Assembly (NCBI GenBank): GCA_021234155.1 | Contig: JAJEKV010000046.1 | Location: 6,951,012-7,015,011, forward strand | From: Isoetes taiwanensis | Taxonomy: Eukaryota; Streptophyta; Lycopodiopsida; Isoetales; Isoetaceae | Length of the DNA: 64,000 nt | Reading direction: 5' to 3' | Part shown: positions 1 to 64,000 of the stretch, piece after piece | How the letters are laid out: every line of letters begins with the position of its first letter | How positions within the stretch are numbered: position 1 is the stretch's first letter | The notes under the pieces: generated by a model | Seen by the model: only the letters and a program-made list of their open reading frames with translations | Database searches by the model: none | Told to the model about the DNA's origin: nothing | Translations under genes and position numbers: made by a program

Positions 1-640
1 ATTGAAGAACATTTTACTCTCTTCAAGAAGGCCCTCGATGCAGCCACTCAATTAGTGATGTCGGTAAAACACGGCTAGGGTGCATGTAACTACAACATCA
101 ACATGGCCACCATCAACACAACGTGTGCACTTGTATATACGCTTTTCTCTATCCCTATCTTCTGTCCCATCTTGGTTCCTTTTAGGCCTGCTAGGTGGAT
201 GACGTGTTGTAGAAGGTAGCATTTCATTATTTTCAAGACAAGAAGTTTAATATATGGTGGATAAATAGCTCCAACATATGGTGGTGGATAAATAGCTCCA
301 ACATATGAATAGCAAAATGGGCACAATAAGTAAGTAACGTGAATTGGTTTCAAATTTTTGTGATTTGTAAAAAGCACTTGTGTAAAGAATGACCATCTAT
401 TGTGAAAATGTATTTTTTAATGATTTTTATAATACAAAGAGCTATTTGAGAAAATACTTAAAAATTAGGGTATGGTCACCATGTTTCTCCCACTTAAGAG
501 GCAAACACTTGTAGATCGAGACACAATTGCGCGCTTTGTCGTGTTTTGAGTACCTAATGACCTGGACTACAACTTTGTAGAAGGAATTCTTCCTAAAATC
601 GCAAAGGTTGAGAAGTTATGGCATCTTGAGTAGGGGGGGG
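1..640. other. Non-coding flank with a short tandem duplication
   Basis: No convincing gene is visible. A 24-27-bp unit built on ATATGGTGGATAAATAGCTC is repeated back to back at 252-275 and 276-302; the second copy has an extra GTG. A nine-G run lies near 633-641 and marks a change to a more GC-rich stretch. Confidence 0.5.
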
Positions 641-1243
641 GTCTAGGCTCCCCCGTCGTTAATTCGATGGCCTCATTCGCGTCCTTTTGGAGCCTGCCGT
701 CGCCAGGCCAATGGACCCGCTATGACGCCGAGTGTGCCAACTGACATGGCAATTATCATTACGTACGTGGTCCAGTCTCCTGCTAACAGGGGCGGTGCAA
801 TAATGAGTGCCTTACGATTTCACCCTTATCGCCACACCCGAGGCCCCTTACGCCCTCACGGCTGCCAGCTATCGCGCCATAGGGTAACGGATACCGTCCC
901 CAACCCGGCCCACCTTCGCCGATTTCCCAGCCTCAATCCTTAAAACCCTTCCTAATTCTCGTATCGATTCGCCCCTAAATTGCCTGGACCGACTCTGTCC
1001 CGGTTGCAGTGAGAGGAATTCGTCATTAAAGCGAAGGTTTTTGGATATCTGGATTGATCAGGCCCATCATTCTAATCGTTCTTTAAATTCTGAGTTCGTT
1101 TTCTCGCTCCCACATTCTCGGTATTCTTCATTAGCTCCATCGAACCGGCCTACCACGGCCGCTACCTCTTCTACCTCTTGAGATGTTTTGGATGTTTACG
1201 GTTTAATCTAAACATGTTTTTCTTGCATTGGCGGTAGCATAAC

Positions 1244-1576
1244 ATGGATCAAGCACGTCGCACAAGCTTTCCCGGATCGCGCCCGACTGGGACATCATAT
1301 AGATCCGTGAGAGGGGACCCATCTCCTGGCAAACGTCCTCGCCCACCGCAGAGTAATGTTCCCAGTCCCAGTTCGAGCACGACTTCAACAACTCCGATTT
1401 TCTTTACAATTCGTAATTGCCTCGTCACACCTGCTGAGGTTACCCGTGCTGTAGGATCAACCCTGCATGTTGAGGTATCTCCGGAGATTGCAACCCGTGT
1501 TGAAAGGGCGCTACTTGTGAGACCGACCTCATTCACTGCCAGATTGTGGTTAGTGAGGATGAATGTGTTCTTTTGA
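1244..1576 (+). CDS. Unrecognised 110-codon ORF
   Basis: I do not recognise this protein. It starts MDQARRTSFPG, is rich in Ser, Pro and Arg over the first 50 residues, and then has a more globular stretch (TIRNCLVTPAEVTRAV). It lies in the 640-1,720 stretch, which is more GC-rich than its flanks, and the stretch before the ATG could be a 5' UTR. A minus-strand ORF of 149 codons overlaps it at 1,249-1,698 and looks equally anonymous. It could be the start of a retroelement ORF1 or gag-like gene, or a chance ORF. No domain, catalytic motif or neighbour supports a function. Confidence 0.25.
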   Translation: MDQARRTSFPGSRPTGTSYRSVRGDPSPGKRPRPPQSNVPSPSSSTTSTTPIFFTIRNCLVTPAEVTRAVGSTLHVEVSPEIATRVERALLVRPTSFTARLWLVRMNVFF

Positions 1577-1699
1577 GCCACGTTGATCATTGATTGCTTC
1601 CAAACCTTGTGCGCAATGGCTCCAATCGACGACCTCATCTCTTCACCTCCTCTTTTTTGGGCGAAAGCTTCCCTCACCGCCAATGTTTTGATGTACAAT

Positions 1700-2031
1700 G
1701 TGGTCTCATGGGTCGGGCATTTTTGTGATGGGCCTTAGTGCCAACTTTTGTATCAGCCCTCGGGCTTCTTTGATAGGAATATGATGATTCCCTTCAGTTA
1801 TTGTCTTAACTCACAGATTTCATTTACAAATGCAACAGAACTTTCCAAATTGGGCTGATGATCCCCTCTATTTGAAGAACTGATTTTAATGTTAGACTAA
1901 TTTATCAAACTTAAATATACAATGGAAATAATATTTGCTTTCATATTTAATGTTGTGTTGTTTGCTACAAGTCTTTGCTACCTTAGTTGTCTAAGGTCTC
2001 ATCTATGGTCTCACATCGCCTTGACTTCACG
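1700..2031. other. AT-rich stretch, nothing recognised
   Basis: No ORF, repeat or RNA gene is seen here. Confidence 0.4.
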
Positions 2032-2140
2032 CCATGTGCAAATGTTAGATGTTAGAATTGTATCAGAACTGCTAGTTCTGCCATGTGCAAATGCTAGTTA
2101 GAATTGTATCAGAAATGCTAGAATTGTATCAGAAGTGCTA
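2032..2140. repeat. Degenerate short tandem repeat
   Basis: The phrase GAATTGTATCAGAA occurs three times, at about 2,054, 2,100 and 2,121, each followed by a GCTA-type word. The phrase GCCATGTGCAAATG occurs twice, at about 2,033 and 2,080. This looks like a 20-46-bp unit duplicated more than once. It borders the decayed C-terminal side of the neighbouring transposase pseudogene. Confidence 0.6.
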
Positions 2141-2749
2141 CCTGGTTAGTGAAAGTGTTTCCTTCTTCGAATCTTGGTGTTGGTACTGACCCTTCAGACA
2201 TATTTGCCCTCCAGGTTTTTGCAAACTCCACATCCATTCCTTTGGCCCGAGATATTATGTCCTTTTCCACGCCAATTTCGACCATTTCTCGAATGATCCT
2301 AGCTTTGTCTATGGCCTTATCCCCGTCATGCTGGGGTCCAGAATGTGCTGCTGTGCTGCTGCATAACTCACCCAACCTTGCGTATCCAACCTCATGGAAT
2401 TCCCTGGGCCAATACCTGCGTCTTGCTGTGACTCTCTCTCCCTGTTGACCAGGTCCCAGGTCTTCAATGGTGACCTGATTGTACTAATTGAGTTTGGGAC
2501 AGGTCTGACCAGAGGCAGGAATCGCACACCACCAACATCTCCCGAGCACAGGTGAGTATCCTCCAGGCTACACATAACATTCTCTTCATCTTCACTATCC
2601 TGGTCACCTGCATGATCACTAGTAACTGGTGTGGTCAATCCACTAACTTCTTGTCAAGTCCGGGATCCATGTTGAATGATGTTCTCAAAATTGGATCCCT
2701 TATTGGACTCAACCCTTGCCTTGTCCTCATTCTCGTTTCTAACCTCTAA

Positions 2750-4802
2750 TCTTTTGCTCCTCACCTCATCACTCATTGGTCTCGAAAAGTCAAGACTGGC
2801 TGCAACTCTTGAGATGCCCCCGGGGTACATTAGTGCCCTAAGTCTAGCAATGAGGGCTTCAAATTCTGCATCGCTTTCTTCCTATTTTCCCTCTCTTCCC
2901 TATTACGTTGAGCTCTCCCGGCAGCCTCCTCACGTCTTTCCAATTTCCTTCTAGCAGGTTCGAAGTTTCACGGCCGCAACTTGCTCATTCTTTAGTCTTG
3001 TCACCTCCTCCTAGCCCTCTCGGCCAGCCCAAGGCCTCACGAAGCCATCACTAGAGATATGCACCCTCCCACTCAGTGCTGGACTACACCTCGATTCCTT
3101 GCCCTCGAGGATTGAGATTGTTGCATGCAGGGCTGTGATGTCCCTCACTTCAGGGAGTCGCACACATGCATGTGTTGTTCCCATGTCAGCAGATGGAACC
3201 ACATGTTGCTGTGAAGGTTGTAAGGTCTGCTCAATGGCCTGATGTTCCCCATGTGGTGCATCTTCTTGGTGAGATGGATGCACATCATGTCTTTCAATGT
3301 CCACATTGTCAACTACATGTTCATGCACTCCAGTAGGCTCTTGGCCACCATGCTCACCCGCCAGGCGTGCCTCCCATAACGCATGCAAGTCAGCCATGTT
3401 GAATTGCTCCAATTCCTCTTCCTCCAAGTTGGCTGCATTTTCCTGGCCCACACTTTGGACAATCTGCTCCATGGGCACTCTTCCAAACCTGCCACTTTCC
3501 TGGCCTGGCTTAACTTTGTCCGAGTTGAATGGCCAAATCCCAGTAGCTCTAAACCCTGCCTTGATGTTGCTAGGTGTCAGCCCTGATTCAACTGCTTGTG
3601 AAATGAGTTCTGCAATGTCCTCCCTCTTCGGTTCAGTCCTCCCTTTGCTAACCATGTAAGAAGCTCTCAATCTCTTGAAAGCTGCCTTGAATGGTGCAAA
3701 GCATGCAACATCCAAAGGTTGTAACCTATGTGATGTGTGGGCTGGAAGTAGGGCAAAATGTATGCCCATTTCCTTAGCTGCCAAAATCACTTCCAGCTCC
3801 ACATGGCTGCCATGGCCATCCAATATTATCAAATGTGGCCTTGTTGGAGATACTCCACCAGGAACCCTAGCAACAAAATGTGACAACCAAGACTTGAACA
3901 ATTCTGTAGTCATCCAAGCCGAGGGCTACACAGCTTGAATTGCCCCTTCCTCACATCTGGCAATGTTATCTTGCCTCATCCGTGTACCCTTGAATATATA
4001 CAAATTAGGTAACCTAAACCCTTCAGCATTTACACATACCAGAATGGTCACCCACTCCCTATTGTTCATGACCACCTCATTGACCCTATGCTCCCCTTTC
4101 CTTCCTATGATCTTCATGCCCTTCACCTTACCAGCTTGGATGCCAGTCTCATCGGCATTCCAGATCCTAGAGGCCGGGAAATTGAACTCGTCATAAGACC
4201 AGCATAGAAGTTATCCAGATTCTCTTGTGTCATAGCACGCGCCCGAGACACATCTAGTGTCTCTGCACTTCTTAGTGTTACCTCTGGATGCCTCTGTTTG
4301 AACAGCTTCCACCATTTACTCCCGGGAACCCGGGGAATTTCTGAGCTGCCCCCCTCCATAGCCATCTGTGCTGCCCTTTCCTTGACAGCTGAGAGTGTAA
4401 CCCCCATTCCCTGCTCGGCCCTGGAGAGTGCCCAATTGACTAACTCTTCCTCTTGTAGAGTCGTCAGGATTTGTGGATTACCAGTCTGTTTGTGAGTTAT
4501 ACGGCCATACAACCAGTCCCTTATTGTTGATTCTGGGAGCCCCACCTTCTAGATGCCTCTCTAACAGATATACCATACTCACTCACCTCATCCAAGAAAT
4601 CTGCCATTTGTTCTTTAGTCCACTGCCCTCGTTTGCTTGGCCTCCTTGGCATTGTGGGAGATGCAGCACTGATCTGTGGTGTCCGACGCTTCCTCCTTGG
4701 AGCAGTAACTCTTTTTCTTGATGTAGGTACTCTGTTACTAGCTTCAGCATCGTCTCCTCTCCGACCTCTTGTGGATACCATGTCTACTATCGTCCTCCTC
4801 AA
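2750..4802 (-). pseudogene. pogo/Tigger (Jerky-like) DDE transposase pseudogene
   Basis: This is a decayed cut-and-paste transposase of the Tc1/mariner superfamily, pogo/Tigger group. Read 4,802 to 2,750, it has a psq-type helix-turn-helix (RGQWTKEQMADFLDEV), a CENP-B-type DNA-binding segment (SKWWKLFKQRHPEV), then a DDE_1 catalytic core. The three aspartates are visible as NADETG (about 4,160), ILDGHGSH (about 3,820) and LQPLDVACF (about 3,720), giving a DDD triad. A basic, Glu-rich tail follows, down to about 2,850. Breaks: a frameshift near 4,530, a second near 4,195 just before the first aspartate, an in-frame TAG near 3,926-3,928, and further stops in the tail. The gene is therefore dead. 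I could not find convincing terminal inverted repeats. Two alternative start Mets lie at 4,802 and 4,778. Confidence 0.88.
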
Positions 4803-4923
4803 GACCTGATATCGATAAGCTTGAAATTTGAAAGATGAAATTGGCTTTTATTCTGGTAGCAGCCATAGCGGGAGCTTGATTTTCAAATTGGGTTTCGGTA
4901 ATCGAGTGCTATGGAATGGGTGC

Positions 4924-4976
4924 GAATTCTAATTTCGAATCGAGCAAGGTCGCATTGAATTCTAATTTCGAATCGA
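4924..4976. repeat. Direct repeat of 20 bp, 33 bp apart
   Basis: GAATTCTAATTTCGAATCGA occurs at 4,924-4,943 and again at 4,957-4,976, upstream of the Tigger-like transposase. It could be part of the transposon 5' region or a local slippage duplication. Confidence 0.8.
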
Positions 4977-4979
4977 TAT

Positions 4980-5512
4980 GACTCTTAGCCTAACACAGCC
5001 ACGAGTGGGCAGATCTGTTCCACATTGTGGACAACAATTACACGACACCGGGAAGCAGGGCTTCACGCTTACCGGAGCTCTATTGCATGCTGATGGTCAA
5101 CAGTTGTTAACGCGACAACCGGCAACTGTCTGTCTTCGCATCGCTGCGTAGCTTCACACCGCCGCGATTCGGCATTACCATATGCACGACAGGGACACAT
5201 GGTCGACGATAACGCCCGTGCCATAACGGATTCGGGGCGTGCACATAACGCCCACGGGTCAAGGTGGCATGCCAAAGGGCCAAGATGGCATGCCACATGG
5301 CGATGTCACGTCGAGAGGCGGGCGGGGAGGTTAGGGTGCTCCGAGGGACAGTCGCGATAGGAGGCAACCATACCCTAAGGGCATTTCGGGAATTTAAAAA
5401 ATACAAAGGGCTTTTTGGGAATTAAGCGAACAATTAAGGTTATTTTGGTAAATTTCCCTATTATTAACTCAAACTAAACTCGCAAAAAAACATGCAACTT
5501 TAGATTAAAAAC
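4980..5512. other. No gene recognised
   Basis: A moderately GC-rich stretch with short unconvincing ORFs, then an AT-rich tail (5,380-5,512) leading into the poly(T) of the next LINE. It may include the 5' end of the Tigger-like element, but no terminal repeat was identified. Confidence 0.35.
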
Positions 5513-6105
5513 TTTTTTTTTTTTTTTTTGGGAAGGACGACAAGCTTTATTCACCAACTAAAAACTAGAGCAACATAAAATGCAAAGACAGGATTATAAC
5601 CCCAGTGGACAAACCGATCCAACTGAGCACAACCACCTGCCTATGCAAAAGAATGAATCTGAAGGTAAGTATGCCAGATCAGTACTTTCTTCTCTTGATC
5701 AAGAGAAGAACAATTGTAAGCCATAACAATTTTATTTTGCGCCCACTGAAGAACAATATCATCTGCGGTATCTACGCCTTTAAAGATAAACAACCTCCTT
5801 CTCTTCCAGATTGACCATAAAAGCCAGCCACATGCGAGATGAAAAGCTCGTTTCCGTAGTTTTGGCCAAGCATCACGATAGATAGCAAGCAAAATTTGCT
5901 GGCTAGATCGAGACGTGCCAAATAGGGTCAACAACCAAGACCATGCCTGCCGAAGCCGCTCACACAAGAAAAAACAATGCTCAATACTCTCAACCCTTTG
6001 CTGGCATAAAGGACAGAGCTCTGAAATCCGATTATCCATTTTATGGACTAACCTATTGACTCTGAGGCATCTATGGAAAAACATTTGTGCGAGTGCAGAC
6101 ACGAT
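5513..6105 (-). pseudogene. 5'-truncated L1 LINE fragment with zf-RVT domain
   Basis: This is the 3' end of a plant L1-type LINE on the minus strand. The poly(A) tail is the T-run at 5,513-5,529. An ORF at 6,102-5,641 encodes the zinc-binding domain that ends plant LINE reverse-transcriptase proteins (zf-RVT). It shows CPLCQQRVESIEHCFFLC followed by a tryptophan-rich segment (LLWSIWKRRR). No reverse-transcriptase core is present, so the copy is strongly 5'-truncated, as is usual after incomplete target-primed reverse transcription. I did not find a clear target-site duplication. Confidence 0.82.
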
Positions 6106-6193
6106 TTGGATTGTTCACGCATGGAGGTGAGCAAGAAGTCATTCGCTTTTTGTCCATTTCAGCATATAGTACAATCAACCATCTTCGATTGTA

Positions 6194-6386
6194 TATATTT
6201 AGGTATAACAAGGACAAATGTTGATGTTTTGCTCTTTACAAATAGTATTAGTTTTTATTTAATAATCTAAGCTTTTTTGCCCATTCTATTCCTATATTTA
6301 GGTATAACAAGGACAAATGTTGATGTTTTGCTCTTTACAAATAGTGTTAGTCTTTATTTAATAATCTAAGCTTTTTTGCCCATTCT
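6194..6386. repeat. 99-bp tandem duplication
   Basis: Two copies of a roughly 94-bp AT-rich segment, period 99 bp, lie at about 6,194-6,287 and 6,293-6,386. They share TAGGTATAACAAGGACAAAT and a common end ending in GCCCATTCTA, with only a few substitutions between them. No coding role is seen. Confidence 0.9.
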
Positions 6387-6836
6387 AAGCTTCCTTCCTT
6401 GCTGTGTTGCGCTTTCACAATACATTTTGAATACTCTAAAGTACAAGGGCAGACTTTTTTTCTTGCATGGTGCAAATTATGCATTCTCGTGGAATAGGAT
6501 TATTGAGCTTGTGTAGGTCATGTTCTTATTGTCTTTTTGTTGAAGAAGATATCCCCATTAAGGATGCCATTGTGAGTGCGAACTTTTTGCTAAATAGAGG
6601 CTATTTTTTAGCGTCTCACTTATTAGAGTTGGAAGATGTTCTTTGAATTGAAAGGAAATATCAACACATAATAATTGTCAAAGTATCCGCACTCCCACTA
6701 ATGTCAATCAAATCCCCTTTGATGACACGAGGAGGAACTTCATGATTACAACATAGCTTGTGGAGGTTGGTGACTTTGGCCTGAACGTTTATAAATTGTG
6801 TGCATTTTGGAAATGTTTCTAGTCACCACTCTTAAG
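6387..6836. other. Non-coding, nothing recognised
   Basis: AT-rich sequence without a supported ORF or repeat. Confidence 0.4.
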
Positions 6837-6860
6837 GCATTAAAACATGAATTTATGATG

Positions 6861-7085
6861 TAGATAATGCCTTGGCCCTCAGGTGTTACTATTACTGCAA
6901 CAAAAAAAAAAAAACAAAAAAATCGGACCATGTGGCCATGGCCAAAATGGCGAAAGCATGCGCGTGCCATGTTGCCTCTCCAAAATGGCAAGGATATGTG
7001 TGCGATGCATGCTTGGGCCATTTTGCCCATGGCCACATGGTCCATTTTTTTGCAATAACACTCAAGGGCCAGAGCATTATCGCCC
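6861..7085. repeat. Foldback (MITE-like) hairpin element of about 225 bp
   Basis: The left arm (6,861-6,955) and right arm (about 7,015-7,085) are imperfect reverse complements. The left arm has ACCATGTGGCCATGGCCAAA and the right arm its near-perfect complement. Outside these, a GGCCCTCAGGTGTTA block pairs with TAACACTCAAGGGCC and ATAATGC pairs with GCATTAT. Several short ORFs cross it on both strands, but they are hairpin artefacts. It could be a MITE, a foldback element or a hairpin RNA locus. No coding capacity. Confidence 0.8.
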
Positions 7086-7421
7086 TTAATGCATTGTTTT
7101 GAGGGTTTACAAAGAGAGGAGAAGCAGGGCACCAAGGCCGAAAGCAGGGGTGTTAACCATCGTTCTCTTTAGGCATGAGAAAGATAAGTTCAAGCTATGG
7201 CAGGGAATTTTAGGTGTATAATGTAAGATGTGCTAAGAAATTGTAAGTTTTTTAAGTTTTTTCCATTGTTCGATATTGTAAGGATTATATGCTAATATGT
7301 AGCATAATAACAGGGGGTTTTCTTTGTGTTTTTGTACGCTTTTCACTAAGGTTTTCCTATGATTTCGTGATGTATTCAAATGGATGTACTAATGCGTACA
7401 TCTAGAGTGCACCATTTCTGA

Positions 7422-7634
7422 GCCATTGATTTTAGCCTTTTTTTTTTCAATGGTCAACAACCAATGGCTCACAACAAAAGCCTTTTTTTTGTGCGTGTGG
7501 TGCATAATGGGCACATGAAGGGCCATTGATTTTAGCCTTTTTTTTTCAATGGTCAACAACCAATGGCTCAACCAATGGCTCACAACAAAAGCCCTCTTTT
7601 TGTGTGTGTGGTGCATAATGGGCACATGAAGGGC
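7422..7634. repeat. 100-bp tandem duplication with internal inverted repeats
   Basis: Copy 1 starts at 7,422 and copy 2 at 7,522. Both run from GCCATTGATTTTAGCC to a GGGCACATGAAGGGC end. Copy 2 carries an extra 12 bp that re-duplicates CAACCAATGGCT. Within each copy GAGCCATTG and CAATGGCTC are inverted, so each unit can fold. Confidence 0.9.
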
Positions 7635-8227
7635 TTGAAGGGCGCATGTAGTGCAGTTTCCCGCCGGCAACACATTTCATATGGATATGTTTGGTTAAGT
7701 TATGTATGCTAAAACAGCAATTTTTCGGCCGGGTTTGGTAGGCTTTCACATCCTACCAGCTGATTAATACAGGATTGTGCTATTGGACATTGTTTTATGG
7801 CTCATTCCGAATGAAGCTTGCAAAAAATTACCATGCATTTTTAGATTTTGAGGCAGTTATTAAGCAAATTCCAAGGCTTCTAGATCCTTGTGCTAACAAG
7901 CAGAAACGTTTCCCACTTTGGTTTCTCACCACAAGAATCCATGGAGGCCAAAGGCTGCTGTTAAATTCCAGTTGAAAAATGTTTGTGTATGGGTGTTGCA
8001 AACTTTATGACTTTTAGAATAATGGGATCAATCTGCTCTATCTTTATGGTAACTTTTACTTATATTCTATTTGTTTTATTGTGATCAAATTCAAAAGCTA
8101 CAGGTGATGAAAACCTCAAATGAATTCTAAATTTTTTCTGGTTTGAATTCTAAAATTTTTGTCACCGGGGAGGGGGGGGTGACGTCCCTAAGGTCTCGAA
8201 GGGGCCAAAAAAATTTTTTTGCAACAC
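7635..8227. other. Non-coding flank of the inverted-repeat element
   Basis: No gene is seen. A GC-rich knot at 8,161-8,190 (GTCACC, a G-run, then GGTGACGTCCC) resembles the inner end of the neighbouring inverted-repeat arm, which ends GGGGGGTGACGTAGGG near 12,612-12,627. Confidence 0.45.
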
Positions 8228-8349
8228 AAACCATTAACATCCAACATATAAAAATTAAATCCCCCAACACATAACAACCAACACATAACAACCATTGACA
8301 TTAACAACCAACACATAACTACCATTGACATTAATTAACACAACCATTG

Positions 8350-8363
8350 GGTCCAACACATTT
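8350..8363. repeat. Left target-site duplication of the L1 LINE
   Basis: GGTCCAACACATTT, identical to 12,552-12,565. The uninterrupted sequence is preserved in the other arm of the foldback element near 12,890-12,905. Confidence 0.9.
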
Positions 8364-11300
8364 TTTTTTTTTTTTTCTTTTTGAGAGAATGAGATATTTT
8401 TTTCATTAATTAAAGATCAGGAGATACATTGATGGCAACAGAGTGTTGCTATAGTTACTAGACAGTAGCTAATGAAGTGATTTAATATAAAACCACAAAC
8501 AGACAAAACAGCCAAAAGTTTGAGTACTTGGCTAATTTTAATTTTGGATGCAGATTAACATCAACAAAATTAAGAGTTCAGATCTCTTTTTGAAGTCTTC
8601 TCTATCTGCTCCAGACAGCTTCAGTGATCATTTTGAAAACCTGTGAAAACACAATTGAGCCAAAATATGTAAGCAAAGCAGATGGATTCAGAGATTGGAT
8701 ATTTTCAGTGGTCGAGGAAGGTGAAGTGGTCTGTGAAGGCTGGTTGAAGGACGTGGTTGGTATTCTTTCCCCAGTCCAAAGCCTCCAGAAGATCATCCAC
8801 ACAAGAGGTAGCCATGATGAGTAGAAGATTTCCATGTGCATCAGCCTTGCCCCTATGGTAGTAGTAACATTCCCTGTAGAACTCGAATTGCCTGTCTGTC
8901 ATCTGCATGTTGTGCATCTCTAAGAACCATTAAAGAATGTCCATCTGATAGGTACTTCTGCAAAATTCATATGCCCATTGGATTTCCCTTACTGGAAATT
9001 CATGGAGCCTAGGAAAAATCCTGTCTAGAATTTTGGATTTCCAGTCAAAGTCTGCATAAGCATTGACTTGAGTATCAAAGTTGCTCAAGTTCCTCTCAAA
9101 CCGAAGCGGTCAAAACTTGTGTCCAAAGAGGCGGTCCGCGAACATCGTATTCTAGCATTAGCATCGTAAAATAAATTAGTATGTGCCCGATAGCGATTGT
9201 AAGTTAAATAATTTATAATGACCACAAAAAGAACCAATAGAACTCCACTTTTTGTCATAGTTGTCCCCTTCCATTTGAACCCTGTGGGCAGTTGCTGAGG
9301 TTTGGAGATCATGCATAACATTAATTTTAATCCAACAGACAGAGATAGCATGACCACCATGAAGGCATCGATTTCTGTGTTTCCATATATTCCAGATAAC
9401 AGTAAAAAGTAAGGTGTTAACATATTTATCATTATTCATTAGAACATCAACCAAATTATTTGGTTTGTTGATGGATAAAATGTTTTGGCACCAAGTCCAT
9501 AAGGGGTCTAATTTGGGGCAGCTAAAAATATGAACCATAGATTCAGGACAGTTGCACCCAAGAGGACAATTCACAGAAATGGGACTAAGACCATGCTTTA
9601 GTCTCGAAGGATTATAATGCTTAGCAATACTCTCTAAATTGGATATGCTTTTGTTGGCTAGCAGCCAGATAAAATATGAAACTTTTGGAGGACAGTAAGA
9701 AAGCCAAGTGTTTCTGTGAACTTTATCAGTTTCCTGATCATTTAGATTCCAATAAGTTTTGGCTTTTGAAGGAGCATTGTTATCAGTTAGCAACTTATAT
9801 ATCATGGAGACTTTATAGGTATATTTCCTTCACAAGACCAATCGAGATTGGGGTTCATATTGCTAATGTTGAGGGAGAAAAGTTTGGCCTTGAAGTGTTT
9901 GAACATGCACCTATCCGAGGAGGTACCAAAGAATTCTATTTTTGAGAGCAAATCCACGAGGTCCAACTACCATTTGATTTAAGATCACCAATTGAAGAAA
10001 TTCCATGAAGGGACCATTTCCTATATATCTTGGGATGATTGATAGCAAGAGGTATCTCATTACATTTTAGATAAAATAGGGTTCCGAATAAAGATGTAGA
10101 TGTTTGAAATAGGTCTGAATCAATGAGTCATGAGCTTGGAAATCCTGTTCCAAGCAAGAACTAAATTTCTCATGAGGGGAGAGATATTTTTAGCAGGATT
10201 GATGTCAAAGAAGATAGATGAGGGAAGTTGACCCCTGATAGATGGATGACCTTCTATTTCACATTTTTGGAACCAAAACTTAATGAACACTGAAGCTGGA
10301 TTTTCTTTATTAAAGATAGCTCTCCAAACATGTTTCCCAGCTAAGGCCACTCCCTGCAGAAATAAATTCTTACAGCCAATACCCCCTTGAGATTTTGGTT
10401 TTGTGATGTGATTCCAACCAATCATATGCTTTTTTCCCCAAATGAAATTCCTGATAATTCTTTCTAACTGGAGATAGACATTTTTAGGTGCAAGCAAGGC
10501 AGAAGAAAAATAGATATGGGAACTGGCAATCACTGCATTTGCTATAATGGACCTGCCAGCCAGAGAAAGACAATTGCCATAGGTATTTAGCTTTCTTTTG
10601 ATCCGAGATATGATAGGGGACCGAGAGACCCTTGATATTAGAATCTAGGGATAAAGGCATTCCCAACAAATTGATAGCTTGAGTGTTCTCGAGACATTTA
10701 ATTCCCAGAATAGACTGATTGTTTGTGTCCCCTATAATGGAACATTTATCTAAATTCAGATTAATGCCGCAGGCAGCTCCAAAGCAGCTAATAATATTAA
10801 GATAATTTCCAATGTTGGAAGGATCATTTTTCAGAAAACTGAATGAATCATCAGCATATTGAAGAATATTCATATTAGAGGTATTGTCAGGTAAAATTAA
10901 ACCCTTAATATTTCCAATTTGTTGCTGGTGATTGATAACTCGGGTCGATCTCAATGAATCGCAATGAAAAATGTAAGGGGCTAAAGGGCAGCCTTGTCTT
11001 ACTCCTCCGGCAAGGGGAAGAAGGATCCCGGGGAACCATTAATAAGGACAGAAGATTGAGATCTGGAATTTAGACCAAGAATTAACTTAATGATCTTATC
11101 TGGGAGGCCAATTTTCCTCAAAGCAAAATCAATAAATTTCCAATGCATAGAATCAAAGGCCTTTGAGAAATCAAGTTTCAGAAGGATACACCCTTGATTA
11201 GTATATTCATTCCAATGCAAGCCTTCCATAGCAAAGAATGTAATTATCCAAGATATATCCGCTTGGGAGAAAGGTCGACCGAAAGGGTCGATGGTGTTTT

Positions 11301-12551
11301 GCGATGTGCTTTGATTCTCATTAGCAATGATTTTGGCACAAACTTTATAAGAGGAATTTGTTAAAGATATTGGTCTCCAAATCCGAAAAAGTTTTGGATC
11401 ATCGATTTGGGAATGAGACAAATCAAACCAAAGCAGAGATGGCGGGATGGAGATGATTGGAATTCCGTAATCCATGAATCATATGCACGAAATCAAATTT
11501 GATTATGTCCCAAAAAGCAATGTAGAATTCAGGGGAACCCATCCGGACCCGGCTCTTTCCTTTTGAAATGATTTGAGGGTAGCATAGACCTCCCTCACAA
11601 TTCTGGATGAATACTCGGATCACTACTTACGGCCAGAATGGAAGAATTTGGTACGAGAGTTCACCATGTTGAAGAATTCAAAGCAGCCTTTAGGATTGGG
11701 ATTGAGATTGCCTTGGGAACCTACCCGAGTTTCGAAAAAATAGAGATTTATATTTCTCATTAAAGAATGTTGAAATTCCAAAGGGATTGTCTATGCTGAT
11801 GTCATCATCATTAAGTACGAGGGAGATACTAGATTTCAATAGTCTATTCTTGGCTACTCGAAAGAAGAATTTGGAATTCCCATTGTCCATGTTGGAGTGA
11901 TATTTGAGCTTACACCGATGGCAGCCCCTTTGCATCGAGACTCCTCTATAATTTTGATGGAATTTTCCAAGTTGCCCTCTAGGAGATGGAGCTCAGGGTT
12001 CCTGGGGTCCTGTTGAAGCTTAATTCTGACTTGTTTAATATCATGTAGCAGAGTTGTCTTCTCCTCATTTTTTCTCTCATAAAAAGTTTTGGACCAGCCC
12101 TTGATCCAATATTTAGCAGCTTTAATGTTAGCATAGAATGCTCTCATGGAATGATTGTCAATGCTTTGAACTCTAGGAAGGCTGGAGTAAAAGTTCCTGA
12201 AATCAGCACAGAATTTCTCAGAGTTGAGAAGAGAGGTATTAAATTTGTAAGGAATGTTGCCATGTCTCCTAGGAGAGATTTCAAGTCTCGTGGATAGAAA
12301 TTGGGGCTAATGATCTGAAATAGAGGTGCTTTCATCATTGGAGACCAAACAGTTATCCCAGAAAGGATTATTCAAGTTGGAGATATAAAATCTGTCCAGA
12401 GCACAAAATACTCTTTTGTTGCCAGATTGTTTGTTAGACCAGGTAAATTTGGCAGTAGATGAAGGAATGTGATGGAAAAGATGATTATCTAAAAGGGAGG
12501 ACCAGCACTCCTTTTCCTTAGAAGACATATTAATCTGCTTGCCAATTTTGA
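8361..12551 (-). mobile_element. 5'-truncated plant L1-type LINE (about 4.2 kb)
   Basis: The element lies on the minus strand. Its poly(A) tail is the T-rich run at 8,361-8,376, and its 5' end at about 12,551 falls inside the endonuclease domain. It is flanked by a 14-bp target-site duplication and inserted into an arm of the foldback element. From 5' to 3' it carries the last part of the endonuclease, the reverse transcriptase, the RNase-H-less linker typical of plant L1, and a zf-RVT domain. About 800 bp between the zinc-binding domain and the tail look like decayed 3' sequence. Confidence 0.9.
9176..12540 (-). pseudogene. LINE endonuclease-reverse transcriptase pseudogene
   Basis: This is the dead ORF2 of the enclosing L1 element. 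Pieces in order: the end of an EEP endonuclease (FTWSNKQSGNKRVF, closing in a SISDH motif near 12,310); reverse-transcriptase fingers (WRPISLTNSSYKVCAKII, about 11,370); palm motif A (KLDFSKAFDSMHWKFI, about 11,160); the catalytic loop as QYADDSFSFL (about 10,850); a linker (IIRNFIWGKKHMIGWNHI); and a zf-RVT domain (PPKVSYFIWLL, then CPLGCNCPESMVHIFSC). The reading frame is broken at least near 11,430, 10,980, 10,500 and 9,900, so no active enzyme can be made. The YADD motif itself survives. Confidence 0.9.
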
Positions 12552-12565
12552 GGTCCAACACATTT
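12552..12565. repeat. Right target-site duplication of the L1 LINE
   Basis: GGTCCAACACATTT, matching 8,350-8,363. Confidence 0.9.
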
Positions 12566-13029
12566 AAATTAAAAACCCCCTTAAACCCCCTTTGGTTTGG
12601 GTGCATATCACGGGGGGTGACGTAGGGCATAGAGAGCCCTCATAATTGTATTTTGCACGTATGAAATCAACATCATATAGTATTCCGCTTGAAATCTTAT
12701 AGTATTTTGCGAATCTTGTTATACAGTATAACAAATTTTGTACTTGCATACCCCACAAACGAGGAACTTTACGTACGGTGTAGATTAAGGAATAAGGGGT
12801 GAATATGCCTATCCAACAGATCTCGTTGCTCGGAGTCACCCCCCGTGTGAATATGCACCCAAACCAAAGGGGGTTTAAGGGGGATTTTAATTTAAATGTG
12901 TTGGACCCAATGGTTGTGTTAATTAATGTCAATGGTAGTTATGTGTTGGTTGTTAATGTCAATGGTTGTTATGTGTTGGTTGTTATGTGTTGGGGGATTT
13001 AATTTTTATATGTTGGATGTTAATGGTTT

Positions 13030-13553
13030 GCTTTGGATGTTATGAGTGAGAGAGAGAGGGAGGGAGGGAGGGAGGGAGGGAGGGAAGCGTTGGCCACATG
13101 CGAGCTAAAAGATCATGCGAGAGACGTTTTGAGTTAGAGGGATGCGAGAGTGTTAGGGGCGTTTCCGTTAATGAAACAATCGTTAAGAATAATGGGCCGT
13201 AAAAGTTTTTGGGGCAATTTTTGGACGTCGAAATTTTGGACCTTAACTCCGACCTATGTTCAAGGGTTGCGGGCTCCAAGAATCGAAGCTCCAAATTCTT
13301 CCCTCCTAGCCTCGCACTCGCGTCGATTGCCAATCCGGTAAGTACTTCTTGCATTTCTTTACTTGAGTTTAGAATGCTTTGGTAATAGCCACATTCTTAG
13401 CAACTTGTTGCTTGATAAATCGGGCTCAAATTGCCTCAAGAACATGAAAAAGGCTACCAGATCCTCTTTTCCAGATGCTAAAAAGCCTTTCGTTCCCCCT
13501 AGGACTGAGAAACTGGCTCCAAGAAGAATTAAGAGGATCATTGGATCAGTTTC
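13030..13553. other. Non-coding stretch with a (GGGA)n microsatellite
   Basis: A purine run at 13,046-13,086 passes from GA repeats to about seven GGGA units. The rest holds short ORFs on both strands that match nothing I know. Confidence 0.45.
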
Positions 13554-13754
13554 TCAATCTGTGGCTATTGAGATAAATTTCGAGCTTGCAAGGGCTCCAT
13601 GAGCAAGAAAGTAGAGAACCATATCTACAACCTTTCTAGGGTCTACAGGAGGTCTGACTCTCTGCCCTGGTCTAATTAGATATGGTACAATGAGACCTAC
13701 CAGTTTCTCAAATGAACCTCTTTTCATTCTGTAAAACTGATGCCACATATTCAT
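13554..13754 (-). pseudogene. Possible PIF/Harbinger transposase N-terminal fragment
   Basis: A 66-codon ORF contains FYRMKRGSFEKLVGLIVPYL and then a Pro/Arg-rich stretch and VVDMVLYFLAHGA. This order resembles the region before the catalytic core of PIF/Harbinger (HARBI1-like) transposases. The following sequence (13,550-13,359, minus) does not continue into a recognisable DDE core. The call rests on one segment only. It could be a chance resemblance. Confidence 0.35.
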
Positions 13755-14123
13755 CTTCGAATGTTTATAGGTTTAAATCTTTCATGTGGTCGTATAATTT
13801 TCTTTGACCTTCCTTCTAAAGGTTTAAGCGCCCATCAGATGAGATCTTTAAACGCTTGTTGGAGGATGTAGAAGAAGAGGTCAACTTTAGGCTATACTTG
13901 TTGTCCTTGTTCTACAACTATATGCACATCATGTTCATATATAGTCATCATAGTTACCATAACTTTTCTTCCACATACTTCCTACCAAAGCTTTAAGCAC
14001 CCATTGTATCAATATAAACCAACTTACTACTCAAAGGGAGTTATCCCTTCTTTCCATATAGTAGAATACTTCAACGCGAAGGACAATAACATCCTTCTTG
14101 AATCTCACCAGTGATTGGTCCCA
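13755..14123. other. AT-rich non-coding flank
   Basis: Nothing recognised. It ends in TTTAC, the left target-site duplication of the following TRIM. Confidence 0.4.
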
Positions 14124-14128
14124 TTTAC

Positions 14129-14286
14129 TGTAACGTTCCTAACCGACATGCCCTTAACCAACTGGGCAAAACCGTCTAGACATTTATGAGTAGTCGCTTC
14201 TACCCATTTATGCCGGTGTCTCGGGAACGCCCCACAGGCACATTCAAGATTCGAATACTCGAGCGGTCTACCATGGGCCCGTTACA
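14129..14286 (-). repeat. TRIM 3' LTR
   Basis: A 158-bp LTR, 18 bp longer than its partner because it has a GCCCCACAGGCACATTCAAG-like segment that the 5' LTR lacks. Confidence 0.9.
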
Positions 14287-14439
14287 GTCTCTCCCACTAG
14301 AACTATGCTCGTCCTCGAGCATCCAAGGCTATACCATGTCTATGTCATACCATGTCACAATGATTACCAAGTCTTTGCAAATTACCCATGCATATTGGCA
14401 TCATGGAGACTCGAACTCGAGACCTGCTCTGATACCAAC

Positions 14440-14579
14440 TGTGATGTTCCTAACTGACATGCCCTTAACCAACTGGGCAAAACCGTCTAGACGTTTATGA
14501 GTAGTCGCTTCTACCCATTTATGCCGGTGTCTCAGGAACAGGATCGAATACTCGAGTGGTCTACCATGGGCCCGTTACA
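14440..14579 (-). repeat. TRIM 5' LTR
   Basis: A 140-bp LTR. It contains the conserved core CCCAGTTGGTTAAGGGCATG, which looks like a tRNA D-arm with an A box, 25-45 bp before its 3' end. Confidence 0.9.
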
Positions 14580-14584
14580 TTTAC

Positions 14585-16139
14585 ATGTTGAGCATGTTGA
14601 ACTTGATAGCATATATAGATGCTCTGCTCTATTACAACTGAAAACCACCTAGATTCAAAACCTGAGAAAGACTATGCCTACATAGTGCAATACTAGAGGG
14701 GGCATATCATTGTTCTAGATTACCTCATTAGACATTCATTTTTCATACTTGAGAGGAACTAACTTTCTATCTTGCTTTGCAATGAAAATGATGTATGAAG
14801 AATACCAATGAGCATTATCATCGTGAACACATGGTTAAATCATAGTAAGAGAGGCAATCGCCAACAACGCAGAAGCCTCTAACCCTTTGCATGACGGAAA
14901 AAAACTTAATAACCCATAAAATAAAAAAGAGAATAAAAGGGTATGAACTTAAAAAATTGAAAGGTATAGGCAAAAGACCACAAGATAATAGTATAAATGA
15001 AAACTGCAGATGAAAGCAATAATGGAATTTTGACATGCACATCGATCTTACTCAAGCATTGATCTTGAGGTGCCTATTCATTTTAGTTAACTGCCACAAC
15101 ATTTTCTAGAGACATATATGCACATTAGATTGAGATTGATATATCTATATGATACATATTAACAACTGAGAGATCATATGTTGGTTTTTTGTTTTTTGAA
15201 TTGTTATTTGTTTTCCAAACCAAAAAAGACAACATCTCCCATAACGCACTAAAACAAAAAATTTCAAATTTTTTTTTTTTTTTTATACAAAACACGGCCA
15301 ACAAAATGTGGCCACCATAACATCATGTCCCAAAGTAAGAAATGAAAGGTGTCCAGAAAATAAACTGCCCAACCGACCTGTCTTAGTTTTGATATCTCCA
15401 TAAAAGCTTACTTCACTACATGATCTTCCACATATAATTTGCAATGCTGCTTTTTGTAGATCTTCTGGCTTTGTTCAGCCATGGCTAAGCTCTGAAAATA
15501 AGAAGCCTCTCCCGTTCATCTCCGCTTTCCTGTTCTGCTGCATGAATTTAAAAGTGACCCTAAATTTTGCCATGCTTACACCTGAAAAGCCAGATAAAAT
15601 AACTTTATGGTCAATTCAACACAATTTGTCAGTGAACCATCAAAATTTATGTTCCAGAATCAAGCTCAAGCACAGGAAAGTTCAAGCTATTAGAATCAAG
15701 CAAACCCCTGAGTTCAGGAATCCCATTACCCCCTGCAACGGTCAGTCGGGGTCAAGCAGGCAGGCCTTATCATGATTGGATAGAAATGACCTTTTAATGC
15801 ACATCACCTGAAAAAAGTGGAACACATGGAAAGCACCCATTAATGGTTAGGAAGATGAAGAATGGGTATGATGGGGAAGTAGCCACCTAAACAATGGAAA
15901 ACAACCTGATAGAAAACTGATGTGAGAGGTTAGTAATGATGATGTATGAAAAATTGTCACTAAATGGCAGAAGAGAAAATAGCATCACCCTCATGGTGGA
16001 GATAAACAACATCACCCAGTAGGTGGAATAAAGCAACACCATGCAGATGGATAATAATCCTCATAGCAACACCCAACGAGTGGCAGTACTAAAAAGGAAA
16101 TAAACACGAAAAATGAAATAAACTTACAACAATATATAA
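14585..16139. other. AT-rich non-coding stretch with a poly(T) run
   Basis: No gene is supported. The T-run at 15,269-15,284 may be the reversed poly(A) tail of a minus-strand retroposon of about 250 bp lying to its right. I found no coding sequence or target-site duplication to prove it. Confidence 0.4.
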
Positions 16140-16283
16140 GGGCAGATGGGGGGGAAGCAATGGGCAAGAAAGAGATGCTGTTGTGAGAAGACACCAATAA
16201 CTAGCCACAAGAATGAATAATGCATATATAGCTGCTCGTCCCTTCCCAGAACGCCGATCCGATGGCTCGATCGATGCCATTCT
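16140..16283. repeat. Dispersed repeat, copy 1
   Basis: This segment and 34,098-34,224 are direct copies 18 kb apart, at roughly 85-90% identity by eye. Both run through GAGAAGAC, CAGCCACAAGAATGAATA or CTAGCCACAAGAATGAATA, TGCATATATAG and a GATGGCTCG end. Beyond the shared block they diverge. The element type is unknown. Confidence 0.8.
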
Positions 16284-16671
16284 GGTAAGGGATTCACAAA
16301 GAACACAAAAATTGGTCGACTACCAGAGAACTTCCTTTTTATAAGCCAAACCGACAAAGAACAACAAGACACTGAGTAGAGTCACGAATCACATAGCAAG
16401 AGTGCGAGGATGATGACCGCCATCTGGGACACACATAAACAACATAAAAGAGGACCACCTACAAGGGGATCAAAGAGATGGCAAGCACATGTAGAAAACA
16501 AATGATAACGAGGAAAAAATGTGAACAAGATAATGTAAATGAGGTCAGAAATAGGGTCCAAGTTGAAGGTTAGGTGATGGCCGAGGATATAGGGGAGAGG
16601 AAAGGCGAGAGTATCAAGGTTGGAGTAAAATTCCTGAGATTAAATATGACAAAGTGGGGCTAATAAGAATA
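16284..16671. other. Non-coding stretch
   Basis: No supported feature. It ends at the GGAA tail of the adjacent LINE remnant. Confidence 0.4.
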
Positions 16672-17440
16672 AAGGAAGGAAGGAAGGAAGTATATTTTAA
16701 TGTCCGCAGAGGCCAAACCGGACATGCAATACACAAAGCAGATTAAAACCACACTGAAAATACGAATGCTATTATACCATGTGTCTCTACTACTAGGATG
16801 AAATACCCCCACGTGGGAGGAAAAACCCTAGTAGTAGGCTATCAGATCCCCTATCCTGTAAGGGATACTCTGACGGTAGAGACTTGCAAAACATAGGACG
16901 CGAGCCATGCAACCATTGATGATGCCAGTAAGTGATGCAGCGGTGTCTCAGAGCATCTAAAATCAGCATGGTGCTGCTCGAATGTGCGTATATATTGGAC
17001 ACTCCTGCAAAGCATGGTGCTCATCCTCTACTGTTTGCATGCAGCAACACTGGCATATTCTCTCATGCCGGGATTCTCTGCCCTCCATCCATACTCCAGC
17101 GACCTGTTTCAATTCTAAGATGATGGGACCCCGTCCTCATGGAGGCAATAACTCTTCATTTCTTCATAGATATATGTGCCTTCAAGTACCGGTGTGGGCC
17201 ATGTTCCAGCGCTGGATTAACCTGCATGCGATAGTGCTCTGTTTTAGGCTTCATAAGAGTGATTGCATCCCACAGAGTGGTAGCAAAGTGCTCATTCAGG
17301 TGTGCATCCTCTCCCTTGGCATCAGGCATAGCCACAATCTGCTGGTAGTCTATAGACCACATTGCGAACCACCCCTTACAGTGCTCCCGCCATACTTTCT
17401 TCAGCTGTTGTGGCCCTTGTGCCAATATCAAAGCTCTAGG
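16672..17440 (-). pseudogene. Decayed 3' end of a satellite-tailed LINE
   Basis: The tail is GGAA repeats at 16,672-16,690 (TTCC on the coding strand). It is followed by the family 3' terminus, here TATTTTAATGTCCGCAGAGG, related to the termini at 20,764, 35,077, 39,646 and 53,451. Upstream, the minus strand encodes a C-terminal LINE segment: KVWREHCKGWFAMWS, then SHHLRIETGRWSMDGGQRI and a Cys/His-rich remnant. The better-preserved homologue at 22,735-24,247 has SHHLGVEVGRWGNLPRSRR in the same place. Frames change repeatedly, so the copy is old. Confidence 0.75.
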
Positions 17441-17450
17441 GGAAAGAGGC

Positions 17451-18739
17451 TATGTATCCATGCTATTGACCTATGGAAATGTGCAAGATGTTGCTCATAG
17501 CGAAATGTTGCAAGAGCCAGAAACGAGTCTCATATAGCAAAATCGGATAAGGCACCGTGTCCTTGATACCTAGACTGTATGTTAAAAAAGCCTTTTGCTA
17601 ACCATGTCAAACTAACTTATAAGAGGAGAAAACACTAAGAGTCATCCAATGCAGGAAAAGAAGGCTATTAAAATGAACCTTGTTCAAGTAAAGTATAAAA
17701 TTGTGAGAAACTAGAAAGACGAGGAAGGTAAACGCATAATGAATGATCATTGGTAACAAAATTGATCTCCTGAGAAGACTAGGATTAGATAAACTGAGTT
17801 CAAAAAACACAATGTAAAATGAGAATGTATATATAATATAAAAACCACTTCATAAAAACTCAATGGAGTGCTAAATGCAAATTTTGATAGAGCCAAGCAT
17901 CAAAAAATGCAACATGATATGAGGATGAGGTAAGATTATCTCCTAAAAAACTATAAAAACTAACTTCAAGAATACAATGCAAAAATTATCATAGAAAAAG
18001 ATGCAATTACCAAAAATGTCCAACTTAACATCATGAGATGTCAACCAGTTCCAATAACATGAAAAGCAATCGTTCCAAGTTGAATGTTACGTGATGAATG
18101 ACAATGACCAACATGATGACATATCCCAGAGCAAAATGTAGATCTCAGAGAAATATCTCCAAAAGAGAGCAACAAAGTAGCATTTAAGCTCGAGCACATG
18201 TTCGAGAAATGATAAATGCTAGCCATAGAAACAAACGCCACAAGAAAACTAACCCTTATGAGATCCCAAAAATGTATGAGCCAAAATAGCATCTATTTGA
18301 AATCATATGAATTTGTCAAAAACCAGAGAAGGTAGCCATTTAATGGATGTGATAAGATTAATCGAAAAATTGGCAATGGTCAAAATCAAGAACTAGGCTA
18401 ACCACCTAGCAAAATGAGGTGGATAAATGTAAACTTGAAGCTAAGTCACGATTCAAAACAAAGGCGGAGTCATGGTCAAGATGGAGGCCAAGATCGGGTT
18501 CCAGGGTGGTTTCAAATTTGGTATCGAAGGGAAAAAATGGAATGTTAGACATAGAAGATACAAAAGGAGGTCACTAGAAAAATGAGGAGCAGGAGTAAAT
18601 GTCAGACAAGATCTCAGAAAATGAGCTAGCAATAAATTAGACAAACTAAACGAAATAAGTTTATTTTAAAAATAAATCCTACAAAAGAAGAGGAGTTACC
18701 CATTGCGTGAAAAAAAGATCTCGTAAATGCCCCAATATA
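17451..18739. other. AG-rich non-coding stretch
   Basis: No supported gene. The + strand is purine-rich and uses many short AAAATGAGGAT-like words, typical of an old non-coding repeat. Confidence 0.4.
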
Positions 18740-20360
18740 AATAGTACTTACCAGAATGAGGGACGAGATTGAGGTTGAGGTAGAGGTTGTAGGCACAGGA
18801 GCATGAAGTCAACAGGAAGGTCAAAAAGAAAATTGAGATTGAAGGCAAATCGGATTCCCTAGCGAGGAGGTCACAAGGTCAGAGGAATGGATGTGAACAA
18901 AAAAAGGTGAAGATTAAGATAGGCACGGCGGGGTCAACCTCGCAGAATAGAAGCAGTGATAATGAAGCTAATTAATGATGGCTTAAACACAAAGCTCAAA
19001 GGGGAAAAAAACGTGGTAGTTCTTGCAAGGAGTTCAAGCTCAAGATCCAAGTGAGAACCGTGATAATAGGCTAAGAGGATATAGTAAAAAATTGTCAAAT
19101 ATCAAGCTAAAAATACAAATGGGTACAATATATGGATAAAAGCAAGTATCTAAGCTAAAATGGTGCATTTAAGCTCAAGTAATGCATTTAAACTCAAATG
19201 ATGTGTGATAAGTATGCGCATCAAGATTAGCATCAACAAAAGATAACTTCAATTGCAAGCCTTGGTGCAACAATGAACAATTTGGGACATGTATATCTGG
19301 AAATCGGGTTTAGAAACAAACTTGAGGTATAGCCACGATCACCAACCTTGAAAAAATATTTAAAAGAAGCATGCAATTCAACATACAAAAAAATGAATAT
19401 AGATCATCTGATACGCAGTGCAAACTTAGATTTTTTCAATGGAATGACATTCTCGTTAAACTAGAAAAATAGTAATAAATAAATAAACAAATAAACTAAT
19501 TAAGTTTTGAAGTAGCTACATGTGCTAATGACATCTTTGACCCATAGGCTAGGTTTGGAACATATTTAATGAAATCTTTTTGACATAGAAATACTTTTAG
19601 AATGTCTCATTAGAGCACACTTGTGACAAAAAATGCAATGCAACATGTTTTTGAAATTCTAGATAAAAGAGAAACGATAGTTTTGAACGTAATGCAAAAG
19701 GACAAAAGATACAAAATGCTTGAAACCCATGAATATAAACCCTAAGATGAGGGGAGCACTGATGAAAATGACGGACAAGATTGCGTTAAACTCATGTCAT
19801 GCGAAATGCCTGACCAGATATTGCCCAAATATAGGCAAAACTAAACAAATTGAATAAGTAGTATTTACAAAAATGAGGGACCAGGTGACGTTAGAGACTG
19901 CAGATATATTAGCGCAAAGTTCAGAGGAGGGTCAAGAAGAAAAATGAGGTTAACATCAAATAGAAGGCTCTAGCAAGGAGGTTCACAAGGCCCGTGGAAT
20001 GGTCTGGAACAAGAATAGAAGAGCAAAGGTGAATATTAAGATAGATAAGGTCTGGTTTAGGCTAGGAGGGTAAAAATGGATGGTGATGAAACAAAATCAA
20101 AGACGTTAAAAACATATTAAACTTGGACAATAAGGTCGAACAGACATAGTAAGAAACGTGAAACAATCCATTGAAGTGGAGGTCAATCTCAAAGTCAAAG
20201 GGAGAATATATACAATAATCTAATAAGGTAGAGTAAACAATTGCCAGATACCTAGCCAACTAAATCCAAAATTGATGCAAATATAAATATGCTCCATATA
20301 TAGATAAAACTAAGAATCTAAGCGTAAATGATGTATGATGAATATCTTGAAACCCATACA
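18740..20360. repeat. Degenerate 1.1-kb direct duplication
   Basis: Blocks around 18,750-19,230 recur in the same order at 19,860-20,345. Examples are GAGGGACGAG/GAGGGACCAG, GGAGGTCACAAGG/GGAGGTTCACAAGG, GAAGATTAAGATAGGCA/GAATATTAAGATAGATA and ATATGGATAAAAGCAAG/ATATAGATAAAACTAAG. Identity is modest, so the duplication is old. Neither copy codes. Confidence 0.6.
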
Positions 20361-20414
20361 AGACAAATCTAATCTCCAGTCTACATGCAAAATTTCACAA
20401 TTGAAGACGTGTAC

Positions 20415-20712
20415 CTATGCAACTTTCACAAGCAAACCGATGTGTCGTCAATCTTGTATCCAGTCCAAATGCAAAACGGCTTACAAGGGGCAACAAACAC
20501 TATTCAATGCACGACAATCATGTTAAAAAACAAGAGAATTTCTAAAACCCAAATTCTATGCAACTTTCACAAGCAAACCAATGTGTTGTCAATCTTGTAT
20601 CCAGTCCAAATGCAAAATGGCTTACAAGGAGCAACAAACACTAGATCCTCCCAATTCAATGCATGACGATCATGATAAAAAAGAAGAGAAAATTTCTAAA
20701 ACCCAAATTCTT
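20415..20712. repeat. 141-bp tandem duplication
   Basis: Copies begin at 20,415 and 20,556 with CTATGCAACTTTCACAAGC. The second copy is longer by about 15 bp (around AGATCCTCCCAATTC). They share the end TTTCTAAAACCCAAATTCT. Confidence 0.9.
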
Positions 20713-20740
20713 GACATATTTATAGGAAAATTAGCCACAA

Positions 20741-20830
20741 AAGAATAAATAGAATAGAATAGGATTTTTATCGTCCACGGAGATCAATTGGCCTATAGAT
20801 GGTCGAACAAATATAGCACCTTATAGAAAA
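20741..20830 (-). mobile_element. 3'-terminal fragment of a satellite-tailed LINE
   Basis: An AATAG pentamer tail (20,748-20,763) is followed by TTTTTATCGTCCACGGAGA, nearly the same terminus as at 39,646 and 53,453. Only a few tens of bases of the element are recognisable, so this is an extremely 5'-truncated insertion. Confidence 0.75.
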
Positions 20831-20877
20831 GCATGTCTCAAAACACCTAAATGGAATATCAATCGAAAGGTTGAGCC

Positions 20878-21220
<343 letters not shown>

Positions 21221-21935
21221 CGACACCTTAATTATCGTGCCCTAACCAACTGGGCAAAGCATCTAGACGTTGAGATTTGACCCTCTATATGTAATAATTA
21301 GGTGACGCCTCCTTAAGATTCTCTATAGCAGTCTCCCATGGATCTCAAATCAGATCAATTCCTTCCCCTCCTCGCCTTAATTATCGTGCCCTAACCAACT
21401 GGGCAAAGCATCTAGACGTTGAGATTTGACCCTCTATATGTAATAATTAGGTGACGCCTCCTTAAGATTCTCTATAGCAGTCTCCCATGGATCTCAAACT
21501 GTATCAATTCCTTCCCCTCCTCGGAATGCTCGCCCTCGAGCATATAGGACTTACATCCTTCATTCATGAGGCAATTTACAAATTGGGATGCTCCCATGGA
21601 GACTTGAACTCAAGACTTGGCTCTGATACCAAACCCATTTATGCTAGTGTCGACACCTTAATTATCGTGCCCTAACCAACTGGGCAAAAGCATCTAGACG
21701 TTGAGATTTGACCCTCTATATGTAATAATTAGGTGACGCCTCCTTAAGATTCTCTCTAGCAGTCTCCCATGGATCTCAAACGGTATCAATTCCTTCCCCT
21801 CCTCGGAATGCTCGCCCTCGAGCATATAGGACTTACATCCTTCATTCATGAGGCAATTTACAAATTGGGATGCTCCCATGGAGACTTGAACTCAAGACTT
21901 GGCTCTGATACCAAACCCATTTATGCTAGTGTCTT
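21221..21935 (-). mobile_element. Tandem array of a second TRIM family (281-bp unit)
   Basis: The unit CGACACCTTAATTATCGTGC onwards starts at 21,221 (about 149 bp, internally deleted), about 21,370 (281 bp) and 21,651 (281 bp). Each full unit contains a primer-binding site (TTGGTATCAGAGCCA on the minus strand, 21,618-21,632 and 21,899-21,913), which matches the initiator tRNA-Met 3' end over 14 nt. Each also has the TRIM core CCAACTGGGCAAA and an LTR-like end. Such head-to-tail LTR-internal-LTR multimers are expected from unequal recombination between LTRs. The 281-bp copies are nearly identical, so the amplification is recent. Confidence 0.8.
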
Positions 21936-22100
21936 GGGAACACGACATCAAGATCCACTCGAGCGGTCTCCCATTGGTTTGTTACAATAACGTACCATTC
22001 CTATGGAGACTCGAACTCAAGCCCTGCTCTGATACCAAATGTAATGTTCCTAACCGACATGCACTTAACCAATGGGGCAAAACTTTTCGACTCTCTATGG
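21936..22100 (-). mobile_element. Truncated TRIM copy of the first family
   Basis: The 3' LTR end is 21,936-21,986 (ends GTTACA), and the internal region is cut to 53 bp. A primer-binding site at 22,026-22,037 has the same 2-nt spacing to a 5' LTR that starts at 22,040 (TGTAATGTTCC) and is lost after about 22,097. Confidence 0.8.
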
Positions 22101-22159
22101 GGGCAAGTATGACTTGGAATACCATTAGATGGTAGGTCATGACTTGGGCTTGGACACCA

Positions 22160-22468
<309 letters not shown>

Positions 22469-22480
22469 ACAGAAAGAAAG

Positions 22481-24247
<1,767 letters not shown>

Positions 24248-24360
24248 CTATACAACTGAGCGACCGCATTTCTTAATTCAAGAGGGAGAGTATTTCTACA
24301 TCATACCACATTGGCAGCGTCCATGAGGACATATGACGGAACCCTAGAGACTTGAACACG

Positions 24361-24790
24361 AGAGAAATGAAATGAAATGAAATTTGATTATTACATCTGT
24401 GAGGCCGCCAAGCTATAAGGCCTTCAACTTGTACATTCAACAATATAAAACAAATCATCTAATGCATCCTCTGATAGTAATGCATTAGACTCTTACCTCT
24501 AACTCATCTACCTTTTAAGGTTCTTAAAACATCGTCCCTACACTCTAAAATATCAATGATACGTCTCCAAATACGTGATCCTGGAAAAGCAAAAAAAGCC
24601 ATCGACGTGTCAGTATATATATCATACTTCTCTCGAATATCTCTGTAAGCATGGCAATGTAGAATTACATGTTCCTCATCTTTAAGTATCCATGCCTCAA
24701 ATATCTTACACAATCTAAGCCCATGAGGAATATCATTCCACCTGCCTACAGATGGCATGCTTATGCTTCCTGGAAATCCCCTCTGCCAAA
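24361..24790 (-). pseudogene. 5'-truncated satellite-tailed LINE copy
   Basis: An ATTTC pentamer tail (24,363-24,382 as GAAAT) and a terminus related to the one at 22,755 (GGCCTCACAGATGTAATAAT on the coding strand) close this fragment. It encodes only the C-terminal zinc-binding remnant: VGRWNDIPHGLRLCK, then KDEEHVILHCHAYRDI. Confidence 0.85.
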
Positions 24791-24839
24791 TACTTTGCCT
24801 CCTTCAATGTAGGATTAATATGGGTCTATAAAATCTGCA

Positions 24840-25240
24840 CCAGATCATCAAGCAGTTAATATATGCTGATGATGTGGACCTTCTAGCTTACACACCAGCA
24901 GACATGCAATGCCATCTCAATGCCCTGGACACATTCTACCAAGAGACTGATATGCGTGTCAACCTGGCCAAGACTAAGGTGGTCCTCATATCATCCTCAC
25001 GTCAGCCGAGGATCCCCTCCTTCAGTTATCGAGGGCAGAATGTGGAAGTGGCATCCACATACAAATATTTGGGAGTGGAGTTTCCTTCTATTATGCATTG
25101 GAATACATCTATACGGCTACGAGTGACGACGGGCTGGAAGGCACTATATGCAATGCAAAACAATAGTCATAGAGCAGAGTTGTATGATTGGGCCCATCAG
25201 TCGCACCTATTCAAGGTCTTAGTGGAGCCTGTCCTTTTTT
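24840..25240 (+). pseudogene. LINE reverse-transcriptase fragment (plus strand)
   Basis: The open frame has IYADDVDLLAYTPADMQ (catalytic loop), VNLAKTKVVLISS, YRGQNVEVASTYKYLGVEF and WKALYAMQNN. It belongs to the same lineage as the 22.7- and 25.3-kb copies but lies in the opposite orientation. It ends abruptly near 25,240, where a minus-strand copy begins, so a rearrangement or nested insertion joins them. Confidence 0.85.
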
Positions 25241-25264
25241 TATTGCTCCATCTCTTCATATCCT

Positions 25265-26746
25265 CTAAAGAACATTCATTTTGACCCATGTGCGGATGTC
25301 AACTTTATGCAAAGCTAAATCATGAATATTTATCCCCCATCGTGCCATCCACTGACTGGCATCAGCAAACCAGCCCTTAACCCATGTCTCCTCCAAAGTC
25401 AAGCGTGGTAAACTTTTTTTAGGCATAATATACAACACCTTATAGACATAATTAAGGAATCTGTAAAGCGCCTCTGCCTCCAATGTGAGCATCCCACATT
25501 TCGCTAACATCATATTATAGGGAGTTTGTATGTTTGTTCCAAGTTCAGACCGACAGAATTTCTTTTGAACTTTCTCAACTTTTTTTCAAGTCTCCAATGC
25601 CAATCCAGGACTCTATACTTCACATCTATACAAAACCATGGATTGGACCAGTGTTATGTAAAGCATTCTTTTCAAGCTAAAGTTCCATATCTCTGCTTTG
25701 GCACATCTACATTGCATTGCATACAGTGCTTTGAGGCTACCGTTTACATTTTGCTCCATTGCTTGGTTCAATTTGGAATCGTATCCACTAATATCCCAAG
25801 GCACTTGTAGCTATTGGTAATTTCTACAAGTTTATCTTGATAATAGAACTTTAAATGATCAATCTTGTGTGCCCCAAACACAATCACTTTGGTCTTACCC
25901 ATATTAACTTGCATGCCTTTTGCATCACAAAATAATGAAAGCGCACCCAAGTGCCGTTGTAACCCCTATATGCTCCTAGATAGCGATACCAGATCATCAG
26001 CATAGAAAAGTAGCATAAGGACATACCCATTTATAGGCATTCCATTTCCTCCATGGTCCCGCATCTAGCATTCAAGTTGGTCTATAAAAAGACCAAATAA
26101 TGTAGGCGATAGAGGACACCCATGTTTTACTCCCACATTGCTCTCCAATAAAGACATTGAACCAGTACCTTTTCATATAGCTTTCCAACTGCTTGTCTGT
26201 ATTCAACATGAATGTTTAAATCATTCATTCTTTCCCATAGATTTTTTCTGTTCACCATATCAAAAGCCTTGGAGAAGTCAACAAATACAGCATATAGGAG
26301 ATTCTTTTTCCCAACAACAGAATCTATCATTGCACGCATAGAGATCAAATGGTCAATAATGGACCTCTTGGGTCTGAACCTAGCTTGTCCCACTACTCTA
26401 GCATTATTATCCTCAGGCCACATGCTAATTTTTGAATCCATAATGACTGCAAAAGTTTAGCATATAACCTGCTAACCATGATCAAATGATAATTAGTTGG
26501 ATCCAATTCATCGTCTGCTTTGTGGAGTGGAACTACTCTGTTTATTTGTTATGCTTGTGGGAAGCCCACTCGTAGCACTGCATTAAATAATTTTAACAAG
26601 ATAGCAGCAATTCTATCACCCGCCCACTTGAACATTTCAGTTATAAGACCCTTCGCCTCAGCAGCTTTATTATTAGGCAACTTTTGTAAACCACAATGTA
26701 TATCCAAAGTGAATAAAAGATACTCTCCATCATACCCGCCATCCAT
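25265..26746 (-). pseudogene. LINE reverse-transcriptase pseudogene
   Basis: In order on the minus strand: the finger segment LPNNKAAEAKGLITEMFKWA (26,700), VGQARFRPKRSIIDHLISMR, palm motif A AVFVDFSKAFDMVNRKNLW (26,270), VNMGKTKVIVFG (25,900), NSYKCLGILVD, and LKALYAMQCRC. At least four frameshifts or stops separate these pieces, and the YADD loop survives near 26,000 in a disrupted frame. The endonuclease and the 3' tail are missing. Confidence 0.85.
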
Positions 26747-26786
26747 ACAAAAGATTCATTCTGATTTGAAATATGGTACAATTTTT

Positions 26787-26811
26787 GGGTTGCCCCTAGG
26801 GGGGCAATCCC
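26787..26811. repeat. GGGTTGCCCC hairpin
   Basis: A short inverted repeat, GGGTTGCCCCTAG then GGGGCAATCCC, preceded by a T-run. A close relative occurs at 40,705-40,725. Confidence 0.7.
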
Positions 26812-26823
26812 TTGTTTATGTGG

Positions 26824-26877
26824 GTTTTTGGCATATTCATGGTATATGCTAGCATATACCTAGAATATGCCAAAAAC
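26824..26877. repeat. 54-bp near-perfect palindrome
   Basis: Two 27-bp arms (GTTTTTGGCATATTC... and ...GAATATGCCAAAAAC) meet without a loop at TATATGCT|AGCATATA. Only one or two positions fail to pair. It lies between a LINE remnant and the PPR pseudogene. Confidence 0.95.
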
Positions 26878-26920
26878 TGCTAAAAACCTGCTGTAAGCTG
26901 TAAATGTTAGGTCATCCCTG

Positions 26921-29075
26921 TTGCCAGGCGGCTGCTGTGCATACCGGCTAACCGGAAGTTTGGATGCATGGAGGCCATCGGCAAGGTTGTCAGGTGGGAA
27001 ACTGTTTCACTCTCAAATTGTTGGTTGTGGCCTTCAAAAGGACGTGGTTATGGGAAATGCACTCCTTAACATGTATGGAAAATGTGGAAGCTTCAAATAT
27101 GCAAGACGGATGTTTGAGATGATAGGTCATTTGCAAGATATTGTCTCCTAGAATTCTCTGCTTGCTCCATATTGTCGTCATGGATTTTTTGACGGGGCTC
27201 TTGATTTGTTCTTACATATGTCTCAAGAAGGAATTAAACCAAACAGAATCACTTTTATCGTTATTCCAAGCATTTGTTCTGGTCCAGAGGATCTTGCAGA
27301 TGGCAAAAAACTTCATGCTCACAGTATTACAAGTAAGTTTGAGAAAAATACTGTTGTAGGTAATGCATTCATCGATATGTATGGAAAGTGTGAGGCTGTG
27401 GATAATGCCTACAGATTGTTTAATACACTGCCACAGAAGAACATTGTTTCATGGAATGCCATAATCGCAGTATGTGCCCAGCATGAGAGCACCCTTCTCG
27501 GTGTTGTTGATGCGTGTTCTAGTCTTCCATATGGTGGTTTTCTTCATGCTTATATACTTTGCATCAGGGTGTCAGATGCTATGGTTGGCAACGCCCTTAT
27601 TGAAATGTATGCAAGGTGTGGAAGTTTGCATGATGCTCAGATAATATTCCGTAAAATACGGGAGCAAGGCACGGGCACATGCACGTACACGTGGAATGCC
27701 ATGATGGGTGCATATGCCCAAAGATGAAAAATGCAAAGAAGCTCTTAAGCTCTTTAATCGATGCAACAATGTGCTTGTGGTCCCGACCGTGCTACATTTC
27801 TTATCATGCTCGATGCATGTTGTAGTCCGTAATTTCTCCAAGAAGGTCGGTTACTTCATAAGCATGTCATTGACAATGGGTTTGAGTCGATATCATTCTT
27901 AGTAATACTATTATGAATATGTACGGAAAATGTGGAAGCATACAAAGTGCACGTGGTGTTTTTGACAAGCTTTACCAACGTGATTTGGTTTCCGGAATAC
28001 AATGTTTACGATATGCTCAACATAGTTGTTAGAAGCAATCTTATTGTTTAGGGACATGCATGAGCAAGTTGTTAAACCAAACAGATTACATTTACTAGCA
28101 TTTTCAATGCATTCTCAAATGCTTCAAAGATTAATGGATGGCGTGTTGTTCCATGCTAATTTTATAGGTAAGGAAAATGAGTACGATGTTGCCGCGGACA
28201 ATTGCTCTAGTCAATATGTACGATAAGTGTGGCGATCTATTGGAAGCCCAAAGCAGCTCTTTGATAAAATGCTTTTCAAGGATGTAGTATTGTGGACCTC
28301 AATGATTGCGGCATATGTTCAAGATGACAAGCCGATAGAAGCGCTTTTGAGCTCTTCCAACAACCGCAAAACAGAAGGTATGTTTCCGCACAAGATTACT
28401 TGTGTTAGTGCCTTGGATGCATGTGCGAACCTTGCTGCCCTGACAGAGGGCACCATCATCAGTGCCTATAACAGGAAGGTATGTTTCCAGACAAGATTAC
28501 TTGTGTTAGTGCCTTGGATGCATGTGCGAACCTTGCTGCCCTGACAGGGGGCACCATCATCAGTGCCTATATCACTGAGAATGGATTTGACTTTGATGTT
28601 TGTGGACACAGCCATTATCAACATGTATAGAAAATGTGGTCACCTTAACAGAGCACATAAGAAGTTTGATGAGATGCCCAAACGAAATCTGGTTACATGG
28701 AATGCCATGATTGCAGCTTATGCTCAACAGGGAGATGGTATTACGGCCCTCCAGATTTTCTTGAAAATGCAGGAGGAATGCATTAATTTAGATAGAGTTA
28801 CTTTCATCAATGTGTTGTTAGCTTGCAGCCATGCAGGGTTGGTTGATGATGGTCATTATTATTTCGAATTTATGAGGAACTGCCATTGGACTAGACTAGG
28901 TATGGAGCATTATGGTTGCATGATTGACCTACTTGCAAGAGCAGGCCATCTAAATGATGCAGAGGGGATGTTATGTAATATGTTTCTCTCTCCTAATGCT
29001 CTTGTGGTGATTATTGGTGAATATCAATTGATGCGGCAAATCAAATCTGTCGTAATGTGATTCAATTGAATGCAA
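26921..29075 (+). pseudogene. PLS-class pentatricopeptide-repeat pseudogene
   Basis: PPR proteins of this class are RNA-binding helical-repeat proteins of plastids and mitochondria, used in organelle RNA editing and processing. Repeated PPR signatures are clear: VVMGNALLNMYGKCGSFKYA, VVGNAFIDMYGKCEAVDNAY, NIVSWNAIIAVCAQ, MVGNALIEMYARCGSLHDA, KCGHLNRAHKKFDEMPKRNL, TWNAMIAAYAQQGDGITAL, then VTFINVLLACSHAGLVDDG and YGCMIDLLARAGHLNDAEGM of the last L2/S2-E1 region. The frame breaks at about 27,150, 27,727, 27,900 and repeatedly to 28,230, and a 101-bp duplication at 28,375-28,576 shifts it again. No E2/DYW domain and no clear transit peptide are found. At least 8 repeats are recognisable. The gene is dead. 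Confidence 0.92.
28375..28576. repeat. 101-bp tandem duplication inside the PPR pseudogene
   Basis: Copies begin at 28,375 and 28,476 (AAGGTATGTTTCC) and share GCCTTGGATGCATGTGCGAA and ACCATCATCAGTGCCTATA. Because 101 is not a multiple of three, the duplication shifts the frame. The copies differ at only a few sites, so it is recent relative to the decay around it. Confidence 0.92.
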
Positions 29076-29843
29076 AAGAAATGCAGCCTAGTCAGCCAAA
29101 TATATCTATAGGATGTAATCTATTCTTTTCCAATTTCCTCTTGCCTGTCTTACTTATCTTGTAGAGATGGTAGAGCTTTTAAAGGTTGCCCAATGTTTTT
29201 TAAGGGTCGAGCTCTTGTTGGGTTTTTTTCCAAAAAATGTTAAATTTGACACGTGTATTTTTTTCCCCCTTGCCTTGGTCGGGTCTGGTTGCATAAGCCT
29301 TTTTCCCCCTGCTTTCCAATTTGGAGCATCCGACAGCTCAAATCTGTGACCTTCCTGTGTGGACTTACTGGTCGGGCGCTTCATAGCTTTTTCCCGCCTC
29401 TGCCTGTTTTTCGATTTGGGGCATTCAGCAGCTCGAATCTGTGTCCTTATCTTGGATTTGGTGGTCGGACGGTTGATAATGTCTTGATTTGTAGGGCGAG
29501 CAAACAACAAGAGTGAGCTACAGCCAGATTGAGATAGTCCTCTGCAGATCCGATGAGGTTTAATCGAAATAGTGATCTTTATGTGCGCTGGCTGGAGTAG
29601 AGCCTGTTCCCTGAAGTCATTTTCGGATTTGCGCTCTTCTATTGCTTGTTTCTATTAATTTTTTATTTCAGGTTGTTGATTGCATGTGGGTAGCATTGCA
29701 GATTCTAATTACTAATTACTATCCACTCCAATGTAGAATGTATATGTTACATATGCAATGGTATGAATAGGAAATAAGATAATGTGAAGATATGAAGATG
29801 GGGATGCATTATTGTTTTTGTTATCTAGATTTTAGGAGGAATG
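29076..29843. other. Non-coding 3' flank of the PPR pseudogene
   Basis: Pyrimidine-rich, with short ORFs but no recognisable protein. Confidence 0.4.
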
Positions 29844-30011
29844 GTGTAAAACTCCGCAGTCCAATAGATAGTATATATGTAATAGTATGAATACCTTAAA
29901 TGTGAGTTGTGAGGAGGAGGAGGAGGAGTGTAAAACTCTGCAGTCCAATAGATAGTACATATGTAATGGTATGAATACCTTAAATGTGAGTTGTGAGTTG
30001 TGAGCTGTAAA
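29844..30011. repeat. 84-bp tandem duplication
   Basis: GTGTAAAACTC starts at 29,844 and 29,928. Both copies continue through CAGTCCAATAGATAGTA and end in TTAAATGTGAGTTGTGAG. A GAG-trinucleotide run (29,911-29,928) joins them. Confidence 0.9.
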
Positions 30012-30052
30012 TGGCCATGGCCTCTGTCTGGAAGAAGCAGCTCCTTTGCTGC

Positions 30053-30078
30053 AAAAAAAAAAAAAAAAAAAAAAAAAA
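30053..30078 (+). other. A26 run, possible retroposon tail
   Basis: Twenty-six As follow GCAGCTCCTTTGCTGC. It may be the tail of a plus-strand retroposon upstream. I could not find a matching target-site duplication. Confidence 0.45.
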
Positions 30079-30359
30079 GCATCTGGATCTAGAACCAACT
30101 GATGTTTGTGTGAACACCATTTTGGCTATGGCTAATATTTTGGTTATGCTTTCTCTAAAGCACTTGAACAGGCCGAATCCGAACTGTGATTGTGTCTGCA
30201 CGACATAAGACACGTACGGACACTTCTACAACATTAAATAACTCAATTGCATACACAATTCAATCGAGGGGCACTTGTGGAGGGGCTTGCACATGAATGT
30301 AGGGGGCCTACAAATTGATTGTCAGAACATGATAGGGGTCTACTTTAATTTAAATATTG

Positions 30360-31380
30360 TGAAAACATGACTTCACGGTTTGATTTAGGCCATTTCACCC
30401 TCGAGAAATTGGAGGGCAACCCGTGCGCAGCACCTTGTTGTATTTGCTCAAAAAGAGCTGCAACATTCAATGTAGCCCCAACATTTTGATATGGCTTTAA
30501 CCCGTCCATTTCCTGATGCTTTTTATGCAGATATACCCTCTTTTTTCTTAACCAATTTAACATATTCTTTCCTTTCTTTGATTTTCGCATCCCCTTTTGC
30601 TCTCTTAAACCTCAGCCTTTGTTCTCTATATTCTTGGTCAACCACCCATTGCATGGTAATCCCTTCCTTTGCCTATGTGAGCTAAAGCACATGGCTGCAG
30701 TATCAATTACCAAGCATGTCAAAGCGTCGCTAATCTCAGATGTTGTTTGTGGCCATGATATCAATGAAACTTTTTCCTCACAAGATTCCTTAAACACAAT
30801 GTTCTTATCATATCTCATCTTGATTTTTGGAGCTCGGATAGACGAAGAAGCATGCGCCGATGTGTCTAAAGCATGTATAGCAACAAAAATTGACACATGA
30901 CCTGACTCAATCCTTTCATTGCCAATAGAAAGATTGACCATTTAATTAATAAATATTGGCTTGGCTAAAATATAGTCCACCACACTTGCATTTCTGCAAG
31001 TATATTTTTTAGAACTGAGAAATTTTGCTATGTCATTACATATAATCATATCAAGGCCACTACATAATGCCAAAACATGGTGTCCTTGAGGATTAGGCCA
31101 TCTAATTCTATCATCAAAGTGTCTATGCTGTGTTATCTTTCTCACAGACTTCAGATCGCATGTGAAGAGAGCATGATTATAGGATGCTCTGATTGGATGC
31201 TCACTTGAAATTTCTCCATCTCTAATTGCATCAGTTCCATATAAACCTTTTTTAATATCCTTCATCAATGAGTTCACAGCTTCTTTTAGAGATTCCTGCA
31301 TTGCTACCATAAAATTAGCCTTCATAGCTTCCATCATCTGCTGCATAGAAAGGGTTAGCGATTCTTCCATAGAGCTTTCA
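30360..31380 (-). pseudogene. LINE 5'-half remnant: ORF1-like start, endonuclease end, linker
   Basis: On the minus strand, MEESLTLSMQQMMEAMKANF (31,370) is an ORF1-like helical start. It runs almost directly into the end of an EEP endonuclease: WPNPQGHHVLALCSGLDMII, then KYTCRNASVVDYILA. The basic linker that usually precedes the reverse transcriptase follows (WLRKKRVYLHKKHQEMDG, 30,550). The first half of the endonuclease, including its catalytic start, has been lost by internal deletion, and no reverse transcriptase follows. The fragment probably belongs to the same lineage as the 22-26-kb LINEs. Confidence 0.75.
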
Positions 31381-31390
31381 AATTTATCAA

Positions 31391-34097
31391 CAAAACCTGT
31401 CTATGGAGACTCAATTTCTGCTGCATGAAAGGCACCAGAGTCAAGCTCTGATATCGATACGGCTAAAACTTCTCGATTAGGGGGGCCCACGAGAAGGAGA
31501 CCCCTATTGAGCTTTCTTCTTGGCCGTATATTAATCGACAAAGAAGAACCCGATTGGAAAATAGAAATTTCAGATAGATAAACAGATCCAAACCTGGTTA
31601 TATCATATACTTTGGAAAGGCCTCAGGACCAGCTTTCCAATGAGATGAAATATGTGACAATCTGACGCTATATGCGAGAGTTATGGCCTATCTAAAGAAG
31701 TCATAGATAATTGTAATATCATGATATGGAGCTCAAAAGAAATAACCATTTTTGCAAAATTTGTGAACCACCAAGGTGAATATGTGAGTCGCCTCTAGGA
31801 AGATTGCAAATGTACTGGAAGTGATCCAAAGAGAAAGTGGTCTAGGTTGACAGAAGGGTGGAGATGTATATGGTCTAGATGGTTATGTGGGAACAAGAAT
31901 TGAGGGAGAAACGTGAGAACAAGGCAAAATCGAGGTCAATGTTGAAGTCACAAGCAAGGTGTAACTTAGAGTTCAGAATGAAGAGAAGTGCTATATATAT
32001 ACAAAAATTTTATGTGGGAAGCAAAGGCAATGCTAAGCAAAGTTATTGTCAAAGGGTGGGTGATAATTGTAACCAAACAATATGCTAAGGTTAGCAGAGG
32101 GTTTACAACTTAACCTCGAAGATGGTCTCCCCCTAAGAATGACAAGACTTCTAGCAAAACAGGTTACGAAGGAATTTTGCAAAAAATATAACACCCTAAT
32201 GAGAAACCATATACCACAATGTTAGTACTGTGAGACATTTTAATAGCAAGTGTGAATAAATGGGTAAATAAGAGACCTGTCAATATTCTAAATGCAATTC
32301 TCACAAGGGGAAACAATTCCGATCTAACCTTTAATTCTAAATTGCCAAATATCAAACTCATAAGATATCAAACAACTCACCCTAGACCAAAGAATAAAAC
32401 AAAGCATGCCAATTCTAAAATCCGACTGCATAGATGCTGTGAAGATAATGCATGCCAATATCTTTAGTCCAACTTCCAAAAAAGAATTTTAAATATAAAT
32501 ACATAAGTTCCAATTGTGAATGTAAAGACATGCATGAGTCTCAAACAAAATTGATGAAGCAACAACATGACTAGTTCCAAAACTATTATGCCAAGAATGT
32601 CCAGTCATGTAAGCAAATGCAAAGCGTTGAAAAGTGCTTCACCCCAGAAGAAATAAGTCGTTACCAAAAAGAATGGGAAAATGCTACTATATAGGAAAGG
32701 GAAAAGTGCAATGAGAAAAATAATGACGGAAGCAACATAGACATATAAGAGGAGCACGCCGAGGTTGAAACCCAACATCAATTTACCTGGATTAGCGAGG
32801 GCTTTTGTATGAAAATACAATAAAAAACCTAGCCATATAATTATTAGGAGGAAAACTAACTCAACATTCCAAAATTGCCATGACAGAAGAAATCGACAAA
32901 ATGTCTCTACCATCATAAATTACAACATATACATACTAGAACAAAAAAATAGATTCAACCCTTGATATAAAAAAATCGAGGGCACCATATATAGAAAGAC
33001 TACACATTATGATGGCAAAAATTAGGTTTGTTAGGTATCAATTGAGACTAGATCGTCAATTTAGAATATGACAATAGCCGAATCAATGGTGGCATATAGA
33101 AATAGAGCATAAGGGCATGCATCCAGAAAAAAGAACAACAAAAAACTAAAATAGAAGAGCCCTAGCCGAATATGAAATTCAGGAGAAAGAATCTTGAAGA
33201 ACTGCATCGGCCTGTTGGAGCATGTGGTGCCTAATCAACAGGGCATGATTGAAGCCACCCGGATTGGGAATCGGTGAAGTCAGATCTGCATGTGGAAGAT
33301 TAGCAAGCTAGGTTGCAGAGGGAGATATATGAGATTACTTTGAGTTGGTTAGGAAATACATGGGCTATTGGGTTAGGGAATACATGGGTTAGGAAATGAC
33401 ACGCAACTGTGCTCAAATATCAGAATGGTTAGAATTGACATGAGCTGGGCAAAAGTAGATTATAATGATGTTCAAGGGTGACAAACAAAAAAGCTTTTGC
33501 ATGGCTAAACATCAAAGGGAGGGAGACCACAGGAAAAGCACGTTGTTAAGAGAGCAGGTGCTCCAATTGTAATGTCCAAATCCCATCCCAGCTTCGTGCT
33601 AGATTGCATGTAAATAATCCAAGAGATATCACCGGTGTAATCCGATCCTTTTATAGATTTCCTCATTACAAAAATTGCAACTCAAATTGTACGAAAAATA
33701 GTGATCAGAAGGAATTGGCAAGCATGGCCTTGCAAGCAAATCCAAACCTTGCAAATCCCTCAAAAACAATCACTATTTTGTTAGAGCCCCATCTATTGTA
33801 AAGGCTCTTTGCATGCATCACAATTCAACGAAAAAAGCATACTCCATAAGTGCTAGAATGGTTTGCATGCATTATAACTTGAGAATAGAATAGAATATTC
33901 TATAACTTGAGAGAAAACCATAATTTGACAAGAAAAAACATACCTTCATAAGCTATACCTGAGAAATGCCAAGTTGAAGAGGAAGATGAGCCAAGAAAGA
34001 CTGCGAGATCATGTTGGATCATTTTGGGCTGAGAGGTAGTGTAGGATAAGAGTTGTAAACATAACGTTAGAAGGAAAATAAAAGATCCGGGATGAGA
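31391..34097. other. AT-rich non-coding stretch
   Basis: No gene is supported over 2.7 kb. A degenerate TATCAGAGC-like word (reverse complement near 31,446-31,456) may be an old primer-binding site. Short tandem wording (TTAGGGAATACATGGGTTAG-like) occurs at 33,345-33,395. Confidence 0.4.
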
Positions 34098-34224
34098 AGC
34101 AATGAGAAAGGAAGAGATGTTGCTGTGAGAAGACGCGGATAACCAGCCACAAGAATGAATAGTGCATATATAGTTGCTTGTCCCTTTCCAGAATGCCGAC
34201 CCGATGGCTCGGATCGATGCTAAA
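34098..34224. repeat. Dispersed repeat, copy 2
   Basis: Matches 16,140-16,283 in the same orientation. Sequence beyond both ends is unrelated, which marks the repeat limits. Confidence 0.8.
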
Positions 34225-35061
34225 CTACGATATTATAATGCTATATATTCTTGTACAAGCATAATGCCTTGCTTTGCCCTTTTTTCTAGGGGGAATGTGA
34301 GTGCCCCTATGAAAGAAAAGGCTAAAAAAGGAAATGGTTTATCCAAAACATCGTTTCTAGCACCTACATCATTATTTAAAAACTTCTTTTACTAGACTAT
34401 ATAAACAAGGGAGAAGCTTTATAAAATTGCACTTCCCACGAGTATCAAAATCTAGATATTTTTTTTTAAGATATCTTCAAAACAGATAATGTAGAATAAC
34501 ATAGGAATCCAAGACTAAGTTCCAGTTATATAATCGATATTTATATCTAGAGGACGAAATGAATCACTGACAAAAAGTTAACATGAGGACGGAAAGGTTC
34601 CCCATTTTTCCTTCATTGGGCCATTGGCCTTCCAATTATACAAAAGGATCCCACTAGAAGACATACAGAGAGGGGGAGCATCTTTTATGTCAACGACACA
34701 CCACGCAAGAATAAAAGAATAACGTGCGTTAGATCCCAACTGTAATCACCATATATTGCATGTTTTCATGAGAGCAGTTGCATCATGTTGAAGGTGCTTC
34801 CCCATGTTTCTACCACAATAATGTTGATACTTTGCTATCGTAGTAATTTTAAATAGATGAAGGGGTTCACCTCCCCTGCGAGCCCATTACGTCTGGGCTC
34901 GCCCATTTATCTGGCGTAATGGGAGAGCAGAGCGGGCAAGATTATTAGCATCCGGACCAAGATATCAGCATCCAAACCTGAATCCGAAGCTATAATCAGC
35001 TGGTTCTGGCATATCACAGGTCTGCAACAGACGTTCAAGATTGCTTTGATCCAAAAGCCTG
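34225..35061. other. Upstream flank of NTF2
   Basis: AT-rich with no supported ORF. It probably holds distal promoter sequence of the gene at 35,361. Confidence 0.4.
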
Positions 35062-35110
35062 CCGGTTAAGGATAAATAAATGATATTTTAATGTCTACGG
35101 AAACCTCAAA
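35062..35110 (-). mobile_element. LINE 3'-terminus relic
   Basis: ATAAATAAATG followed by ATATTTTAATGTCTACGGA is very close to the LINE terminus at 16,689 and related to those at 39,646 and 53,451. Only the last 20-40 bp of an element are visible. Confidence 0.5.
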
Positions 35111-35172
35111 TGGTGCGTTTTCTTCATTTGGCGAGAATGTCGAAGGGCATTACTGTGATAATGTTGCTCAAT

Positions 35173-35180
35173 TTATATAG
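35173..35180 (+). promoter_or_regulatory. Candidate TATA box of NTF2
   Basis: TTATATAG lies about 180 bp upstream of the NTF2 start codon. It would place transcription start near 35,205 and give a 5' UTR of about 155 nt. This is inferred from the sequence only. Confidence 0.45.
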
Positions 35181-35360
35181 AACCATGGTTTAACCTTTTA
35201 ATCCTGTAAATAAATTCCAGCTGTCAAACTTCTTCTTGCCCTTCATTCTGAAGCGTGCCCGTCGTAATCCCATTGAGGCTATCTAGGTTTTGGGCGGAGA
35301 CTCTTCTGTTACTTCTCCTCCGGCGAATACGACCTTGGATCTGGTGCTCCGTCGTGAATC

Positions 35361-36054
35361 ATGGATCCAGATGCACTGTCCAAGGCCTTCGTTGATCACT
35401 ACTATTCTACCTTTGATACTAATCGTGTCAACTTGGTAAACCTCTATCAGGAGGCATCCATGCTTACTTTTGAAGGCGAAAAGATTCAAGGCGCTCAAAA
35501 CATTGCTGCTAAGCTTACTGGCCTCCCTTTCCAGCAGTGTCAGCATAACATTTCTACTGTTGATTGCCAGCCATCTGGTGCTCCTGGTGGTATGCTTGTG
35601 TTTGTAAGTGGCAATCTGCACCTGCCTGGAGAAGAACATTCTCTGAAATTTAGTCAGGTTTGGACTAAACCCATCTTTCTTGCGGTCTGTATTTTTATTG
35701 TTTCCATTCCTTTTTTATAGCTTCAGATCCGTTCTTCATTGAGGGTCTGGATTGTACGGTCACTCTAGACTTTAAGATCTGTTGATTTTGTTTAAAAATT
35801 TCGAATCAAGTGGCTGCATACCCTGATCGCGTTATTAGTTCAGCTAGCATACGATTTTTTGGCATATACTAGACCCATTTTTCTTTATATAGAACATGTT
35901 TAGTATTTCTTCATTTAGAACAGTTATCTGCGCACAATATTATCTTTTGCATTCAGTGATCTTTCCTGTTTAATTGCAGATGTTTCATTTGATACCGACT
36001 CCAGCAGGGAGTTTTTATGTTTTTAATGACATCTTTCGACTCAACTATGCATAG
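35361..36054 (+). CDS. NTF2: Nuclear transport factor 2 (NTF2), two exons
   Basis: NTF2 is a small homodimeric factor that binds RanGDP and FxFG nucleoporins and carries Ran back into the nucleus. Exon 1 is 35,361-35,657 and exon 2 is 35,980-36,054. The intron is 322 bp with a canonical CAG|GT donor and TTGCAG acceptor, in phase 0. The joined product is 123 residues, the usual plant NTF2 length, starting MDPDALSKAFVDHYYSTF and ending GSFYVFNDIFRLNYA. The single NTF2-like fold covers the whole protein. Typical plant segments are visible: LYQEASMLTFEGEKIQG, STVDCQPSGAPGGMLVFVSG and GEEHSLKFSQ just before the splice. No stop or frameshift is seen. It is the only protein gene in the window that looks intact, and it lies in a low-repeat pocket. 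Confidence 0.96.
35658..35979 (+). other. NTF2: NTF2 intron 1
   Basis: A 322-bp, T-rich, phase-0 intron between codons 99 (CAG) and 100 (ATG), with a GT donor and a TTTAATTGCAG acceptor. Confidence 0.95.
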
Positions 36055-37254
36055 GCTGCAAGGAGGGTCGCTTTTATTACATCATATGCTATACTTCAAG
36101 GTCTATATTTTTTTTACTATAAGTCATCAAGTGAAACAGGCACGTTTTGCATCCTTATTGTCCATGCTTATGACCCTCACCTTTTTTCGAGGGCCATGAA
36201 CATTATAGCCTATATACTTGGGGGAATTATAGATTATTTTTTATCTGGAAATTTTATAGCCTCCTTTTTGTGTCGTTTAATTTAACGAGAGATTCATACT
36301 TTTAACATCTGGAGCTTCCTTTTTGTCAAACTGAAGTGCTACTAATTTAACATTGATGACACACTGCTTAGTTCCACAGATGCTTAACCCTATGCGGCCT
36401 TTCGGACTAGCAAGTAACAGTGGGATGGGGCTTGTATTGCAGTTTAACTTATACTCATTTGTGGAATATGCTTGGCTTTAGCTTTAAAGAAAGTTTTTTT
36501 TTCTTGAAGAGCATATGAAAAAATTGTAGGATCTTGAATGAGCTTATCTCTATTTAAAGGATGCAAACAGCAAAACAGATTTGCAACTGGTGAGTGAGTC
36601 TTATTTACTGCATAAGCATTCTTAGCCAGATTTGCAGTTATAGACTACGGGGAACACTTTTCTTAAGATCTTCACAAGTTAGATATGTGGAACTGCAAGT
36701 TATATATGCTAGTACATTTAAGGCCAGCAAATGTAGGTCCGGTGGGAAACCTGTCTGCTGTTACCATTCGTTTGCCTGGTGTTATCAGCTTCAACTATGA
36801 TGCTAGTACGCTGCTTCAATTTGGGAAGATAGAAACCGTTGCAACCCAACTCGATTGAATTTAGAGTGTTCATTTCGAGGGATTGTTGAAGATAACTTAT
36901 GCAGGTGAACGCACCTAAATTGTCGGAATAATAAATCGTTTTCTGTGCAGAAGGAATCGTCGAAACACATAACTGCATATAAAAAGGGATAAATACCAAA
37001 ATGTCCATGCAATCGATCAAAAACTATCAGAAAGCTCCTAGTATCCCTTTACATATTGCAAATTCTAAATTTGCCCTTAACGATTACCAATTTTATTTAT
37101 CAGTTGGGTTTCTTTTTTCCATTCTTAGAAATCAAGATTTTTTTCTGGGTTTCATTTGGGTTCCGTTTTCCTGCAGCTGTTTTGATCTCCTGGAGGTGAT
37201 TGCATTCTTTAATGCAATCAAATGCATGATCAGAGCATAAGGCCTTTTTCACAA
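36055..37254. other. NTF2 3' UTR and non-coding flank
   Basis: T-rich sequence fit for a 3' UTR near the stop, then anonymous sequence. No second gene is supported. Confidence 0.4.
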
Positions 37255-37423
37255 GGTGTCTTAAAATATGGCTGTCTCATTTCACAAATGTGACTCAAAG
37301 CAAAGAATAAGACACATATATATAAGTTGCTTTCACAATATGGCTGTCCCATTTCACAGGAGACATCATTTGTGACTCCAAAAGCAAAGAATAAGCACAT
37401 ATATATACAAGAATATTAATACG
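37255..37423. repeat. About 73-bp tandem duplication
   Basis: Two versions of a segment with GTCTCATTTCACA/GTCCCATTTCACA ... GCAAAGAATAAG ... CACATATATATA lie at about 37,277 and 37,349. The sequence ATATAAGTTGCTTTCACA between them also recurs at 39,467, on the other side of the large duplicated unit. Confidence 0.7.
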
Positions 37424-37636
37424 TCCTACGGCGCATTGTTCCAGTTTTAGCATGTCCCTATATTCCCTTTAATTCTCCTGGATTCCCTTACATTCTAGAA
37501 ATTTCTAGAACATTTTAGAACTTTCTGGAACATTTTGAAACTTTCAAAACATCCTAAAATATTATAGTCTATTTTATCTTAATTAGAAATATTACCCTTA
37601 AGTATATTTGAAACATAAATTATTCATAGAATTAAT

Positions 37637-37698
37637 GCTTGGTCTAGTGGTTAGAGTGGGGGGCTTGGGGGGTTGAGGACCAGGGTTCGAATCCCCCC
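37637..37698 (+). repeat. tRNA-like (SINE-head) segment, copy 1
   Basis: TGGTCTAGTGGTTAGAG matches a tRNA A box. GGTTCGAATCC at 37,684-37,694 is a perfect B box. The G-rich stretch between them does not fold into an anticodon arm, and no acceptor stem closes. It is therefore a tRNA-derived SINE head or tRNA relic, not a tRNA gene. Confidence 0.75.
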
Positions 37699-38189
37699 AA
37701 TAATATAAAAAAATTTAAAAGCCTTTCCTTAAGGATCGAGCATTCAATATGAGTCTTAGGATCTTAGACTTAATCAACGATCAAATCTCACCATATAAAA
37801 GCAATATGAGCCGTAGGATCTATTACATATAATTCCCAAAGCCACGTGGACCGTAGGATGTGTCCCCAAGCCACGTGAGCCGTCGGATCTCGGACCGACG
37901 GTCAGGATCCGATCAATCTGGATCGTAGCACCATGGTGCATATTACATATGTAAACTCCCAGGCCATCTGGGCCGTAGGATATGTCCCAAACCCACATGA
38001 GCCGTCGGATCTCGAACGGACGGTCGGATAAGCGCGAAACATAAGAACATATATAGATCAGATACAAGAAAATTAATACGTCCTACGGTGCATTGTTCCA
38101 GTTTTAGCATGTTCTTGCCAGGTACCCAACGATTTGACTGAGATTCTCTTGTGATTTCTCTATATTCTTCAAGATTCTATGTACTAGAC

Positions 38190-38935
38190 TTAGCATTCAT
38201 GAAGATTCCCCTAGATTCTCTTAGGTCCTCTTAGAATTTTCTATTTTGATTGAGGTGCTTACCCATGAGCATTTAGAACCTTCCAAAATAATCTATTTTG
38301 GATCTGTGCAACATTTCTAAAACACTTTCTATTTTTAGACTGAGACGCTTGCCCTGAGCATCTAGAACATTTTTTTTTTCTTCAAGATTTATATTGTACA
38401 CCTTTATTATGAAACATTTTAGAACATTCTATTGTGGCTCTTTGCAAAATCTTAAAATAAACTCTAAGATTTCATCAAGATTTTCTTAGATTCCCTTAAA
38501 TATTATGAAGATTCCCTTAGATTCAACTAGATTTTAAGAGATTCCCTTAGACTTGTAAATATCTTCCTAGATTATCTTACAATTTATGAGATTTCCTTAG
38601 ATTCCCTTTAATTCTCCTAGATTCCCTTATATTCTAGAAATTTCTAGAACATTCTAGAACTCTGGAACATTCTGAAACTTGCAAAACATCCTAGAACTTT
38701 CTGGAAGTATTTCCCTATTTCCTTACATTCCCAAAGATTCCCCTACATTCTAGAACTTATTAGAATAATTTGGAACTTTCTGGAATGATTCTCTTAGATT
38801 CCCCCTAGATTCTCTTATATTCCAAAACATTTTACAATTTTGGAACTTTCTAGAACATTCTAGAAGATTTTAGAACTTTCTAGAGTCTCCAGGACATTCT
38901 AGAACTTTCTTGAACTATCTAGAATGTTATATTCT
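38190..38935. repeat. Array of AGATTCCCTTAGATT and TTCTAGAA words
   Basis: A degenerate minisatellite-like block built from AGATTCCCTTAGATTC phrases passes into dense TTCTAGAA, GGAACATTCTAGAA and GAACTTTCTGGAA phrases. The latter are alternating TTC and GAA half-sites, the pattern of heat-shock elements. A shorter version lies at 37,480-37,560. Confidence 0.7.
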
Positions 38936-39000
38936 ATTTTATCTTAATTAGAATATTACCATTAAGTATATTTGAAATATAAATTGTTCATAGAATTAAT

Positions 39001-39062
39001 GCTTGGTTTAATGGTTAGAATGGGGGGCTGGGGGGTTAATAATCAGGGTTCGAATCCCTCCA
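39001..39062 (+). repeat. tRNA-like (SINE-head) segment, copy 2
   Basis: A diverged copy of 37,637-37,698, 1,364 bp downstream. The A box has decayed (TGGTTTAATGGTTAGAA), but the B box GGTTCGAATCC at 39,047-39,057 is still perfect. Confidence 0.72.
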
Positions 39063-39466
39063 AAAATTTTTAAAAGCCTTTCCTTAAAATTTGTTGAAAA
39101 TCAAGGCCCGAGCATGCAATGTGAGCCGTAGGATCTTGGACCAAGGATTATGATCAATCTGGACCGTAGGATCATGTAGGATATATCTAAAGTAACGTGA
39201 GCCGTAGGATCTCGGATCAACGATCATGATCAAGAGCAACCTAGACCGTATATGTCCCCAAGCAACGTGAGCCATAGGATCTCGGACCGGCGGTCAGGAT
39301 CAGATCAACCTGGACCGTAGGATCGCGTCTATGTGGATCTATATATAAACTCCCAAGCCATCTGGGTCGTAGGATACGTCCCAAAACCACGTGAGCCGTC
39401 GGATCTCGAACGGACGGTCGGATAAGCGCGACAAACATAAGAACATAGATAAGATGTAAGATAGAA

Positions 39467-39560
39467 GAGATATAAGTTGCTTTCACACATCAATGTCTTA
39501 TTTGTAGTCTTATATAAATAAGACACTAATAAATACTAGTGTGAAAACCATCACAATATA
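39467..39560. repeat. MITE-like hairpin
   Basis: GCTTTCACAC...TGTCTTATTT pairs with AAATAAGACA...GTGTGAAAAC around an AGTCTTATAT centre. It sits at the outer edge of the duplicated unit. The GTTGCTTTCACA word recurs at 37,325. Confidence 0.6.
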
Positions 39561-39621
39561 AGACCACTTATTGTTTTGAATATGATTGGTCAATAAGTGA
39601 TGTCTCATTTTATGGTGAGGA

Positions 39622-39810
39622 AGGAAGGAAGGAAGCAAGGAAGGTATTTTTATCGTCCACGGAGACCAATCGGTCTATGGGACCCAATACAAAAGCGCAG
39701 CAAGCGGATTACTACCCGAATTAAAAAACCCCCACCCCGAAGGGTTTTCGAGGGAAAAACCGTGGCAGCAATCAGCCTGCTGACAAACTGTTCCAATAGG
39801 GTTGAGGACC
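39622..39810 (-). mobile_element. 3' end of a GC-rich satellite-tailed LINE
   Basis: GGAA tail (39,622-39,648), then the terminus TTTTTATCGTCCACGGAGAC. The next 140 bp align with 53,453-53,600 (GACCAATCGGTCTATGGGAC, TTTCGAGGGAAAAACCG). It is a 5'-truncated sister of the full-length element at 53,431-59,541. Confidence 0.88.
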
Positions 39811-41123
39811 TTATAGTTAAATCTAGGGAAGTGAGGATAAAAAACAAAAGTTGCACTATAACTATCAAAAGTTGCATTTAATTTTTGAGCTTTAGGCAAG
39901 TTAGAAAATATGTAAGGGCTTTTTTCATGATAAAATACTTTAAGGGCCTACCATGCTTTGACCTCATATTGTTTCTAGATATTCAAAGTCTGATATTGAA
40001 AAATGGGGCATCATGTCTCCAAAGATTGTTGTCACTGCTTAGATAAAGGGTGTAACTCTGTTACCTTGAAATGTTCTCCAACGATGTTTAAGTTGTCATT
40101 TATACAGAGATGATACAGAGATAAGCTAGACCCTTGCAAGCTAGAAAGGAGATAACAAGCAGTTATTTTTAGAGATGGCTACCACTTCCTTTTTGCAAGT
40201 AAAAAAGTTCTGTTAATGAATGCTATTGATCCATGGTGGGGGTTTTAAGCCCCATTTTGCAAGCCCATAGCTGAGATCCTTTTTGACTTGATACAAAAAT
40301 CTACTTTGCCATGAGTTGGGTAAGAGAAATGTTCGCGGCGGCCTTGGCCGCCGCGATAAATTTCTTGTATGTAATAATTTAGATCCATTGTTATTTGTGT
40401 GGAAATTATATTAAACTTGACCATTGTGTATTCAATGATTTTTTTAGGCGTATTTTTATATTGTTGGTATTCCAGTTTTAGAATTTCCATCATTGCGGCT
40501 AGGATTTAGCCTCAACTGGAATATTCCAGGTTGGTCTTGGCTCAAAGGGAGAGGATTTAGCCATAATGCAGGATTTCATGAGGAAGTGACATAGAGCACT
40601 GAATACCACCAGTCAAAGGAGGTGTTTACTATCGTAAGAAAGTGATATGGCATGGAGGGTTGCCCCTTGTATGGCAGTGAAGATGTTATGATTAAAAGTT
40701 TTTTGGGTTGCCCGTAGGGCAACCCTTGGGGAGTATGGGGCAAGACGCATAGAGGGCCACGATTTAAGAACCTTGTAGTATATTCCTTGTCCACGGCTGT
40801 GGACTTTTGGGATTTGAGGGGTCCATCAAGACACTTACACGGTGTGGATTTCATTGGAGCCGGGCGGAAGGTGGGGATGCGACCTCCGCTTCCTGGCGTC
40901 GCCTAGAGGTAGCGAAGCAGAGGGGAGCTTCGTTTTGTCTTTTTTTTCGTTACAGAAATTAGGCCGTTTCGCTTCCATTGTGGCTGAGAATCTGAGAGGC
41001 TCAGGTGGGAGCGAACAATAACTGGTGAGGCAAGTTAATTTCTTTATTTTTTTTTCAATTTGATTTCTAGTGTTTGAAGCGATCAAGGAATATGTTGTTT
41101 TTTTCTGTTGTACTTGTTTTCAG
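39811..41123. other. Upstream flank of the hydrolase pseudogene
   Basis: No gene is recognised. A 10-bp-stem GC hairpin lies at 40,334-40,355 (CGCGGCGGCC TT GGCCGCCGCG). A GGGTTGCCC...GGGCAACCC hairpin lies at 40,705-40,725. The segment 40,860-41,030 may hold the lost first exon: it has MRPPLPGVA then a stop, and KLGRFASIVAENLRGSGG. Confidence 0.45.
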
Positions 41124-44100
41124 AGAATATCGGTGGATTCTGTCATGAAGTTCATTTATGCCCCAGTCTCAAAAGGAGATGGTTTTTCTTTTCTCGGTGG
41201 TAAGAAATTGTGAGATTTGTTAGCTTAATTTGAAAAAAGGGATAACACATTAAGGAAATGAGTTCTTGGTTCTTAGGAAAATATTCAGATGAAGAAACTT
41301 GTGCCAATGACTGGTACGGCCGAGGACAAATTGTAAGGATATTACCTCATGATACTTTGTTCAAATTTCTTCTCGATGCTACCAATCCTGTTTTTGCACA
41401 TCACTTTTTTTGGCCGACTTTGAGAGGTCATCTATAAGATTTCTGAAAACGAAATGTGGAATCATTCTCTTCTCTTAGATTAAAGCTCTGCTAGACTTGT
41501 CTCGGGGGGGTTTTGATCTTGCTATGGAATCTATCAGGTCAAAGCTTATTCCGTGGAGGAGAATATAAGGAAAGCAAAAGATCCAGTATTTGGACTTGAT
41601 TTGGATGCAGAATCTCAGATATCAGATAATGCTTTAAGGTATAATAACTGGACATGAATTCTAATTCACTTTACTTGAATATATAGTTCTTTATATGGAC
41701 ACCTAAATTTGCTAGAACAAAGACGTTTGTGGGCCTTATGATCATATTTTGATGTACAGGAGCAAACATTAACATGCAACTTAAAACCATTTAGGTGATT
41801 TTTTATAGAAGAAGGGGACAAAAGCAAAACTACAGTTCTGCTACTTCATGGCTTCCCTTCTCAGGTTGGTAAGCGAACATGTGGAAAATTGTTTCTGCCT
41901 GCATTTCTAGCATGTGATAACTGACAGACATGATAAGAGGAATTCAATACTATGGAAGAGTCTTCAACCACATATACAAATGAAAGTCCAAAATATATTA
42001 CAATATATGTTAAAAGATGGAACTTTTTGCTAGGTTCATACAATCCAAAATGGCTATCTTGTTCCCTTTCCTTCAGCGATGAAGGAAGCTATATCCTTTT
42101 GCCTTAGATTTCTGTTAATTGCATTTTTTCTTGTTCATTTTAGGCTGATACCTGGAGGGCAAGCACAGATCACGATTTTTAATAGGAGAACAAAATCAAT
42201 CTGCATTTTCACTATGGCCTGCTGGGTATTTTCTTGCAGGCTTATTCATTCAGAAATGTAGTGCCTGTACTTTCTTTAGAATTCCATGTTATTGCTCTGG
42301 ACTGGAGCGGATAGGTGAGTATGCACCCCTTACATATACTAACGTCCGGAAATCTATGCATCCTTTAGGTGTGTGTTTAAATATGTGTTTGAACATAGAT
42401 AACAAATTCACTCTTTCTGTATCCTTAGTAACGTGTTAACTTCTGAAGGATTAACTATTTGTTTTATCACATTGAAGGATTTGGTTTCTCGGATAAGCCT
42501 CAGTCCAGGCACGGTTTTAACTATACTATGAATGGTGAGTCCTGTTTGTGGCAGAACTTAACAAAAGATTCAAAAACTATTTGAGGCAGCAAAATCTCAC
42601 GGTTTTATGACAATTTATGAGTTTCAAACATATCATGTGCAGAGTATTCAGAAGATTTAAGTTCGTTCATAGAAGCTATGGAGATCAAGGAGTGTATTTT
42701 AGTTGTTCAAGTGAATATCCAAATATCTGTCATGGCCATCTTAAGGTATGACGCCAGCTTGTTGGTTTGACATGCCAGGGGTACTTTGCACCAGTAGCCA
42801 TTACATTCGCCAATGCCAATGAGGAGTAAGTTTTGCGCATTGTTCTAATCACTCCTTCTGTAAGAGAACCATGGCCAGATAGCCATACTTGCATAGGGCT
42901 TTTCTTCTTGGAAACCTGGGGAAACAAGGGAAAATTAGGGGGAATGAAAAGAAATGTATTTGGCATCTTTCTTTGTAATTCTTTTGATGGATTTTGAAAC
43001 ACTGTGGTAATAATAATTAGGTGGTAGACTAGCATGTGAAGTTGCCATCATCATTCCAATTTTTTTGCACATTCCTTCATGGAGAGGTTTTCGCTCAGGT
43101 GCACATATGTTTCTTCTTCATTAAAAATTGCTTTTCCATGATGTTCTTTGTGGGTTTTTTTAACACTTCTCAATTTCGTAACCTGGAGCCATGACAATAA
43201 ACTTTGTATGGCAATTCCTGCATATCCAGCACCATGTGATACGATGCTATTGAGGATGCAAGGCAATGGTCAAGCAAGCTCTCGAAGTGCCATCTCACAT
43301 AAACCACACCAGAGATGCCTATCTAAAACTAAATAGTAAAATGTCTGTCCAAGCACATATGGAAAATGTAGGCATGTTGTGTTCTTCCGCTTCCCATATT
43401 ACTATGTGCAAAGACAATTCAGAGCATCAGATCAACATTGTTCAGAATGATGAAGATGATTATTGGAATTGTTTTCTTTAATTTCGGGGTATTTACTATT
43501 AGCCAGGAGAGAAAAGTGCCTGAGCTTTGGAAAGAATACGCAAGGCTACATTCTGAAATATTAGTATGTCCACTCATCTGCTTTAATTTCAGAGTATCTC
43601 CTGATAAGGTATAAAACGCGTAGATACGTTCTAGTAAATCTTCCTGAGTTGATTCAGGTGCTTGCCTCTAATTTTCATTGGACACGAATAACATTATGTG
43701 TAAGGTTGTGAGATATCTTCCATACAAGTGGGTTATTAGAGCAGATAGAAGACAAAAGCATTATCATGCCATACAGACTCCCATAATAAAGCTGGTTTCT
43801 TGTTGCATAGAACGTGATCGCCAATATCAATATCTTTTGGAAGAAATTACCTGGGCTTTGTGGGCTAAACTTCTCTTGTACAACGCCAAAGGAAAAAAAT
43901 GTGGTCGTTGATATCGAACTGTAAGGCCAGCTTTTGGCAACATAAGGGAGGAGGCTGTATTTCCTCAAAAAAGGATTTGTCTTATAAGGACTGCAGATTT
44001 TATCTGAACCACTGCAATTGTACACTGCTGCGATCATGCGTTTTCTGTTGGCAAAGTTACTAATCGCCCTACAGAATAACTAACTATAACTAACTAACCT

Positions 44101-44404
44101 GTCCTCGCATGACTGCAGCAATCTGTTCAATCTATCAGCAAAATCTTATCTTCAAAAGATTGGAAAATACCCACGTCTATTATATGGGGAATGAAAGACG
44201 AATGGTTGACATCAAATAGAGTGCAGGATTTTGCCAAATTTGCAAATATAAGCATGGTGCAACTTCCTCAGGTATTATAACAAAAGCTTGTCTATGCCAT
44301 ATTAGAGTTTTTTTAACAAGGTTGGTCATCGTACACAAGAAGACTATGCTGAAAAAGTTGGAGCAGCTTTGGAGAAACTATTAAAGCTGAAAGTATTTGT
44401 CTAA
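41124..44404 (+). pseudogene. Alpha/beta-hydrolase (plastid-type) multi-exon pseudogene
   Basis: Ten exons can be placed by splice sites: 41,124-41,199; 41,277-41,332; 41,538-41,638; 41,795-41,864; 42,240-42,309; 42,478-42,534; 42,643-42,710; 42,779-42,825; 44,119-44,271; 44,321-44,404. They encode FIYAPVSKGDGFSFLGG, VFGLDLDAESQISD, the oxyanion strand TVLLLHGFPSQ, FHVIALDWSG, GFGFSDKPQSRHGFNYT, ILVVQGYFAPVAITFA, IIWGMKDEWLT (acid) and the His loop VGHRTQEDYAEK. The order matches plant chloroplast alpha/beta-hydrolase-fold proteins. The elbow reads VVQGYF, without the usual Ser. Defects: TGA replaces an expected Trp codon at 41,796-41,798, exon 5 ends in a disturbed donor with an in-frame TAG, the middle exons (the LNPP region) are absent or decayed between 42,826 and 44,118, and exon 1 is unclear. 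Confidence 0.85.
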
Positions 44405-44432
44405 AATTATTAAAGCTGAAAGTATTTGTCTA
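44380..44432. repeat. 29-bp tandem duplication across the hydrolase stop codon
   Basis: ATTAAAGCTGAAAGTATTTG occurs at 44,380 and 44,409. The first copy contains the last codons and stop of the hydrolase reading frame. Confidence 0.9.
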
Positions 44433-44784
44433 GCATGAGAAGCTTTGAACTAATGGCTTCTCTAGCTGTAGTAATACAAGCATTTTAAGGTGGTAAACTA
44501 CGAACTTATCTTACCACCAAATCCCACCATGACATGCTCTCGTATACTTTTCTTTTTAAAGCTCTTTAATTAGCCATGTTTCAGATTTGCCTTCGCTATT
44601 TTCCATATATAAAGTAGAACACGTGTCTTAAGAAGGTAAAATGCATTTTGCTTCACATTAAAATTTTATGGCGCGGTCTTGACAGACTAAGTGAACGTGC
44701 AATATGTGAATAGAGTTCTTATATTCATCTACATAGATAACGTTTAGGTGCATTGTACAGTGTAGCCCACTTTGACATTTGTTG

Positions 44785-46085
44785 TTGAAATTTGAATCCC
44801 AAGATAAGATGCCCCAAAATGGAAAATGTTATCGAAATAGGAAATGGAGTTGTCACATTGAGGTACAATGTCTCTGATTATACTATTTTTGGATCTCGCA
44901 AATACTTTGCTCATTCAAGTTTTGGAAGTTCACGTGAATAACAAATAAGTGAAACTGTTTCTGTCGGACGCTGGATTTATTCCGTGATATAAATGATCAG
45001 TACTTGACCAACGTGGCTTTGAAAATTAATGCCAAGGAAGCTAGTTTGGTACACCATATTAACATATATTATTCTCTTTCATATCAAACATTAATGCATA
45101 AATGTAAGTCTTGCACGCAGTTTCTGCAAGTGGAATTAAGTCAATTGCCATCTACATCAACATCCTCTTGGTACAAATTATAAAGATCTGTAAAGAATTG
45201 TGCTTTATCGATCCCAAATACATCTGCATGAAGACTAAGCTCACATTATGAAAGGATGTTGAAGGATCCACCTAAAATCTACAATCTACACACAACATAC
45301 AACTCATATCACTGGGTTTCACTAATAATGTTCTCCTACAAATTTCAACACAGGACATTAGTCATTTCAAAGACGTTATTTGCATATCAAAACGTTATTC
45401 GAATAAACCTCTCAGGCTTTATATAAATATTAATGTTCCCCAATAAAGCTGTGTTCTTTCCAACAAATATTGGGCTTGAAATAAAATGTATACTCCCACC
45501 TGATTTTTTAAACATATTTTCAAGTCGATGGATCGTGTGCATAATCAGTTTTCCTCAAAGTTCGTAAACGCATCGTTGATCCCCTAGTGATAAGAACAAA
45601 CATAATATAATTATCTTCTAATGAGGAGTTGAGCAATGTGTTAACTTGACTTTTGCAGTTGAAATTTGGATCCCAGGATGAGATGCTCCGAAATGGAAAA
45701 TGGAATTGTCACAACGAGGTATGATGTCTCTGATAACAATATTTCTGGATCTGGCCATATTCTGCTCAATTAATATCCTATCTTTTGTTTTTTCAGACCA
45801 TGGCCAAATTTATATCTACAAATAATTGGATATTCTTAAGCTCTCGAAGTGCATGTGAACAATAAATAAGTAAAATATTTGCTATCAGGCATTGGATTTG
45901 TTAATCAGTGCACACCCACCACCCCCGCCCCCCCTTTCCCGGACCCCCGATATAAATGATCAGTACTTGACCAATGTGGCTTTGGAAATTAATGTCAAAT
46001 TCGTTTGGTACCGTATTAACATATGTTGTTCTCTTCCATATAAAACATTAACGCATAATAAGTCTTGCGCGCGTCCTCTGTCATA
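44785..46085. repeat. Direct duplication of a 0.35-kb segment about 0.9 kb apart
   Basis: 44,785-45,120 recurs at about 45,655-46,075 in the same order: TTGAAATTTGAATCCCA/TTGAAATTTGGATCCCA, GATATAAATGATCAGTACTT and AACATTAATGCATAA/AACATTAACGCATAA. Local insertions include a C-rich stretch at 45,912-45,950. Non-coding. Confidence 0.8.
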
Positions 46086-46639
46086 TTATTATGTTAAATA
46101 ATGGGGAGTCCTAATAAAATTCTTATACAATTTACTGTCCAAACAGTCAATGTAAATGACTTTCAGTTACAATTTAGTTGCATGAGCCGACCACTCTTTG
46201 ACACATGACGTGTGGTTCCCTGGAATGTCAACTAACGTGTGTTGGCCAAAGTTTAAGGAGGGGTTCGGTCCTCTATCATGTGCTGAGATAAGCTCTAACT
46301 ACAACCTCCGCTACAAATTCGGTATCTTGTGCAAGGGGAAATGGTCAGTTGGTCTACACAGAATTAATGAGCATTTTCATAAATAAAAAAATAAAAAATG
46401 GAATATATGGAAGCCATAGTCTTAATGTCATCCATATGCAGGCATTACCGACTTAAGCAATTCCTGAACACTGCATGATCTATTCTAAATTAAATTATAT
46501 TCAAACCCTCAAAAGCATTACACCCACAAAGATAATGTAGTTTATACACAGATATTTATACATCTGCACTGCCAATAGCTTCATTCCTTCCATCGCATGC
46601 TCCCCTTAACGTGAAAGATCCAGGTCTACTGCATGGTGC
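46086..46639. other. Non-coding flank
   Basis: No gene. It was contiguous with the sequence at 61,350 before the L1 LINE inserted. Confidence 0.5.
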
Positions 46640-46652
46640 CACTTGCATAGTT
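46640..46652. repeat. Target-site duplication of the outer L1 LINE (left)
   Basis: CACTTGCATAGTT, identical to 61,337-61,349; its last two Ts merge with the poly(T). Confidence 0.88.
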
Positions 46653-46797
46653 TTTTTTTTTTTTTTTTGAAGAACTGTGCCATCAATATATTAAAAGAAT
46701 GGTAATGTTACAAAGCAAGTGAGGAGGAAGGAGAACTGCCCCAAAGAGACAGCGATACCTCGACACTCCACAACAAACTCACAGAAAAACTGCAACT

Positions 46798-49466
46798 CTA
46801 CTGCTGTACAAACCGACCATCACCATCTACAACACCCAAGAAGTCCCGCCAAATGGCAAACTTCCGCTCTACTACTCCCGGGAACACCAGAAAGCTTTGA
46901 AATAGCTTGTACCTGAGTCGAGGAATCGAGAGGGCCGCAGTCAGCTGAATCCCCCGAAAAGATCCACGACTCACGCCGCCTTCCAATCAACCACACCAAC
47001 CAAGCCATGCACGATGCAAGGCTTGCCGCTTTAAAGAGCCGCCAAGCACCGTGATACACATGAAGCAAAGAATCGTTGGCTAGTCAATCTCACTCAAAAC
47101 AGAGCCCTAACCCAATCCCGGGCAGCCCGCAAGTGAGGGCATAAAACCGCACAATGCTCCACAGCCTCAATGATGAAGGCCACAACAAGGGCGTAGAGGG
47201 GCTCACACCTGCCTAAACCGACTCACAAGGGCATTCACCACCTCGATACAGGCGGTGCACCACCGCCATAGAAGCACCCTAACCTTCGGTGGGGAAGTGA
47301 GCTCCATGTCCACGTCCAAACCGAAGCCATCGAGAACCCTAAGCCGCAGAGACCACTTGCTCAAGAGGGCGGTGTGTCATGAATAGCCAAAGACCCCGGA
47401 AGAAGACCGCACAAAGCAAGAAGACACAACATCCGGATGAACCTTCCAAACCCGCACCACCACATCATCCCGAGGGACTATAGGTATGTGTAGCGGAATA
47501 CTCCCCGCCACGTGCTCCCGTGATAGCCCTACACGCCCCAGCGAAAAGCGAGCTCGAAAGAACTCCCACGGCTAGATGACCACCCCAATACCAATCCTCC
47601 AAGGTGAGCACAAAGAGCTTCGCCTCCAACGGGCCTCGGCCCGAGCATGTACAAAGTGGGGCCCAAGGGCAAGTGCGCAGGGGTAGAGGAACCCACAAGA
47701 AAGGAGAAGAGTGGTGATACACCCAGGCATAATCTAGCCGAAGAGCACACGCACATGATCCCAAGCCCGCAACACTCCCTGTGAAAAAGGGGATGCATGT
47801 GGGAAAGGCCGGAGACCATACAACAAAGCTGCCTGTGGCAACTCCACATGCACGCGACTTTCCCAAACGCCACACAATGGCGAAGAGATCGCAACAACAA
47901 CAAGCAAGCCGCACTGGAGAAGATGCTCCATCCTGCAGAATGCTCCAAACAAACTTGGAGACCAACACCTTACTATGCAGTGCCAAATCCAGAATGGCCA
48001 AGCCCCCATCCTCCCGGGGGCGGAGACACTTCCACCAAGCCACTTTAACAACCGCCCCTTCATCATCCCCCACACAAAATTTTGAACAATCTTATCCAAA
48101 GCCTCAGATCTTACCCTTAGGAGCTAGCATCGCAGATGTCAGATACACATGAGTGCTACAAAGTAATGACTTGGCAATAGTGATCCTACCTGCCATGGAC
48201 AACTTGCTACCCTTCCACCAATTGAGGTGTTTCTGCAACCCCTGCAAAATCTCATCCCACACCCTCCCCATGGAAACATCCCCTCCAAAGGGAATACCCA
48301 AAGAGCTTTAGTACACACATTACCCGGAAGCACCTTCCAAGGGAATAGAGCCAAACAAGGGGAGGCGGAGTCACCGGGCCCATAATGCGAAGCACTTACC
48401 CCAATTCGTAAGAATGCCCGAGGCCAAGGAGAAAGTATCCAACAAACCCTTCACATTCCGCAAATTCCTCTCTTCTGCCACCAAGAAGAGGAAAGTATCA
48501 TCGGCAAACTGGTTAATAATCTGCTGGCTACCATCCTGCATCCGAAGCCCATCCACCACTCCCTCCTCCACTGCAGCAAAAACAATCGAGACAAAGGCCT
48601 CCGCCACAATCGTAAACAAAAACGGGCGCCAAAGGGCACCCCCCGACGCACCCCTCTCGCCTAAGGAGAAAAAGGCGAGGGGTTCACCCCGCACACCACC
48701 GTAGCCCGTGGCCGACCTATGCGGCTTCATGATCGCCTCTCAGAAAGTGTGAACCACAGCCCAACGCTAACATCATGGCAGACAAGAACTCCCAACGGAC
48801 TTTATCGTAAGCTTTGGCAAAGTCAAGCTTAAGATAGACAATGCCTTGACCTGTTCTTCTGGCCCAATAAAGGCCCTCATAAGCTGCGGCAACATTAGTC
48901 AAAATGTTCCTCCCGTGGACAAACCCATCGCACCTTACTAATGGAAGAAGTCAACACCGGCTTCAACTTCTCTGCCAGGGCTTTCGCAATAATCTTATAC
49001 ACAGAGGACAACAAGGAGATAGGCCTCCAGTCATTAATAGTAGAAGGCTGCTTAACCTTAGGAATCAAGGAAATGCATGCGGTATTCAAGATCCTATCCA
49101 TTTGAGAAGACTGCAGCAACTCAAGATACACCTTGTACACCGACTCACCAGCCCACTCCCAATAAGTCTGAAAGAACTCCACAGGGATGCCATCCAGCCC
49201 AGGACATTTATCCTTGGCCATGCACATACATGCCGCAGCTAAATCCTCTCTGGAGAGCTCCTGCTCCAAGCTCACACGCTGGTGAGGCAGAATAGATGGC
49301 TTAACAGCCCCCAAAACAAGCTCTTGCATCTCCTGCTCATAGGGAAGAGGGCGCTGTGCGAAAAACCCTGAGAAATGGGCATGCACATACCTCTGCAAAT
49401 CAGCGGGATCCTCCAAAGTCCGGCCATCAGGCAAAGCAAGGGACGCCATAGATGCTGCATATCGCC
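46798..49466 (-). pseudogene. Plant L1 LINE reverse transcriptase pseudogene
   Basis: Minus-strand order: ASMASLALPDGRTLEDP (start of RT module, 49,450), CPGLDGIPVEFFQTYWEWA, ACISLIPKVKQPSTINDWRP, LLSSVYKIIAKALAEKLKPV, motif A VYLKLDFAKAYDKVRWEFL (48,830), catalytic FADDTFLFLVAEE (48,490), WKGSKLSMAGRITIAKSLLC (48,200), then a decayed zinc-binding end. Frames shift near 48,900, 48,720, 48,370 and 48,100. The sequence is more GC-rich than the hAT-like element it hosts. Confidence 0.9.
49455..49466. repeat. Direct repeat flanking the hAT-like element (left)
   Basis: CTGCATATCGCC, identical to 61,298-61,309. hAT target duplications are normally 8 bp; here 12 bp match. Confidence 0.8.
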
Positions 49467-49764
49467 ATGGAATAATTTAATGGCTAAGGTTAGCCAAATT
49501 GCTAAATTTTGGGTTTTTTTTTTCCCAAAAAACGGCTAAACTAAATGAGAAAAATGGGAAAAAAAAAATTTAGCCTAATTTTTTCCCACCAATAGTCCAA
49601 CCTAGGGCAGAATCGCCAAGAGCCCGCCGCCGGAGTAGCTCCAACGAGTCTCGAATCGCTTAGCCTAAGAAGCCAAGGAGCTTGAGAATTTGGTGGATTA
49701 GCTAAGTGGCATCTACCATAGAAAGTATGAATCTTGCAAAATCGCCATGTAGGCTACTGATTTT

Positions 49765-50295
49765 TTATTCCTTAATCCCGTGTATTTGCAATTCCAGGAT
49801 CATTTTTCAAGCATTCAAGAAGGATTCGGCCACAAAACTTCAAGGACGTTTCTCTGCAAATAGGATTTTCGTTGATTTCTCATTTCCAGAAAGATCTGAC
49901 CGATTCTCTTGCTAGTATTAGGTATCTATTTTATCTTCTACAATTATTTTTAGCTTAAATCGTGTCTGTAGCTTCATATCTATTATTTTTTAGGTTGGTT
50001 ATCTGCTTGCATCTGGAGGCACTCATAGATGCGTTTATTTTCCTAATCCCGTGTATTTGCAATTCCAGGCTCATTTTTTAAGCATCCAAGGAGGATTCGG
50101 CCACAAAACTTCAACGCCCTTTCTCTGCAAATACGATTTCAGTTGATTTCTCATTTCCAGAAAGATCTGATTCGTCTGCTCTAGTATCAGGTATTTTTAT
50201 CTCAAATCTTGTTTGTAGCTTAATATCTGTTATTTTTTAGCTTAATTATCTGCTTGCATCTGGAAGGACTCATAGATCCGTCTATCTAATCTAGG
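49765..50295. repeat. 271-bp tandem duplication in the hAT 5' region
   Basis: TTAATCCCGTGTATTTGCAA at 49,772 and CTAATCCCGTGTATTTGCAA at 50,043 start two copies. Each contains GGATTCGGCCACAAAACTTC and a splice-donor-like AG|GTAT after the purine-rich AGAAAGATCTGA. They look like duplicated untranslated exons or promoter segments of the transposase gene. Confidence 0.85.
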
Positions 50296-50425
50296 GCTTA
50301 ATGAGTTTTGTGGAAAGGGACCTTGAGAAGAGTTATCTAGTGTGACATTTTCCCGTCATTCTTAGGGCCAGGTTTCACTCATCTCCATCATTTGAGAAGC
50401 ACAGAATAAGGGCTCTCCATTGGCA

Positions 50426-51164
50426 CTACAGGTTGTGCTGGTTCTCCATTGGCACTGCAGTGGACAATTCGTCATTGTGCCTTTTGAGAATGCATTCCAG
50501 CACATGAGGCTGGCATAGAAAAGAAGGGTTATTCATAGCCCGCTCATTCATGGCGGGGGCTAAGCTTTGAGCAATCCACAAGCTTCCATGTCCCTCCTGC
50601 ACTTCTTCGTAAGAGAAGTGTTGGCCACAATCTAGCATCTTTTCCACGTTGAGAATATAGCATGTCATGGCACTTCCTAACACCTAGTGGGAAAGAATCA
50701 GCAAGTGCAACAAATGTTTCTACTGTAATTGACGCACTTTCAAAGATAGCCCCATAGGCATCCATCCACCTCCCCTCACAATCTCCTCCATTTGAGAATC
50801 TTCCCTCGCACCAAAGGTTCACAAAATGTCCCACTAGTGACAATAAAGTCTCTCGAACTAAAGTTATAATTCTGAATGTAGTCATCCAACTCATGCATTC
50901 TAGAACCTATTCTCTCGCTCCAATACCAACTTCGTGAGGCCTTTTCCTCATCTTTGTCATGTCGCCATCTCCGGGATCGCATTTAATGCCAATGTGTTCC
51001 AACATGGTGCACCAATATTGAGATGAAAGCTCCAACCATGGCCTCTTCTCAGGTACTGATTTAACCAGCATTCTAGTGAACAAAATTACAAGCCAGCATC
51101 TGGCCCTATCATTCTTACATTCATCATTTATCATATGATCCATTGGCACTGCAGGTTGCACCAT
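50426..51164 (-). pseudogene. Unrecognised coding-like sequence inside the hAT element
   Basis: Overlapping minus-strand reading frames (51,164-50,907, 50,982-50,776, 50,894-50,544, 50,683-50,426) read like one broken protein. Segments include MLEHIGIKCDPGDGDMTKM, MHELDDYIQNYNFSSRDF, ITVETFVALADSFPLGVR and SLWIAQSLAPAMNERA. I do not recognise the family. It may be a captured host gene fragment or a second transposon gene. It opposes the transposase in orientation. The short phrase CCATTGGCACTGCAG occurs here three times (near 50,417, 50,441 and 51,143). Confidence 0.35.
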
Positions 51165-52017
51165 TAACTTTGAGGGAAGAACAGCCTACGTTTACAATGC
51201 CAGTTCATAATTGAAAATAATCTCCTACCTGTGGAATAAAAAATAGATTGGTAATAAGACCAAATTTACAACATTATGAAACCTGCAAGGAACCAAATTT
51301 AATTCTGTTTCTGACCTCAGTTCCTCCGACACGGTTTATTTTATCACGGTGTTTTTATTTTAATTTATTATGTTGTTTGCAGATGCGCAAGGTGTTGTTG
51401 GATTTGTTCAAGCTTTGCCTAGATGCCAAGACTATGATTAATACTAACAAGGGAAAAATTATATATGTTATTAAATGATTGGGTATGCAGAATAAGTTTG
51501 ATTATTGTGTAATTTGGTAAACATAGCTACAACATAGCCACAACATTCCACACACGAAAATAAAAACATAAGAAACATCCAATTTAGTGTAGACATAAGA
51601 AACATCCAATTTAATGTACCTAACAATGCCTAAACATATTCACAATTCTAACGCTAGACATACACTTGTGTAATTTGGCAAAAAAAAACATAAGTACATT
51701 TAATTTGGTATTTAAAAAAACATAAGAAACATCCATATCCATTTGTGTAACTAACAATGGATAGTTATATTTATAATTGCATACATTTTAATATAATTTA
51801 ACAAAGACATATTTTAAACCTAATAGATATTAGGACCTTTCCCCTTTTCCTCTTTATCTTGTACTAGGACCTCACTCTTCTTCCTCCAAATAAGAATTCC
51901 ACAACTTTGAACTAGTCATAAGCACGTTGAGTTATTTTCATTTCATCTATTTTTCATTTTTATTGATAATGCGATCATTCTTGAAAAGCTTTATAATACC
52001 TTCACACGGACATGCAG
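51165..52017. other. AT-rich leader of the hAT transposase gene
   Basis: Short repeated phrases (ACATAAGAAACATCCAATTTA at 51,567-51,612 and again near 51,720) and no ORF of note. It probably holds 5' introns of the transposase gene; the coding start follows a CATGCAG acceptor at 52,017. Confidence 0.45.
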
Positions 52018-53430
52018 ATGAAGCGTCAAACGGGCCTTAAGCAGTTCTTGTCTAAGAGGGTAGATTCGGTTGGTACCTCGACCTCTTCTAGCACTCGAGT
52101 TCCTCAAGAATCATTAAGCAAGGATAGTGCGACTGGTCATATTCCTTCTGAAAATGTGGAAACTGAAGTTCCTCCATCGTCATCTAGTCAGAACGAGCCA
52201 GTGCAATAAGATGGAGGTGGCATTGGTACTTCGCAATCGAGCAAGAAAAGGAAGAAGAGGAAGAGTGAGTATGTCATTGGCCGTGCATTTAAAAAAGAGT
52301 GGTTGGCTGAATTTGCAGAGATAGAGTCAGTTATAAGAGACGGAAAAGAGCATATTATGTGCAAAGTTTGCACATGGGCTAACAAGAGAGAGCAGCATCA
52401 TGGTAAAAAGAAGGTGATGAAGGAAGACGCCAATGGTAAATCTTATGAGATTGTTGAGTTTCTTCCTGATAATAAGCACCAAATAATTTTTGAAAAAGTA
52501 TGAGATGCACATGTTGCAAGTTAAACAGGTTGAGGAAAAATCTACACACTTCCATGTGATGTTTTCTGAGGCAGATAAGAAAGAGTTTAAAGTCAAAAGC
52601 ATTCAAATGAAAGCTATCTTTTTCTTGCTTAAGCGTGGGAGACCTATGACACAATATCCGGAAATGAGAGAGTTTTGTCTTTCTAATGAGTTAGCATCAT
52701 GTCCATTGTATCATTGGTCCATTCCAGCAGGTTGGGAGTTTGCTACTTTTATGAATGAAGCCTTGAAGATTGACCTTCGTACCATGATACAAAAATCAGA
52801 ATTTTTGTCATTGTCTTTTGATGAAGTTACTGCTATTGATAACACTAATTGGGCTGCCATGCATTTATATAATGTAGTGGATTATCAACATAAATCCCAC
52901 TTTCTTGGCATCTTCAAGTTGAGTTTGAGTTCTAATGCTGAGACACTCTATAATGTCATTGTAGCAGACATGAGCGCAAGAGAGTGTGCAAACAAGCTTA
53001 TTTGTTTTGGTGCTGATGGCGCATCCGTGATGCAAGGCAAGAGATCTGGATTAGGGGTTAGAATTCAAAATGAATTAGCTCCTTACATGCAAGTGATACA
53101 TTGTATGAGCCATCGTACCAATTTGGCGTATAAGGTACTTTCTGATTTTTCTGTTATCAACAAAGTAGAATTACTTGTACAGAAGGCATACAAATTCTTC
53201 TCCAAAAGTCCCCAAAGATGTGCAGCATTCAAATCTTTAGCAGAAGGGTTAACAGATGGTAAGAAGATTTTGAAAAATGTCACAACAAGGTGGATATCTT
53301 TATATGGTCCTGTGAAGAGATTGTGTGAAGAATATGCATCATTGGTTGCATGCACAGACGAACTTGCAAGTAGTGATGATGGAGCAACCATGAATAGTGC
53401 AACTGAGCTTTACAATCTTTTGGTTGATGG
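52018..53430 (+). pseudogene. hAT-like (DUF4371/ZNF862-type) transposase, 5' part
   Basis: Reading from ATG 52,018: a Ser-rich N-terminus, a basic KKRKKRK stretch, a zinc-finger-like segment (EWLAEFAEIES, CKVCTWANKREQH), then the catalytic half with LSLSFDEVTAIDNTNW and CFGADGASVMQGKRSGLGV, whose aspartates fit the hAT core. HCMSHRTNLAYKVL and VTTRWISLYGPVKRL follow. Defects: TAA at 52,207-52,209 where a Gln codon would fit, and a 1-nt frameshift near 52,495-52,505. The frame from 52,490 then stays open for over 310 codons until the LINE insertion at 53,431 after LLVDG. The product would bind the element ends and cut and paste it. Confidence 0.88.
53426..53430. repeat. Target-site duplication of the nested GC-rich LINE (left)
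   Basis: GATGG, matching 59,542-59,546. Removing one copy and the LINE restores an open transposase frame (LLVDG|NIFIPEY). Confidence 0.8.
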
Positions 53431-53663
53431 AAGGAAGGAAGGAAGGAAGGTACTTTTATCGTCCACGGAGACCAATCGGTCTATGGGACCCAATACAAAA
53501 ACGCAAAGCGGATTGGATTATCGCCCGTGATTAAAAACCCCACCGGCGGGGTTTCGAGGGAAAAACCGGGGCGTTAATCACCTGCCGACAAACCGTGCTA
53601 ATCATATAAAATGCGTAAAACATCCCAATATATACAGGCCATGCACCACCCCGTAGTGCCTAG

Positions 53664-56600
53664 TCACGGACAGCCAGCGGGGCAAATGTGACCTCGCAGG
53701 TCCAATACCTCCCCGATGTATGACCCTGTGGCACGATTGACGGTGTGTTCATCAAAGAAATGCAAGGGCACGTCCCGCCGCATTAAGGGAGCGATCCGCC
53801 CGGACCGACCAACACCGGGCAACTCGAAAGTGTGAGACTCATCCTCAATGGCACCCGCTTGACAAAGACCGACAGAGCCTGCCCCGGCGGGGCTCCCCAA
53901 TCCACCGCCTCGCCTTGATGCGAAGATGGTGGGCACCTCGCGCGATGGAGGCAATGAGTCCGCGCTTTTTTTAGGGGCACCGGGAACGCAGTAGAGCCAG
54001 GGGCCCCGCTAACACGCGGTTGATGTGCTCCTTTGTAATGGGCCATTTTGACCTGCTCTAGAGCAATGGGGTCCCGTGAGCTTGCCAAGGAAACAAGCAT
54101 CTAGGTACTCCCCCAGTCGCCACGATCGGCCGCCGCGCCTAACCAGACGATTCGTGTTCTCGCACGCTTCCATCCGGCGAACCACCGATCTCTCTTACCC
54201 CTCCAACAGGCCCTAAGCCGCTGGACTCATGGCCACAAGTAAGCCAAAGCCAAGCCGGGGCCGAGCATCACCCATAGTAACCACTTTCGAAAAATAGACG
54301 ATGTGTCTATCAAGGGCTGCCAATAAGGCGGCAAGAATCCAGCTTTCTAGCTGGCAGACCGATAGGGGACTGAAGGTTTCACCCAAGCGCCCGTGCCAAA
54401 ATGCCTTCGCACCTGCTCCAAGTCATTCCGTGTCGCCAAAGAGACGATCAACGCCCCAAACCTCGACCCGCATGAAGGACGGTGCTCGACCGGTGCCCGG
54501 AATGATGTGACCGATGGCCCCAATCATATAGCTCGCCGGGTGATCGTTGTTCTCAGATGGCATAAAGCGCTTTCCCACCAATCACCCGCCGGATAGACGC
54601 CTCCCAACAGAGCGAGGAGGGGAACTCCACCCCTAGGTACTTGTAGGTGGGCGTGACGTCCACAAAATGTCCCCCGATATGTGAGTGCAGGGAGGCATGG
54701 GGTGACGGAAGAGGATATGAGAACCACCCCGGTCTTGGCCGATTGACGCGCATGTCAGAGCCCCGACAAAATGTGTCTAGGGCATCCGTGTGAGACCGCA
54801 TAGCCTCGGTGGGGGCCAGGCCAACATCGTCCGCGATAGATGAGCCGGGCGGATGACCTGGTGCAAAAGTCGTATGCCATCCCCCCATGCTCGCGAAGCG
54901 GGGCTCTAACCCGACAATGTAGAGGCCAAAAGTGTTGGCGAGGGGGGCAACCCCCCGACCCCGATACTACTGGTGAATGCTTGGCCTGGCTTACCGTGAT
55001 CCCCGCCAAAACAACTCTCATACAACCTCAGATATGGCATTCTCGCGACAAAAGCAGCGGAGCCCCGGTTGACGCAGATCTAGCCTACGCCTTTTTCGGG
55101 GGACCAGATCAAAAGCCTTTGCGAAGTCCACAAAGCAAGAATACAAGTCCAAACCGATGATTCCGGCCGCCTTCAATCGCCCGCAGCAAAAATATATGGT
55201 CAATCGTTGAGTGGCGGGGGTCGAAAGCCTCGCCTGTGTGAGGGCTCGCGACATCCGCCGCCAGCCCAGCCGGTCAACTGCTTTGCTTTCGAGAATGCCG
55301 AACAACGGTTTGGCAAATAATCGAACCGACCATGATCGTCCGGTAATTGGCCTGACAAAGGTGGGTCGCCTTGTGAATGGGAACAACCCCTCGCTAGGGT
55401 CCATTGTCGGGGAAACCCTCCCCGCAATGCTCGTTGAACAGGGGTAGTGAGGGACCGGCACAAGCGGCCGCCCCGCCCACTTGAGTAACTCTACCGCATA
55501 CCATCGAGGTCACCGCCTTCCCATTAGCTAGCCGCTGCGTGTGCCCTCCTCAACATCCTCGCCCACGAAACCAATGGGGGCCATCCCGTGGGGGTATGGG
55601 CGCACGCTGCCCCCGGGCGAGTCATAGAGCCGCTGCAAGTACCGCTCCCACCGCCCGGGTGTGATGTCCCCCGTAGGCCGGGCTGGCCTTCGGCACTCAA
55701 GGCCAAAAGGTTCGAGGATGAGTGTCCAAAGCAGCCGTAACATCTCCCCGATGCTTGGCAAAGGTACCGCGCCTTTGTGTCCTTCGGATGGGCGCTGCGT
55801 CGTGTGGTGGCTCGCAAGCGTACTGATCCGTAATGTGATCGGAGCTGCCGCTATGCTTTTTACACCGTCGATCAAACCATCGTTACGCTGGAATGTTGCT
55901 GACCCCGAAAGCGGCGACGCTGGGGGTCCCGCAAAGCACCTGTCCGGCCGCATCCCGTAATAGCGGTCACCGGTTCTGCTCGCCGCTTCTAGTGTGGAGG
56001 TCTGCATTACCGGAGGGCGCCCATGAGCATCTTGCAGAAGTCCTCTCCCGCTCATAATCGAAGTCTCAACCGAGGACTCCGCGAGGGCCGGGTATAGTGG
56101 GGTTCCCCGCTCGCCAAACCAGGTCCAAATAAAGTGGGAGGTGATCCGAAAGTCGACCTCCTCATCCCGACCGCCTGCCCACCCGAAACGACCGATGAGA
56201 TGCATATCTTGGCGCAACTACAAGCACATAGTCCACCACACTAGACCCTCCCCCGATTGTCCCGTCGGCATGTGCACTTTGCGGTGAATCGGGCCACCGC
56301 GGAAAGGCCATTGCAAATTATCAAGTCAAAAATGCCACATAGCAGAGCAACCGGTCGCCAAAAGCGAAGTGACCTGGCTGCCATCCCACCTCGCTGGGCG
56401 CTACTTCAAGGGGCGTAGGCCGCAGGACATCGCCGTCCGAGGGGGTCAAGTCGCATGGGCTGCTCTACCCCGTCCGGCATTGAAATCTCCAAGAAGGACG
56501 ACCTTACCCAATCGCCGATGCCGCCAGATGTCATCATATAGATCGACATACGGGTCCATCCTATCCGCGATCGGGGTGGTCGCGATAGAAGGTGCCGCTC

Positions 56601-57100
56601 AAGCGAGGGAAATAACAAAGCGCCGTAAAAAGAGGGTTGCCACCGGTATTATGCAATACGCGAACCCGGCACCGGCGAAATCCGGCTCGCCTTTTCCGGA
56701 GGGTAAACCGAATGTGCCAAGGTTGTCCGTAGTAGCAAGCCACTCCCCATGACCCCGCTGTCCCCGTACGTATTGAAGACCGAGAAATGTTGGTAACCCG
56801 CAAATCGTAGCTCGTGCTCCAAAGATGCTCCCATGTCTCCATGAGGAAGATGAGATCCATACCGGCCGCCACGGAGTTCGACCGCCTCCTTCTCGCCAAG
56901 GGAAGCCTCGACAATTCCATGAGACCACCCGGGAGGCACAATTCCTATTTGTCGCCAGGGATGGTATGCGCAGTACTCGAGTCAGGGGAGGACTCGGAAG
57001 CAGAGGGCCGAAAGGAGAAGTAGATGGAGCGGAGGCAAAGATGTGGTCGAGGGCGTGGGCCGCGAGGGAGCGTGAGTAGGAGCAGGAGAAGGGGGGCCGG
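53664..57100 (-). pseudogene. LINE ORF2 (endonuclease-reverse transcriptase), heavily broken
   Basis: The endonuclease starts with RVVSWNCRGFPWREG (about 56,940) and continues in shifted frames (HGDMGASLEHELRFAGYQHF, NTYGDSGVMGSGLLLR). The reverse transcriptase has LDLYSCFVDFAKAFDLVPRK as motif A (about 55,120), a degenerate catalytic loop (IADDVGLAP instead of YADD, 54,840), LDTFCRGSDMRVN and PTYKYLGVEFPSSLCWE. The C-terminal part keeps LCQAGAIEDESHTF and HFFDEHTVNRATGSYIGEV, homologous to DEEHLILLC of the 22.7-kb copy. At least ten frame changes occur, so it is inactive. Confidence 0.82.
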
Positions 57101-57299
57101 GTAGTAGAAGCGAGGTGGCCGCTGCGGCGGTGGGGGTTGGGGCTGCGGGGTTCCGCAGCAGAGCGTGCCGTTTTAAAATGTGCAATCTCGCGGCACCCCC
57201 TGTTGGCGAATGCCTCGACCCCCCAAGCTCCCCGCCTCGTGCCTCCCGCTGCACGGGTGTGAGGTCCCGGCCCACGCATGGGATGTCCCTTCAACATCC

Positions 57300-58714
57300 G
57301 CCCCTCGGCGCAATATGGCATCACGCACTGCATCCGCAACCGTGAATATGACAATGCGGTCCGCGGCGGGCCCGAAGCCCCATGCCGCTGCCGAAAATGT
57401 GAACTGCCCGGAATGTCATCCGTCGAGAATGTGTGTTCGGATGTGGTGGGCGAACTCTCCCCTGGCCGCTACGCATGCCTCGAACTACCGTTAGATTGGC
57501 TCTCTCTCCGCCAAGGCCTCCCTCGGAGTTCTCAAAAGGGTCCAAGGTGGGCGAAGGCCTGGTCTTTGGGGGGGTGGTGGTGGTGGCTGGGATGGCGTGG
57601 AGTGACTGGAGTGTGGCTGGGATGGCGTGGAGTGGCTGGAGAGCGGGGCAGCAGTGCGGGGGCGTGGCTGCCGGTGTGGAGGCTGTGGCGGGATAGCGGT
57701 CTGAGCGCGTTCGGCCTGTGGAAGGGGAGGGAGGCTCTTGCGCAGCCTCGGCTGCCGCTTGGCCATCTCCCCCGCCTCGCGACCGCGGTGACTATGAACC
57801 TCGGTAGGGAGACCCCGGCTCGCTCAGGGATCTGCCCGCAACCCCCCGAGCTCCGTGCTCAGTAGCGAGAGCGTTGCTCGGCTCCCGCAAAGACACGCGC
57901 CGAGGGCCGGGTTTGCCGTTCCGATCTTTACTCGAAGATCCCCGGCCGCGGTTCGTCAGTTCGCAAGAGCAGCCTGTGCTCCCCGTGCCATGGTGGTGGC
58001 TGCCTCTACCTCTGACTGAAGCCGAGACAGCGTGACCATCGTCTCCTGCATTGCGCGCTCCCTCTCCTGTGTCATGGTGTCCAGAGTGATGAACACAGAG
58101 TCTAGGCGGGCCCGCATGTCAGCGACCTCCTGCCTGGCCTGCTGCCGCTCGAAGTGTGCAAGGCCAAGGCCATCTTCCACATGCAGCGTGCGGGTCTCCA
58201 AGCCTGTGATACGGTTCTTCTCGACCCCGATTTGCCTTTTGAGCACATGGGATGCCGAGGACTCCATCTCCACTGCCATGCCAGCCAGCGGCACCGGTTA
58301 GCCTCAATAATGAAAGCACCGTTAGCCTCCATTCCCCGCTTTGACGTGGCTCCAATTCTCTGCCGAGGAAGGAGTTCCTATGTGGTCTCGAGCAATTAAT
58401 CCCCTCCCTCGGCCGGGCTGGCTCTGAGGGGGGGTTTAGCCTTAGCCCGAGCCTCCTTCTTCATGGAGGATGACTCTCCCCTGTCCATGATGGCTGATCG
58501 GGACCGTTTGTGCGGCGGGCCCTCGCCTTGGGTTTCCCAGGCCGGCCCATCTTCTGTGGCCATGACTCCCAAAGTTTGAGGGGTCTCTGGCTGCGGAAAG
58601 GGTGCCTAGAATTGAATTTGGGGACTCAAGAACGCGCGCCCCCACAGCGCCCAGCTCCCTCTCTCTAGCGCCCTCACTCCCCTTGCATAGACCCCCTTGA
58701 TTTGCCCTCTGCAT
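57300..58714 (-). pseudogene. LINE ORF1-like coiled-coil and Pro-rich region
   Basis: Minus-strand frames 58,294-57,956 encode a clear coiled coil (HFERQQARQEVADMRARLDS, QERERAMQETMVTLSRLQSE). A Pro/Ser-rich tract (57,766-57,491) and a segment PAADRIVIFTVADAVRDAIL follow, just before the endonuclease. Coiled-coil ORF1 proteins bind LINE RNA. The frames are broken and no zinc knuckle is certain. Confidence 0.6.
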
Positions 58715-59541
58715 GCATAAAACATCTTGAAAGTCTTAAATAACAAACATAAACAACTCAAAGACACAAGAACCTATGGTGCAATGCTAGACAATGACAA
58801 CAAAGAAAACAACATAACATCAATAGCAAAGAACATAACCAAAGTACCCAAACCATCATAAACAAACTCCGGGACAATGGGTAGCTCAGCCAAATTTACA
58901 TACAGGCCCCCCCTAGTGATAACGCCACCAGCCTTTTACATTCCAAGCCCTGTAGCGAGGTGGTGGGGTGAACCTCGTATGCGCATACCCTCTCAGCCCA
59001 CGTCTGCCCCTGGAAGGCCGTCTTAGAGGAATCAAGGGCCATATAGGCGTAATCAGAGGTCGGAATAAGCATTCTGCAATACTGGCATGCAACCCAACTG
59101 CCTCAGAATGGGCCAAAACTCAGTTGAATTAGGCCGAAATTGATCCAGGAGAGAGCAATTTCAGAAATCATAGGCTGTGGCAATAAGTTTTACCTGCAAC
59201 AAAGCCATCACATCTGGAGCTAGAACTCCCGGAAATACTTGAAAACGACCTGGAACAGGTCGAAATTGGATGAGAAGGGCCGATTTGGGTCTAAGAGGGC
59301 CGAATTTGGAAGTAGAGAGAGAGATTTTAGCTTTCAGAGATGGTTACAGAAGCTTGCTTGGTAAAATTTTAGAGCAGAAAACTGTCTTCAAACTGCCCTG
59401 GAACTGTCTGGAATTCCCTGGAACACAGAGCCAGGAGGAAATCAGAAGATTTGAGGGATCAAGAAGCCCAATTCATTATTTGCATTATTTGCATTGGAAC
59501 CTTTGCTTCATAAACTTCATTATTTGATATCAATTTCACAG

Positions 59542-60805
59542 GATGGTAACATCTTCATACCCGAGTATAATATTGTAAGAAAAGGAATGCAGTTTGAGAT
59601 TGAAAATTTATTTATTGATGATACATTGGATGGGAAGAGTTGCTTCCAACGCTACAAGGAGTTCACTTATTGGAGAAAACTTGTACAAATTGGGTCAATC
59701 GAAAGTTTTCTTGCGTACAATTACAATGGAAAGCTAAGTGTTCATGCTAAAGGCAAGTACATGGAATTAACCTTAAAGAAGCCACGGGGGAGAAACAATC
59801 GTCTTGTTAAATCTGATTTTTTGATGGAGGATTTCGGGAACGTAGTTGACAAGGTGAAAGCTCAAATGTTAGAGGTACAAAATTCTTCTCATCATGACGT
59901 TAAAATCTCTTCTTCTTCTTCTTCTTCTTCTCATCATGATTAGGTTCTTGATTTTTTCTGATTTTTTCTGATTTTTTCTGATTTTTTCAGATTTTTTCAG
60001 ATTTTTCTAATTTGCGGGTTTTGTTTTCCTAGTTTTTCTCAAAAATCAGATTCTTGTGATAATATCAAGTGTGCAATTCAACTAGATTTTGATTTCTTCC
60101 ATTGATATGCAGGCTGCAAATGCTTTAGCAGATGAGCTTCGATCTCGTTTTCCACCAGATGATGTTTTGGACGCCATAGGCATTGTTTTCCCACACACAT
60201 GGAGTCATGCAAACTCAAGTGCAAGTATTCATAAGTCTTTTCAAGCAAAATCAACGGTAATAGAAAAGTATTTTTGTTGTGACAAAATTTTTGTTGATGG
60301 CCGCATTAATGGGCTATTGGATTATGATAAGCTGAAAGCACAAGCACCTCTTTTTGGTGATACAATGTACAAGCAATTTGCTCAACTTGAGAAGCCAACA
60401 GAGTTTGGAGCTGTGACTCGTCTATGGCAAAAGCTTGCATCTAATAGCTTATTACGCGTGGCAATCTCTGAGTACTTTAGACTCGCAGAGCTTTGTCTTT
60501 GCATGGTTTTGGGAAGTGTTCAAGATGAGAGGTGCTTCTCCACTATGAGTTTTGTGAAGAACAAGCTTAGAAATAGGCTTGATGATAATCTGGACGCTAC
60601 ATTGAGATTGTATGCATGTGATTATGATCTATATACTTTTCCATATGAAAGGGTATTCGAACTTTGGAATGATGCTTGCAAACGCAGATCTGTAAGTAGA
60701 ACATATATGGTGGATCATGAGAGTACTTCGAGGATGCTTTCTGAAGTGCAGACAGATGGTGGTGACAAAGAAGAGAATACCAGCACCGTATTTTTTATTC
60801 GTTGA
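59542..60805 (+). pseudogene. hAT-like transposase, 3' part
   Basis: The frame continues directly from 53,430 after removal of the LINE: DGNIFIPEYNIVRKGMQFEI up to KAQMLE at about 59,873. There GAG|GTACAA is a plausible splice donor. The next exon starts at 60,111 (GATATGCAG|GCTGCAAAT) and reads AANALADELRSRFPPDD to the C-terminal hAT dimerisation domain (GSVQDERCFSTMSFVKNKLR, DDNLDATLRLYACDYDL) and the stop at 60,803-60,805. No stop interrupts this part. The candidate intron 59,874-60,110 holds a TTC run (59,910-59,930) and a TGATTTTTTC minisatellite (59,947-60,005). Confidence 0.85.
59947..60010. repeat. 12-bp minisatellite in the transposase intron
   Basis: Five to six units of GATTTTTTCTG or GATTTTTTCAG in tandem. 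Confidence 0.9.
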
Positions 60806-61241
60806 TGGTAAGTCTTCATGCAATTCTGTAAGTGATGATTATATTTTTTTGTTCATCGTGTTTTTTTGATGTGTTTAGGTTTTATCGAATGCAGGTGAAG
60901 CACATATCTCCTTTACATGTGTTCTATGATTATAACTATATCATAAACATGTTTTAGCTATCATTATAATTGCGCATTTATACTATTGGTCGTGATTTTC
61001 TTCTGTAGTACCTCATATTAATGATAAACCCATCATCTTCGTCCAAAAGCTTCGACTTTTGTTTAAATTATCATAGTCAATTTTGGCTAATATTTGCCTT
61101 TACAAATTGTCCAAGTGTAGCCAAATGATAGAAAGTTTTGGGCAAAAAAAATATGAAATTTAGCCAAACGAAAGAATTCATGATTGAGAAAAATCGCAGA
61201 ATTTAGCCAAGTGTTAGAAACTTCAGGTATTGATTTGAAGC
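60806..61241. other. 3' subterminal region of the hAT element
   Basis: AT-rich, with repeated words TTTGGCTAA, TAGCCAAAT, TTTAGCCAAAC and TTTAGCCAAG between 61,085 and 61,215, matching the words at the 5' end. No gene. Confidence 0.6.
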
Positions 61242-61297
61242 AAATTTAGCTAAAGTTATCCTGGCTACACTAAAATATAGGTGTAGTAATTTATTCC

Positions 61298-61309
61298 CTG
61301 CATATCGCC
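61298..61309. repeat. Direct repeat flanking the hAT-like element (right)
   Basis: CTGCATATCGCC, the partner of 49,455-49,466. Confidence 0.8.
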
Positions 61310-61336
61310 GCTACCTAGTTGCTCTGAAGAACACCG

Positions 61337-61349
61337 CACTTGCATAGTT
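61337..61349. repeat. Target-site duplication of the outer L1 LINE (right)
   Basis: CACTTGCATAGTT, the partner of 46,640-46,652. Confidence 0.88.
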
Positions 61350-62429
61350 ATCACAATGGTGCGAAAATGTGTACGCATCAACAAGTCTTCCAAGGGGCAA
61401 CCCATTGATGCGTTAGCATCTTGTTGGTTCATAATTTTACGATTGTTCATTATGTTAGGAATAACTTACATAAGGTAAGAGCTTGGCAACCCAAGGAGAA
61501 GCATGCGGAGGAAGCCATTTCCGGATATAATCTGGGCCTAAAATAGGTGACAGTCACAGAATGTGCTCCCGTCCCACCCTTTTGAAATAATCGGATAATC
61601 CGAGCCCTTTCTAACATCTCTTTTTGACATAAAATCTTTATTGCAATCACCAATTAAATGAGCAAGAGATGCAGGAATTTAGTACTGCAATATTTACACA
61701 GGATTATAGGGAGCTCATGTCCTTGCAAGCGTTTCAAGGTTGAATCTGAAACGCATAAGGCCACAGGGGCAAATAGAAAGATAGTCGATTCGACATGTCA
61801 TATTTTGGTTCAAATTTAGCACCATAAAACAGTTTCGACGCCTCCATGTTCATCCATCTTTTCATCAAAAAAAGAAAAACTAGAACGATGGGCGTGCTCT
61901 CAAGACCTCGATTTTGGCTACAGTTTTCACTACAACTTCTACCACAAAAATATGAGAGGTTCAACAATAAATAGGACCCATCTGATTGCTTCCATACTTT
62001 GAGATAAACATATTTTGGTAGAATAGAACCTTGGCTGGGCTTATCTACTCCTTTGTTTTACTTTGAGCTTGTATATGATTTTCAAAGATTGCTTGCCATT
62101 TTATGCCAAAATCTAAAATGTTATTGACTGGTGTATAATCCTTGGGGCAATAAAATTACCAGATACATCTTTGAAACGGACCAGGTGAGGATCCAAACTT
62201 TTGCCCTTGATCAACGTCGTCTCCACAGAGATTTCTTGAAAGCAAGCAATTTAGATTGTTTGCTTTTGCGACTGAAAGGAAAGACCCATGTGGAAAATGG
62301 CAGGCTTTAAAAAATGCCAATATGAGATGGCCGCCAACGTAAAATATTATCTCTCATATACAGAGGGTAGCGCACTCATACTCTTCTTCAGAATGTAATG
62401 AAACAGGAAGACAGTGAGCATCAAAAGGC
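61350..62429. other. Non-coding stretch
   Basis: Nothing recognised; short ORFs on the minus strand match no family I know. GGGGCAACCC at 61,396-61,405 recalls the hairpin word at 26,787 and 40,705, without its partner. Confidence 0.4.
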
Positions 62430-63592
62430 AGCAGGACAGGAGAACCAAAATCAGTCATGTGAAGGGGTTAGAGTGTTAAAACCAGTTCCATTGGGTGGAC
62501 ATGTTGCACCAGAAGGGAATGGGGCTGTGTGAGATGAAGTCGATGTAGGGCAAAAATGTGATGGAGCTAATGTCGTGCAGAAATGGGTTGAAGTAGGAGG
62601 AGTTTGAGAACCAGAAACAGTTGTGAGGGGTGACATGGACCTGGCATCCAAAGTTGTTGGAGCAAGGGCAGCTGCAGGAGATAGAGAACCAGCACCAGCT
62701 GTGTGAGATGGAATAACACTAGAAAGAGATGGAGGTGGCATAGTATCAAATGGAGCAGAGAAGAAGATGGCAAACCAAAAGCAGTTGTGCAGGATGATGG
62801 TGATGTAGCACCAGAAAGTGATGGAGCAGATGTAGCACCAAAAAGAATTGGATGAACAGAAGAAGATTGAGAATTAGAAATACTGGGATTCAATAAAGGA
62901 CATGTAGCATCAGAAAGGGATGGAGCTGGCATGGCACTTGGACATGAAGAACCAAAAAGAGTTATATGAGATAAAGGAGATATAGCACCTGAAATGGATG
63001 GAGATGATCTCGCACCAAAAGGGGGAGAAAGAGATTTTTGAGAACCAAAAACAATTTTATGGGATGAAGGAATTGTAGAACCAAAAGCACGTGAAGTAGC
63101 ACCAAACGGTGTTGACAGAGACTGGCCAAAAACAAAGGTAGATGAAGGGGTTATGGCAGGACACAGAGCTGAAGGACCAAAAGCGAAAGTAGATGAAGCA
63201 GCTGTCACACCAAAAGAAAATGGGGCTGATGTAGCACTAAAGGAAGTTAGAGAAGGCGGACAAAAGCCAGTTGTGCAAGAGGAAGGAGATTTAGCCGCAG
63301 ATGGCAAAGAAGGGGCTGCTTTCCTTTGTACAAATCTAAGGTCAATCAATCTACTGCCAAGTTGAGTCGTTGCAGAAGGGGATAGACGACTAAAACCAGA
63401 TATATGAGAAGGGGAGATAAGGGGTGGAGTTGATGTAGCACCTAATGGGCTGCTTGGAGCAAGAGAAGACAAAGAGGAATTTAAAACAGTCATGTAGGAT
63501 GAAGGAGATGTAGCACCAACATGGGACAGGTCACCTAACAGGCTGCTTGGAGCGAAAGAAGACGAGGAAGAGTTGGAAACAGTCATGTGCAT
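62430..63592 (-). pseudogene. FxFG/FG-repeat-rich segment, possible nucleoporin (NUP1/NUP136-like) fragment
   Basis: A minus-strand frame from 63,592 encodes a Ser/Pro/Ala/Thr-rich, low-complexity protein with spaced FG dipeptides, including FSFG, FAFG and FVFG, plus TPFGATSRAFG, PPFGARSS and LFGSS. This spacing is typical of disordered FG nucleoporins, which contact NTF2 and importins in the nuclear pore. A 31-residue internal duplication is visible (MTVSNSSSSSFAPSSLLG, then MTVLNSSLSSLAPSSPLG). The frame shifts near 62,760 and continues to a stop at about 62,451. No structured domain is present. It may be an exon of a gene extending beyond 64,000, a pseudogene, or an unrelated low-complexity ORF. 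Confidence 0.5.
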
Positions 63593-64000
63593 TGTTCACC
63601 AACATGTACAACCTAAAGCAGGCATTTCGAACTTTTACTATTCTTATCGCACATTTATTGGAGGCTACATCAATGTCTACATCTTGAATGCACATGTTTT
63701 CATAGAATGAGAACAGAATTTGGTGGCCGGAAGGAAACTATCATGGATAAAAAGAGGCAGATCATTGGGACAATGGGAGATCGATCAATCAGTAGGACGC
63801 GGGGAAAATCTTTGAGCATAAAAAACACCCAGATTGGACACCTCAAACGAAATATTCTATGTCTAATGCTAGATACTTTACACACTTCATCTATTAGAAG
63901 GATTGTGCTCCAGTGGTACATACAAAAATATCAATCACAAAAAGACATATCTGAAAATTATTAGCAACAGCTTCTATCTCAAAAACTGCAAAAGAAGACC
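63593..64000. other. Window edge, nothing recognised
   Basis: Two overlapping ORFs of 73 and 85 codons lie on opposite strands and neither is recognisable. Confidence 0.35.

Follow-up and report, generated by a model that had tools for sequence, protein, structure and literature searches.

A GC-rich LINE, its 5' side composite and partly inverted, inside a hAT-like element nested in an L1-like LINE

Nested transposons are ordinary, and in plant genomes the commoner nesting is that of one LTR element inside another. In the window analysed here, a 64-kb stretch of DNA that very probably belongs to a quillwort, positions 46640..61349 raise the question of which elements lie inside which, in what order they arrived and where exactly each of them begins and ends. 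A sequence-only reading had placed a GC-rich LINE inside a hAT-like element and the latter inside an L1-like LINE, each bounded by a target-site duplication. Every word that it quoted was located at the coordinates it gave, and comparison with paralogs in the same genome finds the same three elements nested in the same manner; the order L1, then hAT, then GC-rich LINE is likewise borne out by other copies. The point of interest is not the nesting itself, it is the junction of the innermost element, which had to be corrected and proves to be composite. Scans of the window for tRNAs and Rfam families gave no matches.

The outer element is an L1-like LINE on the minus strand. Its 3' part (46653..49457) carries a poly(A) tail, seen as a T run at 46653-46668, and a reverse-transcriptase fragment, and has 39 other copies, scored at 96-98% over 48950-49454. 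Its 5'-truncated end lies at 61309..61336, a point past which 23 of 24 L1 paralogs extend in a fuzzy word test. The RVT_1 profile matches this LINE below its cut-off (E 0.001, 19.2 bits against 29.6), and the element is similar at the protein level to another LINE of the window, at 9-12 kb, whose own RVT_1 match passes. Two copies of the 13-bp duplication CACTTGCATAGTT flank the element (46640..46652 and 61337..61349), the only occurrences of this word on the plus strand of the 64 kb. Beyond them lies host repeat DNA, at 46320..46639 on the left and 61350..61425 on the right, the latter (query 334-409) common to the unoccupied sites. When the flanks are joined with one copy of the duplication, they match four other places unbroken across the joint (about 409 nt, 92-97%), and 33 additional shorter matches span it likewise. 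All four paralogous sites read have CACTTGCATAGTT once and no L1.

Within this LINE lies a hAT-like element (49466-61300, plus strand, about 5.8 kb without its own insert), whose left part, with the terminus CATGGAATAATTTA, a leader and the 5' transposase, occupies 49466..53430, and whose right part, with the remaining transposase and the terminus TAATTTATTCCCTG, occupies 59476..61300; seven close paralogs were aligned over parts of it. The repeat proposed as its duplication, the 12-mer CTGCATATCGCC, occurs on the plus strand of the 64 kb at 49455 and 61298 only, and chance is ruled out by a wide margin for this repeat as for CACTTGCATAGTT. A duplication is indeed present, with a true length of 8 bp rather than 12: its copies, CATATCGC, the core of CTGCATATCGCC, lie at 49458..49465 and 61301..61308 and nowhere else on that strand. 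None of the 24 L1 copies read contains the hAT element; at the corresponding unoccupied site 16 of them have CATATCGC exactly, and the remaining eight lie within one edit of ATATCGCC. Excision at this point gives the unoccupied L1 sequence. The L1 phrase expected across the joined flanks was reproduced, and by our reading it agrees with the L1 paralogs save for point mutations, among them a change from CAG to TAG. The right terminus of the hAT element is found exactly at 19 of 24 other loci read, followed by 18 different 8-mers, and a second copy shows the left end with a paired 8-bp duplication, ATAGCGCA. In a further copy, on C1053, no 8-bp duplication was found, the stretch examined there not showing the left end.

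Assignment to the hAT superfamily rests on features its members have in common, namely the 8-bp duplication and short inverted ends beginning with CA(G/T)GG (CATGGAATAATTTA against CAGGGAATAAATTA, 12 of 14 positions by eye). The match to the hAT dimerisation region PF05699 is weak (E 0.036 in the window and 0.033 in the paralog L002, both below the curated cut-off). The element differs from the superfamily in that none of the transposase pieces tested matched any Pfam model above its cut-off. Comparison of the transposase with NCBIfam and with solved structures yielded nothing useful, and a search of viral contigs with a transposase piece gave no match.

At the third level, the sequence-only reading took the word GATGG, at 53426 and 59542, for a 5-bp duplication made by the GC-rich LINE, with a right boundary at 59541 and the transposase phrase LLVDGNIFIPEY restored by excision. 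Both words are there, the joined frame is open, and the join reproduces the phrase. In all seven hAT copies read, however, both words belong to native codons, the second 73 nt after the first: the former (53426..53430, plus strand, codons VDG) is followed by AGAAACCATATTTGC, the latter (59542..59546, plus strand) belongs to the codons SQDGNIF, and the coding sequence is unbroken at the site of the LINE. They are therefore no target-site duplication. The restored phrase omits the stretch between the two words that all seven paralogs hold, and is present in none of them. The window retains the last part of this native stretch, which places the end of the insert at 59475 and not at 59541. Moreover, GATGG is frequent in the window, and 60 of the 247 five-base words taken from a 250-bp stretch around the left junction recur in a stretch of equal length around the right one, so that this repeat, unlike the other two, does not stand far above chance. 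Unless all seven paralogs are atypical, the proposed duplication is refuted, and we give it practically no credence. Thus other copies do carry the GATGG words as fixed internal sequence, whereas the junctions of the L1 and hAT levels are not shared in this way. The inserted block is 53431-59475; it has no flanking duplication, 5-9 nt of the target are lost instead, and the first base of the right part of the hAT element, 59476, is one additional T.

The gap could also be read as a native GT-AG intron in phase 0 (53450-59541, AAG|GTACTT ... TTTCACAG|GAT) later enlarged by a LINE, a reading suggested by the splice-like letters and by a phase-0 frame on both sides. Yet L002 reads in frame through the site, the stretch is equal in length in all seven paralogs, and AAG|GTACTT belongs to a LINE terminus found at unrelated sites; the paralog coding sequence rules such an intron out, and we regard it as very improbable. 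A target-site duplication may look credible and a joined frame may be open, and yet both can arise by coincidence; it is the copies in the same genome that settle the matter.

Most of the inserted block is a GC-rich LINE on the minus strand. Its 3' terminus is fixed by 24 paralogs (L010-L033), in all of which a run resembling (TTCC)n, in the sense of the LINE, adjoins the same constant end and is followed by differing flanks, as judged by eye; in the window this tail is 53431..53450. The body (53451..58639) extends from the 3' end to a point slightly upstream of the ORF1 start, and is recognised by the family at the 3' end, by a family at 90-95% over 58300-58639 and by translated similarity to two stretches of the window with RVT_1 matches, at 24835-25284 (E 1.9e-7) and 23384-24247 (E 1.8e-17). 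The element's own frames, searched as three read-through frames and three single pieces, gave no Pfam match, reverse transcriptase included. These reading frames are broken, and identity to the best scored relative is 89%, or up to 94% without gaps. Assembly error may contribute to both the divergence and the broken frames, since the assembly that is probably the source was built from Nanopore data.

The 5' side of this LINE is composite. The LINE breaks at 58639, and beyond it a segment a (58636..58707, plus strand) comes from the 5' region of the same LINE in inverted orientation. Over all its 72 nt it is identical to the LINE copy L086, read on the opposite strand 430 nt further upstream; it is on the opposite strand in all 14 LINE copies where it is listed. 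At the inversion joint (58636..58639) the alignments share 4 nt, with a mismatch to L086 at one of them. Segments b (58708..59006) and c (59005..59475), both given on the plus strand, are derived from other repeats. Segment b is 90% identical to the locus L085, accounts for 33 of the 40 scored matches of 58700-59470 and has no match in L086, the sole LINE copy read there. Segment c is 96% identical over 59125-59475 to L084, whose homology stops at 59475, and its portion 59005-59308 matches L085 on the opposite strand at 85.5%. The joints overlap exactly over 1-2 nt. With the break of the LINE at 58639, two earlier placements were dropped: 58706-59475 as a LINE 5' leader, and an inversion near 59006-59025.

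Substitutions private to the window copy were counted at each level, giving 14/1587 for the L1, 15/2724 over three stretches of the hAT element and 1/1526 for the LINE 3' end. With seven paralogs each, the L1 has a mean of 1.18%, the hAT element 12/2252 (0.53%) and the LINE a mean of 0.42% with a range of 0-0.88%, so that hAT and LINE are not separated. By a strict criterion with all paralogs, the L1 value (8/1587, 24 paralogs) is no higher than that of the hAT element (12/2252, seven paralogs). The order of insertion is compatible with these counts, which do not themselves distinguish levels two and three. CpG ratios are 0.58 for the L1, 0.48 and 0.62 for the hAT element and 0.86 for the LINE; they were left out of the dating because base composition differs.

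Taken together, the locus is very probably the product of three successive insertions, of an L1-like LINE, a hAT-like element and a GC-rich LINE with a composite 5' side. Nesting, boundaries, unoccupied paralogous sites at every level, the lost target bases and the inverted 72 nt are direct observations, whereas twin priming and the route by which further DNA joined the 5' side are inferred from them. The L1-like LINE, truncated at its 5' end and carrying a poly(A) tail, would have entered the host repeat by target-primed reverse transcription, duplicating CACTTGCATAGTT, and the hAT-like element would then have transposed into it, duplicating CATATCGC. The (TTCC)n-tailed GC-rich LINE would have entered the transposase gene immediately behind the codons of the first native GATGG, with loss of 5-9 nt of target and no duplication. 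Its reverse transcription would have begun at the tail and ended a little upstream of ORF1, while the other side of the break would have been joined to the inverted 72-nt piece, as in twin priming, and about 770 nt from other repeats added beyond it, presumably by template switching or by priming on a second RNA. Some observations sit uneasily with this account: an identity of 89% to the best scored relative is unexpected for a recent copy, the LINE's own frames match no reverse-transcriptase profile, twin priming alone leaves segments b and c unexplained, and the joint overlaps are exact over 1-2 nt only.

Alternatives to the last step concern the 5' side. Segments b and c (58708-59475) might be a fourth, separate insertion, or an insert already present beside the LINE, and both do match other repeats; among the matches listed, none of the 33 for b falls at the places of the 39 LINE copies, and b and c are on opposite strands in five of the six loci that have both within 2 kb. 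This is nevertheless rather unlikely, as the left side of the LINE has no trace of b or c, none of the seven hAT paralogs read holds either at the site and no duplication flanks them. A doubtful but somewhat better candidate dispenses with twin priming and treats the inverted 72 nt, b and c as filler DNA copied in while end joining sealed the 5' side; several short pieces, joints with 1-2 nt of exact overlap and a small target loss all resemble error-prone end joining. Against it, the inverted stretch is derived from the 5' region of the LINE itself, and its order and orientation are those predicted for twin priming. Within the three-insertion account, we tentatively suggest that the second cut end of the target primed cDNA on an unrelated repeat transcript (segments c and b) before switching to the 5' region of the LINE RNA, which would make this one insertion built from at least two RNAs, by a LINE without a poly(A) tail in a probable lycophyte host.

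As in other nested transposable elements of plant genomes, one element lies inside another and the order follows from the nesting and the target-site duplications; there is no difference in principle, the arrangement here being LINE in hAT in LINE rather than LTR in LTR. The outer LINE has both a poly(A) tail and a target-site duplication. The innermost one has, as twin-primed LINE insertions do, part of its own 5' region in inverted orientation. Twin priming usually leaves target-site duplications, and since target loss takes their place here, we describe the insertion as working in the manner of twin priming and do not class it as a canonical member. A literature search over titles and abstract openings found no paper on the mechanism of LINE integration in lycophytes. 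For primate L1, the portion of PMC2837659 drawn on here describes target-primed reverse transcription with twin priming; such copies and ours both show two pieces of a single LINE in opposite orientations and an internal deletion. The GC-rich LINE differs in that it lacks the duplication, carries extra non-LINE DNA on its 5' side, has (TTCC)n in place of a poly(A) tail and resides in a host that is probably a lycophyte. According to the part of PMC2912911 used here, 5'-truncated primate L1 insertions can have target-site deletions or short duplications, chance matches may mask the true junction and nested insertions expose it. Those cases are primate L1 copies, unlike the LINE described here, and share with it a target loss replacing the duplication and chance matches that hide the junction. 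The corrected junction is a well-bounded case, in a plant, of a LINE that lost target bases on insertion and whose 5' end is composite and in part inverted.

The L1-like LINE (46653-61336, minus strand), the hAT-like element inside it (49466-61300) and the GC-rich LINE inside that (insert 53431-59475) are ordinary nested transposons, but the sequence-only reading misplaced the third junction, which on correction becomes a modestly interesting composite insertion. Other copies were sought across 1,658,258,908 bases in 1110 contigs; the Isoetes taiwanensis assembly, from Nanopore, Illumina and Bionano data, is given in PMC8566536 as 1658.30 Mb in 204 scaffolds and 909 contigs.

Within the window, CACTTGCATAGTT occurs solely at 46640 and 61337, and the T run that follows the left copy places the L1-like LINE on the minus strand. 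When both host flanks were joined around a single CACTTGCATAGTT and used as an empty-site query (40 of 522 candidates scored), four other places aligned straight through the joint for about 409 nt with 92-97% identity, and at least 33 further, shorter rows crossed it. The letters of those four paralogous sites hold one CACTTGCATAGTT and no L1, which bears out the duplication proposed for this element. The window copy is 5'-truncated: 23 of 24 L1 paralogs extend past its stop point in a fuzzy word test.

The ends of the hAT-like element read as CATGGAATAATTTA and, inverted, CAGGGAATAAATTA, leaving an 8-bp duplication, CATATCGC. The duplication claimed earlier is thus real and its length of 12 bp is not: the longer word also takes in three terminal bases of the element on its right, which the left flank happens to match by chance, and one base at the other side. 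After a search with the L1 stretch (40 of 1289 candidates scored), 24 paralog loci were read, all lacking the hAT-like element; the target site is exactly CATATCGC in 16, and the other eight are at most one edit from ATATCGCC, several with an indel-rich look that may be assembly noise. Elsewhere, the right terminus is exact in 19 of 24 other loci read and is followed by 18 different 8-mers, and one of these 24, L064, displays the two ends along with a paired duplication of 8 bp; the left end was looked for in one further copy and not found. Assignment to hAT rests on these ends and the duplication, the protein match scoring under threshold. The leader contains an imperfect direct duplication of about 270 bp (49763-50285). 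Compared by eye with the copy L002 (52200-53430), the window transposase has one stop, one frameshift and two short gaps that preserve the frame, and so is probably inactive even without the LINE insertion.

GATGG, at 53426 and 59542, had been taken for the target duplication of the GC-rich LINE. A search with 52600-53420 (40 of 118 candidates scored, 43 matches) supplied hAT paralogs, and all seven of the best, which were read, show GATGG-AGAAACCATATTTGCATTG...CAG-GATGG, the second word standing 73 nt from the first; L002 is open in frame across the site, 24 residues separating VDG from DGN. Since this stretch is uninterrupted in seven of seven paralogs and its native sequence is retained at the window's right side from TATTTGC on, GATGG is native at both positions and the proposed duplication falls. 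The left limit of the insert is set by 24 LINE paralogs sharing a terminus and a GGAA/AAGG run before their sequences diverge, and the right limit by L084, a locus whose match stops at 59475; a single extra T stands at 59476. Compared with the hAT paralogs, the site shows no target duplication and a loss of 5-9 nt (minimum GAAAC, maximum AGAAACCAT, depending on the assignment of shared bases). The best scored relative is only 89% identical (up to 94% ignoring gaps; 40 of 3751 candidates scored), which makes this a diverse family, and no source emerged from the scored set; a profile search of the LINE's own frames gave no match. A second, short copy of its 3' end lies at 39620-39797 (84% to 53426-53602), likewise with a GGAA-type tail, and related LINE pieces occupy 22571-26600, where reverse transcriptase is matched on the minus strand (23384-24247) and on the plus strand (24835-25284).

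The order L1, then hAT, then GC-rich LINE, as originally proposed, is proven by the nesting itself. Substitutions at conserved positions that the window copy has and almost no paralog shares number 14/1587 for L1, 3/925, 9/1327 and 3/472 for three hAT stretches, and 1/1526 for the GC-rich LINE 3' end. Requiring absence from every paralog gives 8/1587 (24 paralogs), 3/925 and 9/1327 (seven paralogs), and 0/1526 (24 paralogs), respectively, which puts L1 and hAT level. In 300 draws of seven paralogs each, L1 averages 1.18% (0.76-1.91) and the GC-rich LINE 0.42% (0-0.88), compared with 12/2252 (0.53%) for hAT; the position of L1 relative to the other two agrees with the nest, and those two are inseparable by these counts.

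Elsewhere in the window, perfect 137-bp inverted repeats (8227-8363 and 12894-13030) surround another LINE (about 8364-12893), with RVT_1 above and zf-RVT under cut-off, whose T run adjoins the left arm. An open frame resembling a DDE_1 transposase (3014-3925, minus), 107 GA dinucleotides in perfect succession (20880-21093) and pentatricopeptide-repeat coding pieces (27152-29060) with a 101-bp tandem duplication (28370-28571) were also seen.

The 5' side of the GC-rich LINE insert is composite. For the query 58300-58705, 40 of 1009 candidates were scored, 39 being other copies, in all of which the main match ends at 58639 or earlier; 58636-58705, whole or in part, is listed near at least 14 of them, about 0.3-0.45 kb further upstream and on the opposite strand in 14 of 14. 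Segment a (58636-58707) is an inverted piece from the 5' region of the LINE itself: in the copy L086 it is 100% identical over 72 nt, the two LINE parts lie 430 nt apart, and their alignments overlap by 4 nt, one mismatched in L086, leaving an exact overlap of 1 nt. Beyond it, segments b (58708-59006) and c (59005-59475) match other repeats, one query (40 matches scored of 1860 candidates) returning 33 matches to b, six to c and the window itself, with c matched in further searches too. Relatives of c (59100-59475) recur on the same strand at intervals of 3.1-4.5 kb on contigs C1076, C996, C1067 (four times), C1065, C1042, C1093, C985 and C1027, a pattern resembling tandem arrays or terminal repeats in pairs; on C1019 the spacing is 2.4 kb.

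Apart from the window, no scored match covers b and c together. Of the listed loci that have the two within 2 kb of each other, five (C941, C1034, C1019, C1030 and C912) carry them in opposite orientation, with a distance of 1.3 kb in C912, the locus L085. In a sixth, C1059, b and c share a strand; the best listed match to 59005-59140 (99%) is also there. By eye, the joints a/b, b/c and c/target each have an exact overlap of 2 nt. Our reading is that b and c were joined to the 5' side while the LINE was inserting or immediately afterwards, gained perhaps through template switching or priming on a second RNA; they may instead derive from a separate event.

An inverted 5' piece joined to the main LINE body is, by analogy, the arrangement of twin priming, described for primate L1 in PMC2837659, where internal deletion is also expected. 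For 5'-truncated L1, PMC2912911 reports target-site deletions and short duplications, and warns that true duplications can be covered by accidental matches, as in the present case.
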